A stretch of DNA of 64,000 bases, taken from the NCBI GenBank assembly GCA_036925085.1, contig JAUPFP010000071.1:632001-696000 (forward strand), in the 5' to 3' direction. The first letter of the stretch is position 1; the number at the start of each line of letters is the position of its first letter. This DNA comes from Brachycybe producta (taxonomy: Eukaryota > Arthropoda > Diplopoda > Playtdesmida > Andrognathidae). The translations under genes were made by a program, and so were the position numbers. The notes below the pieces were generated by a model, which was not told the origin of the DNA, did not search any database, and worked only from the letters and a program-made list of their open reading frames with translations. Of the stretch, positions 1 to 64,000 are shown piece after piece.

Positions 1-1145
1 CATTCTCCTTCTCCTTGTTTTGTTCATTTAGCTCTATAAAACTAAACCAAATTTCAATTAATTTACTTTTATGGAGACAGTTGTTGTCTGAATAAATTAC
101 CATTTCGATTTTAACAATATAATAATGTCCTTTTTAACTTTTTTTCTTTTGTTGTCTCATTAACACTGTATACTTATACTGTGTTGCCACCATGCAAATG
201 CAGCTTTCAACAGTTCTCTTGAGTTCTTTATTCTTTTGTTACCAAATTGGCAAATTCTTATATTCGATTTGAATTTCCAAGTTAATATCCAGGGTATTTT
301 GTATCTAATGAGTAATGAGTAATGATATCTATGGGTTCTTTTGAAAACATACTATCCGTGTAACTTGTACACCGGCAGTTTCGTTTTGAAATCGATTTCA
401 GAGTATCGAGACACTCCAATAGTAAGACGATTGAAATAAGTAAATGATTACTAGAAGCAGACAATAGTGATCGAAATTAAACACTTTATTTTAAGATGCA
501 TCATGGGTAGTGCATCTTAGTTACATGTATTTTGTAAGTGCTCTTCTTGCTAGAAGCTGACAAATTTACTATAAGGTTGCCATCAATGCAACAAATGCAA
601 CCGTATATGTCTTGAGAGAACATCCCCATGACTTTGTATAACATATACTAACGTTAAGTTACAACTATGGATGCCACCTTTATTATTATATGCTTCATAA
701 ATTGTGTTCATGTGTTCACATTTGCAAATCCCCTACTCTCATAATGATGACAAAACTAAAATGAAAAACCACAGTCGAGAGAGGAGTTGTCCTCTCTTCC
801 AACGCCTTCTTTTGCCATGAATATTAAACAAACACATTTGCTCCCTCTTATCCAACACAACACATAATGAATTAAATTTCACGCTCCATCCAATAATATT
901 GGCGACAATATGCAAAAAAGAATAGTAAAACCTATATATGAGTGCTGGTAGTAGTAGTTGATGACACAAATTGTGGTCATCTGAAAACAGCAGCTCAGTC
1001 AGAAAGCGGAGAGGCATCCCCACCATAATATCTGATATGAAAAAGTGTCAGGTTGTCCACAAAATCACAGATAAAAATTTCAAAACTAACCTGAGTCAGT
1101 CATTTTACGAGATTCTACTAACATTTTATACAACAACCTCACTTT

Positions 1146-1147
<2 letters not shown>
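1..1147. other. AT-rich non-coding stretch, no gene seen
   Basis: I see no reading frame with family similarity, no splice-supported exon and no clear transposon ends here. The short open frames present are what AT-rich random sequence gives. Confidence 0.5.

Positions 1148-1228
<81 letters not shown>
1148..1228. repeat. (CT)n microsatellite
   Basis: About 80 bp of uninterrupted CT dinucleotide. It creates a spurious Ser-Leu repeat reading frame. Confidence 0.95.
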
Positions 1229-1231
<3 letters not shown>

Positions 1232-1384
1232 GAACATTGTTCTGCAGCCATCAAAGCATTTTATAATTAAAGAATCTTCCAGCCTGTTAGGCAAGCACTT
1301 TATGATCCAATTTTCTACCCCCTTTTCATCAATGCACTTTTATCAAAGAAACTCTTTTTTGGGTTAGTGACTGACTGCCTGAAT

Positions 1385-1815
1385 GGTTTGTTCAATCTCA
1401 AACGATTCCGTCTCAAATGACGATGAGGGTTGGAGGTGGAGGCTAGCAGTGTTTTTAGGTAATGTTGTAGGAGTATGCCGGAAGTGGTGGGGTTCTCATT
1501 AGTACAGTATAAGTAAGAAAATTATGCTGTTATATGACATTAAATTGTCATATCTATCTCATAACCTTGTAACAGTCACAAAAGCAAATTTCAAAATTTT
1601 ATCCTGACAAAAATGACATAATATGACAATCGTAAAACAGTGACATCATAATTGATTGTTATGGTTTTATGACTTTTTTTCTGTAATGAAGCCTCTTGGT
1701 CTTCTGTGGGAAGCACCGGCACACTCGATCTCAAATAGCTAGCCTCCACCTCCATCCCTCGTCGTCGTTTAAGATGGAATTTTTTTGAAATGGCTACAAC
1801 CCAATGAAAATCTTC
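1385..1815. repeat. Imperfect inverted repeat (foldback-like element)
   Basis: The stretch at about 1400-1460, containing GGTTGGAGGTGGAGGCTAGC, recurs in reverse complement at about 1720-1775, where the plus strand reads GCTAGCCTCCACCTCCATCC. A second matching pair (TGCCGGAAGTGG and its partner near CACCGGCA) lies just inside. The arms flank about 250 bp of AT-rich sequence. This looks like an old foldback or MITE; I did not find a target-site duplication. Confidence 0.55.
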
Positions 1816-3015
1816 CAAACAAAAAAGATGCCTACTTCTTTAAAGTGCCTCTTTTAGAGATGATAGGCAAACAAACTTGACTCTTGGCTCTATTTTCAGG
1901 TCATGCTTGAAAGAAGAAAGTAATTTCCAGTCAGTTACTTTTTTTTGTTTTTATTCAAGAGAATCAAGTATCACTATATAGTATTATAGTAGTAGGTGTG
2001 TATAATATTTTTGGGTGTCTTGTTATGCAACGATCAATACAATAAATGCAAACCAAAAGTAATGTATTGTCTGCATTTAGGCTGTACATTACATAATGCT
2101 TCCAAAAAAAAAAACATTACAGTTTTTCGATATCTGTTTTTAGAAATTGGTGACAACGACCCTAGAAAAATAATGTTTTGCAGCTGATGGAAGGAACTCT
2201 TCTGTATGTTTGTTGAAAAATCTCTTCATTTGTTGCCAAGTTGGATTTAGGTGTTCGCTATAGAATAGACACAGCAATCAAAAAAACATACCAAATATTG
2301 GAGTGTGTTTGTCTTAGGGACTGAGCAGCACTATAAAAAAAAGATGAGCAGAAAGCAATTTCATCCCTGTGTATTTTCAATGTTAAGTAAACAGCACTGA
2401 AGAAAATAAAAAAAAGCAAAAGTCGTAAAAGGTTTCTGTTGTTTTTCACTCCATTGCAGCATTTTCATCTGTGAAAAAGATGGAGCCATTAACAAATCTG
2501 CAGAAAAACATCCTCCTCACACATCAACAATTGAACAACTTGATTTCAACTAAAAACGACAGAAGATTGCTTTTACTGTCCTCCGTTATATTTAACCTAT
2601 CCCCAACTGAACCGAACTACTACCTTATTGATTGGTCACATTAACAGAAAAAAATTTCCACTGAAAAAAAAGGAATTTATCTAATTTGAATGTTTTAAAT
2701 TCTGTGTATGAGTTGAATATGTATAGAAAAAAACGGTATATTTGTTTCTTCTAGTCATATAAAATTACATGTTGTCAGCCAATAGGAAGGCGTCCTTGAA
2801 TAGCGTGATTCTTTATGACTTCTCCCCTCTTCTATAATTCCAACAGTGTCCTTGAAATGTTTTCTTTTGTAATGTGTGAGAACCTTTGAACGCAAAGGAA
2901 AGCAAAAATATGACTGAAACTTAATTCTCATTTTCTATTTACTACTTGTTTTTTTTTTCTGCATGTGTTAACCATCCGTCAGTCTCTTATTTTATTTTCC
3001 ATAAATGCCACAAAT
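1816..3015. other. Non-coding AT-rich stretch
   Basis: No exon, RNA gene or transposon end that I can support. Confidence 0.45.
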
Positions 3016-3019
3016 GTAT

Positions 3020-3715
3020 GATGCGCCGTTTGGCGCATTTATTTTTTTCAATTAAATCCCAAACATATCGATTTAACCCAGGTAAAATGTATATCCCAAA
3101 ATATATTTGATATATCCCAAAAATATTGTTAGGTTAGGTTAGGTTTTTGGGATATATAAAATACTAGTGGGGTAACCCGTCATAAATGACGGGAGCAAAA
3201 TTCACAAGCAATTGTGCGACTGTGCGTCGTTTTTTCCTTTTTTTACTCCTTTCATTTCAATTTTCGTCACCCCCTCCAACTTTTCTCTCTCACCTATCTA
3301 CACTTTGCAACCATTTCCCCTCTCCTATTTAATATCATGGGGTCACCCCCTCCCAATTTTCACTTTCCCCCTATACACCTTCCAACCTTTCCCCCCTCTC
3401 CAATTTAATATCATGGAGTTCTTGGATGGGAAAGGTGCAACATATAGTTGACGTTGAGAAAAAAAAAACGGTTCATTTATTCAAATTTATATAAATTCCG
3501 ACGTGCTTCAAGGTTTCTGCAGCGTTATCCCAGAAAGAAGAACGATAGATAGAAAGGCACTCACACAGAGACACAGACCTGGCAAAATATATATATAATT
3601 TTTTGGGATATACATTTTACCTGGGATATGTTTGGGATTTAATTGAAAAACAAATATATTTACACTTTTTATGTATATAAAAAGTATATTAATTATGACC
3701 CAAACGGCGCCTCAT
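3020..3715. mobile_element. Inverted-repeat DNA element with internal insert
   Basis: The outer ends share GCGCCGTTT (about 3023) and its complement AAACGGCGC (3702-3710). A longer inner inverted repeat runs at 3049-3101 (ATTAAATCCCAAACATAT, GGTAAAATGTATATCCCAAAA) against 3600-3646. Between the arms is a segment of different texture, about 3165-3590, with ACCCGTCATAAATGACGGG and a C-rich tract, which may be a nested insertion. The superfamily is not recognised; no transposase is present, so it would be non-autonomous. Confidence 0.6.
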
Positions 3716-4667
3716 ACAAATGCGTTTGTTCTATACATTTTTGATATAAAACATAATTTTTATTAAAGGAATCTGTCCTTGTAAGAGGTCAATTCTGTCC
3801 TTCAATTGTATGTATATTCATTAAAAAAGGCGTTTTCATCTTGAAACCAAACTTCTGAATAAAATAGTTACATCACACATGTAATGAAAATAACAAGTGA
3901 CTCGTTTTCTTCCAGGTTACATATGCATATGTGTGTTTGTCACTCACAGTTTGTATGTTTGTAAATGGTGGCACAAACACATGTATTCTGTATATATGTA
4001 TAAATGTCTACTAGAAAAAGCTGAAAAACACACACACAATGTACTGTGGAGGTCACTGACCATTTTGACTTATTTATGTTGTAGAAATATTAAAATATCT
4101 CCTCATCAGTAACATCAGCTTTCTTTCTACAGTTGGTTTCTTCACATTATTCAAATGATCTACTTTGTAACCAAAATAAGGATTATTATTTCCAAAGGAA
4201 TGTTGCTAATATATATGTAACAGAAGCTTCCATTTCTCTCGTTTTTACTTAACAATGTTTGCATTTAAATTAACCACATAGGTTAAAAACCGACCAAGAA
4301 AAAATTCATTTTGCAGATGGCATACCAATTTCATAATGTATCAGGGACATATTTCAATCAAACTGAAAAGGCTTACTTAAATCGTCAGCACGTCTAGTAA
4401 TAATACAAACTGAAGTGTTCAAACACAATCAGATATTTTTGCTAAAAAAAAAAAGATTTTCAAAATTCAATTCAACTCAAATATTTATCTATGCAATCAG
4501 CTTGATAAATAATAACCATATGGCAGAGGGGGGGGGATAATTAACAATCATAAAAGAGTTGACAGTTGGTTTGGGACCCCACTAACATTTTTTAAGAATG
4601 TTAAGGGTGAAAATCAGCCTTACGAACTGTTAACATGTCCCACACAGTGTTTGAATACCGTATTTAA
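3716..4667. other. Non-coding AT-rich stretch
   Basis: No supported feature. It contains an A/T-rich tract and a short poly-G run near 4528. Confidence 0.45.
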
Positions 4668-5095
4668 TAGAGATGGGCCATTCGAATAGCGCAAATCTTG
4701 AAAAATATTAGAGATTGAAAAACTCGAATCTTCGCTCTTTTTTCGTCTTTCGAATCTTTACCTAAAAAAATTGTTATAAACTTTGGTCAAATTAGTTTTA
4801 ACTCCGTTGGCGTCCAATAGAAGCGTTCACTAACAAAAGAAACGGCGATTGTTGCAATTTCGGTGGTATACCCGGATCACCAATATCATCACCTTGTGGC
4901 GACCCTGAGTGCCACGCTGTTTTGTATTATTAATAATATAATATTTAATATTATTTCATTTATTTGTATCTTCTTAATGAATTATATTGGATTCTTATAT
5001 ATAAAGGATTTGAGATTCGGAAGATTCGAGGGATTCGAGAGCCTTCAAGGAATCGGATTCGGACTCGAGAAAATTTAAGATTCGTCTCACCTCTA
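4668..5095. mobile_element. Non-autonomous hAT-type transposon (MITE)
   Basis: The element starts TAGAGATGGGCC and ends GTCTCACCTCTA, so its tips are inverted. It is bracketed by GTATTTAA (4660-4667) and GTATTTAC (5096-5103), an 8-bp target duplication with one difference, as expected for hAT insertions. The interior is about 400 bp with many GATTCG/CGAATC motifs and no transposase frame. Confidence 0.8.
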
Positions 5096-5142
5096 GTATT
5101 TACTAATTCGATATTTAATTCTGGCTGCAGTTTGAACAAAGT

Positions 5143-5301
5143 ATGAATGTAGGTACGAACAGTCTCAATAGAACAGCAAATCTGCAACTTGAGCATGCAA
5201 CCGAAATGCTATGGAACCAACTGTCGGCATTCTGGCGAACTATCAAAGAACGTTGTACGAGCAAATTGCAAGACATTAACGCACATAATGCCGTTGTTTA
5301 A
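5143..5301 (+). CDS. Candidate small ORF or exon, 52 codons, unrecognised
   Basis: An ATG-initiated frame of 52 codons ends at TAA. The open frame extends upstream to about 5116 and contains CTGCAG, which could be a 3' splice site. The peptide starts MNVGTNSLNR and contains a Leu/Trp/Glu-rich stretch (LQLEHATEMLWNQLSAF) that would form an amphipathic helix. Base composition is richer in GC than the surroundings. I recognise no family. It sits immediately beside a hAT element, so it may be chance or part of an old repeat. Confidence 0.18.
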   Translation: MNVGTNSLNRTANLQLEHATEMLWNQLSAFWRTIKERCTSKLQDINAHNAVV

Positions 5302-6584
5302 AAATAATGGCACTTCTCTAGGTCGTTGTGCAACAACGAATGTGTGATCCCGAACGTTCTCTCATATTGGTTTGGTAAACCCGTTCGGTGATTGTTTCAG
5401 CATACAGTTCGCTCTTCTGTTGTGCTGTTCTGTGCCCACCTTCATGCTTTAATAGGATTTATATGTTCCTGCAGGGATTTCAAGCTTGAAAAATGTTTAT
5501 TAAGTTAGAAAAGTGTAGTTTCAAACTTGCAATTAAGCTTGCTAATTAATAAACTAATAAATTTCAGTAAAACATCAGCAGAGAATCCAATCAAAGAAAT
5601 AATCTTAAACTAGTCAAGTGTTTTATTTGTGTATTATTTAGTAAACCTATAGTGTAGTGAATATGTGGGTTGCTCCAGCATGCAGCCTACAAAAAAAAAA
5701 GATGATATGGAACTCACATTCTGTCACTCAGTCTCACTAAAAAGATAATAATAACTAGGTGCATTTACCCTTTGTCAAACTCAAAAAAGGATTTTTTTTT
5801 GTGCTACTATCTAAATGTCCCCCTTCAGTTATACAATATTAATGTATGCAAATAAGATCTTTAGGAGTTAGTTCATTTCTATACAAGGGTAGATTTTCAT
5901 GGGGTTTTCTTCTACTTCTTCAAATAAAAGTAGGAATGTTGACGACATTTGGGTGTGTGAGAGATGGTTGAGAAAAATGGGTCCAATCTCTCTCATTAGA
6001 AAGAAATATTCAGAACTTCAGAAACGACACAAATAAAAGACAAAAACACATAAAGGATGTTTGAGGTTGAAGTAATTTAGCAGTTTTTTTTTACATATTA
6101 TGGAATAGACTTACTTGAGTGTGTTTATGTTTGTGAAATGTAAATGAGTCCTCACTATAGGGCGGCATCCAGTGTTTTCCAATTTTTTTTTATAATCTTT
6201 AAAATATTATGAAACCCCAATAATACTTTTACATAATACTGTTATATGGAGTGAGAATAATGTAAGAAAAGGTAGATATGGATTTTAAGTAATAGGCACG
6301 TAATCTTAATAAAACGATAATTTAGAGTATCATATTAACTTTTATTTAACAATATATAAAAATTACAACTCATTTTATGTCTCATTTAATTTTTGAGTTG
6401 TGTTGGAACGTCTGATGATGAACATGCTATTACTAATTAAATTAAAATGTAAATTATTTAAAAAAAACTATTAGAATTATATATTTTTTATAGTGTGACA
6501 GTTAATCATTTTTTTTTTAATTTTCTGGCAGAACGCTTACTTTCCCTTTACTCGTATTTTTGGTCATTTATACGTAGGGTGATT
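5302..6584. other. Non-coding stretch
   Basis: No supported gene. 5302-5480 is less AT-rich than average and includes the small palindrome CGTTGTGCAACAACG; the rest is AT-rich. Confidence 0.45.
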
Positions 6585-6800
6585 TCACAATTTAATTTAC
6601 TTCCAGAGGAGGTTGTACCGTGCAACTCAATATTATATTTGCATGGAAAATTGTTATAATGTAGTAGGTGATAGAAGTTATTTGACAATGTTTACATTGA
6701 CAATGCATTTCTACACTCCTTTTAGAGTAAATAGTCCCTCTACCATAAGCCTTCTGGGCTGCTTGCAGAATAATTATTCAAATTCAAATCTGTATATACA
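6585..6800 (+). mobile_element. 3' end of a non-LTR retrotransposon (LINE fragment)
   Basis: The start encodes, with a damaged Trp codon, a WNLLPEEVV-like motif, the typical carboxyl end of CR1/L2/Jockey-type reverse transcriptase ORFs. It is followed by a 3' tail containing TTGACAATGCATTTC, CCCTCTACCATAAGCC and CTGCTTGCAGAATAATTATT. The same tail recurs near 16.6, 29.0 and 43.3 kb, with a short inverted piece near 57.9 kb, which supports a dispersed repeat. Confidence 0.7.
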
Positions 6801-6810
6801 ATTACAAGCA

Positions 6811-6969
6811 CAGTCATACCTCGCTTAATGTTACCTCACAACGTAAGTTGACTAAGAAGCTCAACACTTCGCCTTTACTCCAAATAATGATTTTGGTAAA
6901 AACGATTTCATTAATGATACAATTTTTAGGTACCAATACGCATCTCTATCGTTAAGCGAGGTATGACTG
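6811..6969. mobile_element. pogo/Tigger-like MITE
   Basis: Terminal inverted repeats CAGTCATACCTCGCTTAA and TTAAGCGAGGTATGACTG bound 159 bp. CAGT...ACTG ends with this sequence type are typical of Tigger/pogo elements. The right flank begins TA; the left flank is CA, so the expected TA duplication is damaged. Confidence 0.85.
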
Positions 6970-8126
6970 TATGTATTTCTGTTCATGAAACTTCTGGATC
7001 ATCTCTAGTGATTCAGATTTAGCACTTTATAACTTAAGCTCTTATTAATCTCGTTTGTATTCCATGTGATGAATTCCTTCTTTCTGAATATTATTATTAT
7101 TATAATTTTCTAAACTTAACTACACATTCTTCTTTTATTTTTATTTAAATGCACAGGTGGGCAACAATACAAAAGAAGAATTCTCATCATTTGAAAGATT
7201 AAATGAGTAATAAGTTAATAACTTGATGCACAATTGATAATCCTTTTTTTCTGAGGAATTTCTTTGACACAGAATAATAGAAATAATACAAAACGCCCTC
7301 AATCTTTTCAAAAAAAATTTTTTTAACTCATTAGAAATCCTCACATGACAATTAAGAAGTGAATGTTTAAAATACTCCTAAGAAAAGTGGGTTTAAGAAA
7401 ATAAGTTTTTTCAAGTATCTTTTGCTATTATCTTTTTTCTTTTACTATATATACAGTATATATTGCATATTTTCTTGACCTTTTTAATTGCAGTGTTCTT
7501 TTCTTTACAAAAGAGTTAGTTCTTTTTGCAGATTGAACATTTCAAAATTGAAATGCAACAACAAGAACAATAATAATATTCTGACTGCTAGCTACTTCAT
7601 ACATGCAGACATATCCATTCACCTTGTAGGTGGTTTTTTGCATTTTTGCTTATTATTTGTGGTGGGTGAAAAGAATAAAACATAAAAAAGAACGTGATGT
7701 TATCACAACTACTAAGTATGTTGCATGACATTTGGTTCTAAATTTACGACTCAACATACAGATAGAATAATAGAACATCATCTACGTTTGAAATCAACAT
7801 TTGGATATTTTTCTTAGGACCCGCAGGGAAGAAGAGAAGCTAGAAAAAGAAAAAAAAGGGAGGAATTAGAACTTCATTTCCATAAATATACTCAAAATTT
7901 AGATCTGGATTCACTGATTAGTAATATGCAAAACATTACATTTTCAACCCTTTCTTCCTATTATGCGGAATTATTTCAATGAAAAACTATAAGAAAGAAA
8001 AACAGGAATTTAATAAAATACATACTCCAAATGCGAAATAATCTGTCATGGACCTAGACTCCTAGAATAGAGACCTAAATTCACAAAATACATATAAGGT
8101 GCATCTTGATAAGGTGTCCTTGAGAA
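6970..8126. other. Non-coding AT-rich stretch
   Basis: No exon, RNA gene or repeat boundary supported. Confidence 0.45.
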
Positions 8127-8566
8127 CAGGAGCGGACTGGCATGTCGGGTAGTTTCCCAATGGGTTGTTTAGTTTGAAAGCCGATTTTATAATGAAACTC
8201 AATTAAAATTTAAAAATTGCAGAAGAAAAAGAACAGAAAGCCGATGTTCTTAAATAATAAAAAGTCCAAAGAAAAAAACATGACAAATTTTTGTGGCAAA
8301 AAAGGATGAAAAATGAAAAAAAATATGTTACTTTTTTTTTTGCTGGTTTAATGCATTTTTTTTAATTATATTTTTATTCGCTGTGCTCGTTGAAAGTTAG
8401 TGCAATGCAGCAATAAAAATTGACACTTTTATTGTATGTAAAAATGAAAATATCATCACTAAGGTGAAATTTTGGGTGGAGTTCTTTGCATTTTTTGGAG
8501 TTCCTTAGCTCTTAGGGCCTGTAAATAATTTTTCCCAGGTCGTTTTTTTCACCTAGTCCGCCCCTG
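8127..8566. mobile_element. Non-autonomous hAT-type element
   Basis: The left tip CAGGAGCGGACT and the right tip AGTCCGCCCCTG are inverted repeats of the common hAT CAGGGGCGGA type. Flanks CTTGAGAA and TTCTAGAA agree at 5 of 8 positions, a decayed target duplication at best. The 440-bp interior has no coding frame. Confidence 0.7.
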
Positions 8567-10330
8567 TTCTAGAACACAAAATTGACGGTACCATACATGT
8601 AGAGTAAGTAGCATACTAGTGTCAATAACTACACTGAAAGGTGCATGCCGCTCAATGTCTCCTTCACAAACGTTATCTTGTTTTTCACCTCAGTCTCACT
8701 TGACTGTTGCTCCTACAAATCGTATGTTACTCCTGCACATCATTTATTCATTTTGGTTGTTTTTTGACGTCGTTCTACTGTCATCACTGCAGTGATTACG
8801 AAACGCTTTCTATTAAATGTCATCAAACAACGTATGGTTGTTTGTCATTCTCAAATGTACCCTCATAGTTTAATATGAATTAAAAAATTAAATATAATCT
8901 TGTTGACATTCAAATTATCAGTCATCCATATAGACACACTAAAAGAAGAAACTCTTTTTGCTTTCCTTTGTGTTTTTTTTAAACCGGGACCAATATTAAA
9001 TCATTAATATATTGTGGTTAGAACTTTTACAAGAGATCAAAAATGAGATCATCATCTCACGCCTTCAATTTTAACAACAAATATAGAAAACAACAGTTCC
9101 TCCTCCTATTATTATCCTTTCAAAGTGAAGAGATAGATAAAGATGTTATGTCTAAAAACGAAAATAAAAACCCATTTCCACCATCGGAAAGAGGGATAAC
9201 ACACCATAATATCTATATAACTATATAATAACCTGAAATCAATAGCTTTAAGTAGGGCCAAACACAAGATGTGAATTTGAGGACTTATAGCCCTAGATCT
9301 TTAAAAAGAAAATCTCTCTCTCTCTCTCTCTCTCTAGTTTCTTTCAAGAGTCTCTTACAGATTGGATTGGTATATTACAATATATAATATCATAAGATTT
9401 CTATCTTTTTTTTTTCTGTCTGAACAACTTCGTTTTCCTTTATGGGACACCATTGCAATTTTTATGCATTCCATTTAAAGAATCCTTTCACCAAATGACT
9501 TGGCAGTAACAACTTCTCCGTTTGAGACCAACTGATAAAAATCCAAATAGTGAAATTTCACCCTTTCATACATTCGTAGATATTGCTACAATAGAAAAAT
9601 TTGAAAAAAATGCCAAAAAAAAAAGTAAAAATCAGAATCTGTGGCACTGGGCTATCATCTAAAAAGAAAAGTTCAATTTCTATTGGTAACTAATAATTTC
9701 AAAAGTTTTCTTTTTCTTCAATTCCCTAGTTCTGTTTAGTTCTCAACAAAATTATTAATTCAGTTGACGTTCACATTTATTCCACAGAATCCCCACTTAT
9801 AAATAATAAAAAAGGAGGAGAAGAATTAAACTTCATACAATTAAATAAATATTACGTGATGTTGAAAATGTTTTAAGTTTTAATGAGTTTTTTTTTCTTC
9901 TTTTTCTAAATAATATCTTCAGAGATAAACTGTATAACAAGAGAATTAGTTAATAGTGCTGCATAAAGATAAAGAGGATGGTGGATGCCAAACTGCATGA
10001 ATTCTCAAATGACAAACATGTTACTAGACTGACGCCTGTGTTTTTTTAAGCCCTATATATGGGACCAGTGGCCACACACATACACTCATAAGAGAAACAC
10101 AGAAGAAGAAAAAAACAACCACAAGTTGAAATTATAATAATTATACCTTTTTCCAACGTGAAAAATCGTTTTTTTTTTGTATCAAATAGCCTGAGAATTT
10201 GGACATTCTTCTTTTTGAGTCACTAACTACTAACTAGACAGAAGTTTGCCAATGTGTTTCACAATGTCATGTCCATGGACATCAATATTCTTTTCTATTT
10301 CTATCAATGTTGTCAGTGATAAAATTATTA
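8567..10330. other. Non-coding AT-rich stretch
   Basis: Nothing gene-like. A short (CT)n tract lies at about 9315-9335. Confidence 0.45.
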
Positions 10331-10384
10331 AAATGGAGTGGTCACCGTGATAAAGTGTTGAAATGGAGTGGTCACCGTGATAAA
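10331..10384. repeat. Two-copy tandem repeat, 30-bp period
   Basis: AAATGGAGTGGTCACCGTGA followed by TAAA occurs at 10331 and again exactly 30 bp later at 10361. This is a recent local duplication. Confidence 0.9.
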
Positions 10385-10550
10385 CAGTGTAGAAAAGAGA
10401 ATCTTCAGAAATTCTATTGCATCCATAACTTCATTATATCTCCCTACAGGACACTACTTTTTATATAAGATGACTTAGTACCATTATTGACAACCATGTA
10501 ATTTTTCAAGCTTAAATCTTTCTTGCAGGCGATGAGTTGAAAGTTTAGAG

Positions 10551-10850
10551 CAGTGATTCTCAAAGGGTGTACTGTGGCACACTAGTTTTGCTAGGTGTGC
10601 CACGACATTTTGGATGTTATATTCAATGTATTAATATAATTTGATATTTTCAAATAAATTTTAACTTTTATTGGAAAAAGCAAAATAAACGAAACTTTCT
10701 TATTACACATAAACCAGTGGCACCGTATGCCGGTGGTTTCCCTAAAGTGTGTCTTGTGCTAGATGTGCTTGCTAGATGTACCACGATTTCTCCAGGCAAG
10801 AAATAACGTGCCATTATTACCATAAGCAAAAAAACATTTGAGAACTATTT
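10551..10850. mobile_element. hAT (Charlie-like) MITE, 300 bp
   Basis: The left end CAGTGATTCTCAAA and the right end TTTGAGAACTATTTC are inverted repeats of the CAGTGRTTCTCAAA type known from hAT-Charlie families. Flanks GTTTAGAG (10543-10550) and CTTTAGAG (10851-10858) form a 7/8 matching target duplication. No transposase is present. Confidence 0.82.
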
Positions 10851-12362
10851 CTTTAGAGTTTAGAGAAAAAAAAAATGCAAAGTCAAGAAGAAGAAAATGG
10901 CGGTCAGTAGTGTCCAGGGACACAATCCCATATATAATAATAACATGCCGTTTGTTCCTTTCAGCTACTTTCAAGAAAGAATGGAACCCATTTATTTTGA
11001 AGCCTCCATCTGAAGTTCTGAACTTCTACTTCGGAAGATCATTGTTTTATAGTGATTGTTCTTCACAATTTTTTTTTTGCTTTTACTATAAAAAAATCCA
11101 CCTCAAGTGAGAAAGAAGAAAATTCCACCAGCCCCCTCAAAAAGAGAGAAAAGGATTGAAGCCTTTCTATTTTTTATTAACTTAAAAGTTGTATGTGCAA
11201 CCTAAATCTTGGTGGTACAAAGAAGAAATCAAAGACCTACTATACTGTATAATATCATGAACAATTCTCAGGAACCAAATTCAAAAAAACTGTTCCAAAT
11301 ATCTAAAAAAAAAATTGCCTAGTTTGGAAAACAATGGCTGACGTCCATCATCGTTTTCGTTGATACCGTTTCCAATTTCACGGTTGCACCTCTCTGAATT
11401 GTTCCTTAACTTCCATTTTGACAGGAAGTTGTTATATGAGACAGAATATGAGTTTCTAACAAATAACAGTCCACTTCATTGACTTGATCAGAAAAGGTCT
11501 GCTTTTTTTTCTTCTTGTTCATCATAATAATAATGTAGTAAACAGTTAGAAATACAATCTTAAAAAAAGTGTTTTCTCACACAAAGAAGGGCGTCAGTTT
11601 GATAATTCAGATCTATCTCTTACACTTACATACTTATTTGAAATCAAATTTCAATTTATAATAGAGATTTTGTTCATCAACATACATAGAAAGGGTTTTT
11701 TTTTACATGTTGAAGTGTGGACCTATATATCTTTTCAAGCTTTGAAGAAGTTTTTTCACGACTGATGGACGAGACCACAAAGACTCAGCAACTTTTCATC
11801 TCGAAACCTTTTATTACAACCTAATTTGAAAATGTTTCTTGACATTCTACACACACACACCCAACAACCCTAGTCATCCATACCATATGATATGAGTCTA
11901 AAACCATATCGATTTGGAACTTTTCTTTTTTAGTGATATTCCACACTACCCAATCACACCAATTGAACTTTATTAGTTATTAGTTTTTATTATAAACATT
12001 TACGAAGATCACTCTTTAAGTGTGTTTCATAAAATTACTAATTATTAGTACACACTATAAGTAAAAGTTTATTATGTACAAATTAAATTTCCCCTTTCAA
12101 CAAGTGTTCTGTTTGATAAAACTATAAGTTTGTAAATTTTAATTTTAATTTCAACCTATTTTTCTACAAGTCATAAAGGACTTCTAGTGTACTTCTGTTA
12201 TATGCTTTTGCCTGTTTTTTGTGCAAACATTTCAATTAAAATTTCATTCTTTGAATTTAAAAAGTATTTCAAATGTAATTCCTTTGTTACGTTATCGATA
12301 ACTAGACCAAAAATGTGTTTACTTTTCCAAAATTGATTTTTATACAAGTTTTTTGTTATTTA
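10851..12362. other. Non-coding AT-rich stretch
   Basis: No supported gene. There is a short (CA)n tract near 11851 and otherwise AT-rich sequence. Confidence 0.45.
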
Positions 12363-12522
12363 GGCCTTGTTTCCATTGGGGTGAAAATTTCAACTGGTGA
12401 AAAATAGAAGTAATGTGGCCAACGCCTATCATTATTGAATAGTTGGTTGCCACGTTTGTTCTATTTTTCACCAGTTGAAATTTTCAAAAAGTTGAAATTT
12501 TCGCCCCAGTGGAAACAAGACC
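12363..12522. mobile_element. PIF/Harbinger-like MITE, 160 bp
   Basis: Long inverted ends begin GGCCTTGTTTCCATTGGGG and close CCCCAGTGGAAACAAGACC. The element is flanked on both sides by TTA, the usual 3-bp PIF/Harbinger target. The arms continue through GTGAAAAATAGAA. A short internal duplication of GTTGAAATTTTC occurs near the right end. Confidence 0.85.
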
Positions 12523-14334
12523 TTAACGATTGAATTTCTATTATAAGCTTACATGAAGTGAATTACAAAATATCATCTGCTTACTTGTAAAAGATAAACA
12601 GACGACTTGTAGACAATTTGCCAAAAAATTAACTTGTAAAATTGGGGTCGAACTAAAAGTTGTAAAAATGCTTTATGAAAGAAACACTCTTTTTGTTAAC
12701 TTGTAAATATTAGAATAAATTACTTGTAATTTGTAACTTGCGAGCTTGCACTTTTATGAAACATGGTCCTGGAATAAAGGGCCCACATTCCTTCTTTTGT
12801 AGAAATGTACTTTTTTTTGTCTATCAGAGTCACATCTTCACTTACTCGATAACATTCTTCGTCACCCTTTGAATTTTCCAAGGATTTCTTCACGGAACCA
12901 AACAGAATTGAAGTCTGATGGGTCCAAATTATGGACGATAGTTTAGGGATGATGAAGATGAAGAGGTGAAAATGTGCCCTCAAGAGACGCCAGATTCTTG
13001 TAAATTTTGCAGAAAGCTGTAGATAAAAGATGGAAATATGATAGAAAAATAGTGTTTGTAAATCAACACAGAAAAATATAGCTTGTAAATAAAATACAAT
13101 TTTAGCTCTTTTATACCGATGTGGCTTTCTGTGTGACCCTCGTATATATATATTTTAAATATTCTATCTACAAATCATTATCCTAAAATTTTAGCCAGTC
13201 TTTCTATAATGCATTTCCTTATATTTAATATAATATTTTCATAGGAATATTTTTTTGAAAATGTAATTCTAAATCACATTACCTAAATAAATTTTAGCAA
13301 TAAAGTAATGAGCTGATAATATTCCATATAATCTTAAAGGTTCAAAACATCAAAGGATTTACATATCATATCATATCATATATATGTAATTATGTATGTA
13401 TATGTACATTTAAATAACTTATAATGCAATCTAAGCATTTATGAAGAATTTCTTCAACTGAATGCAATTGATCTGCCTATTTTTTTTGCACATCAATTGC
13501 AAGTGAAAAGGACAAATCGCAAACCCTTCAGGCCAAGTATGGAAAAAGTGAAATGTGAAGGGAAAAATAAAGGGAGGAAACAGAGAGCTTGACCAATAAC
13601 CAATTCTTTTCATTGTTTCGCTTCGTTTGGCTTTTTTTTTATCGTGTAGAGAAAAAAGTATGCAAAATTTTTTTGCACCGCCAATGATGATGATCAAGGG
13701 GGTTAATGGACTCCACATATTTTTTTAAACACTACCATCTTTTTTGTATTCGTTATCATCATCAAAATTTCAGAAGAAGAAAAAAATAGCTATTTATAGA
13801 GAGCTAGCTAGATTGGGATGTGCAGCGGTTACTTGCTTAGTTAGCTAACTTAGCTCGTTGTTATTAATGTTTATAATAATGAGAATAATTTCTTCAGACC
13901 AAAAAAAAATATCACAAGATAGTGATAATGATAGTAACTTGTATAAGTGAAAAAAACCAGTTGGTGTTTCAATCCGTCTCACCGCAAATCGAGGACTTTT
14001 TTTCGAGTTCAAACAACACTCTCGCCTCAAAACAATTTTTTTTTTGCTTATTTCGCTGAATATTCTATGTTTTCATCATTTCGGATCACTTGTTCCAACA
14101 TTGGTTTCTGTGGATAGAAAGATCAATAAATTGTAAAAAAAAAAGTCAAATTTCATAATTTATTATTAAAAATATAAAACTTCATGTCTTATTAAAAGTT
14201 CAGTGAAATTATAATTATCAGCCTAATCGTACTATGTATGTTAAGGTGTTTGAAAACATGGTTCTCACCATAGATTTACATAATTTGCAGAAACTTTTTT
14301 TTTGTAACAACTTTCAGATTAAAAAAAAATCAAA
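12523..14334. other. Non-coding AT-rich stretch
   Basis: No exon, RNA gene or transposon end supported. Many short T-runs. Confidence 0.45.
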
Positions 14335-14960
14335 AGTTGTTTGAAACTAGAATAGTAAGAAAATATTTTATAAGCATTATTATCATGACATCTTCAAAAA
14401 TGAACCTTTTAGGTCAATTTGAAATGTTAACCACTTATACCTGGCCAACACCTAATAAATTAAATGCAATTTACATATTAAACGTGTTCTCGAGAACCCT
14501 TTTAAGGACAAACAATTTGTCAAATTAAAATTATTCATTTAATACATCTGTATATTGTGTTAATATTTAAATATATTTGTATATCAATGTAATTAGACAC
14601 TGTAACAAAATATTGATTTAGTATTTCATGGTGTTCAGATATTAAGCAAAATAAACTAAATTTTCTTTTGATCATGTCTTTAACTGGACTGTATATTTCA
14701 ATAACACATTTAATGGTATTTTCACGTTGATTATTTCAAAATAAACTTTTTAATCAAAGTTTGCGGGGCGTTTACACTGTAAAACAACTTTAACACAAAT
14801 AAAATTTGAACATTTTGAAATTGTCATTTTTTTTAAAAGATATTCATCATAAAAATATTTTTATAGCATATTCACCTAGTAATCTATTTTCTAAGAAATT
14901 TAGAATTTTTTTCTGAAAATATAAGCAATTATTGATTAAGATTACGGTAATATATTAAGT
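14335..14960. repeat. Degenerate copies of the AAACTAGAAGGGTAGC foldback family
   Basis: Sequence near 14340 (GAAACTAGAATAGTAAG, then a TTTTAGGTCAATTTGAAA stretch) and fragments at about 14690-14760 and 14820-14915 match arms of the foldback family found in the introns of the two large minus-strand genes. Diverged and broken. Confidence 0.5.
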
Positions 14961-15295
14961 CTGTTTAGACAGAAACTCGTGAAGTAAACTTACGAAGTTA
15001 TGAGAACTTATGACACTCCAATATTAAGTGAAATAAATCTCCACTTTTAGAGAAACTAACAAACATTTAATAACATGACCTTCCCCCTTCCCTTCTAGAG
15101 TTCATGCGATTCAGATCACGTGAATTTGATTGAAATTCCACTCCGCCCCCTATCAACTTGGGCAGGTGATTGAAGGTTGCAATGGGTTCAATGATTTCTA
15201 TAGCTGAAAAGCAACAACAACAAAAAAAAGTTGTCCTGTTGTGATAAGAACTCCTTTAATGAACACAAAATTCGTGTTTCTCTTAATTCAAAAAC

Positions 15296-15297
<2 letters not shown>
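14961..15297. other. Non-coding stretch
   Basis: Nothing supported. Confidence 0.4.

Positions 15298-15339
<42 letters not shown>
15298..15339. repeat. (CT)n microsatellite
   Basis: About 40 bp of CT dinucleotide. Confidence 0.95.
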
Positions 15340-15343
<4 letters not shown>

Positions 15344-16554
15344 ATCCATTAAAAATATTTAGAAGCATCATCTTAGTTTAGTAATTTTTAATATTAAAAG
15401 ACAGAAGGTAAAATAGAAGGAAGAAAAAAAAAGAGGAATTCGGTTTCTGCATTCCGCCCATTTTTATCTCTAACCTCCAAAAGAAGACAATTTATTTGTA
15501 GGCCCCTCTGTAATGAGAAATCTAAGGGGCCCAGACTTAAACAGACCCATAATTTGTTTCTCTATGTTTCCTAATTTAATTAGTGGGGGGTTTAATTAGT
15601 AGACGGAAAAGAAAAGAAAAAAAAATTTCCTCCTTTTTACAGAGTACATAATAAAAATGTTCCGACAAAAGGGAGTTAGTCGTTTATTTAAGTTTTAAAT
15701 TAAAAAAAAACTAGTGATGATGCCATTGATTACTTTTTAGCTACCTTAAAAAACTTAAAATTCTTAATTTTTTAATGGACAAAAACCACAAAAAAATTGA
15801 ATTATGAATGTCACAAATACTCTCAACTCCCAAGACATGGTTCGTATACAAATCAAACTTAACCTTATCCATTTCCATCACTTTCTATAATTATTTATTG
15901 GTCCATTTTGCTGACCAATTGCAATTATAAATTATTTCTTATTTGCATAACTTAAGTGATATTCAATTTTGTAGTTTTACAAATTAATGATACGTAATCA
16001 GTGACTAATCACCATAAATATAAAACCGGTTCACAAATTATATGAAAATGAGAGTCAAAGAAATCTTAAACAACTTTTTAATTTTATGCATTTGATGAAG
16101 CTTTTTTTCTTCAGTTGCATTACAAATTGTTATTAAAAAAAATTTAACCTTTGTAAAAAAAAATTCCCTTTTTTTTCCTGATTTTTTTTTAAAACAAATT
16201 GACTATTTTACCCAATTTTTCTTTGATTAAAATTACTTTTTTTCCGACTTTTCCCCGAGTCAATTTCATTTTCCTGACTTTCCAGATCGTAAGGAGCCCT
16301 GCAAGAGTCAGTCTCCCATTTTCATAGTTTTCATGAAGACATTATACAACTAGTAGTATCATGAACATCAACTAGCTATTATTAAATTATGAATATCCAA
16401 TCAACCTGGTGCCTCTTTTAATTTTGTAATTATAATATTGTATGTAACAGCAATTTGCTTTTAACTCTTTTTTTATGCATGAAAATAAACCTGTTTTATG
16501 GAGCTCTTAATTTTCTGACAATGCAGCATTAAGCTGCACCAGAACACTTTGCAA
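15340..16554. other. Non-coding stretch with a possible hAT end
   Basis: AT-rich with no gene. The segment ending at 16301 (TTTCCTGACTTTCCAG then AAGGAGCCCTG) resembles the end of a hAT element with CAGGGTTCC-type tips, but I could not find its other end. Confidence 0.35.
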
Positions 16555-16680
16555 TAATGTTATTGGGTTTTTGACAATGCATTTCACATGTTGCAATTGG
16601 ACTTTTGTCCCTCTGTCACAAGTCTTCTTGACTGCTTGCAGAGTAATTTTTCAAATTGAAATAAAATAACGCAAGTAACA
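16555..16680 (+). mobile_element. LINE 3' tail fragment
   Basis: TTTTTGACAATGCATTTCAC, then CCCTCTGTCACAAG and CTGCTTGCAGAGTAATTTT, matches the tail described at 6585-6800 and at 43-kb. Confidence 0.6.
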
Positions 16681-18502
16681 CAGTTACAGAGCTGTACAGT
16701 TTAAAATTACCTAACAAGCATCTCAGTTACCGGTACTTTTTACATGCTAGCAAGCAGCAGACATCCAGTCATATTTACCACTTAAGAGAGAGTATTAGAC
16801 CTAGGCTGGTTGTAAACCTGATGATTCAGTGATGAATAAATAATCTTCAGAGAATGAAACACCAGGATTATAAAAAGAGATTCAATAATGTGCCAACAAC
16901 ACACTTGCTTAGAAAAAGTTTTTTTCAACTTGAATTTTAGTCAAAATGTGCCGTACAACTTGTATTTCTCGCACTGTGCGAGTGTGGTCAGCTAATCACT
17001 CTTACGTCCATCTTATGTACCATGACGTGTAAATTTCATTTTTATTTTGCATTACTATTCAAATGAATTCATTTTGGATCATTTCTTGTTAGGTGTCACG
17101 AATGTAGATGAAGAGAAACAAAGAACTAACCAAAATAAACCGCACTCACTACCTTGAAAAGTTCCCCTTGTTCTCTTTTATTAGAAATTAAAAAAAGATG
17201 CACAAATTGGTCCACCAGTGGAGACAAGAGAGGATGGTTAGATGAATGACGCGTTATTAAAAAATAAGAAAATGCTAAGAATCCCTGTTTGTCTAATATA
17301 ATAATAAATAATAACTCGGTCGGAATGGACACCCACAGTGCGAAAATGCAAACTCTCACAAGGCCTTTTTTTTTTTTGCTTTCTATCAGAAACAGCTTCT
17401 GGTCTAACTTACAAAAATTGGTCACGACTTTTTTTTTTGCTTATTCTTTTTCTTGTATATGTATTACAAAAAAAAGGTGAACAGAAAAAGCGACATTCTA
17501 TTATAACATGTATAATTTACATTAGATTCATGAACTCTTTTTTTCCCTTTGCATCCTTTCATTTCATATTTTTTTATTAATATACATAAATAAATGATAT
17601 CAGAGAAAGTAAAATTTAAAAAATGAAATGTTTGCGTGTCTCCAAGCTTCTTACAAGTATCAAGAATAACTATTTTTTATTACTATTATTACAAAAAAAA
17701 AATGAAATTCTTTTGAGTATTTTTCTTAATTCCAGGCACCAATTTTTTCAGCTTTTTTTTTCTTAACAGAATAATGGAATGAATGTCACATTCATTCAAA
17801 ATGTCTCAAGGTTTTTACTTTTTTATACTCGTATATACCTCGTATTTAGAAAAAAAAAATTAATCTCTCTCTCTTTTTCTGAGAGCGAAACAAAAAAATA
17901 ATTGCTTTTCACAGTTTCAATTTTATGTTTGAAAAAGAGTTTTTAATGAAAAAAAGCTGATGAATGCAGTTCAAGATCCTAGCTCTGTGTGTATGTATAT
18001 TCAACAAAACCCATGTGTATTCTGATCATCACATAGTTAAGCAAAATATAAATTGTAACATATCCATAAAAGTGAAACTAGTGGATGAGATTTTTCCCTA
18101 ACTACTACTGTACATCACCCCACCCCCACTCACCCCATAACAACATCATGAAGAAGAAGACGACGAAAAGATCACCATGGATTCATGGTTGCAATCTTGC
18201 AAGAAGATAAACCAAAAAAAGACGCTTTTTTTTCTGCATTTCTCTCACACATAAATTAAAGAACCCCATTAGGATGAACAGTAGCAACATTAATAATGAA
18301 ATGCTCCCCATTGAGAGAACAAAACATTTCCCTCACTTGTTATTTTTTCTTACAAAGACATTCCTTCCTAATGTGTGCCTGAGCAACTGAGTCAGTGCCA
18401 CAGAACAACATCAGAAGAAGATTTCTAAATAAATTATCTTTATAATAGTACTGTCAAATATTTACATAATCGACGTAAACTTTTTTTTTCTTTCAGTTGC
18501 AA
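16681..18502. other. Non-coding AT-rich stretch
   Basis: No supported gene. Short open frames at 17.1-17.6 kb are rich in Phe/Leu from T-runs and show no family signal or splice structure. Confidence 0.45.
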
Positions 18503-18540
18503 CATAGTTAGAAACTAGAATAGTAGACAATTATGCTAAC
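18503..18540. repeat. Tip of an AAACTAGAAGGGTAGC-family foldback
   Basis: GTTAGAAACTAGAATAGTAG is the terminal core of the family. The rest of the element is not evident. Confidence 0.45.
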
Positions 18541-18560
18541 AAAATTTTCTTGATGATAAC

Positions 18561-18808
18561 TAGGGCTAGGATTTGTATGCAACGTCAAACAAATGTTTCT
18601 CAATCTGTGGTCCAACAGCCAACTGTGAAGGAACAATCCCTCGTTTACATCAACCAACAATTTTCCTCGTTTATTTTCAATCAAAAACACTCCTTTGAGG
18701 CTAGAAAAAGCATAATTGCAGTTACTCTAATGGTGATGATGATTACTTCACAATTGGCACTAATTAGACCACAAATTGAAAAATATTTGCATAAAAATCC
18801 TAGCCCTA
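18561..18808. mobile_element. hAT-type MITE, 248 bp
   Basis: The ends TAGGGCTAGGATTT and AAATCCTAGCCCTA are inverted with one spacing difference, and the flanks ATGATAAC (18553-18560) and ATGCTAAC (18809-18816) match at 7 of 8 bases. A 97-codon open frame spanning it is fortuitous: it crosses both ends. Confidence 0.8.
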
Positions 18809-18816
18809 ATGCTAAC

Positions 18817-19703
18817 AAAAATATACTATTAATGGCAATCTGAAAATATTTTTTGCTTAATTAGGCTGGCAACAGAAAATCAATCAAAGACTGCCAATCT
18901 TGATTTGATAATCCAAAAATTGATCGTATGTGTGGAAGATTTTGTTTATTCAGTTCAAGTTTAATTACTCTTCAATCTTCTTTGTTTTCTTTCACTTTCT
19001 GTACAGCCAGAAATTCACTTCAATCTTCTGCGAATGGTTGGGAGAGTATATATTTAATGTTTTGCAATGATGGAAACATGAGCAACTAGTTAAAAAAAAT
19101 AAAGGACCAAAAGTATGTATGCCCAGCTCAGTGCTTCCCTTACAATTTCAAAAGAAAAACTGACAGAAACAGATTGAAAGTGTCACAGTGTGTGGTGATA
19201 TCGAAAGAGAATCCAGGATTATCAAGCCGTAATTGATCATGTGAGAAAACTGCCATAAAAAGTTTAGTTTTAAACATATCATCATCATATATATTATTAT
19301 ATACCTGATTTACTTAGAAGAAAATGTAAACGTTTGCTCGTAGTTTTTTTTTTTTTTTTTTTTTTGAAAAGTGTGATCGAACTTTTAAGTGCAAATGCCA
19401 ACACTTACCATTTTGAATGACAACTTTGAATTACTTTACAGTTTTACGTTCAATTTACACAATCAAAATGAGTAATGTGAACCAGTGACTTTTGAGAGTT
19501 TTTTTCGTTATTCATTATATCTTGCCTATAATATCTTTGGAGTCAGTCTCGAGATCTCATGAATTTGCTTTCTTCTTCTTTTCTTCTAAAGGTAATCTCC
19601 ATCGTCATCATCATTCCATATAAGAATAGATGAGGACCAGCTTCGAATGCATCTTTAGTTGTCGTAGTTACTACCGTAGAAGTGAGTCGTCGTTCTACTT
19701 GTC
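18817..19703. other. Upstream region of the Van Gogh gene
   Basis: AT-rich with a 22-base poly-T at about 19346-19367. The last 200 bp become less AT-rich and should hold the 5' leader and promoter. I cannot point to a TATA box or start site with confidence. Confidence 0.35.
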
Positions 19704-22005
19704 ATGGAAACGGAATCTGTGAAATCAGGGCACAGTGAGCACTCGTCTCGCTCTCGCCGTAATCGGGGGCTCCACAACACTACAGGTGAGAGGATACATT
19801 TTAGTTTTAATTAAAAATAAAACATTCATCAAATATACTGTAGATAATATACAGTTTGTGATATTGATAAATGGTAACCAATTGTGTTTTTCATATGAAG
19901 AAATCTTTTATGATTTCAGCGGCTCCGACTTGCCTTTACGGCACTCACTTCAATCACTCGAACATGGGTCCTCCGATCGGCCTCAACACATCTTCGAACA
20001 ACAATAACAATCCATTCCGTAAGTGAATCACGTAGGAAGGGAATAAATCCTACGTCTTTCGTAGTAGAATGTTGCTCGTTTTTCTATAATAAATTATGTT
20101 TTTTCTTTAATATGCAAAGTTCATACGAATCACGTGCTACATCGAAATCATCATAGCCACCGATCGAGACATTCTCATAGATCAGTACGGAGTGATCGGA
20201 TCTTAGGTGGCGGTGGTATGGGAAACCTCTTCTCAACTCCGTCCTCAACCAAAGGACCGATCGACTTAGACGTTGTGCAAAATGGTTCGATTGTAGGAGG
20301 AGGTGGAGACGAAGTTATAGAAGTACAGATCTTGCCGCAGAATGATAACTGGGGTGACAACACAACCGCGATCACGGGTAACACGAGCGAACATTCGGAT
20401 TCGGCCGATGACATGCGACGTTTCGGAAGAGACGGATACGGAAACCAACACATGGGGACCTTATTCAGGTGTCATAGGTACATCGGATCGGTGACCGCAG
20501 CAGTGTTGTCGGCTATTGCGTTCACGTCACCATTGGCCATGGTTGTGATTCCAAAGATGCAGATATTTGACTGGAAAGAGGAGAATCTCGAGTGCGGTCC
20601 CGAATGTGACAGTGCTCTCATCAGTTTCTCTTTCAAACTTCTCATTCTGATTGTGGGTACGTGGGCCCTCTTCTTCAGGCAACCGAAGGCCACCATGCCT
20701 CGTATCTTCATCTTCCGTGCCATCATCTTAGCCTTTGTGTTCGTCTTTGTGTTTTCCTATTGGCTCTTTTACAGTGTGAGGGTGATTGACAGACGGGACG
20801 AAGTGACGTACTACGGTGTTGTGCAATTTGCCGTCTCTCTCGTCGATGCCTTGCTCTTCATCCATTACTTGGCAATCATACTCATCGAACTGCGGCATCT
20901 ACAACCGCAATATTCCGTCAAAGTGGTGCGATCTCCAGATGGTGAATCTCATCATTACAACATGGGCCAGTTAAGCATTCAGCGTGCTGCCGTGTGGGTG
21001 CTCGAAAAATACTATCGAGACTTTAGCGTCTACAATCCTTATTTGGAACGGCTTCCATCTCGGAACCATAAGTCCACGTCTGGTGTGAAGTTTTACGACG
21101 TAGATGGAACAACAAGTAACAACCTTCCGGGAAGCCAATCTCGGTCTGTGACCAATGCCAATACTCGCCGGCGAGATTCTAGTCACAACGAGAGATTCTA
21201 CGAAGAGCACGAATACGAACGAAGGGTGAGAAAGCGAAGGTCTCGACTCGTCACCGCCACCGAGGAGGCCTTCATGCACATCAAGCGCTTGCACGAAGAA
21301 CCGGGTACGTCTTACATGAATCAGGTTTTTCGACATTTAAAACAACTTATGAAAGAAAATCGTGATTTATTTGAAAATAATGATGGTTTCTACAACTAAT
21401 GAAAATCCTTTTTCACCGTTTTTGTTGATAAAAAACATTAAATTTCGTCTTTTTCAAACCACAATAATTTTACTTATCTGACTTTCAAATAAATCTACAA
21501 ATTTCTATAAATGTTGCTTCAAATGAGCATTTTTTGCATTCCTTAATCTATAAACATGCAATTTTTCCCACATTCAGGTCCGGCTATTCCAATGGATCCA
21601 ATGGAAGCAGCTCAGGCCATCTTCCCTTCCATGTCAAGAGCTCTCCAGAAATACTTACGCATCACGAGGCAACAACCGCGTCATAGTATGGAATCCATAC
21701 TGGCACACTTGGCAACGTGTCTCTCTTACGATCTCAGTCCGAGAGCATTCCTCGAAAAGTACATCGTAACGACACCCGTACTTCAGAGCGATCGAGAACA
21801 TCGGCCCATTCAGACTTGGGGACTCGTCTGCGATATCCTCTTATCGAGAGCCGTCGAGGACGGAACCGTGTTTCAGTTACGTCAGTCTGACGTTTCTCTT
21901 CTTTGCACCGTGAGCAAAATCCCACATTTCAACGTAACGGAAGAGATCATCGATCCGAAGAGCAACAAATTTGTACTAAGACTGAACTCTGAGACATCCG
22001 TTTGA
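19704..22005 (+). CDS. Vang: Van Gogh/Strabismus-like planar cell polarity protein
   Basis: Four coding exons: 19704-19785, 19920-20018, 20120-21304, 21578-22005 (597 aa; vertebrate VANGL about 520). All introns are GT-AG and phase 1. Van Gogh is a four-pass membrane protein of the core planar polarity complex that binds Prickle and Dishevelled. Seen: a Ser-rich N-terminus (METESVKSGHSEHSSRSRR) corresponding to the phosphorylation cluster; a second cluster NTSEHSDSADD after NDNWGDNTT; membrane segments at about residues 182-204, 227-246, 255-279 and 294-317; the cytoplasmic core QLSIQRAAVWVLEKYY; a Lys/Arg-rich stretch RRVRKRRSRL; and the C-terminal PDZ ligand ETSV. The extra length lies in the N-terminal region: exon 2 is Asn-rich and exon 3 starts His/Arg/Ser-rich and Gly-rich. 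The start context GTCATGG is good and the family N-terminus follows. The identity is secure. Confidence 0.96.
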
Positions 22006-22351
22006 AAGTTTAGTTATCGTCATGATCGATTAGTAACTGAATTCGCGATCAATATTCATAAAAGTGGCCTCTGTTCTTAGAGAGAGAGTAAAAGTGTATT
22101 TGTAAAGTGTAGTTTAGTCCGTAAATTAGTTCAGTGTATTCGTTCACTGCTTTTAGTGTGTCTTTAGACCCAAACTTATGTGCAATTGTATTTTCGTTTT
22201 CAGTGAGGCTTTTTTGTTTGAAATGATTGCCAAAACTTGTAAATTTCTCAATTAGCTTCGGAACTAAGCAAAACCGAAGCTAAACAAGGCTTGATAGATA
22301 CGATAACAGTGCGAATATTTGAACTTAAGTCGTTTTCAGCTTTCAAATACG

Positions 22352-22406
22352 AATAAAATAATCAAAGGGATCAAAAAATGAATCGAAACCTTATTAATGA
22401 AATAAA
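22352..22406 (+). terminator. Candidate poly(A) signals of Van Gogh
   Basis: AATAAA occurs at 22352-22357 and 22401-22406, about 350-400 nt after the stop codon. Which one is used cannot be told from sequence. Confidence 0.4.
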
Positions 22407-22884
22407 TTTATGCAAAAAAATGTTGCGTATTTTCTATTTTTTTTTTTGTAAATGATGCAAACAGTCTTGCAATTTTTTTTAAAAAGAAATGGACCAAACT
22501 TTATAGTTTTTGTAATTATTTTTGCATATTTAATTATTTCATTTTCATTTTTTTAAAAATGTACTACTGGTTTGCTCAGAACAAATTACATTTTGAGTCC
22601 ATCTGTAAATTAACAAAACAAAAAAAGCGTCAATTGGCTAAGAAAAAGATGTAATTTACAATTGATTTGTAGAACAATCGGAACTTTTTTTTGTCTTTAA
22701 CCTTAAATTATTTCACTCAAATTACGTAAAAACAATGTCGAAGTAAAAAAATGTTATAATTGTTGTCGTCGCAAATATTTTGTATCATAATAAAAATTGA
22801 GTTTAAAGAATGTGGCAATATTTATAAAATTGCGACATATCGCAGTTTACTATGGATACCTACTCTAAATTTTTTTTAAAAAAC

Positions 22885-23092
22885 GTTAGAAACTAGAAGG
22901 GTAGCTAAATCATTTAATAGTATTTTCATGTCGATATCGTTCAAAATCAAATTTTTATACACAAAAACTTCAAAAAAATATTTTCTGTTTAAAGTTGGTA
23001 TCATTTTCAAACTTACATAAAAAGCTTATTTTAAAAGATATTCACATGAAAATACCCTTACCTAATTGAGCTACCCTTCTAGTTTCTAAAAC
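22885..23092. repeat. Foldback MITE, AAACTAGAAGGGTAGC family (core copy)
   Basis: The left core GTTAGAAACTAGAAGGGTAG is mirrored by CTACCCTTCTAGTTTCTAA at the right. The arms also share TATTTTCATGT and AAAATAAGCTTTTTAT-type blocks around an AT-rich centre. It lies between the convergent Van Gogh and RRP1 genes. Confidence 0.85.
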
Positions 23093-23569
23093 ATTCAAGT
23101 TTCTCTTACCTTACTCAACACGGAAAACTGGACAATGTCAGAATTTCAGAAACCACATTTAAACACCATCAGTATCTATCGCTCGTGAGGGTGGAAAATA
23201 CGAAACTAACCCACATTAAGGAATAAGCAATATGTCCAAACAACGCCTCTAGTAGCACTAGGCAAAAAGATGGCCGCCTAAAAGGTAAGCAGACGATGAA
23301 GATTTTGATCATGATAAATTTACAGAGGTAACTCAACTAAGAGCCCTTTCCTATGAAGCTGTTCGTGTCAAAACAGAGTGAGACCAATTGATGGCGCAAA
23401 CATGACTTTAGTGCTCCAGTTACAATACGATTCAATGAACACACAAAAATGGATGACATTTTACGCACGTCTTCCTTCTAGCTTCAAAAAGCAGACGATT
23501 AGTCACTCACTTTCGGCGTTTTTTTTCCATTCTAACATGGAGTTGCTTTTTACCTTTATAAATTTATCT

Positions 23570-23737
23570 TGATTTTGATGTACCTCAATAATAGGGATGC
23601 GTTCTTGAAAATCGTATCATTAACTGAATCATCACTAAAGACACACGTTAATGTGCTTCCGTACAAAGCTAAAGTTTGGCCAATTACGTTATAGTGAGAT
23701 ATCAGACTCAACATTAACGTAAAGCGAGGTATGACTG
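23570..23737. mobile_element. Decayed pogo/Tigger-like MITE
   Basis: The right end AAGCGAGGTATGACTG matches the terminal repeat of the element at 6811-6969. The left end survives only as TGTACCTCAATAATAG. Confidence 0.6.
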
Positions 23738-24124
23738 AATGAATTATTTTGCTGTTTCCACGTGAAGCAAAGAAATTCAAAATCCCAAACTAGAAGAATT
23801 CCACTTGAGTTCTAATTGCTATAAATGCATCAGCTATATAACTAATCAACTAATTTATTATAAATGGGATTTGTACAACACGATTGGTACAACACGATTG
23901 GTACATTATAAGCCACTCCCACCCCCACACCAAAATATTTTGATAAAATACAAAAAAGTGGTTCACAACTAAAAATAAAATGATGGCTTTCATTGCAAAT
24001 CAAGAACTTATTGCATAACTTTACTTTAATGCAATTGATAAAAATAAATTCATTGACAGGAGCTTATCAAAAAAAAATTAATCCATACCTTTACCTTTAG
24101 TTATGGAATAATGAGTTGACATTT
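23738..24124. other. 3' flank of RRP1
   Basis: It contains a 14-bp tandem duplication (GTACAACACGATTG, about 23873-23900) and, for the minus strand, a possible AATAAA at about 23854. Otherwise nothing. Confidence 0.4.
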
Positions 24125-27100
24125 TTAAAAGAACACTTTGGCAGTGGCCCTTTTTGGTGTTTTGACAGGCGTTGTCAATGCCGTAGCTTTTAATACTCCC
24201 TGCGTCGGTAATTTCCTAGCATCGAAAGGAATTGCAGGACTGCTTCGAACGCTCACAGCATAATCCTTCACCTCTGAAAGAAAATATATACGAACGAAAA
24301 ATATTAGGAAGTACGAAAAGCTAAACATATACAGTAGAAACCGTTGAACACGAAAAGAATGAATATGAATACAATATGTTCAATTCCTTGGGATATTTTT
24401 TTCTTCATATAAATCGAAAATATCACTTAACACGACGAAATTTGTCAGCCCCGTGAATAAAAAGCCGTTTTTAACTTTGTTTTTCAAATTTGCTTCAAGA
24501 TATTATCTTTGTTAAACCCTTTTCATACACAAATAAACACATTAATCAGTGGCCGGGTTTCTCAAACCCAAAAGGTTGGTATTAAGTAATAAAAAAGGCT
24601 CACATTATATACATTTTGTCTTGCCATTCATACTTAACATCTAAACTCAAAATAAAAATACTGACCCACCCCGCCTCCCCCAAAAAGGTTTTCTTCCAGG
24701 AAATGATGTTTCCATCATTACTCTTCACTTTTCAGTTTGCTTTTTTTAGATGATTCTCTGACTATAAAACAATTTATAAAATAAAAGGTGCCATGTATCC
24801 GAGTCTAATGCCATAAAGATCAACCATTACCTAATATTTCTCAGCAATTTACGATAAGTATTTTGGAAGAAAACACGGAAAAATTATTGTTTTCAATTTA
24901 ATTATGATGATCTTTGATTTTGAATAATTAAGTTTGAAAATCCGCCACGATTTATTTTTTGTTCTCTGAATCCCGAATCAGGCTATTTTTTGTTCTCAAA
25001 TTTTTCAGCCCAGCTTATCACGATATCGTAGCAGCATAAAATACATTTTAAAAAAAAATTAACAAAAAAAAAAGCATTCGGGTCTCTTTCCATTTTGTGT
25101 TAAACAATTTCCACTGTATTTTCCACTGTAACATCTGCACAAATACAAACCGTGCTCTAGATTCTTTGCAAGAACAAAATTCACTTTCCTTTCGCCTCCG
25201 TTAGTGATGTTTGCTTTTGATGCAATACCAGCCTTCTAGAAATTCAGCAAGATAATAAATAATTGTTTATCTAACATGAACAAAAAAGTCGCACCTTTTT
25301 CGCACTCTTTGGCGAAATTTTCGAGACAACATTCTTGAAGAACGCAGGTGGACTCTTCATAAAAGAGTCATAATTAACCAGCTGTTGTTTATAGGATACA
25401 GTCGGACTTTTAGTAGGCGTAGCTTTCTTTTTCGGTGACCCTCCACGTTTGTTACCGCCGTTTAACTCTAAAGCAGCGACTTGATTGAAATATCTCGACT
25501 TGGCCAGTTTTCCGATTGGTTTCAAAGTTATGGGTATCACTTTTTCTGTTTCTGCTGGACCGTTAATGTGTTTTGCATTTGTGTTTTCATGTCGATGTAG
25601 AGTTTCTTCCGAAGTATTTCTCATGGTTACCACAGTTTCTTCGATTGACTCCTTTACATCTTCAGTACTATAATGTTCCGAGGTCTTGTCAATAATTTCC
25701 CCTTGGTTCTCTGCCGTTGGCTGTTCCAAGGTCTTGTCAATAATTTCCTCTTGGTTTTCTGCCGTTGGCTGTTTGGAAGGTTTGTCCCTCGTTTCCCCTT
25801 GGTTCTCTGCCATCGGCTGTTCCTGTTCCGAGGAGTCATTTGTAATTTCCTTCGTCACATCGTTTCCATCCACTTCTGGTACTTCAATCGATGTTTTCTT
25901 GCGCTTATTTCGTTGTTTTTTCATTTTCTTGATCGACTGTGATTTTTCCGCTCTATCAGTGATAACCGTTTCTTTTTGCTTTTTTGATTTCTTCTCTTTT
26001 GCAGCCTTTTTTAGTAACCTTAACATCAATTTATCGCAATTATGAGGTTCGGAATCGATTCCATCGTCTTCGTCCTTTGCGACTTTCTTTTTCCGTCTTT
26101 TACTGACGCTTTGCTCCTTCTCTTTTTCTCCAAATTCGTTTTCTTCGCTAAACAATGAGGCCCTTCGTTTCTTGGCCCGTTTATTCTTTTCTTTGATGCT
26201 TTGATTCATAACGTAATTTTCTTCATCGCAAGTTATCAGATTGTTCGTCGCTTTATTTATTAAATCGTTATCGTCGTCCGAATCCGACAAATCACCAGGG
26301 ACAACATCCAAAGGAAATATTCCTTCAGCAATCTCATACAATCTTTAAGCAAAAAATAAAACGAATCCAAATCAACAAACTCAATTCCATTGTAACAGAT
26401 TTTCTCTTTGTTAAGACTTACTTCTTCACTTGACTGTGGGCCATTTCCAGGTTATAACTGTTGATATGTTTACTCTTTGAAACAATTTCGAGCAGCTTAT
26501 CACCGAGTGCTGTATAATCAAACTATAAAAACAGGGTGTTAGATAAAATTTATGTATATTCATAATAAGGCAGAACCGATCTCACGTTTGGAAAAGGTAA
26601 TTCTTGAGCTTTGCTTTCGTGTTGCTGAACAATATGTTTCCATTTCGCTTCAACGTCCAGGCTGAACTTATCGTCGTCATCTTCTATGTTGTCTTCCATA
26701 TCGTCATCCTATAAGTCAACGTCCACGTTAAGAAGGGTTTAAAGTGTAAATGACTATCAAACACGTGGTTATTCTGTCTTTCAAGAGCAAAATTAAGAGA
26801 AACTTCAAAAGGGTTTAGAAACTAGAAGGGTACCTCTATATTTTAAGGGTAATTTCATGTTTTTATGTCAGTTTGAAAATAACTCAACTTTACACGGATT
26901 ATTTTTCCAATAAAAAGTTTATTTTGAAAGATATCAACACGAAAGTATTTTGATTCCACTACCATTCTATTTTCTAACGAACTTTAAATTTCTCCTTAGT
27001 GTTGCTTTTAAAACGTAGATTGACCACAGTTTGAAAACATTTTAACGACACGTGACAGACTAATAAAGAGAAACAGTGAGAAACCTCGGAGTCGTCACCA

Positions 27101-29418
27101 TCGTTCATTTTACTATCGTCATCGAAGTCCGAGAGACGGATCGTGAATTCAAAAACTCGAGTCATGATAGTCTTAAGCAAAGCAGGGCTAAAAGAAAAAC
27201 AGCATTTAGAAGCACAAAATAAAAATAATAACCAGAATTTCGATTGGAGACTGTCGTACAGCTTGCTCTCGGCGAAAAAGTGACAATACGGAACGAAAAA
27301 CGCCGTCAGTTTATCTCCAGAAACCTGAAACGCATCGAAAAAACAAAATTAAAATAAAATATTTTGCAATGCGAAAAAAAAAAAAAAACTCTTACGCTTT
27401 TAGCAGCCACTTTCGCAAGTTCCTCAACGTAAATGTCTGCTACGTGCAGCTGAAGACCGACATCGAGATCGCCTGTTACTTGCTGTCCACGAATGACGGT
27501 GTTCCTCAAGACATTCATTAAAGACGAGATTACATCGTCTTCCCAATGTAACCTCTTAACGAGGCAGAAACATTGGTTCAGAAACTTACGAACAAACTGA
27601 AACGATAAAAGTGATTCGTAAGAAAAAACGGACAGTGATTTAAATCCATCGAGTTTTTTTTTTGTTCATTTAAGTCATCTTTTGCAAAGAAACATGGTTC
27701 ATTACCATCATAAACTTGTCCAATCTCCACTGGTCGATACCAAACCATTCTCGATTCATGGTTTTAAAGAAACAATCGATGAAAAGAAGTGCTGCATCAG
27801 TGTTACCGAAGCAATGGATCAATCCACTGATCTCAGCGGACAATTCCTCCTGTAAACAAAAAAAAGGAACAAATGTCATTCGTTAATTTCAGGTTTTGGA
27901 GATCCACTAATTTAAAGAATACAGCTTTGAAGATCGCCGCCCCTAATAGAAACGTCTACTGAACACCGTGTGTAAGTAAATTGCACATTTGGACTACTTT
28001 GCATGTTTAGTCACAAAGTAAACTCATTGACCTTCTCTTATGTACTTCTGGAAGAGGCTCATTAGCTGTTCAATGAATCGCCTGTTCAGAAAATGTACGA
28101 TCTGTGTTCTGTAAATTAGCGGATCCACATTCAAAGCAGTTAAAGTGGTATTTGAAATATAAACGACTCTCAAACTCTGCTAATTCCGTCTTTCATGTCA
28201 AAAACGACCCGTGAATGTCTTCTTGAAACTTGAAGAGTTGCTCAATCACTTACGAAAATTTTTATTTTCATATCTTTCAAAATAAGATTTTTATGTGCTT
28301 GAAAATGACCCTACTTTAAGCAGGCGATCTGTTTTTATAAACAAGTTCTATAAAAAGGTTATTTTGAAAGATATCAAAAAGAAAACACTCATAAGTGACT
28401 GAGTTACCCTTCAAGCTCTTAGCTTTGTTCCCGAAAGACAAAATAATTAATCAGTTTGAAAGTCAGCTGTTCTTTAACCTTAGACCATTACTCTCCGGGA
28501 CTGGCAACTCATAATGTGTTGAATGGCGATGGATTTCTCGTATAACCTGGTGAAACTACAACAATGGCTTCTGGTGACTATTGTACAGCCTTATAGGACA
28601 CCTATAGTACAACCTTTTCCCACTTAAGTGACGCTGCTGTCACCACCATATTAAGTCTATGGTCACCACTGTATGTAACACTAGATTTTCACAGTTACCA
28701 GTCCCGGAGAGTAATGGTCTGAGCTTTAACCAATCCTAAAAGGAAATTTAAAAGCACCTGAATTAAAGGTTTGTCTGACATCCACATACAGTAGAAGAGT
28801 CCCTTCCAAAGTTTCATCATTTCTACTTCAGAAAATACTTGAAAAAATGACAAATAAAAAAAAACACTTGGTTAGTTTAGTAATTAACAACTGGAAGTCA
28901 CCACTGCACCCAAAACACACACACATATACATCTTCAGAGGTGTTTGCAATGCAGATTATTTTTTTTGTAGTTATTATATATTGACAATGCATCTTGCAG
29001 CACTTGGATCTTAAGGTCCCTCTGCTATAGGCCAACCGGCTGCTGGCAGAGTATTTTTAAAATTGTAATTGTTTCCTGACTATTCCGAAAAATATCTAGA
29101 AACAATCTATATAAATCGGTTAACAGATTAGCTTTATTTTGGAGATAAGCTAATTCTATTCGACAAAATACCCAACCGATGAAGACCTAGGGCCCTCCTA
29201 ATAATAATAAGCCCGTTTTCCTACCATCCTCACACAAGCACATGGCCAACAAAAACCCACGTGGTTCATTCTTAAGAATTAGAAGACGACTCACGTGCTT
29301 CCTTCGATGATGACCGTGCGGCCAACCATTCTCGTAGTTTTTGGACGCCTTTATCGCGCAACTTCTTCTCGTTCCCCGCCAACATCCGAGCAAATTGTGT
29401 CTCGACTGGGATCTGCAT
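24125..29418 (-). CDS. RRP1: Ribosomal RNA processing protein 1 (RRP1/Nop52 family)
   Basis: Eleven exons in transcript order: 29418-29295, 28825-28758, 27849-27706, 27596-27396, 27324-27233, 27187-27085, 26708-26586, 26522-26422, 26342-25295, 25235-25151, 24273-24125 (745 aa). RRP1 proteins are nucleolar factors for large-subunit rRNA maturation. Family matches: [20 protein letters not shown] near the N-terminus, [16 protein letters not shown] (exon 2), [20 protein letters not shown] (exon 3) and [11 protein letters not shown] (exon 4), together the helical NOP52 domain to about residue 240. An acidic segment and a long Lys-rich, low-complexity region follow (exon 9, about residues 320-668), with three 16-17-residue repeats around [11 protein letters not shown] at about 492-541. 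The C-terminal part KVNFVLAKN and [15 protein letters not shown] matches the conserved RRP1B tail. All introns are GT-AG and in phase. Introns carry foldback and hAT elements. Confidence 0.93.
26728..27055. repeat. Foldback MITE copy in RRP1 intron 6
   Basis: The left end AAGGGTTTAAAGTGTAAATG leads to TTTAGAAACTAGAAGGGTAC; the right arm has TACCATTCTATTTTCTAA and a degraded outer part. It fills most of the intron between exons 27187-27085 and 26708-26586. Confidence 0.75.
28141..28470. repeat. Foldback MITE copy in RRP1 intron 2
   Basis: Arms at about 28230-28320 (CTCAATCACTTACG, ATATCTTTCAAAATAAG) and 28345-28420 (TTATTTTGAAAGATATC, GTGACTGAGTTACCCTTC) are inverted. The outer parts keep TTCCGTCTTTCATGTC and CGAAAGACAAAATAATT. 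Confidence 0.75.
28480..28723. mobile_element. 8-bp-target MITE with CATTACTCTCCGGGACTGG ends
   Basis: The left end TTAGACCATTACTCTCCGGG is inverted at the right as CCCGGAGAGTAATGGTCTGA. CTTTAACC is present intact on both sides (28472-28479 and 28724-28731), a perfect 8-bp duplication, which suggests hAT or another 8-bp-target superfamily and a fairly young insertion. It lies in RRP1 intron 2, directly beside a foldback copy. No coding capacity. Confidence 0.85.
28980..29075 (+). mobile_element. LINE 3' tail fragment in RRP1 intron 1
   Basis: ATTGACAATGCATCTTGC, then CCCTCTGCTATAGGCCAACC and GGCTGCTGGCAGAGTATTTTT, is the same tail as at 6.6, 16.6 and 43.3 kb. It is inserted antisense to RRP1. 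Confidence 0.6.
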
Positions 29419-31192
29419 GTTTTACTTTCTAAAAAAAAAAGTCTAAAAATTCGGAAAATTTATGAAAAAATGCCGTTCGCTGCCATCTTGAAATATGACG
29501 TTTCAAAATTTAGTCGGCTAAAGAACAGCTCAATAGCAGCGGCGGCGGCGACGCGCCGATTGTCAGTGCTAAGATTTATATATAGAGGTATCTCAACTAT
29601 GAGCACTGCTTGTGGGTCATTTGTGCTAAGGTTGAGTGTGGCCTCTACTTAGATCTAAATGCCTTCGCAGTTAATTATGAATTTATGATTCAAAGAATAC
29701 GCGAACAAGGCACAGATTTTGTATGAGATTCAAGGTCCTCTTTATAAAGAGAAATATAGAAATAATGGATAAGGAATAAAGAGGAAATTGAAGAGAGGCG
29801 ATACAATTAATGCTCACTCACCCACAACATTTCATTCTTAACATTATAGTTTCGCAGCACTGTCGCTACCTCCATATATTTATCTTGATTATTACTACAT
29901 GTATTTTTATTATTACCTTGTAGCAATAAGTATACAAATAAAGATAATTTTTAAAAAAATATATATCTTTCAATTAAAAAAATAACCTACCTACATTAAT
30001 TTATATGGCTTTCTAAAAAGTTTCAAATAAATTGACAATAAATAAAACCCAACACAATTTGCATAATAAACACAATTTTATTCATATGAAACATTTTATA
30101 TAGTAATTATACAGGGTGTGTCAAAAGTTCTGTTTTATTGAAATTAGAAGCATTAGGTAAAATTATCCCATAAATGTAAATAGGGAAGCTAAGAGTCATG
30201 CAATGCTATCCAACTTATGAGACACCCTGTATAAGCACTTAACAATATATTATTTTTTTGCCATTATTAATAAAACTCATTTATATTATCTTACGAACAC
30301 ATTACACTTACTTACGTTCACATTATTACAAAAGACATTTGTCTTAAGATATGCAAATCAAATCAACACTGTGTAACGTTTAATGTTTTTTGTTTTTGTT
30401 TTTTTTGTACATAAAACTATTTTTTTTTAAAAATCAAATCATTTTAAAAATGAATTTAAATATAGCTGCTGCTTTTTTTTGGCAAAATGTTCTTTTTTTT
30501 GTATATAATGTATGACAAATTTGACAATAGGATTTTGTATGCAGTGTTTTTCTTATATTATATATACTAGAATGGAACTAAATGATTTTTCGTTTTTTCT
30601 CCCGTTTTCCCTCCTTTGGATACAAAAATAGAGATCATATTTGATTAAAGAATCATTGTTTTTCATAAAATGAGGGCACCACGGTGTGTAATAATAATAA
30701 TGATGATGATAATTAATCAATAATCTAATTGCTTTTAACATTGGGTGTGAAATAAGTCATTTGCTTTGTCCACATACAATAAAACACACACACACACATA
30801 CAACCACACACATATTCAACATGTAAATTACATGTATGATTATTACAAAACGAACGACAATCAAAAAGATGATTTAACACAGACATTCTTCAACATTTAC
30901 ACCCTCAATTTTATCGTTTATAATTATATATATATATATATGTATCCTATATTTTAATCCCCTTTCCCCCAAACTGCATATAAAAGTGCATTAATTTTTT
31001 ATGTTTTGCGTTTTTGTTCCAACCTCATTCATGTGTTAATTCTGTTTGTTTTTGTTGCTTTGACCGTCAAAGCAATTAGCTAAGGCGCTGAAAGGTGTCC
31101 ACCTATAAAATACTATGTAAATATAAGCCACCGTTTAAGAGAAACCTCTCAAAACCATAATATAATAATAATTCAATTCGATCTCAACATTT
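29419..31192. other. Interval between the RRP1 start and the 3' end of the LIM/Rap-GAP/BTB gene
   Basis: The RRP1 leader and promoter should lie at 29419-29600, where a GC-rich patch (GCGGCGGCGGCGACGCGCCG, about 29538-29557) stands out from AT-rich flanks. The rest is AT-rich, with a mariner-like MITE at 30112 and a possible minus-strand AATAAA at 30077-30082 for the upstream gene. Confidence 0.4.
30112..30229. mobile_element. Tc1/mariner-like MITE, 118 bp
   Basis: The ends CAGGGTGTGTCAAAAGT and CTTATGAGACACCCTG are inverted and flanked by TA on both sides, the mariner target. CAGGGTGTC-type tips are common in mariner families. Confidence 0.85.
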
Positions 31193-31978
31193 TTAAGATT
31201 TATGTTGTTTCTTACCACTACCTTTACCCTCTTTCCTACGTATTGTAGCTTTATTGTCCGCTCCTCTTTTTTTAGCAGTGTCTCTCCTCTGAAGACCCAA
31301 AAGAGCTAAACTAAAAAATGAACTCGAAGACGAAGATCCGGAAGACGTCGTGGATCCGGCTCTGTCTCTACTAGCACCTTTACTGTCACCACCAGAGGAA
31401 GAACCGATAGTTGACGTTCCACTGCTGCTACTTGTGCTTCCTGCGGCCGGATCTCGACTCGGACCCGGACCCATAGTGGCCTGAACGCTCTCTCTTCGAT
31501 GCTGCTGTACAGTAGGAGGCGTTTCGCAGAAAGGACCATATCCTTGAATGGTTTCCTGTCGATGAAGAAATCCGTGGCCACCGTGAGACCTTTGATACTG
31601 TTGAGGTGAAGGGTAAAAAGAGTCCTGTTGTTGGCGTTGAAGTGTTCTACGACATTCCTGAAGATATGCAGGTTGAATGCGGTACATGCCACTGTTAGCC
31701 TGATGCATTAGTGTCTCAAGTATACGCTCGTTACGAATTGCTTTCGTGGGTAACACAACCTAATCATATTTAATACAGAAAGAAAGAAAAAAATAAAGTA
31801 AACAACAAAATTAAAACGTTTGATTAATACAGCTTTTTAAAGATTTGTATAAAATGTAATTGAATGAAATAAAAACAAGACGCAGATTTTTTTATTAAAA
31901 AAGCAAAATTAATAAATTAGGTTTTCAAAGCAGATGATGAAGAGAGAGGGGGGTAGAGAGAGAGGGGGGGGGGGGGGG

Positions 31979-32017
<39 letters not shown>

Positions 32018-33372
32018 AAAAGAGAGAGAGAGAGAATAAAAAGACATAAGCTCATAAATCAAGAAGAAAAGACGAATAAATGTTTTCTATTTATGGAGGT
32101 TTACCGATCAGCCACAAAAGCTGATTATTAGAAGGTATGAATAATGTAGGGTATATTGATTTTTGTTAGTGTAAATGTAATCATTGAATCATTCATTTAG
32201 AAAAAAGAGAGAGAAAACTCTTTTCTAAGCTACTACGAAAAAGAATTTTCAGAAAAGAAAATTTATTGTTAGTCAGGAAATTAATCGTTACCATAAGGCC
32301 TTCTACCACAAAATGGTAATTATTAATTAAATGGAATTTCATCTTTGAACTATTTCACGCCATTGAAGCTTAAATCATTTGATTCTATCTTTACTGTGTG
32401 TGACAAGATGCATTAAATAAAACAGAACGTTTTTAGAAACAACTTTTAAAAAAATCAAGATTTATTTTTTGTAAACTAGAAAAGTACAGGAAAATGTGTA
32501 TATACAGTATATGTAATTATTATATTGATATTTTTAAAAAGAAACTTTTTATGGCGGTTTGAAAACGATCAAATTTGAATGTTTATTTTTTTAAAAAATA
32601 TCAACATTAAATTCATACAAAAATTTCTTCACTTTTCCAGTTTTACAAATCAATTTTATCAACAGGTGATTTTCGAAATCGTGAAACTAGAAATAAGAAA
32701 CTAGAATGGTTGCTTAATCACTTAATAGTATTTTCATGTTAATATATATTTCAAAATAAACGTTTTATAGAAAACTTGTTATAATTTTTAAGATTGTCCT
32801 CAAGTGATTGGGCTACCCTTCAAGTTTCCGATAAACAGAACAACCAGAGTTCAAAGGGCATTTATACCTTAAAAGTTAGTTCAAAATTTTATTTCTGAAC
32901 CATGTTTAATATTGAATAAAAATGAATAGATTTTTTATAGCATCTTTAAAAGTCTATTTTTCTAACAGATAGAATTTACAAGAAAAATGCAACAAAAAAA
33001 AAATAAACGAAAATTGTAAACGTTATTTTTAAAGGGCGTCATTTTTAACCACCCCCTAAAAACTCATACCACTAACAATATAAGATGAATGACTGAATGA
33101 TAAAAAGTTCGATACCCAAAGGCAAACAGAAACGAGTTGCATTTTTTTTTTTCGATTTTTGTCTCCTATTTTTTTTTTCACCGAATATATTCTAAGCCAA
33201 TAGATAACTCCACCTCCTTGAGATTTTTTTACCTTCTCAATTCTCAACCCTAACCCATTCTCTAAACGTATTCGATTTTTTCTTCTTTCCAAACGAAATC
33301 AGGTCACAAACCACGACTTCAAATATAACACAATAAAAGTCAATGTAAAAAGTGTAGCGAATTCATTGCAAA

Positions 33373-33446
<74 letters not shown>

Positions 33447-36400
33447 ATATAAATATATATATAATGTAAACAAACATAAACACAGACACACAATAAATAA
33501 AGTGAGAGAAACCTTAATCAATTCTGTCGGTGATATTTTGTACAATTTTAAATCCATCGTCAGTCTTTCCATTGTACAACGAAATTCCAGTTGCGAATCT
33601 TGAAGAGAGAAAAAAAAATTGAAGCAAACAAAATAAATTTTAATAATATACAATCGCCATAGTAACAACAAAATTTCGTATTTTTTATAGTTACTATATA
33701 TATTTATACATGTACAGTGTATACTTACTGCCCCCTAAAGCTATATAAAACTAGAAAAGTTTCAAAAATGTAAACAGTGATTGCCTACTCACAGGAGGGT
33801 TATTCAAATTCATACAAAATGAGGACGCAAGACCTTTTTTTTCTTCTCTCTCTTCTTCTTCTCCTATCTATAAATATAGGCATCGTTATTAAAAATTAAT
33901 TATTTATCTCTTAATATTCTAGCTAGAAATTTTCGGTTATTATTGTTATTCTTATTATTATTATTTTTGTTTGATAAAAATAGAACATGTTTTCTTTTTC
34001 TTCTTTCTCTGAATATACATTTAGCTAAAAACATCATTTCTCATTTTAATAATTCTTTTTTCATATAATGTATACCTAATGTTATGTACAACCATCAATT
34101 AAATGAGATTTATCGATTGATGGATGAAACATTTAAAGGAGAACGAAAGAAGAAAAAAAAAGCAAATTACAACATATTTTTCAAAATGGAATTCAACATT
34201 CGATCGTTCATAATATAATAATAATAAAAAAGAAATGAGATAGAAGAGAAAATTTTTTTTTCTGAAAATGACGAAGGATGATGACATTTCGATCATAACA
34301 TAAATATGATTAAAAAAAACTGGAACGCCATATATCAATAAAGGAAGAAAGAAAGAAAACAAGAATAGACTAGAAATAGAATAGAATAAAGGCAGCCAAA
34401 CCTCGGCAACTGGATCTGCGCACTTTAGTACACGCCCACTTGTACATCATCTCGAACTTTCGAACTTCGGCCACGGACAACTCTCGACTCATAATCATTT
34501 GAACCATTGATTCCGAAAGTTCATAAAAGTCTCCATAATCAAACAGTTGGTCAGCTCGAGATTCAATGTATTGAAGCAACATGTTGACCAACTCTGATGC
34601 TGAAGTATAACGCCAATAATAATTTTCTAATGAAGTCAACATGGCACTCACCTAAAACAAACAAACAACTAACTGCAAACACACTTCAGACAAGCATTTA
34701 CAAAAAAAAAAGTTTAAAATTTGCCAGAAACTAAAATAGTAAATGGTTCTGCAAACGATATCTTTAAAAATTAACATTTTTAAGACAATTTGAAACTCAT
34801 TTTATACAAATTGTTGCGGCGAAAAACATAAAAATTGACCAGTTTCAAAATACCATACACAAAAATTTATTGTAAAAAATATCATCATAGAAATACCTGT
34901 ACTTAGCATAAGCCTACATCCATCTACTATTCTAGTTTTGAACATAATTTAATTTTTTTCTACTTGATCAGCATCAGCCTCTAAATATATATGATGTACT
35001 GTAAAATAGTAAATATGCTACTTGACTAAATAAATTTTTGGGCGCTCACTAATACCTTGTTTCCATACTATACATACTTCAGTGTGTTTCCATTTTTAAA
35101 TGGAAACACACTTTGGTTAAATGATTTTGTCACTTCCTGTTAAACAGTTGTGCATTTTGTAAAATTTTCAGTCAAAGAGTGGTTTACCAACTCCATTGTT
35201 CAACAACCATAGTTAATAGAAAATTAACTGTGGTTACCTTTTTAACTGCAGTTAATTTTTGTAGTAGAAACGAAGTACAGTGTCATTATACTGTTAAAAT
35301 GAAACCCAGCTTAAAGATAACAACTCATACTCATACTCATTACTAGTCTAGCTTCTAAAACGTTTTCAATTTCTTATTAAAGCTTTCTTCTAACACATAG
35401 AATATTCAAAAGTGCAATTCCAGTCTTATCTTGCAGTTGTATATTTTGTAACAGTCATTATATAAAACATAAAGTACGAAAATAAAAAATTGATTACCAC
35501 TTCAATTCGAAGAAATTGTCGTGCGTGATGAAAACAAGCCTGTAAAAGTTCGGGAAGATCGTAATGTTCGGCAGCACAAATAAGTCCAGGAATACTACGA
35601 CACGTAAGAGGACACGCTCCAGTATGTAAATACTCTAAAAGCGTTTCGAATGTGTCGCTATCAAATTCGATTACACTAAACTATTTGAATAAAAAAAAAT
35701 AAAAAAAATGAGAAATTCGATTGAGAACGTCTGTCGCTTTGCTTACATACAGAAGAAAAAACACACAGAGAATTTGCATTTGATTTATTTGCATAGAGAA
35801 GAAGAAGAAGAAAAAAAAACCAAGCTTCGTATGAATTCAATTTAAATGACGAACCTCAGTTTGGCACAATTTATTTCGGTCCACTTTTTGAATGTCGGCA
35901 CAGACACTGAGACGAGGAACCATTAAAGAAGGATGTGGGCGGCTGTCGTTCTTGTCTTTACCTATTTTTTTCAGTTATTGATTGAAAGAAAATTCTATGT
36001 AAAACATTTTGCTTACAGTTTTCAAATATAAATAATAAAAAATGAGCAAAACAAAAGGATAAATTAAGCATGGATTGAGCAAAAAAAAATCTAAAAAAAA
36101 GCCTTTATTGTACAATTCGATTTGTAAAGAACTATATTTATTTCTAAAATTGTAAAACATCTATCTGCTTGAAATACATATATTTCAAAACTCTCTTCGA
36201 TTTTATTCGTTTTAAAATGCACTTTGACTAATTCGGTATTTTTGGAAAGACTTTTTCCATTTTCTTTTTTAATTTATAAAATATTGTATGGTTTTTGGTC
36301 TCTTCATGACACTTGAAAATACTTCAATGTTTTGTCTTTTCTGGCCTTTCAAATCAACAAACTAAACAAACGCCAAACTGAATAACAGGCAAACGCCCAT

Positions 36401-39400
36401 ATTACTAAAAAAAATAGTAACTGTTATATCATTTAGTCTCGCAAGTTTTAACGACAGAATTATTAAATAATGTAAAAAATATGCAATAAGGCAAGAAGCT
36501 GCACATAGAGGCTAAAATGAACTGATAGCACAAAACTAATTAAACGCTAATTGGAATAAGCATCAAATTCAACAAACGTAAAACTTGTTTCAATTTGGCA
36601 ATTAATCAAGTATTCTCTTCTAAATGTCTTCGCATTTTTAGAAAAATAATTAAAAAATAACTCCATATCATGTGAACATGGCCTCGATTTCTGACCATAC
36701 ATTGTATATATTGAAAGTCCAATATCCAGTGGATAGTTAAATTTGCTATCCTATCCTATGTTATGAGGTTAGAAAACAAAATTCATTTGAAGAAAAAAAA
36801 ATCGCAAAGTACAATAGAGGCTCAAAGTGTTGTAAAAGACTAAAACACAAATCATGCTAGGAAAAATAAAAATAGAAGCCAAAAAATGTGTTCCTGAATA
36901 CGAGCTAAACAAGAAACACCGACATAAAAAAGACACTGTGACCCCATCATCACAACAAGTGGTCAAACAGGTGATTGATGACATACAAACATCAGATAAG
37001 ACTGACAGGTTGAAATGGCTGTCCAACCAACCAACGTACAGGTAGGTACGTCAACATACAAACATACAAACAGATAGAGAGTAGAGAGACGAGAGACGAG
37101 AGAGAGAAAATAGTGGTACGGTGGAGTTGTGTGGAGGGTTTGGTGCTGGCCTTGGGGTGGGATGGACTTACAATCGCAATCACTCTGCCACCTACGCAGG
37201 TTTTCGTTTTCATCGCTAGACTGGCTGTCCTGTTTCTTGAAAAAACTACGATCCCAACGGGCCGAAAGAGAACTTCCCAAACGAGAAAAGGCTCGCATCA
37301 CCATCGGACTGCTCGGAGCACTCTTCCTAAAAATTAATAACAAAGTACAAAGATCAAAAAACACCTTTAGAAATCGATAAAAAAACACACTTGAACAATT
37401 GATTCTATACCTAGTTGGCTCGTTGATGTCAGGCACTTGAAGAAAATTACTAGATTTGGTTGAACACGAATGTGCCAAAGCCTTGCTCACCACATCCAAT
37501 GGACATTGAGCACTTCCCAATCGATTCGAAAGGCCATAAAGCATCTCTTGAAATACTCTTCAAATCCAAAATAAATATTTAAAAAGTATCTCGTGAAAAA
37601 TATATGCACTGTATATAAAGGTAGCCCAATAGTAAATTTTAATGTATGAAGTTACGTGTAAGTTGGTTTTAAAATGTAAACGGCACTGGAGAAACTCTGA
37701 TTATTTTATTTTTCATAAACAAAATTAGAAAAAAAACTTGAAAGTGTTTTACAAACTAGAAGGGTATCAATAAAGGGATCAATAAAATCAGGGTATTTTC
37801 ATCTTGATATCTTTTAAAATAAAATTTTTATGATAGCTTGAAAATGTCTCAAGTTTAAGCAAACGACATTTTTTTAATTTTTGTTTATAAAATGTTTATT
37901 TTGAAATATATCGACATGAAAATATAAGTTATTCAACTACTGTTCTAACACACTTTCAATTTCTTTTTAATGTTGCTTCTGAAATACTAAATAACCAGAC
38001 TTCGAAAATCAGTTGTTCATAAAATATCTTAAAGATTTTTTTCTTCAAAATTAGCATTAAGAAAATTTTTAAAGTTAGAATGTAGAATTAATTAACGAGT
38101 ATTCTAAACATTTTATCAAGATTATTTCTTTAAAACGTTTCATCGAAATTGTCATGAAAATATTTTTAGGAAATTCATAAACTATTCTAGATTCTAACAA
38201 TATTTGTATTTTTAAAATTGTTTCTAAAAAAATGTTTAAAGTCAATTTTGTAAATAACTGTGTGAAAATTGGTATAAGATTTACTTGTGGACCACCTTAA
38301 AATATTTAACGATAATAAGAGCAATGAGTAATGTGTACTAATTTGTATATACCGACTACGAACAGCTAACAAGGACCTGACAGCATAGTGTTTGGTCTTA
38401 TTTTTGCCAGGTCCAACGTGGAAAACCACATCACAGAGCATATTAGAAGCAATAAACGCCTTAAAAAAGTCTTTCGAGAGTTGGTCGTAACCCTCGAAAA
38501 GGTCACGAACACTATCCAAAAGAGGACTTGAAGGACGCATGTGGCCAATGGGCCGCCAAGAACCCCTCCTATAAAATAACAATGACCACAAATATTTATC
38601 GTTAAAAAAAATCCTATCAAAAAAATATCTGAAGAAGATTTATTTGAATCAGTATGAAAAACACCTGTAAGGTTTTGGAATTTGTCCAGTTTCAGCATGA
38701 TTTTGAAGATTCGTTACAATATCTTCTAACATCTGACATCTTGTTCGATCCTAATATAAACGATTTTTAGGTTTTAAAAAAATCTCAAAAATTTATAATA
38801 CATTTTAAAAAAATTAATTAAGCTTGTAAAGAACATTTTATTTATAGTTATTGTAAATTTTAAACAACTGCAAGTAATATTATATATTGTATAATATAAT
38901 ACATGTATATATAATTGCATTACTGTAATTTTTACTTTTACTTTTACTGTTTACTTTTTTATATTTCCACAGTTCTAATGAGGAAAGTTTTTTTTGAAAA
39001 ATTAAAATTTTCTGAGAATACAAAAATCATCTTTATCATGTCTCGATTATGTCATTAATTTCCCTTTTTCTGTGCGATTACATTAAAATCACTCTCAATG
39101 ATGGTATTAGAGAATGAAAAAGGTTAAAAATTACAGGTTTACAGGCTTCAGTAATTTTTTTTTAATTTTACTCAAATCGTAACCGAAACGATTTTTTTTT
39201 AGAAAATACATAGTGGTTGTTAATTTCTATTGATAGATTCACAACAACATTTATTCAATGTTAACCTGCATTCGAGCGAATTTTGGAGCGGAATAACTTG
39301 CTCTTTCACCATTCACAATTTTCGTTAACAGCCACTCACGAAACAATGGACCCTAAACATAAACGCAAAAAAAAAGCAAAGTGGGTAGTAGTAGTAGATA

Positions 39401-42400
39401 CATACGGTCGATCCAAACAGGTTTTTTTAATTATTTATTTTTGCAATTTGAATAATTTTTTTTTTGAAACTCATTATGCTAAACGAAAATATAGCTAAAA
39501 TGCAACCAACAAGATTCTTTATAAATATATACCCAACTTCTCCTCCCCTCACGACTAGAAGAAAAAAATTCTCAAAATCAATTTACGATGCACAAAAAAA
39601 CCTTTTCAGCATTTCAAGACTTAATTAAGATTTCTAAAGAGAAACAAATATGAATCTAATGGTAATGATGACGGTATCCACTTTGTATAATGTGCTATTT
39701 TTTTTAGATTTTATCTAAATCAAATTTTGAAATCTTTCTAAACAGTCAACTCCTCCCTCCCAGCCCTTATACATTCAAAATATCCAACTCATTCAAGAAT
39801 TGGTCTTCTTCTCTTTTTTCAGTCATCTATTTTTTTTTAAAAGCAGCATCGATTTATAAAATTCCCATGTTCAATATAGCAACAAGCTCTTCTAGTATAG
39901 ATATCTTTACTAGTATGTTTGCTATATACTTATACTACTACTAATAAAAAATACTCCTCCTTTTAAATCTTCTTTTCAATGTACCAACCAAAACCCTCCC
40001 TTCCCATACCACATTTCCTCTCCTTATTTTTTACAAAAAAAAAACTTAAATAACACGAAAATAAACTGAACTGGCACAGAGTTATATAAAGACTCAAGAT
40101 AAAAGTGAAAAAATCATCAATTTTTTTTCTGTTCTGTAATCGATTGGATTGAAGAAAATAAAATGTCACATCACTTTAAGAGATGTTTATAAGAAAAATA
40201 AACTGATAAGAAAAAACGACAGAAAGAGAGAGAGAGAGAGAGAGAGAGAAAAAAGAAAGATGTCATAAGTTGTTCTACAAATGAAATAAAAAACTATAAT
40301 TGAGTCATGTGCTGAAAAAAATAATAATAACCAATGTCAGAAACCAAACCTTCTCAAAAGTGGATTGAAGCCAAAGATATGGTTTATAAGAACCAACTTC
40401 ATCCCTTGATACCACTGTCACCTGTCAAATAAGTCATAATTTATTCATTAATATAATTAACAAGAATAATAATAATAAAAGATTAGAGTCTAGAGAATGG
40501 GGTTTGTTTAAGTTTGCTGACCCACCCGATAATTTGTGGGACTTTTAATATCTTCAGACGGAATTGCCTGAACCACAATAAAGGTGTGAAGAAAATGGGA
40601 TTTAATGCAGGCAGGTGAGAACTCTGTGCTATCATCATCCAAAAACACAACACATACAATGTCGTTTCCAATATGCCTCTTACGTTGTAACTATGTACAA
40701 AAAAAACAATAGGTAAATAACCTTTTTAATTAAAAAAAACCACACAAAATATGCAAAACACTTTATAACTTTTATGCATTTCTTTTTCTGGTTTCTAAAT
40801 TTTTGTTCCAAATCTTTTTAACTTTACTTATTTATTTCAAAAAAGGTTTCTCAAAATAACTCCTTTTAACTAGACTATTCTTTATGTGAAAAAGAAGTTA
40901 TTTTAGTCTTCATTTTGTCCTAAACTTTCATACAACTATAATTTTTCTATAATTGAAAAAAAAAATTATGAAAAACCAACTTTATGACAATTTTTTTCTT
41001 ATTTGTAAATTGTAAAGGTTGTAAGTTGTGATCACAAATTTAAGGTGACGCAAAATCATTATTAAGTTTTATTAACAGACTAAAACTCAATGCTATTGAA
41101 AAAATATTTCAATAATAACTTCAAAGAACATTTAAGCATTTTATTTGAATATTCACTTAAGGTAGTTTTAAAGTGTAAACGCTTCTTGAACTCTTCTTCA
41201 TTCTGCCTTTCATAAGCAACATTAAAAAAACTTGGAAATGTTTTAAAAATTAGAATGGTAGTTTCATTTTGTCATCTTTAAAAATAAGCATTTTATGTCA
41301 GTTTGAAAAACTAAATACTTTCTTTAGGTAAAAATAAATCAGTTTTTTTTTATCAAAACCTGAGGCGTGCTACTAAAAACAGTTAGTTAACTTATGACTG
41401 TCTAAAAAAATTTCGTCAACTATTAATCAACTGAATTTTTTAGTTTAATAAAATATATGTTAGTACAATTAATTAGTGAATGAGAAGTTACAATAGAGCT
41501 TCGATTATCGGAATGTCGGTTATCGGAACCGTCGATATTTATCGAAACCAATTTTTATTTTCTTATTTTTATAGAAATACAACTTATGGAAATAAAAAAA
41601 ATGTCTTGCAATCGATTTTTCATTACTTTTTTACAGTTTTTTAATTGGAGTTCGATTATGTGAACTTTTGATTATTGGAACTATGCATGTCCAACATTAG
41701 TTCCGATAATCGACGTTCTATTGTAATTGCTTTGACTAATTGGACTAATTAGTCATTTTAGTTTACTAAAATCTAATTAAAATTCCTCAATAATTTTTTT
41801 CAAGCTACTTTGATATACCATCAAAGTAGCTTGAAAAAAATCATCGAGGAATTTTAATTAGGTGGTAGACTCATGTAATAATAGAGGATGATATCTCATA
41901 AAAAGAGAATGATTTATATTTTTTTCACTCTTTTCATCTAAAAAAAAGTAATGGATCAATGACTTTTTGAACACTTAAAGTGCATTTCGTAGTTTTTCGC
42001 TGAACAAACGATGTTGTGTTTGGAAAAATGAATGGAAAGAAAGAAAGATGAAAAATACAAGAAGAAAGGTCCCAACTGACAGTTAGTTGGTTTGTGTGTT
42101 CTTTCTTACCTTTTGTGGATCGTTTGGTTCATATGGAAGCAAAGTGGACACATGAAACATAATCTCTATGTTACGCCATAGAGTGTAAATTGAATGGGTG
42201 CCAGTCAAATCATGAACCGTGTCCAGACCGCCTTTATACTTATCAAACCCTAAAGCAATATTTTTTTTGGAAGAAAAAAATTGTGAAAAGAAAAGAAAAA
42301 AACAATCGATAAGTTAGCCACTGGTCAACATCACTCATAATACATGAAACAAATTTATAATGTTATATCAAAGTTACTTTTAAAAAAAAATGCTATGAAA

Positions 42401-43042
42401 AATTCGTTTTCTAACAATTTCCCTTGTGCCCTTACAAGTTGACTTGGTAATCATTGCTTACAGCAATTGCCTCTTGAGAGAAGATTTTCATTTTTCACGT
42501 CAACAAAAAAAAGCAACCAAAGTTAGAATTTTTTTAAATAAACTATAAAACTATTTCAGAACAAAACAGAAATAAACTTTTCTAATCAGAACACATAAAA
42601 ACAGAAACGAATTTTGTCCAAACTGTAGAATAGAATGATAAAGAAAGAATCGGAGTTAGCCAGTTAGCAGACTAGTAGGGTAAAGACGTGAACATCTCCA
42701 CTACACATACATCACACATAAAGCCTCAGAACGTTTCGCATTCTGCTTTAATTCGTTCTGTTCTGATAGTTCGCTTCTGTTCTGAGGAAGTCTACAAAAA
42801 CTCATCGGGATTTTAGTGCGAATATCCTAAAACGCATGGAGGTGGGGTGGGCCCCATTTATATTTATAACTGATCTAGATTAGTACTTTTTGTTATCTCA
42901 GCTTATTAAAAAAATATGGTTGGAAAGTAATTAGTGTTTTGAGAACTATAAGAAAAAACAAACAGACGAAGGGTATTTTAGTATTAATATCTTTCAAAGT
43001 AAACAATTAAAGACCGATGTGAAAATGACAACCACAAGTTCA

Positions 43043-43100
<58 letters not shown>

Positions 43101-46100
43101 TACTTAACACTTAATAAGAGGGATTTTTGCACGGTAAAGACTCAGTATTTTTGGAAATTTGTACCAAGGTTGATTCAACAATGGAATTTACTTCCTGAGA
43201 AGATTGTGCATGGGAATGTTTTGATTTAGGGAATCTATATGGATGCCTTAGGACAAGAAATATATATAAATTTTGCCATTATATTTACTTGAGGAATTGT
43301 TATAGTGGCTGGTTTATTTTGACAATGCATTTCAATGCTGCTTTTGAGCTAAACAGTCCCTCTACCACAGGCCATGCCAGGCTGCTTGCAGAGTAATTAT
43401 TCAAATTCACTTGTAATTTAACTTGAACCCAGCTTATATGGTTCAAGATACAGATTAAGTGCCAAGTTTTCATCTTGAATTTGTACCTAAATATGGTTAT
43501 AGTTTTTGCTTTATCTTTAATTTATATTTTCAAACTCTAATAAAAGTTTACTTTTAAGTTCAGTTTTATGCTATATGCTGCAATTATTCTTAAATGTAAA
43601 GGCATTTTTGCTTAAAAACTACGAGCGTATATTGGCTCTTTAGAAAATAATGTACTTAAGATTGAATACGCAGGTTGTATGCTAACAGTGATTGCTGTTA
43701 TTCAGGAGAAACTCGTAATTAAAAAAATGCATTTAAGAAGAAAAACATTGAAAATAAGGGCATACACAAAAAAATGCTAATGGAGAGAGAACCTAAGAGC
43801 CAAAAACTTCAGTCATGTTTGATTAAAGGATTTTGAACATGCATTTACGACTCTACCTAGTATGAACAAAGTTGACTGAAACAGGATTTATTGACACATA
43901 TGAAGGGTATTTGTAGGCGGTCCATACTAAATGTAGAGTGTTTGTCACTTGTTTTGACTCAAACATTGGAAGGAGAGAGAGAAATTCCAGTTATAAAGAA
44001 ACACCCACAAGAGAGAGGATTTCAGTCACTCAACAACATATAAAGTAATCCTATGAATTGAACGCCTACAGTCAGTACACACAAGTACAATACGTATATA
44101 TAGAGGCCCACGTACTACATACAGTACATACTCAAACCTATGGCAGACAACAAGGCAAACCCCTAATATCTTTAAGGGTTATATAAAGTGTGGGTGGCGA
44201 GGGGGTGGGGGTGGATTTAGAAGGATATCCACCTTATCTAAACAGAGAAATATCGATCAACAAAACATAAAAAAATAACACGCGGTAAATAAAAAACACA
44301 GAGTGAACGACAGCGAGAGAGAGAGAAACCCCCTTGTGACATGAACATGTTATATTATAGTGAATGAGAACGAGTAGACGGCATTTTTTTTTTCTTTTTG
44401 AAGGATTGATCCCACGCAAATGGGGTAACCACCCACGTACACAACCGTCCAATATTTTACTATAAATTCACATATAGGTATATACGCCCACTTATTAATA
44501 ATCGTAAACATGCTTACCATTGTATAGATGTACCATAATGTAGATGTCTTATTTTGTGTTCATTAAAAGCTCATTTATGTACGAAGAAAGGTATTAAAAA
44601 CAAAGTTATTAACTTTCAATTCAACGTTTTCATAACTTTTCAACTAGAATATCATATTTCACTGCCAATGCAAACAATCAGTTATTCTGTACAATTACTA
44701 GACAATGTTCAAAATCATCAAATCGATAATATTATCAATCTATAAATTTAATATCAGTTATTCTCCGGTAATGTGGAACAAAATAACAAGCTAATCTACA
44801 TAATGTCTTTAATATGTTTTCTGCTTTTTTCTATGTTTTATTAGAAACATTAACGCAAAATCGAATTTTTTTTAGAAATTAGAACAATTTTTCATGTTGA
44901 TATATTTCAAAATAAACTTTTTATAGACAAAAATCAAAAATATTGCCTGATAAGCATCGTTTGCTTACAATTGAATAATTTTCAAAATGACATGAAAAGC
45001 TTATTTTAAAAAAAAACAGCAACGTGAAAATACCCTATACTTGAATGTGCTAGCTATACACGTAGTTTTCTAGTTTCTAAAACACAAACTTTAAGTCTTT
45101 ATTGTAGATTTGCTTATTGTTTTAGATATTCTGTACATTGCCTAGAATTCATGTGAACTGTAACATAATATTTCTGTGGCGAAATAAAATCGTCCTTATA
45201 AATATATCAATATTTTTATAGTCGGGGGAGGTGGTGTTTCATTCTAATGTTGAGTGGCCCTTTAAAATACTGTACATTTAACACTGCCTACACACACACT
45301 CTTCATTTAAATATATCAACCCCCTCAATGTTTTGACAATAAATTATTTGGCTGTATTACAACAAATGAGCCGTTTGCTCATCTGTAATAATCCTTCATT
45401 ATTTAACATATATGAAAAATTATAGATGTAGTAGTAATATCATAATCAAAGATCCATAAATTTATGGTATGTGTAGTTAGTTGTAAAATAATATCATCAT
45501 CATCATCTTCCCTTTTTTTCTTCTTCTCGATATAGACACCATTTCAGATAACGACAACATGTTTTATATAAATTCTGAATAGAAAATCAGAAATAGAACA
45601 ATTTTAGTAGGGTTGCTAAGAAATAACGTATTTGCTAATTGGGGATTTATTAAAAACGACGTGTGTTCTATCCTCGCCCCCTCTCCCTTTTAACTACTTT
45701 CCCTTTAGGCACCATTTTTCCTCCTCATTTTTCCTCCAAATTCCCAATTTGCTACTAAATGATAAGCAAGAGAAGAAAAAAAAAATAATACTAAGTAGCA
45801 AACGAAACGAAATAAACTATAAAATCCCTTCGTTCCAATTACTGCATGGATTTTCAAATATATATATATTTTTTTCTTCTTCTTTTTCTCTCATCATCGA
45901 TCGATTTTTAGTAACTTGAATGAATTTATATTAAATTTATTTACCTTTGAGTCTAACTTTATCACCCAAAAGAAGAAGAAAATCTTCAAAAAGTGGACTA
46001 TGGTCGCAGTTGTCCAGAATCTGTTCTTCTGTTGTTTGGCCTTCTTTGACATAAGCTACTCCAACTTTCAATTCTGATTTGATAAACACCTGGCAACAAA

Positions 46101-46130
46101 TACATAGACAGAAAAAAACACAAGATATAT

Positions 46131-46218
<88 letters not shown>

Positions 46219-49200
46219 GAAAAATTGATATTATTATGATTGATTGACACATACTACAAAAAAAATTCTAATTTCCTTAACTTTTTTTCTTTTAAAACAG
46301 CAAAAACAACAAAAACAGCAACAAAAACAAAGTGTTCAATGTTTCATATCCATTTTAGAAATTCCAACATAACAGAAAAAAAAAAATGTTTCAAATTTAA
46401 ATATTGTGATTTTTTTACCCAATATTCCCTCCCATAGACACCGTGTTTGTATATGTGCTTCATAAATTATTATTCCAAAGCAGTTTTCTAACATTTTGTT
46501 TGAAATTTGTATATATAATGGAAATAAATTTGCCAAAAAAAAATCCTTCTAAAAAGAATAACACAAACCAAACAAACTACGAAACTGAGGGTGGAACATT
46601 TTCTTTTCTCTTTTACTTTCCTTTCTATTTTTTGTAAGCAAATTTTGCGCATAATTTGCTATGAAATTTCGCCTTTTCCACCTGACAAATTCCAAAATCA
46701 GTTAAGTTTTACCTATAGAACTTTCGCTGATCCGTAAAAAACATGTCTGATTCCTCTTGATGTAATAATAGCATATAATAAAATAAAATATCTATGGTTT
46801 CTGAATTGTTTGTTGCTCGGTTATGCGACAATGGCATTTATTTTGATGCAGCAATCAATTTCTTTGATATATTTATCTGTTTGTAAGAATTAAAAACGTT
46901 TAACCTCATACAAAAATGAAAATCCATTTTTTTTCACTTTGCGATAATTATATTAAACAAAACGTTCTCGATCAATATTTAATTATTTTAAAACAACCTT
47001 ATTGGTGATTTTCTGTCAAAAATAGAAGACAAATCTAAATAAAAATCATTTTATTTCTGTAAGTACAGTTGACAAACTGGAAAACAATTTCTCTTAAAAG
47101 TATTTTTCCCATCATTTTGTCTTTTGACAAGTTTAATTTTCAGCAGATTTTACGATATTTTTCGTATAATGTGAAAAATGGCCTACAATAGGTAAAAAAA
47201 ATAGAGTTTAGCTAATTTGGCTCAAACTAAAAAAGCAATTTTACTGAATGTTACTGAATTATATAACAAAAATTGAATTTTCAACCTAAAAAGTTGCATT
47301 TTATCTACACAAAGTCAGACGTCTCGACGTTGCCAGATGATATAAATTAAAATAATATTATTATTCTGTGTAAATTTTGTCTGATAATCGATCGCCACTA
47401 CACATATTTTTTGGCTTTGCTCATATTTAGAAGGTGCCCCCGCCCAACAACGATAATTTATAAATGTAGAAGGCTCGCTACTTATTTAATTGTTAAACCC
47501 TCATTTTCTCTTATAATGGACATCTTCTACACTACCGTAGTGGGCGTACATATTTTGGAAATGTTAAAAATTGAAAAACAACCCTGTAGGGGTCGACCGA
47601 TACATCGGCAAATCAATTGTATCGGCGCTAATAATTAAGATTTTTAATATATCGGCATTTTAACGCCGATTACGCTGATGCTTTCAGGAGTGCAACAAAA
47701 AAATTGCACAACAAAACCTAAAAGAACATATTCATAAGAAATCATTTAATCAGTGAATGTAAACAATTTTTTTTAATGTGAACCACTTTCGTTGAAAAAA
47801 AAAGCCCAATTTTGTTTCTCAAGTTACCACGAATTGTTAAATTAATATACAATATTTCATTATCATGTTTCTCATTATTGCTTTTTTAAAATTATTTTTT
47901 TGTAATTTTATTGAAAATTTTTCCTGAAGGTTTTTGTTGTTGTTTTAAATCAATATTGAAAGCAAATTTAGGGCTCTAAATTCATAATGCACTTTAGTAC
48001 TCAATAAAGGTATTAAATATCATTTTTTAAAAAACTAATCGACAATATTTCGGCATCGCCCAATTGTTTTTCCTGAACAAACTGCAAAATAATCGGCATC
48101 GGCATAATTTTAGTATCAGTGCATCTCTACAGCCCAGCCCCCAAAACTTTAAACTAAGCCCAACCATTAAAGCCCATGAGGCCCACCAGCCCCATAAGAG
48201 TCATGAAACTCATTTTTCATAAAATTGCCATTATAGGCCCAAATTCGTAATCCAGCCCTATGAAGTCCGCTGTACTTTTGCAAAAAGTCTAGTTTTCCGT
48301 ATTTTTAATAAATCCATTGAATGGCGTTCAGCACGCCATTAACTTTGAAATATAATAATTTCTGATTCAAACACGTGTAGACAACACATAGGCCCGGCGT
48401 TAGGGCAAGGCGAGCGAGGCAACCGTTTTGGGCCTTCGCTTTCAGGAGCTCCGCGCTGCTGACTAAACATTTTTTTCTCGGCCCCGCTCATCACTTGCTT
48501 CCTCGGGCCTCGCATACTCTAGGGCCGGCAGTAGCACTGATAACACAATCGCCAATATTTTATTTTAATTCTACTTGATTCACTTCGTCGTTTTCTGGAA
48601 GTGTCTTTCCTAAGTCCACAAATGGAAGATGAAGATAGAAGAAAAATAAGAAGAATCGAGGATTAATTTGTAACAAAGATGAATTTTGATGTTAGAAAAA
48701 GATGTCCTCTTTTGTTTTCTTCTCAAAAGAAATTCTCAAGAGAGAGAAAGAGAAAAAAAAAAGAAAGATTTTGGACTTTGATAAGAACAAGATGTTGATG
48801 ATGATGAACCATGATGATAAATGATTCTGAATTTGTTGTTTGGCTTTTATCAGAAGAACAGGCAAACTCAGACAAAGACTTTGTACGTGCGTACAATGTG
48901 TTATATTATTTATAATAACAATAACAATAATGTAGAAGAAGAGAACGTTGTACGCACCTGATCTAATTTGAGAAGTTCATCTGGTGTTGACGGTAACTGT
49001 CCCAACTTCAACGGTGGATTGAGTCCAATGTCGTCCCCGAGACATTTCACGATTGCCTCTCGATCGTAACGATTGGCGGCGATACTAGAAGCCGGAACCA
49101 GACCGTGGACACTGTAACTGGCAGTACGAACCATGATTCTATAGATCGAAACATACAAAGAGAGAGAGTGAAAGAAAACAAAATACAAAAAATAAAACAC

Positions 49201-49454
49201 AAAACAGATTCAATTATTATGCGAATTACTTTGCTAAATAATAAGTGTGTTTGGAAGAAGAAGAAAAAAAAATGGGTCGATATTTTAGATTTCAATTTGT
49301 TTTAATAAAAATCGATTATAAAATCATCTTTCAAAAAGCAAAATTGATTTTTCTCTATTTTACTTAAATATAAAAATTGTTAAATTATAAAAATATATGA
49401 AAACAATGTTTAAAATAAATAATTAATTAATAGTAACCTGTCTCTTTAATTTAC

Positions 49455-49499
<45 letters not shown>

Positions 49500-51779
49500 T
49501 ACTATTATTATTACTACTATTATTATTATTATTATTATTCAAATGAGAAAATAGACTATTTTTCAATTTCTTTCAAGAAATTAAAGTAAATCAATTTTTA
49601 ATTTTAAAGGTGGTTTTAAAATGTAAAAAATGCATCTCGAAATCTGATTATTCTGTTTCTTAGAAGCAAAATTCAAGAGAAACTTAAAATTATTTTAGAA
49701 ATTTTAGAATTTTATAATTTTAGAATAAGCTTTTCATCTCAGTTTGAGATAAACCCAACTATAAGAGACAATATTTTTAAAAACAAAATTTGTCTATAAA
49801 ATAGTATTTTAAAACATATCAACATGAAAATCCTTTTTAAGTGGTTCGGCAACCGTTCTAGTTTCTAACACACTTTCAATTTCTCCTTAGTGTTGCTCAT
49901 GAAATGCAGAATAATTAAGAGTTCGTAAATCAACTGTTCAATAAAACATTTTAAATAAGAATTTTGAGAACCATTTTTATTTTAATTGATCGCGATTTTT
50001 AGTATTTAATTAACTTTAACAAATTTATGTAATTTAATATGTTATCAACAATATGGTAAATAAATTAACAAAAAAAAAGTTTTTTTAAGATCAAAACTAT
50101 TTTCATGGTGAAAACAATTTCGAACTTATTTACAAACTAGAAGGGCAAACAAAGATCTACAGATAATTAACATTATGCCATAATAGAAACTTCACTTTTT
50201 ATGGTCGTTTTCACAGAAGTTTTTTTATAAAATGACCACAAAAAGTTGCTTTTCCATGATGTCATCCTGAAAATGATCCATATTTCTTCATTTACTTATT
50301 CTAGCCGCGAACAAATCTTAAAATGTTTTTTAATAGTTGATTTTAAAAGCGTTTTCGTCGTTCATTCTGCGCCCATTAAAAGATTTTCGTCTTAAGAAGT
50401 TTGATGGACAGTTTGCTCATTTTTAAACTTTTGTTTATTCAGCTGTATTTCATGGAGCAACCAACACTAAGAAGAAAAATTAAAAATATGTTAGAAACTA
50501 GAACGATAGCTGAGCTACTCTTCTAGTTTCTAAAACACGCAGTTCGAGGGCCATTTACACTTTAAAATCAGCTTAATATAGTAAGTCATTTTTTGACCCT
50601 CCCCCCATTGGAAACTAGAAGTGTAAAGCATTCAATTAAGAGTAATTTCATGTTGATTGTTATCTTTCAAAATAAGCTTTTTAGGGTCAATTTGAAAACG
50701 ACCCAACGTTTAAAAATGTTTATTTTGAAAGATAGCACCTTTGAGTGATTATGCTACCCTTCTAGTTTCTAAAAGACTCAAGTTTCTCATGATTTAGATG
50801 ACGTCCACCTTTATTGATAGAAACTAGAAACTGACCTGAACTGATCTCGGTTACTGAACGTCTCCTGTTTGAGCGAAAGAATGACTGGTCCCAAATCATC
50901 GTCACTTCCGAAATAGTTCCAATGTTCGGACGCATAAAAATACTTCTCGTAAGTTTCCTGTTCAAAAGAGGCCAACTCAAAAGTTCCGTGTCTTTGAAAT
51001 GTCTCTTCAATAGTTAGAGGAGGTATTTTAAGACTTATACAAACTGAAACGGAAACGTTTTCGTTGTTTAACGTATTATTGTTATCTATAATATCGAGAG
51101 GAGTCGTCGTCGTCGTCGTTGCTGCTGCTGCTGATGTCGTCCCTGTTGTGCGTACTGAGGAGATGTTGTCATCGGATAACGAAATGTCTTTGATGGCCGA
51201 AGAAGTGGATGGGATATCTGCTACATCGGTAATAGTTGCAGCAAAAGCTGCAGCTGAATTCGGAGCAGAAGACGAAGTTGTAGGAGGAGGAGGAGGAGAA
51301 ATTGGGGCAGTGGTAATGGTAATGGTCGTTGTGGTCGTCGTCGCAGGACTGGAAGACGTCGCCTCCGCTTTGTGAAGACTGCACTCTATCCAGTAACCTG
51401 GAGTCGGTACCATTTTGTGCGGATACCGAGGACACAGTGATTCTTGACATGCCTGAGGAGGTAACGGAAATACGAGGGTTGTAGAACTTTTTCGACGAGC
51501 CACCGCATAACCGAGACTTTGTCCTTTGAACTCTCGAAGAGTCTTTAAAAAATCGACACTGTCCGAAGACAAAACGTCGGCATAATGCAAGTCGCAGAGA
51601 AACTTGTTGAGCCAACGTTTTGCCTTCGTAAGGTTCGAACCGGACAAAACTAAATTGCAAGTGTCGCAACGAAGACATTCTTCGTGATAAAAACCACGTT
51701 CGTCTCCCGGTTGTTCCCATGTTCTAGATACTTGATACGATAGAATGGGAAGGTTGCAAGCGAAACATATCACAGACAT
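31193..51779 (-). CDS. LIM + Rap-GAP + BTB-BACK protein with serine-rich tail
   Basis: Sixteen coding exons in transcript order: 51779-50836, 49138-48958, 46089-45945, 42249-42110, 40690-40526, 40421-40350, 39352-39266, 38750-38665, 38568-38353, 37557-37411, 37326-37172, 35961-35855, 35680-35498, 34651-34402, 33598-33513, 31759-31193; 1176 aa, every junction GT-AG and in phase. Residues 5-65 form one LIM finger (C5, C8, H32, C35, C38, C41, C62, H65). After a Thr/Ser/Pro-rich linker (about 140-230) comes a Rap-GAP domain (about 265-578) with [49 protein letters not shown] and RHIGNDIV, whose N479 is the catalytic Asn that stimulates GTP hydrolysis by Rap. A BTB domain follows ([27 protein letters not shown]; then [17 protein letters not shown]), split by about 125 residues of insert. 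A BACK-like part has [18 protein letters not shown]. The tail is Ser-rich and basic. The C-terminal half resembles arthropod serine-enriched protein (gprs). The role is inferred: Rap inactivation tied to a BTB adaptor. Confidence 0.9.
31932..32034. repeat. (GA)n/poly-G simple repeat
   Basis: GA dinucleotides interrupted by a 14-base G run, in the last intron of the LIM/Rap-GAP/BTB gene. Confidence 0.9.
32473..32885. repeat. Two adjacent foldback MITE copies
   Basis: A diverged copy (about 32473-32645) has tips GTAAACTAGAAAAGTA and ACTTTTCCAGTTTTAC. A clearer one (32690-32885) has GAAACTAGAATGGTTGC and GGCTACCCTTCAAGTTTC. Both lie in the last intron. Confidence 0.7.
33376..33444. repeat. (CT)n microsatellite
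   Basis: About 68 bp of CT, in the intron after exon 33598-33513. Confidence 0.95.
34725..34945. repeat. Foldback MITE copy
   Basis: GCCAGAAACTAAAATAGTAA at the left and CTACTATTCTAGTTTTGAA at the right are inverted tips. The arms contain the family TTAACATTTTTAAGACAATT and AAAATATCATCATAGAAATA blocks. Confidence 0.7.
37665..38015. repeat. Foldback MITE, near full-length copy
   Basis: It starts TTGGTTTTAAAATGTAAACG, passes ACAAACTAGAAGGGTATC and returns through CAACTACTGTTCTAACACAC to an outer arm with TGTTGCTTCTGAAATAC. It lies in the intron between exons 38568-38353 and 37557-37411. Confidence 0.8.
40220..40248. repeat. (GA)n microsatellite
   Basis: About 28 bp of GA, intronic. Confidence 0.9.
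41157..41400. repeat. Half copy of the foldback MITE family
   Basis: It has a well-preserved left outer arm (TTAAGGTAGTTTTAAAGTGT, CTGCCTTTCATAAGCAAC) and core (AAAATTAGAATGGTAG). The right arm is missing. Confidence 0.7.
41491..41723. mobile_element. pogo/Tigger-like MITE, 233 bp
   Basis: CAATAGAGCTTCGATTATCG at the left and CGATAATCGACGTTCTATTG at the right are inverted repeats flanked by TA on both sides. Inside are further TTATCGGAAC and GATTATTGGAAC copies in opposite orientation. No transposase. Confidence 0.88.
41773..41861. repeat. Near-perfect 42-bp hairpin
   Basis: The two 42-bp arms (41773-41814 and 41820-41861) differ at two positions and are separated by 5 bases. The arm sequence includes TTTTTTTCAAGCTACTTTGA. 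No terminal family resemblance was recognised. Confidence 0.92.
43043..43098. repeat. (AT)n microsatellite
   Basis: About 54 bp of AT dinucleotide in an intron. Confidence 0.95.
43140..43410 (+). mobile_element. 3' end of a LINE reverse transcriptase ORF plus tail
   Basis: Plus-strand reading gives [18 protein letters not shown], a recognisable carboxyl-terminal segment of CR1/L2/Jockey-type LINE ORF2. It is followed by the dispersed tail (TTGACAATGCATTTC, CCCTCTACCACAGGCC, GGCTGCTTGCAGAGTAATTA). 5'-truncated, as usual for LINE copies. Confidence 0.75.
44865..45095. repeat. Foldback MITE copy
   Basis: The core AGAAATTAGAACAATTTTTC is degraded at the left. The right arm AAAAGCTTATTTTAAAA and TAGTTTTCTAGTTTCTAAAA is clear. 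Confidence 0.65.
46138..46212. repeat. (AT)n microsatellite
   Basis: About 74 bp of AT dinucleotide beginning 50 bp upstream of exon 46089-45945 of the LIM/Rap-GAP/BTB gene. Confidence 0.95.
47585..48131. mobile_element. hAT-like non-autonomous element
   Basis: The left end TGTAGGGGTCGACCGATA and the right end TATCAGTGCATCTCTACA are inverted with a few changes. Sub-terminal ATCGGC/GCCGAT motifs recur in both halves. Flanking 8-mers do not match, so the target duplication is lost or my boundary is off. Confidence 0.65.
48393..48535. mobile_element. GC-rich hAT-like remnant
   Basis: A GC-rich block from GGCCCGGCGTTAGGGCAAGG to CTCTAGGGCCGGCAG in an AT-rich intron, with loosely inverted GGCCGGC-type ends. 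A preceding C-rich stretch (48131-48260) may be another old repeat. Confidence 0.45.
49455..49540. repeat. (ATT)n microsatellite
   Basis: ATT/ACT trinucleotides over about 85 bp, in intron 1 of the LIM/Rap-GAP/BTB gene. Confidence 0.93.
49610..49930. repeat. Foldback MITE copy
   Basis: Left outer arm AAGGTGGTTTTAAAATGTAA with TCTGATTATTCTG; right arm CAACCGTTCTAGTTTCTAAC and AGTGTTGCTCATGAAATGC. The left inner core is degraded. Confidence 0.75.
50125..50580. repeat. Fragmented foldback MITE copies
   Basis: ACAAACTAGAAGGGCAAAC at 50133, and AGAAACTAGAACGATAGCTG joined almost directly to GCTACTCTTCTAGTTTCTAA at 50492-50532 (arms with the centre deleted), plus an outer right arm to about 50580. 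Confidence 0.65.
50608..50790. repeat. Foldback MITE copy beside exon 1
   Basis: GAAACTAGAAGTGTAAAGC at the left and GCTACCCTTCTAGTTTCTAA at the right. It ends about 45 bp from the 5' splice site at 50836 of the LIM/Rap-GAP/BTB gene. Confidence 0.8.
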
Positions 51780-51850
51780 GTTGGCGCCGGTGGCCGTGCC
51801 CGTGTCCGACAAGGAATGGCGCAGCCGCCGCCGTTGCTATCGAAGAGCAT
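51770..51850 (-). promoter_or_regulatory. Possible upstream ORF overlapping the start of the LIM/Rap-GAP/BTB gene
   Basis: An ATG at 51850 in a good context (CACCATGC) opens 26 codons that end at TGA in 51772-51770, overlapping the main ATG (51779) by 10 nt in another frame. A second upstream ATG 11 nt earlier opens the third frame and also overlaps. An in-frame TAG lies upstream of the main ATG. If transcription starts further upstream these would lower main-ORF initiation. The 5' end of the mRNA is not known from sequence. Confidence 0.3.
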
Positions 51851-53125
51851 GGTGCTTTCATCGACGATCTACGTCGAGACACCAAACTATCGAAGATCGG
51901 ACATCGGTATAAAACACCGGTTGTTGTTCAATGATAATGAGGATGATGTTGCTGTCCATCGAAGAAACTGTTCGTCCGCCATCAAATCAGTCAGTCAAAC
52001 GTGTGTATGTGTCACAAAATGATAAAATTGCTGTAACACATGCAGCAACTAGTTGCTTCCTCTTTTTCTATCTCTCTCTGAGTGGAACAGATGATAACCA
52101 ATTGCAGAATTGAAGAGTTTTCACTTAAGGCCACCTGTGTCTCTCTTATCTCCCACTTTTAATCATCTGCTTTTCTATTCTGCGAGAAATAAAAACATAT
52201 ACAGAAATGATGAAGTACCACCACCAGCTACCACCGCGTACACCAAGTTTCAAAGTCCGAATTTAGTATTCAGAGGTAGAGAAGAACAATACATACGTAA
52301 TATTCATAACGTGTTTCACAATGTGCGCGTGTGCGTTTGAGTGCGTGTGGATTTATATAAAATATATAAAGATTGCTAAGCAGTTGTGCTACTTCTACTT
52401 TCTTTCGCTCTTTCTTATTCTCTCTCTTTCTTATTCTCTCTCTCTTTCTCTCTCTCTTTCTTGCTGTCTTTCAATTCTGAAGAGATGAGTGATAGAAATA
52501 CACAATACGTAAAAGCAGAGAAAGAGAAAGACTGAGAAAGTGGTTGTTGAAGTACGAGGTTTATATGAGAGGACTCGCTGCTTCTAGAGTGAATGTCACG
52601 TGTGTGCGTGTTCTCTCCCTCTATTTCACTCTCTTTCCCTTTATTTTCTCTCTCTCTCTTTCTCTCTCTCTGTATATTTCACTCTTATTTCGCTCTCTAT
52701 CTGTCTTTCTCTCTCTCTCCCTATCACTCTTTCTCTCTCCCTCTCTCTCTCTCTCTCTGTTTCTCTAAATTTCATTCTCTATTTTTCTTTCCGTCTTTCT
52801 TTCTCTGTACGTAACATATAGAAAAATATTCGAGTTGTATGTTACTACGGTGACAATATACAAAAAAGGAGAAAGAGAGAGAGAGAAAGAAAGAGAGAGA
52901 GAGAGAGAAAGAAAGAGAGAGAGAGAGAGAAGCAACAAGTGATTGGTTCGTTGCTTTGGTAACATCGCCATCGCCATCATGATCAGAAATAGAGAGCTAG
53001 ATAAAAAACCTTGTTTTCCAATGCAAACCGAACGACAGATAGAAAGATATTTTAATAATGTATATACAGCATGATCCACTAAATTTAGTTGACGAAAGAC
53101 GAACAAAATATTTTGCTTACGATGG
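51851..53125. other. Upstream region of the LIM/Rap-GAP/BTB gene with CT and GA tracts
   Basis: No other exon is supported. 52395-52470 and 52618-52760 are CT-rich on the plus strand and 52866-52932 is GA-rich, so the tracts are mutually complementary. The region should contain the promoter and leader; no core promoter motif can be named with confidence. Confidence 0.45.
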
Positions 53126-53129
53126 TCTC

Positions 53130-53515
53130 TGAACAGCTGATTTTCGAACTCTGATTACATTCTGTCTTTCACAAGAGCAAACTTAAAAAAAAATAGAAAA
53201 TGTTTTAGTAAATATAAGGATAGCTCTATTACTTAAGGGTACTTTTATGTAGTTATTGTTCAAAATAACCTTTTTATAAACAAAAATTAAAAAAATGTCG
53301 TCCGCTTAAAGTTGGGTGATTTTTTAATAAAGATAAAAAGCTTATTTTGAAAGATATCAACATGAAAGTACTCTTATAAGTGATGGAGCTACCCTTCTAG
53401 TCTCTAAAATACTTTCAAGTTTCTCTTTATTTTTGCAACTGAAAAACAGATTAATCAAAGTTCGAGAGGCATTATTTACACTTTAAAACCACCTTAAGTG
53501 AAAGCATTCAGCAAA
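53130..53515. repeat. Foldback MITE, near full-length copy
   Basis: Left outer arm TTTTCGAACTCTGATTACAT with TCTGTCTTTCACAAGAGC; right core GAGCTACCCTTCTAGTCTCT and end CACTTTAAAACCACCTTAAG. This copy defines the right terminus of the family well. Confidence 0.82.
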
Positions 53516-54059
53516 ACGTATTTAATTGTATTTAGCTCAGGCGTAAAGAAGGTTGAAGTGTTGCACAGCAAATATTTAAAATAATATAAACATAATTTTA
53601 TTTATTTAGTGAAACATTATGTAAATAATTTGAAAAAACATTTTTGTCATAATTAAAATTGAATAATTGTTTGCGGATGTAGACTCAATATTAGAAGCAA
53701 CCCCTTAAAATAGGCAATCACTGATAATACTGCTGTTATCAGTGATTGCCTAGTTTCGGGCTGTATATTTTAGTGTGTAATTCCAGTTTGACGTTTGGAT
53801 GGGTGAATGTTGAATCGGTGGCCGAAATTGGGGCATGGGACATTTTCTTTTAGCAAAAGTTTACGTCTTCAAATTGTCACCCTTTTCTTTAAAGAACAAA
53901 CAAATTTGTTAAAAGACCAAATTTTGGCCATTTATTTAACAACTCAGCGCCATCAATAGCAAACGCCAAGTAAAGATGACATACAACAGTATATTAAATT
54001 ATCAAAATCAGTAAAAGAAATTGCATGACAATATCTTTCAAAATAAACAATTTATTCTA

Positions 54060-54425
54060 TCTTCCATTAAGAGAGAAATCTGGTAGTTCAATCACTTAAC
54101 AATATTTTTATGTCGATATCTTTTAAAATAAGCTTTTTTTATGATCTGGCTTTGAAAAATGATAAATATATTTTTTTTTAATTTGTGTTGTTTCTAAAAA
54201 AAGTTCATTTTGAAAGACCCCAATATTGAAAATACTATCAAGAGATTCAGCTTCTGTTCTAGTTTCTAAGGCACTTCATTTTTTTATTAAATAGAGTTCG
54301 GTCATAGCCCCCCCCCCCACTATAGATGTAAAATGCCTATTTTAAAAGATACCGCAATTAGATCAATTTTACGTGATTCAATTTTTTACTCTTCTAGTTT
54401 CTAAGATAAACTTTAGATTTCTTTT
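54060..54425. repeat. Foldback MITE copies, rearranged
   Basis: A left core remnant with CAATCACTTAACAATATTTT, a right core CTGTTCTAGTTTCTAAGGC, a 10-base C run, and a second right core TACTCTTCTAGTTTCTAAG at about 54390. Confidence 0.65.
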
Positions 54426-55477
54426 CAGACCAAAAAACAAAAACAGAATTCAAACTAGTTATAAGTATAAATTTTAGTGTTTTCTCTGAACTATAAAAAC
54501 CTGTGAAAAGATAGAAAAGTCAATAAAGTGACATCTTCATTTCTTATTACTTTGTACTTTTTTTTTAGTTTGTTCTAATTTCCATTATTATCAGAACGTA
54601 ATGTCGCATCCTTATGTTTTTCGTCTTAACATCATTTTAAGACTTCACCTTGTCATTAATCATGTGATTTAAAAGAGTGTCGCCGCCATTTGTATTATGC
54701 AAAAGAGTTGAAGAGTTGGGGTTGTGCCTCTCTTTCCCCTAAACCCCACTTCCCTATGTGAAGAGTAAGGGGCAGAAAGGGTGGGTTGGCCCCAATAGAA
54801 GAAGAATGGAATGAAATATATCGCAGCGTGATGTTCTTGTTACCATAGTAACCTTAAGGTTATGTCACTTTTTAATGTTCCCTTCAACTTAGCAAAAGCC
54901 AAAAAAAATAAGGACTAGAAGAGAGTGGGGAGGGGGGGGATAAGGGTAAGGAGGCCAAAAATGATGATGATGATGATGGTTCTCTCTCCTTGTAATATAA
55001 GCAATTTTTATGCCTTGCTTTCTTTCTCTTTTTCGCTGTTTATTTGGAAAAGTTACAAAAAGGAACACCTGCTGCTCACTTCGAGACTTTTAGTACATTG
55101 CTTGCTTGGATCGCAATCTAATCGCACACACACACATAAAAACACACACACACAAAGAAAACACAATTCAGAATATAAAACCACTTGGTTTTTACATTAT
55201 GAATTGTGTTCTCCGCTCTCTGTGCCTCTCTTTCTTAGTGCGTGCGTGCGTGTTCTTCCCTTTCGTGTATGCTGCACGTGCAATGCAAACATACAGAAGT
55301 AAAATGTGACAGAGAGAGATAGAGAGAGAGAGAGAGAGAAAGAAAACACATTAAAAAAGTACAAAGTAGGCCTTATTTTATGTCACAAACTGTGTTTCGT
55401 CTTTTTTTTTCTCTACACGTTTGCGTCTGTGTGTGTGCACGTCGTAGATTCGTAGTATTAGTGTTTTAATACATAGA
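54426..55477. other. Non-coding stretch with simple repeats
   Basis: No supported exon. It contains (ATG)n near 54960, (CA)n near 55125-55155 and (GA)n at 55312-55340. Confidence 0.45.
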
Positions 55478-55613
55478 CCATACTTTTAGACGGCAAAATG
55501 AAAGCCCGAAGGTGGTTAGACTGTAGTTGCAATGAAAAAACTTCAAGGTGGTCAGTTTTGGCAACAACCCGACTTCCTTTTACAATCGAAAAGTGACCTG
55601 TGTGCCAAGGGCC
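55478..55613. mobile_element. Truncated relative of the 59745 MITE
   Basis: The right end CTGTGTGCCAAGGGCCTTAA and the internal CAGTTTTGGCAACAACCCGA match the element at 59745-59909. The left end is degraded. Confidence 0.6.
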
Positions 55614-56431
55614 TTAACCATTGCTTACCATATATCAGATAGCCAAAGTTAATAATAAACTCATTTCCTTTTCATAGGAAATTCCATTTAATAATTGATG
55701 AGTTTAGCACTAGCTTTGACTATTTTACATCAGTTATTAATAATAAAACACTTGAGTATGTATACGTCTAAGAGATAGATCACACACGCAGAAAATAGAA
55801 ATAGAAATTTAAAAAAAAAGCAGAACAATGTTATAATATATCTTTGTACTCAAAGTTGTGTTAAATGCTTTATAAAGTGAGATTTTTTTTCAGCATGTGT
55901 AATATATCCCTAAATTTTAACCAAGTTTCCGAATTGTGAGAAAATTCCAAATTCGATCGTTTTTTCTCTCTCTCTCTTTCTCTTTTTTATATATATTTTT
56001 GTTGTTGCTTTGTTTTCTACACAAACTAAAACTAAAAGCCGATGCAAATCCTTAATTTCAACTGAGTTCTTTTGTCGTCGTCATTTGTTCCTCACAAATT
56101 GACTAAAGTTAAAATCGATGATGTTATTTATCGATTTTGTCATAACTGTATCAACAACGAAAGAAAAAAGCAAAACATGAAGCTCTATACTGATATATAT
56201 ATATATATATAATGTATTAGCCTGCTTTTCCACTTTCCTTCCTCCCTCCCCCCCCCCCCTTTAAAATTATTCATCCTCTTTTTTCTTGTGCAATTAGAAC
56301 GAGGATTAACATGACATGATTATTAAAGAAAAGGAAAACATATTCTTCAACAAGGATAACGATGAATGAATGAATGAATATCTTTTAAATGAGACCCCTA
56401 TCTAGGTTGGTTTACGCGTGCGCATGCGCAA

Positions 56432-56494
<63 letters not shown>

Positions 56495-57040
56495 GATACA
56501 CGAAAATCTGGGTCAGAATTGAACAAACAAATATCACTTTCTTAAGAAATTAAGAATATATACTTGACGACGTATCCATGTTTGTGTGTTACTGACACGA
56601 CAACAACAACAACATCTTTGTAAATTGTAATGTTACATCCCTCCCTCCCTCCATTTGTACGTCTTCTAATGTGCTGCATGCATGCGCGCGTGCACTTGCA
56701 CGTACAATATGGGTGTGTACGTTGTAATGTATGTGTGCGTGTCATTGTAATTTTTTCTGCCTCTTATTGTGCGTGCATAGGTTATATTAATAATTCTGGA
56801 GGCTTACCTCTATTTTTAAATAAAAAAAATGTATTTCGATGTTAAGAGAAAGATCACACATGCTGAGAAAAAAAAATATCACTGAATTCCACTTTTTAAG
56901 GCATTTACCTGAACCGCCGCCACATATCTTTTATGTGAATCACCGAAAACATAAGATATTGTATAGAAATGTTGTGTTTGTCTCATGTTTTAATTTTTCA
57001 CCTTTGTGACAATAAATAATTATAAATATTATTATAAACC
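55614..57040. other. Non-coding stretch with microsatellites
   Basis: No supported gene. A (CT)n tract lies at about 56437-56490, an (AT)n at about 56193-56211 and a C-run near 56250. Confidence 0.45.
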
Positions 57041-57815
57041 CCTCTTAAGAGGCTACATCGCAAAATTACTTTCGAAAAATCTCCCCAAAGAGCGCTAGCA
57101 TCGTTTTTCTATTGAGCCCATAGACCCCATGTTAAAGAAAAAAATGTTAATTTTTAAAATACACATCAGTCACAGCGGCAATATGTTTATTTTTCATATT
57201 TAAAGTTGTCCAAATTTGATGGTTCAAAGTGCAATGTGCACCTTAAATACAATATATGCTGATCGAGTGATAGAATGACAAAACATTGGCAATTGCGGTT
57301 CTATTTTTTAATAACTAATGCAAAATCGTGAATTTCTAACTCGTATGTAACTCCATTGATCAGAAAAAAAAACATGTATTAAAATGCTCGTAAAAATACC
57401 TAAAAAAAATAATTTTAAAAAACCACAATTAAACCACAGTGAAACAAACACATTGGAGCACGTGTTGAATTTTTTCTGATTTTTTAAAATAATTTTTAGG
57501 AGCATTACTCAATGGAGTTTAACATAAGAGTTAGAAACTCGCGATTTTGAAATACTTTTTAAAAATAGAAAAACACTTATCAATTTTTTGTCATTATATC
57601 ACTAGATGAGCATATATTTAAGGTGCACATTGCACTTTGAACCGTCAAAATTGGACAACTTTAAATACGAAAAATAAACATATTGCCGCGAATGTGTATT
57701 TTAAAAACTAACGATTTTTCTTTAACATGGGGGTCTATGAGCTCAATAGAAAAACGATGCTAGCGCTCTTTGTGGACATATTTCAAAAGTAATTTTGCGA
57801 TGCTGCCTTTTAAGA
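57041..57815. mobile_element. Large foldback element with arms of about 360 bp
   Basis: The sequence from CTACATCGCAAAATTACTTT (57053) inward is mirrored from AAAGTAATTTTGCGATGCTG inward from 57805. Matching blocks along the whole length include GAGCGCTAGCATCGTTTTTC, ACATGGGGTCTAT in both orientations, GCACATTGCACTTTGAAC, and AACTCCATTG near the centre at about 57350/57510. The arms differ at scattered positions. I see no coding frame and no clear target duplication. Confidence 0.88.
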
Positions 57816-59744
57816 CAACAATGAACTGAGGCGACACACCTGTGCATTATATATTTGAATATAAATTAGAATAATTAATCTACAAGCAGTCCAGAGGGCC
57901 TATGACAGAGGTACAATTAAGTACAAAAGTAATTTAAAAAATACATTGCTAAAATAACATTGGGACCTAATTGAAATCTTCGATTTTCTTCTTCTTATTA
58001 AATCGATTGTTTAAATGTTTTAAGAAAACGAAAAACATCTAACAAAAAAAAGCCATCCATCAATTTTTAAAGGGTAATTATTATTAGAATAAGTGAAAAA
58101 GGAGAAGAGATATTGGAACTCCGTTTGCAGTTCATCAATCTAGAATGAAATTAATGAATCCACTGATTCACTTGTTGCAGCCAACCCCACCCCACCCCTC
58201 CTTAAGTTGCCCTTAAGCCCTCTTTTTCCTCCCCTTCCCCTCACCCCCCTTACTACAGCTAACGTTTGTTTTAAATGTAAACATTTTTGTGTTTTTTTTT
58301 CGTTCTTCTTGTAAATAAAAGTTATTTTGTATAGAAAACAATTGAAAATCTGCCTACAGATGTGTGCATAATACAATCGCATGAATACATACAGTAGACC
58401 AATACATAGGCCTACTGTAAGGTTGCCATGGCAACTATTTAGTAAAGAAAGAAAAAAACTTAAGAAAAAAAAAATACGAAACCTTTGAAAAAGTCTTCTT
58501 CAAATTAGAAACATGTTTCGTAACAAACATGGATCAAATTCGTCATCCATTTTTACACTCGATAAAACACGGACTTCCACCCCGAAAACAAACAAAGTTA
58601 GATAAAATAGACTTAAAATAAGAAAAGAAAAAAAGAGTGAATCCACGGCACAGATTGAAAAGAAAGAAAAAAATCTCAACTAAAAAAAACGAGAAACTTT
58701 AAAAAGTGAAAGAAATAAGTGAAGAATGAAATGGAAGAATTCTTATTTCGAGTGGAAATAATAAAAAAAAAAAACTTTACAACAAGAAATAATATTTCGA
58801 AACGTTTTCGTTATTTTGAGAAAAGAAGAAGAAAAAATATCCACTGTGAAAATCTTTGTGTTTATTTTAAATATGTGTTATACGGATGAAAACGAAACAC
58901 CAGTTTTTTTTTTTTTCATTTGAAACTTTATTATTATTTTTTCCTCTATTTTTTGAAAATATTTTTATTTAAGAAAAAAACAAAAATAGAAAATTGTTTT
59001 TGATTATATTTCGAGAATATATTTTCAAGAAGAAGAAAACAAAGTCGGACGTAAAAGAAAACATGAAACAAAGAAAGATCCAAAAAGAAACACAATATGG
59101 AATTTATCGTGACTACAGATGACGCTATCGTTGCCATGGCAACAATCTCTCCCAGCAACAACCAAAAAAGAAAGACAGAGAAAAGAAGAAGAGAACAACA
59201 AAAGAAAGAGAGAGAGAGAGAAAATGAAAGGGGATTCATTAGCCCTTAACCTCATCCTAACCCCTTTCATCCATTTTTTTTTCTCTCTTTTACTTATTTT
59301 CTAACAATTGTTATTTTTTTTGTTAACTTTTTTTTTTGTTCTCAAAAAACAAACAATTATTTTGACAACAAGGTAGCTTGTTAACAAGTAACAAGAAGAG
59401 AAAAAAAACTGTATACATTCTAACCGTGTTTGTGGTTCATTCAAAATATTGTTCAATAACAAAATCAAACCAGTAAATGAATGAATCCAATCGATGTTCA
59501 GAAATTGAACAGAAAACGAACTTTTCCGCCATACAGTTGTGACTTGTGTGATTGCCTAACTTAAGGGGCAACATCTTCCCAATTATTCTTTTTTTTTTTA
59601 CTTCTTTTACTTCTTTTATTCTTTACTTGTTTCAGTGTATAATATATGATGTATGTGCGTGCCGTGTTTTCTCTTAAAGTTTGTAAGCGTGTTTTCAATT
59701 GAATTTTGTGTCTTCCTTTTTTAATGCGTGCTTGTTCTTTCTTA
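57816..59744. other. Non-coding AT-rich stretch
   Basis: No supported exon. An inverted piece of the LINE tail (CAGTCCAGAGGGCCTATGAC) lies at about 57888, and (GA)n at 59207-59222. Confidence 0.45.
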
Positions 59745-59909
59745 AGGTTGAAACACAGCTCTAGACGACTTGGCGGTTAGGCTGTCGTTTCAATGTTTTT
59801 GCAATGTATTTTCTATGGAAAGAATCAACGTGTTCAGTTTTGACAGCAACCTGACTTCATTTTGCCGTCAAAAAGTGTTTTCAAAAGTCGTCTATGTGCC
59901 AAGGGCCTT
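59745..59909. mobile_element. PIF/Harbinger-like MITE, 165 bp
   Basis: The ends AGGTTGAAACACAG and GTGCCAAGGGCCTT begin and end with AAGG/CCTT-type tips and share AGACGAC and GTCGTCT just inside. TTA flanks both sides. The central part GACAGCAACCTGACTTC matches the fragment at 55.5 kb. Confidence 0.65.
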
Positions 59910-61473
59910 TTAAGTTTGTTTTTTCCTTCTTCTTTACGTGTGTGCGTGAATTCGTTCTTTACGTGCGTTCTTTGTTAAAGTTTATGGTTTTTCTTCTTTG
60001 CGTATGCGTGTGTTCTATCTGTAATGTTTTTTTAATTTTGCTTCGCGTGTGCGTATTTTTTCATAAAAAAATGTGCGTGTTTTTCTCTCTCTCTCTCTAT
60101 CTCTGTAATGAAACACGCACGTGTTCTCTCACTCCCTTTGTGTATTTCTATATCCTCCCTGTTCGTGAGTGTGTTTTATTTTCCTGCCTTTCTTTCTCTC
60201 ATCATCATCATCATCATCATCATCATCCCAGTAAAGAAATGAGTGAATCTGACAGCTAATTAAGTCATGTTTCAATTTGCCAATTCGTATAAATGACGTT
60301 TCTATTCATTCATTCATTCATTCAGTCATGCATCGAACAGGTGCGGCGCACGTGCAACTCGTTATCCAGAGAGAGAGAGAGGGAGAGATTGAGAGAAAGA
60401 GAATAATATTGTGCAACGAGACGCCCACCTGTGGTGTTTGTTCAGCCGTAACCATTCCTCCTTTCTACCTTTCAAAACCCACATCTCTCTCTCTCTCTTT
60501 CTGTCTCTCTTTCTCTTTCTCCCTATGGCGATAACATGTTTTTGTTCATTCAGTGAGACTGATTGATGACGTCAATTGGCAGTGAACGAAACAGAATGAA
60601 TGAATTAGAAGAAATCGAAGAAGAACGAGGTTAACTAGATAGTTAAGGTGTGTGTGTGATTGAATCGTTAGTAGACGGAGCTCAGTTAAGAAGAAAAAAA
60701 AAAAAGAGAATACAACAGATTTTTTTCTCATAAAAAATGCCTTTTTTTTTGTCATTTTACAAATGGAATTGAAATGTTACTGTACCTGTAATGCTGCATC
60801 AAATGCCGCTAACATCATATCATTAATAGAAGTAGTCGTTATTTTACTCGTGTAATAATAAACTTAACAGCCGCAAAAACGTTCAGACTGTAGAAATAGT
60901 CGGTTCTTGCAAAGATGATGATGATAATGAATCCCCATAATCTCCAAAAAAAGACACACTTCGAAGATTGAAAAATCATATAGCAAAAAAAATATAGGTC
61001 AATGCCACTAGATGGCGTAACCAACACAATAAATATTAAAAAAGAGGCAACCAAGATTAAATTTAAAGAGTGGCAAACTTGTTCTAATGAAATCCATTTT
61101 AAAAACGAATTATATTTAAAATTCATTCATTCATTGCATCTAAAATAACAACAAATTCTAGAGAGAAAAAAAAAACCCTTAAAATCCCCTTAAAATTAAA
61201 GGCTTAAAATAATAAATTAGAAAGAAATGGAACCAAAATGGCGTCCAAAATGCACGGCTGGTGAAATATAACTGTTTGCTACAATTGCCATTATTAGCAT
61301 ACAGTAATTAACTAGAATTGACAACGTATAACTAATACATTTTTAAATACACATGAAGCCCTAATTTTATTTAAAACGAGTTATCATTTAATATCGAAAC
61401 ATTGGCATGACATATTTTACAAAAAAACAATGATTTTGTACAATAAAAAGACGAAAACGAAAATTAATCAATT
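59910..61473. other. Non-coding stretch
   Basis: Simple repeats include (ATC)n at 60200-60228 and CT/GA tracts near 60085, 60370 and 60485. One possible tiny exon on the minus strand ends at 60786. No recognised gene. Confidence 0.4.
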
Positions 61474-61479
61474 TTTATT
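61474..61479 (-). terminator. Candidate poly(A) signal of CENATAC
   Basis: AATAAA on the minus strand, about 60 nt after the stop codon. Confidence 0.5.
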
Positions 61480-61537
61480 GAATAATTACTTGTTATACTT
61501 AGTCGACATTACTAAAAGTACATTAAATTAACTTATT

Positions 61538-63334
61538 TTACAAAATGTATTTGTTGAGGTTTGGAGGCGGACGTGCTGCAGCCGCTTTAGGAAAAGCGGG
61601 ATCGTCATCATCTTTGGTAAACGTTCGAACACAATGCTTCTTTTTGTGCTGTTGAATGGAAGATGAAGATTCGCGTTCAAATTGTTGCCTTTAAAAAGGA
61701 AAAAAAACTATAAACTGACAATAAAAGCAAAAACAACCTTAGGTCGTACTTCGAAGCCTGTCTCCTTCCATTGTTCCAAACGCGACCGAAAGAAGGAAGC
61801 CAATCAGCCGGCTTCGAACTCTCGTGATCAAAGTTCGCTCCAACGCGATTAGATGGTAGCTGATTTTTCTTCTTCAGCTTTACTGTAAAACAATTTTTCT
61901 CAGTAAATAAAATCAGAAACGGGAGTAAGTTATAAATTACAATGTTTCTCATAATCGTTTTCATTCGGATGAACTTCTTTTTTTGCCGATTCGGCTTCTT
62001 CGTCGTCCTGTAGCCACGGTGGAACCATTCCAGTGAATATGTTCGAAACTTCTTCATTCGTTTCGGATATCTAAACTTGTAAACAAAATCCTTTAACGGC
62101 ACATGGAAAGCAAAAAATCCTTTCATACCTTAGATGTAGATGCAATGAAATTTGAATCCGAAATATTCGTTCGAGAAGACGAATCGAACGAAGTCTGATC
62201 ATGATTCAGGAAAACAAACATTTACGCCAATAAAAACAATGTTAACAATATCGGCAAAAATATAACTTTTGAGTCGGATACAGTCCATAAGAGAAGACCA
62301 AGACGTAAACGAAGCGTAACAACAAACCTGAGTCAATCGAACAATGTCTTTCCTCTGTTCATCCACCTGAAGAATCCTTTCCACTTCCTACAAAAATAAC
62401 AAACAAAACTCAAGATACAAAATGAAATACGAAGTCAAATTCCAATTACGCGGTCTCTTCTATCCTTCTGTTTCCTTTTTTGTTCTTCCTTCAACTCTAA
62501 AGATTTCTCTTTAAACCTGTGTGATATAAAAAAAATCTATTTTAAATATGCTATTTCTCTTCGTTCTTTTGTTTTGTGCCTTTCAAACTCTTCATTTTTC
62601 AAGATAAACTGTTCTAATCTATTAAAATCCACTCTGTTGTTCCACCAAAACGTCTTAGTTTTCTTCAGATGATCAAAACTACATGTAAAAGAACAAATAA
62701 TGATTCGTCTTTCGTTGTAATTTGTACTTAGACCATTACTCTCCGGTCTAAGTAATGGTCTAAAACATACAAGGGGTAAACCTTTTGAGATGGTTGAGAA
62801 ACGAATGGTAACAAACCGTGATACCATCTTCCGTGCCACAAAACAAATGTTTTGGAACATCTTTTTTACAAAAATAACACCAAACATTCACATCAACCTC
62901 GAACGGCTCTCCTTTGATTAAAGGCGACTTAATTGTGGCCACCGCTTCGTTAACCTTTAAACAATGGGGAGAAGAAAAACATGTAAAACACAACATAAAT
63001 GTTATCATGAGTTTTGAAGCACAGGATGTGGCTATAAAAATAACCCAAAAGAGGTGAACGAATATGGCGTCTGTAACGGCACCAAAACGAAAACCACACC
63101 ATTTTTGTACACCCACTGTCGTCAATCATGTTACGTTACGCCACAAATATCATTAATGTTATTTATACCTTCTCAAAACCATTAAAATCAAATTCTGAAA
63201 CTCACTTTTGCCTTGAATCTTACAAGTATTTTGTCAACTTCATTTTTATGCCGTTTACAGTATACATGTTTTTTACAATCAGTGTGATTAAAACGACAAA
63301 TTTCACAGAATATAAATTCACTAGAGGCTGCCAT
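61538..63334 (-). CDS. CENATAC: CENATAC (CCDC84), minor-spliceosome zinc-finger protein
   Basis: Nine exons in transcript order: 63334-63206, 62954-62782, 62678-62589, 62516-62450, 62387-62328, 62194-62129, 62070-61941, 61882-61738, 61688-61538; 336 aa, against 332 in human. CENATAC works with TXNL4B in splicing of a subset of U12-type introns. Seen: a first Cys2His2 finger C10, C13, H23, H29 (CEICR...[10 protein letters not shown]); a second with C69, C72, H98, H104 ([13 protein letters not shown] then LNHLKSFDHLKK); the motif KTFWWNNRV; a charged coiled segment in exons 3-5; [10 protein letters not shown]; and the diagnostic C-terminal blocks NRVGANFDH and [15 protein letters not shown] 50-residue basic/Pro tail follows that I do not recognise. 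The weakest junction is the exon 3 donor (GA|GTTTGA); reading past it meets a stop after 17 codons. It is divergent from RPS19. Confidence 0.94.
62728..62763. repeat. Joined tips of the 28480-type MITE
   Basis: TTAGACCATTACTCTCCGG followed at once by TCTAAGTAATGGTCTAA is both ends of the element at 28480-28723 with the interior gone. It sits in the 103-bp CENATAC intron 2. Confidence 0.75.
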
Positions 63335-63827
63335 CTTGTCATCAATAAACAACATCGATACTATGAATATATCGATAACATTGCATATTTCGATATCTGT
63401 CCACCCGTGCCGTGATCCCCGTAGTAGGATTATAAAAAAGCCGCCGCTGCTAAAATTAATACATAAGTAGCCGCCGTCGTAATATTTACACATTCATCGA
63501 TGTTTAATTTATTTAAAAAATGCTTCATTATTACTTCAAACATCTGATTGCATGTATTTAAATTTAAACGTTTCGTAAAATTGTGTAATTAAAATAAAGA
63601 AAAAAATTTTATTTAGAAATTCAAAATAAAACCTTTCTTAGCACATCGCCGCCGCCGATTTCTAAACTATTTAGCCGCTTTCAGCACATTTCCCCCCATA
63701 CGTCGAGTATTACACATTTCGTTCATTTTAACGTTGTCTTTCTTCTTTTTGCTTGCTGTAGTTACGGTAAGTTCCACGTGTTGGAAATTATTCGTTTTCA
63801 TTTATTAAAAGCGTGTTTTATACAGAT
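63335..63827. promoter_or_regulatory. Shared promoter region of CENATAC and RPS19
   Basis: The divergent start codons are 493 bp apart. The interval has GCCGCCGCTGC-type patches at about 63441-63480 and 63648-63675 in otherwise AT-rich DNA. The RPS19 leader exon ends at 63766 (TTACG|GTAAGT) and the intron to 63825 is 59 bp. A pyrimidine tract (CTTTCTTCTTTTT, about 63738-63750) fits the 5' terminal oligopyrimidine motif of ribosomal-protein genes, so transcription probably starts there. Confidence 0.6.
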
Positions 63828-63919
63828 ATGGCGCCTGTAGCTGGAAGAGGAAAAGGAGCGACCGTGAAAGACGTTGATCCGGCGATGTTTATTCATGCTT
63901 TATCGGCTTTTCTTAAGAA
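63828..63919 (+). CDS. RPS19: Ribosomal protein S19 (eS19), first coding exon, continues beyond window
   Basis: The exon starts at 63826 after TTATACAG and has ATG at 63828. Thirty codons plus two bases end at AAGAA|GTAAGT. The peptide includes ATVKDVDPAMFIHALSAFLK, matching the VKDV...F..ALAAFLKK start of eS19, a small-subunit protein required for 18S rRNA maturation. The N-terminus is a few residues longer than human (APVAGRGKGA). The rest of the gene lies beyond base 64000; the remaining 81 bases are intron. Confidence 0.93.
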
Positions 63920-64000
63920 GTAAGTGGATTGACACCGCCATAACTTAAAATGTTATAGATTGGACATTACCGTGATTACCTGTTTAGCTCTTTTGAAATT

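Follow-up and report, generated by a model that had tools for sequence, protein, structure and literature searches.

In the window, i.e., the whole 64-kb stretch of DNA analysed here, a single intact gene has a product that we take, with a probability of roughly 0.7, to be a sixth kind of Rap-GAP. It is probably a paralogue from the Rap1GAP branch in which a LIM finger has been added in front and a BTB-BACK region replaces the Rap1GAP tail, and which would most likely act as a dimeric, scaffolded Rap-GAP. Cell adhesion is under the control of Rap, whose GAPs are commonly assigned to a few families by the surroundings of their catalytic domain. No description of an architecture combining LIM, Rap-GAP, BTB and BACK was found in the open-licence papers searched. 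The features of the gene are as follows.

31193..51779, minus strand: whole coding region, 16 exons, 1176 aa (spliced frame)
51579..51767, minus strand: LIM finger, aa 5-67, ligands C5, C8, H32, C35, C38, C41, C62 and H65 (Pfam, ligand spacing)
51384..51398, minus strand: GYWIE motif, aa 128-132, corresponding to GYWVD in the Rap1GAP of this genome
49027..50957, minus strand: Rap-GAP dimerisation domain, aa 275-352, exons 1-2 (PF21022, Rap-GAP_dimer, 60.5 bits)
38739..46020, minus strand: Rap_GAP catalytic domain, aa 399-582, exons 3-8 (PF02145)
40664..40666, minus strand: Asn479, at the alignment position of the HIGND Asn in Rap1GAP
38569..38664, minus strand: intron 8, 96 bp, the Rap-GAP/BTB seam, between exon 8 (38750-38665) and exon 9 (38568-38353)
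37533..38447, minus strand: first half of the BTB, aa 648-687 (alignments to BTBD6, 2vkp, and KLHL11, 3i3n)
35855..37532, minus strand: insert within the BTB, approximately aa 688-815, 17% Ser (126 residues versus 6 in BTBD6)
35516..35680, minus strand: second half of the BTB, exon 13, about aa 814-870 (PF00651)
31706..35515, minus strand: BACK-like region including the 3-box position, aa 871-1006, exons 13-16 (PF07707 below cut-off; KLHL11 alignment)
31193..31663, minus strand: serine-rich tail, aa 1021-1176, 18% Ser (Ser count)

The gene model, its domain content and its separateness from Rap1GAP are read directly from the DNA. The spliced frame (1176 aa plus stop, 3531 nt) runs in exon order from 51779 down to 31193; all 15 introns have GT-AG borders, phase is kept at every junction, and an in-frame stop precedes the start ATG. 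The sixteen in-phase exons, the strand, the limits and the length are exactly those given in a preliminary description of this DNA. By codon score the claimed frame surpasses both alternative frames in 15 of the 16 exons, the exception being exon 15 (-2.1 in the claimed frame versus -1.2), whose score was reached by 33 of 2000 intron samples that were also open. The corresponding figure is 4 to 9 of 2000 for exons 3-8, and 0 or 1 for the remaining exons. Support for exon 15 comes from the KLHL11 alignment. A spliced aligner recovered the same seven introns from the protein of the model itself; this is a check on the aligner rather than independent evidence. Independently, the model is supported by three of these introns, which are placed identically in the Rap1GAP gene of the same genome. 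The LIM finger and the beginning of the dimerisation domain share one uninterrupted open frame within a single exon, so that no splicing is needed to join them. The single spliced frame, together with the domain matches below, supports the earlier claim of one gene carrying four domain types. Rfam and tRNA scans of the 64 kb were both empty.

At the N-terminus, the LIM profile (PF00412) scores 19.8 bits on the spliced protein and 21.5 on the exon alone, both under the cut-off of 22.9, and the best PDB match of this part is FHL2 (E value 0.21). All eight zinc ligands are present at LIM spacing, and this spacing pattern, which is blind to a LIM split by an intron, occurs once in 264 kb covering the six Rap_GAP loci of the genome on both strands, namely in the window gene. 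The Rap_GAP domain matches PF02145 over its cut-off (198 bits, E value 1.2e-58) along profile positions 1-184 of 185, and aa 276-598 align to human Rap1GAP (PDB: 1srq) with an E value of 5e-74. Asn479 occupies the position of the HIGND Asn, which we take to be the catalytic residue. The alignment indicates conservation of the Asn and His of HIGND, as well as of the Gln substituted in the 3brw chain. The full Rap-GAP domain with its HIGND motif, as described earlier, is present, and Rap inactivation is supported as the predicted core chemistry.

The BTB is recovered over its cut-off on the spliced protein (PF00651, 41 bits) in two stretches. Its first half aligns weakly, with 8.6 bits to BTBD6 (PDB: 2vkp) and -0.5 bits to KLHL11 (PDB: 3i3n). 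The BACK profile (PF07707, aa 893-955) stays below its cut-off of 20.9, with 14.9 bits for the spliced protein and 19.7 for the isolated exon; the assignment is backed by the colinearity of aa 822-1006 with KLHL11 (E value 0.001). The serine-rich tail of the preliminary description is likewise there, as the Ser content listed above indicates.

Cuticle domains indicate an arthropod source. In the genome (295 Mb), 13 Rap_GAP matches fall into six loci. Five of these match Rap1GAP, SIPA1L, GARNL3, TSC2 and RalGAP-alpha, and the window gene is the sixth. The SIPA1L name is presumptive and draws on one SPAR_C match 3 kb beyond the Rap_GAP domain; no PDZ was found in the three SIPA1L pieces tested. 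The GARNL3 locus is adjoined by a CNH and the TSC2 locus by a Tuberin domain, and the best PDB match of the RalGAP-alpha locus is RalGAP-alpha-2 (E value 8e-73). The Rap1GAP of the species, to which the front half of the window gene had been likened, is a separate gene (on C30) with 65% identity to human Rap1GAP versus 42% for the window gene, which excludes the latter as the species' own Rap1GAP. Near the C30 gene, no single-exon LIM pattern and no match to the BTB half of the window gene was found. For neither the LIM nor the BTB half of the window gene was a second copy found in the genome: all eight BTB-half matches and the one LIM-part match are the gene itself.

The window gene nonetheless resembles Rap1GAP in its dimerisation and catalytic domains, the HIGND Asn, the GYW motif (GYWIE versus GYWVD in the C30 gene) and three intron positions. 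The expected number of shared positions is 0.057, and none of 20,000 random placements, which treat every site as equally likely, gave as many. No intron position is shared with SIPA1L, whose row retains one artefactual 14-bp 'intron', and one is shared with GARNL3, compared only from aa 377; these two loci share four with each other. That count omitted the TSC2 and RalGAP-alpha rows, in which no intron equals one of the window gene; TSC2 has position 393/0 in common with Rap1GAP. Genome-wide, PF21022 at E values of 0.001 or below is restricted to two loci, with three matches on C30 and one in the window gene. Identity does not separate the candidates: the window gene is about equally close to Rap1GAP, SIPA1L and GARNL3 (42-44%), with the GARNL3-like row starting at aa 377, since the exons ahead of it seemed spurious, and with the end of the RalGAP-alpha row trimmed. 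SIPA1L and GARNL3 differ from the window gene in what adjoins their Rap_GAP domain, SPAR_C or CNH. The sequence tree leaves the branch of the window gene unsupported, the Rap1GAP clade included: with five rows this clade appears at 47/29, and with seven rows joining the window gene to Rap1GAP is 3.8 log units worse (p-AU 0.076), with the placements beside SIPA1L (0.168) and GARNL3 (0.16) no more strongly disfavoured. Taken from intron positions, the GYW motif and PF21022, the window gene is probably a paralogue from the Rap1GAP branch.

The Rap-GAP and BTB parts meet at intron 8. The preliminary description had put the junction at 39352/38750, one exon too early: the Rap-GAP domain extends into exon 8, so this position falls inside the domain. 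This exon 7/8 seam is rejected: the intron concerned has its counterpart at an identical position in the C30 Rap1GAP gene. Two adjacent genes, a LIM-Rap-GAP gene and a gprs-like BTB gene, might have been mistaken for one, since intron 8 contains an AATAAA, read-through into it meets a stop after 5 codons, exon 9 has an early in-frame ATG, and arthropod gprs is presumably a BTB gene, as the preliminary description has it. However, the last Rap-GAP exon ends just 96 bp from the exon that begins the BTB, the intron 8 acceptor is the best of the 15 (10.1 bits), its donor is ordinary (6.8 bits) and phase is kept, so we judge two genes decidedly unlikely. The AATAAA and stop would also permit a short LIM-Rap-GAP isoform ending in intron 8, and the ATG a BTB-only form starting in exon 9, either or both beside the full-length LIM-Rap-GAP-BTB-BACK product of a single locus. 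The gene is AT-rich and has AATAAA in 13 of its 15 introns, and we entertain several isoforms only tentatively.

The protein had also been suggested as a possible cullin-3 substrate receptor. In BTB proteins the phi-x-E cullin-3 motif sits in the alpha3/beta4 loop, according to the available part of PMC3616122. In the window protein, about 120 residues interrupt the loop that would hold it, and its place reads S-N-R by the KLHL11 alignment, judged by eye in the weak stretch of -0.5 bits, or R-N-K by the SPOP alignment, in which the front half of SPOP falls on the insert instead. The proposal is weakened by the interrupted loop and the apparent absence of phi-x-E from its aligned place. In its favour, the insert has an I-N-E (aa 723-725) that could substitute, the alignment of the second BTB half and BACK to KLHL11, a cullin-3 adaptor, is colinear and extends through the 3-box region, and the first BTB of RhoBTB, bipartite with an insertion, binds cullin 3 according to the portion of PMC4931677 available. 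RhoBTB similarly joins a small-GTPase-related part to an interrupted BTB and BACK in one chain, although it has a GTPase and two BTBs rather than a GAP and one BTB. Unlike KLHL11 and its kin, the window protein has no Kelch match in Pfam. A further precedent is LZTR1, a BTB-BACK protein acting on Ras-family GTPases, whose Kelch domain binds RAS proteins and whose BTB-BACK part binds cullin 3, with no GAP domain mentioned in the available text (PMC8814762); a structure with GDP-KRAS is reported in what is accessible of PMC12803243. By analogy, the Rap_GAP domain might make Rap-GDP and BTB-BACK recruit cullin 3, with ubiquitination of Rap or of a LIM-bound partner. We consider such a GAP-coupled ligase adaptor doubtful, and cullin-3 recruitment as such possible and not strongly favoured. 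More speculative, and of low probability, is a hitherto undescribed family of animal Rap-GAPs that inactivate Rap and whose own BTB-BACK dimer passes the resulting Rap-GDP, or else a partner bound by LIM, to cullin 3, so that GAP and ubiquitin-ligase receptor would share one chain; arthropod gprs would in that case be a remnant of this family or one of its fusion partners.

In the favoured reading as a dimeric, scaffolded Rap-GAP, the LIM finger would target the molecule to a partner that plausibly resides at actin or junctions. The Rap_GAP domain would insert its Asn and so accelerate the hydrolysis of Rap-bound GTP, two copies would be kept together by the dimerisation domain and BTB, and BACK with the serine-rich BTB insert may recruit or regulate partners. 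The Rap1GAP branch, catalysis, dimerisation and partners are here inferred.

The likeness to gprs, the serine-enriched protein, drawn in the preliminary description would consist of a BTB and a serine-rich region. Searches with the whole protein and exon 13 of viral contigs (also with exon 9) and of a genome contig collection, both without animal genomes by design, found no relative. The gprs gene (CG18471) barely appears in the open-licence literature searched. In Drosophila it is the sole member of its family, and Anopheles has two genes, according to the accessible part of PMC1352350, and the available portion of a paper on mite BTB proteins (PMC4671623) names neither gprs nor Rap. A sixth arrangement tying Rap inactivation to LIM and BTB-BACK would link Rap switching to BTB or cullin-3 biology in a directly testable manner, and the window gene may tell what arthropod gprs is, or was, part of.

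The gene spanning 51779 to 31193, read on the minus strand, encodes LIM, Rap-GAP, BTB and BACK-like parts in one frame. The 16 in-phase exons and 1176-aa frame of the preliminary description were borne out, with 15 GT-AG introns and 3531 nt (1176 aa plus stop). The window sequence is without any N, and an in-frame stop lies upstream of the start ATG. In 15 of the 16 exons the claimed frame has better codon scores than either alternative; the exception, exon 15, is supported by alignment to KLHL11. Seven introns were identical when aa 265–606 were given to our own spliced aligner, which, being fed the model's protein, tests the aligner and not the gene model.

Pfam places Rap_GAP, Rap-GAP_dimer and BTB above cut-off and LIM and BACK below it. 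All eight LIM ligands are present, and the LIM spacing pattern matched solely at this gene in a search of six loci (264 kb, both strands) that is blind to a LIM with an intron inside. Residues 822–1006 align to KLHL11 (E value 0.001). The BTB lies in two halves separated by 126 residues, as against 6 in BTBD6, and the front-half alignments are weak.

Because the open frame of exon 1 holds both the LIM and the beginning of the dimerisation domain, these are joined without need of splicing. The Rap-GAP/BTB junction had been put between the exons beginning at 39352 and 38750, but the Rap-GAP domain reaches into exon 8 (aa 579–606), ending at aa 582 by Pfam and aa 598 by PDB alignment; this places the seam at intron 8, which is 96 bp long. 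The intron contains one AATAAA, and a frame read on into it closes at a stop five codons later; shorter isoforms are therefore possible, although AATAAA was found in 13 of the 15 introns.

In the genome (295 Mb, 442 contigs), Rap_GAP gave 13 matches at six loci, including the window. Sequence was retrieved for the other five, and their domains were spliced before comparison:

C30: Rap1GAP, 65% identity to human
C2:13.37M: SIPA1L, one SPAR_C match 3 kb further on
C25: GARNL3, with CNH
C49: TSC2, with a Tuberin domain
C2:11.67M: RalGAP-alpha, best match RalGAP-alpha-2

With these assigned to identities of their own, the window gene is an additional, sixth Rap_GAP gene. The likeness to Rap1GAP proposed for its front half holds in that aa 276–598 align to human Rap1GAP (E value 5e-74), but Rap1GAP itself is the separate C30 gene; the window gene has 42% identity to human, and 42–44% to Rap1GAP, SIPA1L and GARNL3 alike. 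A genome search with the BTB half returned eight matches at E ≤ 0.001, all of them exons of this gene, and the LIM part matched only the gene itself; both are single copy. No account of the combined architecture was found among the matches listed from open-licence papers, and it may already be present, unremarked, in animal protein databases.

Intron positions divide the four closer genes into two pairs, the window gene with Rap1GAP and SIPA1L with GARNL3. The former share introns 470/0, 549/0 and 578/0 (three were reached in none of 20,000 random placements), 470/0 being present in GARNL3 too, and the latter share four positions. The window gene and Rap1GAP also have a GYW motif in common, and at E ≤ 0.001 the dimerisation family occurs in the genome only at these two loci (1 and 3 matches, respectively). 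Against this evidence for a Rap1GAP branch, the sequence tree leaves the window gene unplaced: its grouping with Rap1GAP scored 47/29 with five rows and p-AU 0.076 with seven, and grouping with SIPA1L or GARNL3 gave p-AU 0.168 and 0.16.

Other features of the window are as follows.

20068–22002, plus strand: Strabismus/Vangl gene, with matches of 521 and 224 bits in two or more exons
27309–27665, minus strand: piece of a Nop52 gene
61680–62129, minus strand: piece of a CCDC84 gene
33376–33444, 46125–46218 and 49457–49539: long dinucleotide and trinucleotide runs in introns of the window gene
18508 to 54404: short interspersed repeat at 16 places (e.g., 50611–50772)

The 20-mer TTAGAAACTAGAANGGTAGC of this repeat occurs 16 times with at most 3 mismatches (0.04 expected), some copies forming inverted pairs that resemble a miniature transposon. 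When a 162-base copy was searched against the whole genome, 40 of the 1968 first-look candidates were scored, giving 69 matches. The cuticle domain, an arthropod marker, has 33 matches in the genome, many clustered, which indicates that the host is an arthropod. COX1 copies in large contigs (G000:C1:12697416-12698753, spanning positions 1–435 of 436 with an extra TAA, and G000:C17:4027703-4029047) are probably nuclear copies of mitochondrial DNA. On the mitochondrial contig, with protein genes named by eye, the cox2 frame starts three bases past cox1, with no tRNA found at this boundary. In insects and crustaceans a leucine tRNA lies there, which tentatively hints that the host may be a chelicerate or a myriapod. 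The stretch G000:C442:10001-15359 carries nad1 on the minus strand, then trnI-trnM-trnC-trnW-cox1, with no nad2 seen within it, and the mitochondrial gene order looks rearranged.

For the protein, Rap-GAP chemistry is the safest prediction, since the Asn, His and Gln are conserved, and pairing via two dimerisation elements would rank next. Use of cullin 3 is uncertain. One study places the phi-x-E cullin-3 contact in the alpha3/beta4 loop (PMC3616122). By eye, S-N-R occupies this position in the window gene, where the KLHL11 alignment is weak. The loop is also interrupted by the insert, which itself contains an I-N-E (aa 723–725). The first BTB of RhoBTB is likewise interrupted, yet that protein binds cullin 3 (PMC4931677). 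LZTR1, which has BTB-BACK domains and removes Ras-family GTPases, is a working precedent (PMC8814762, PMC12803243).
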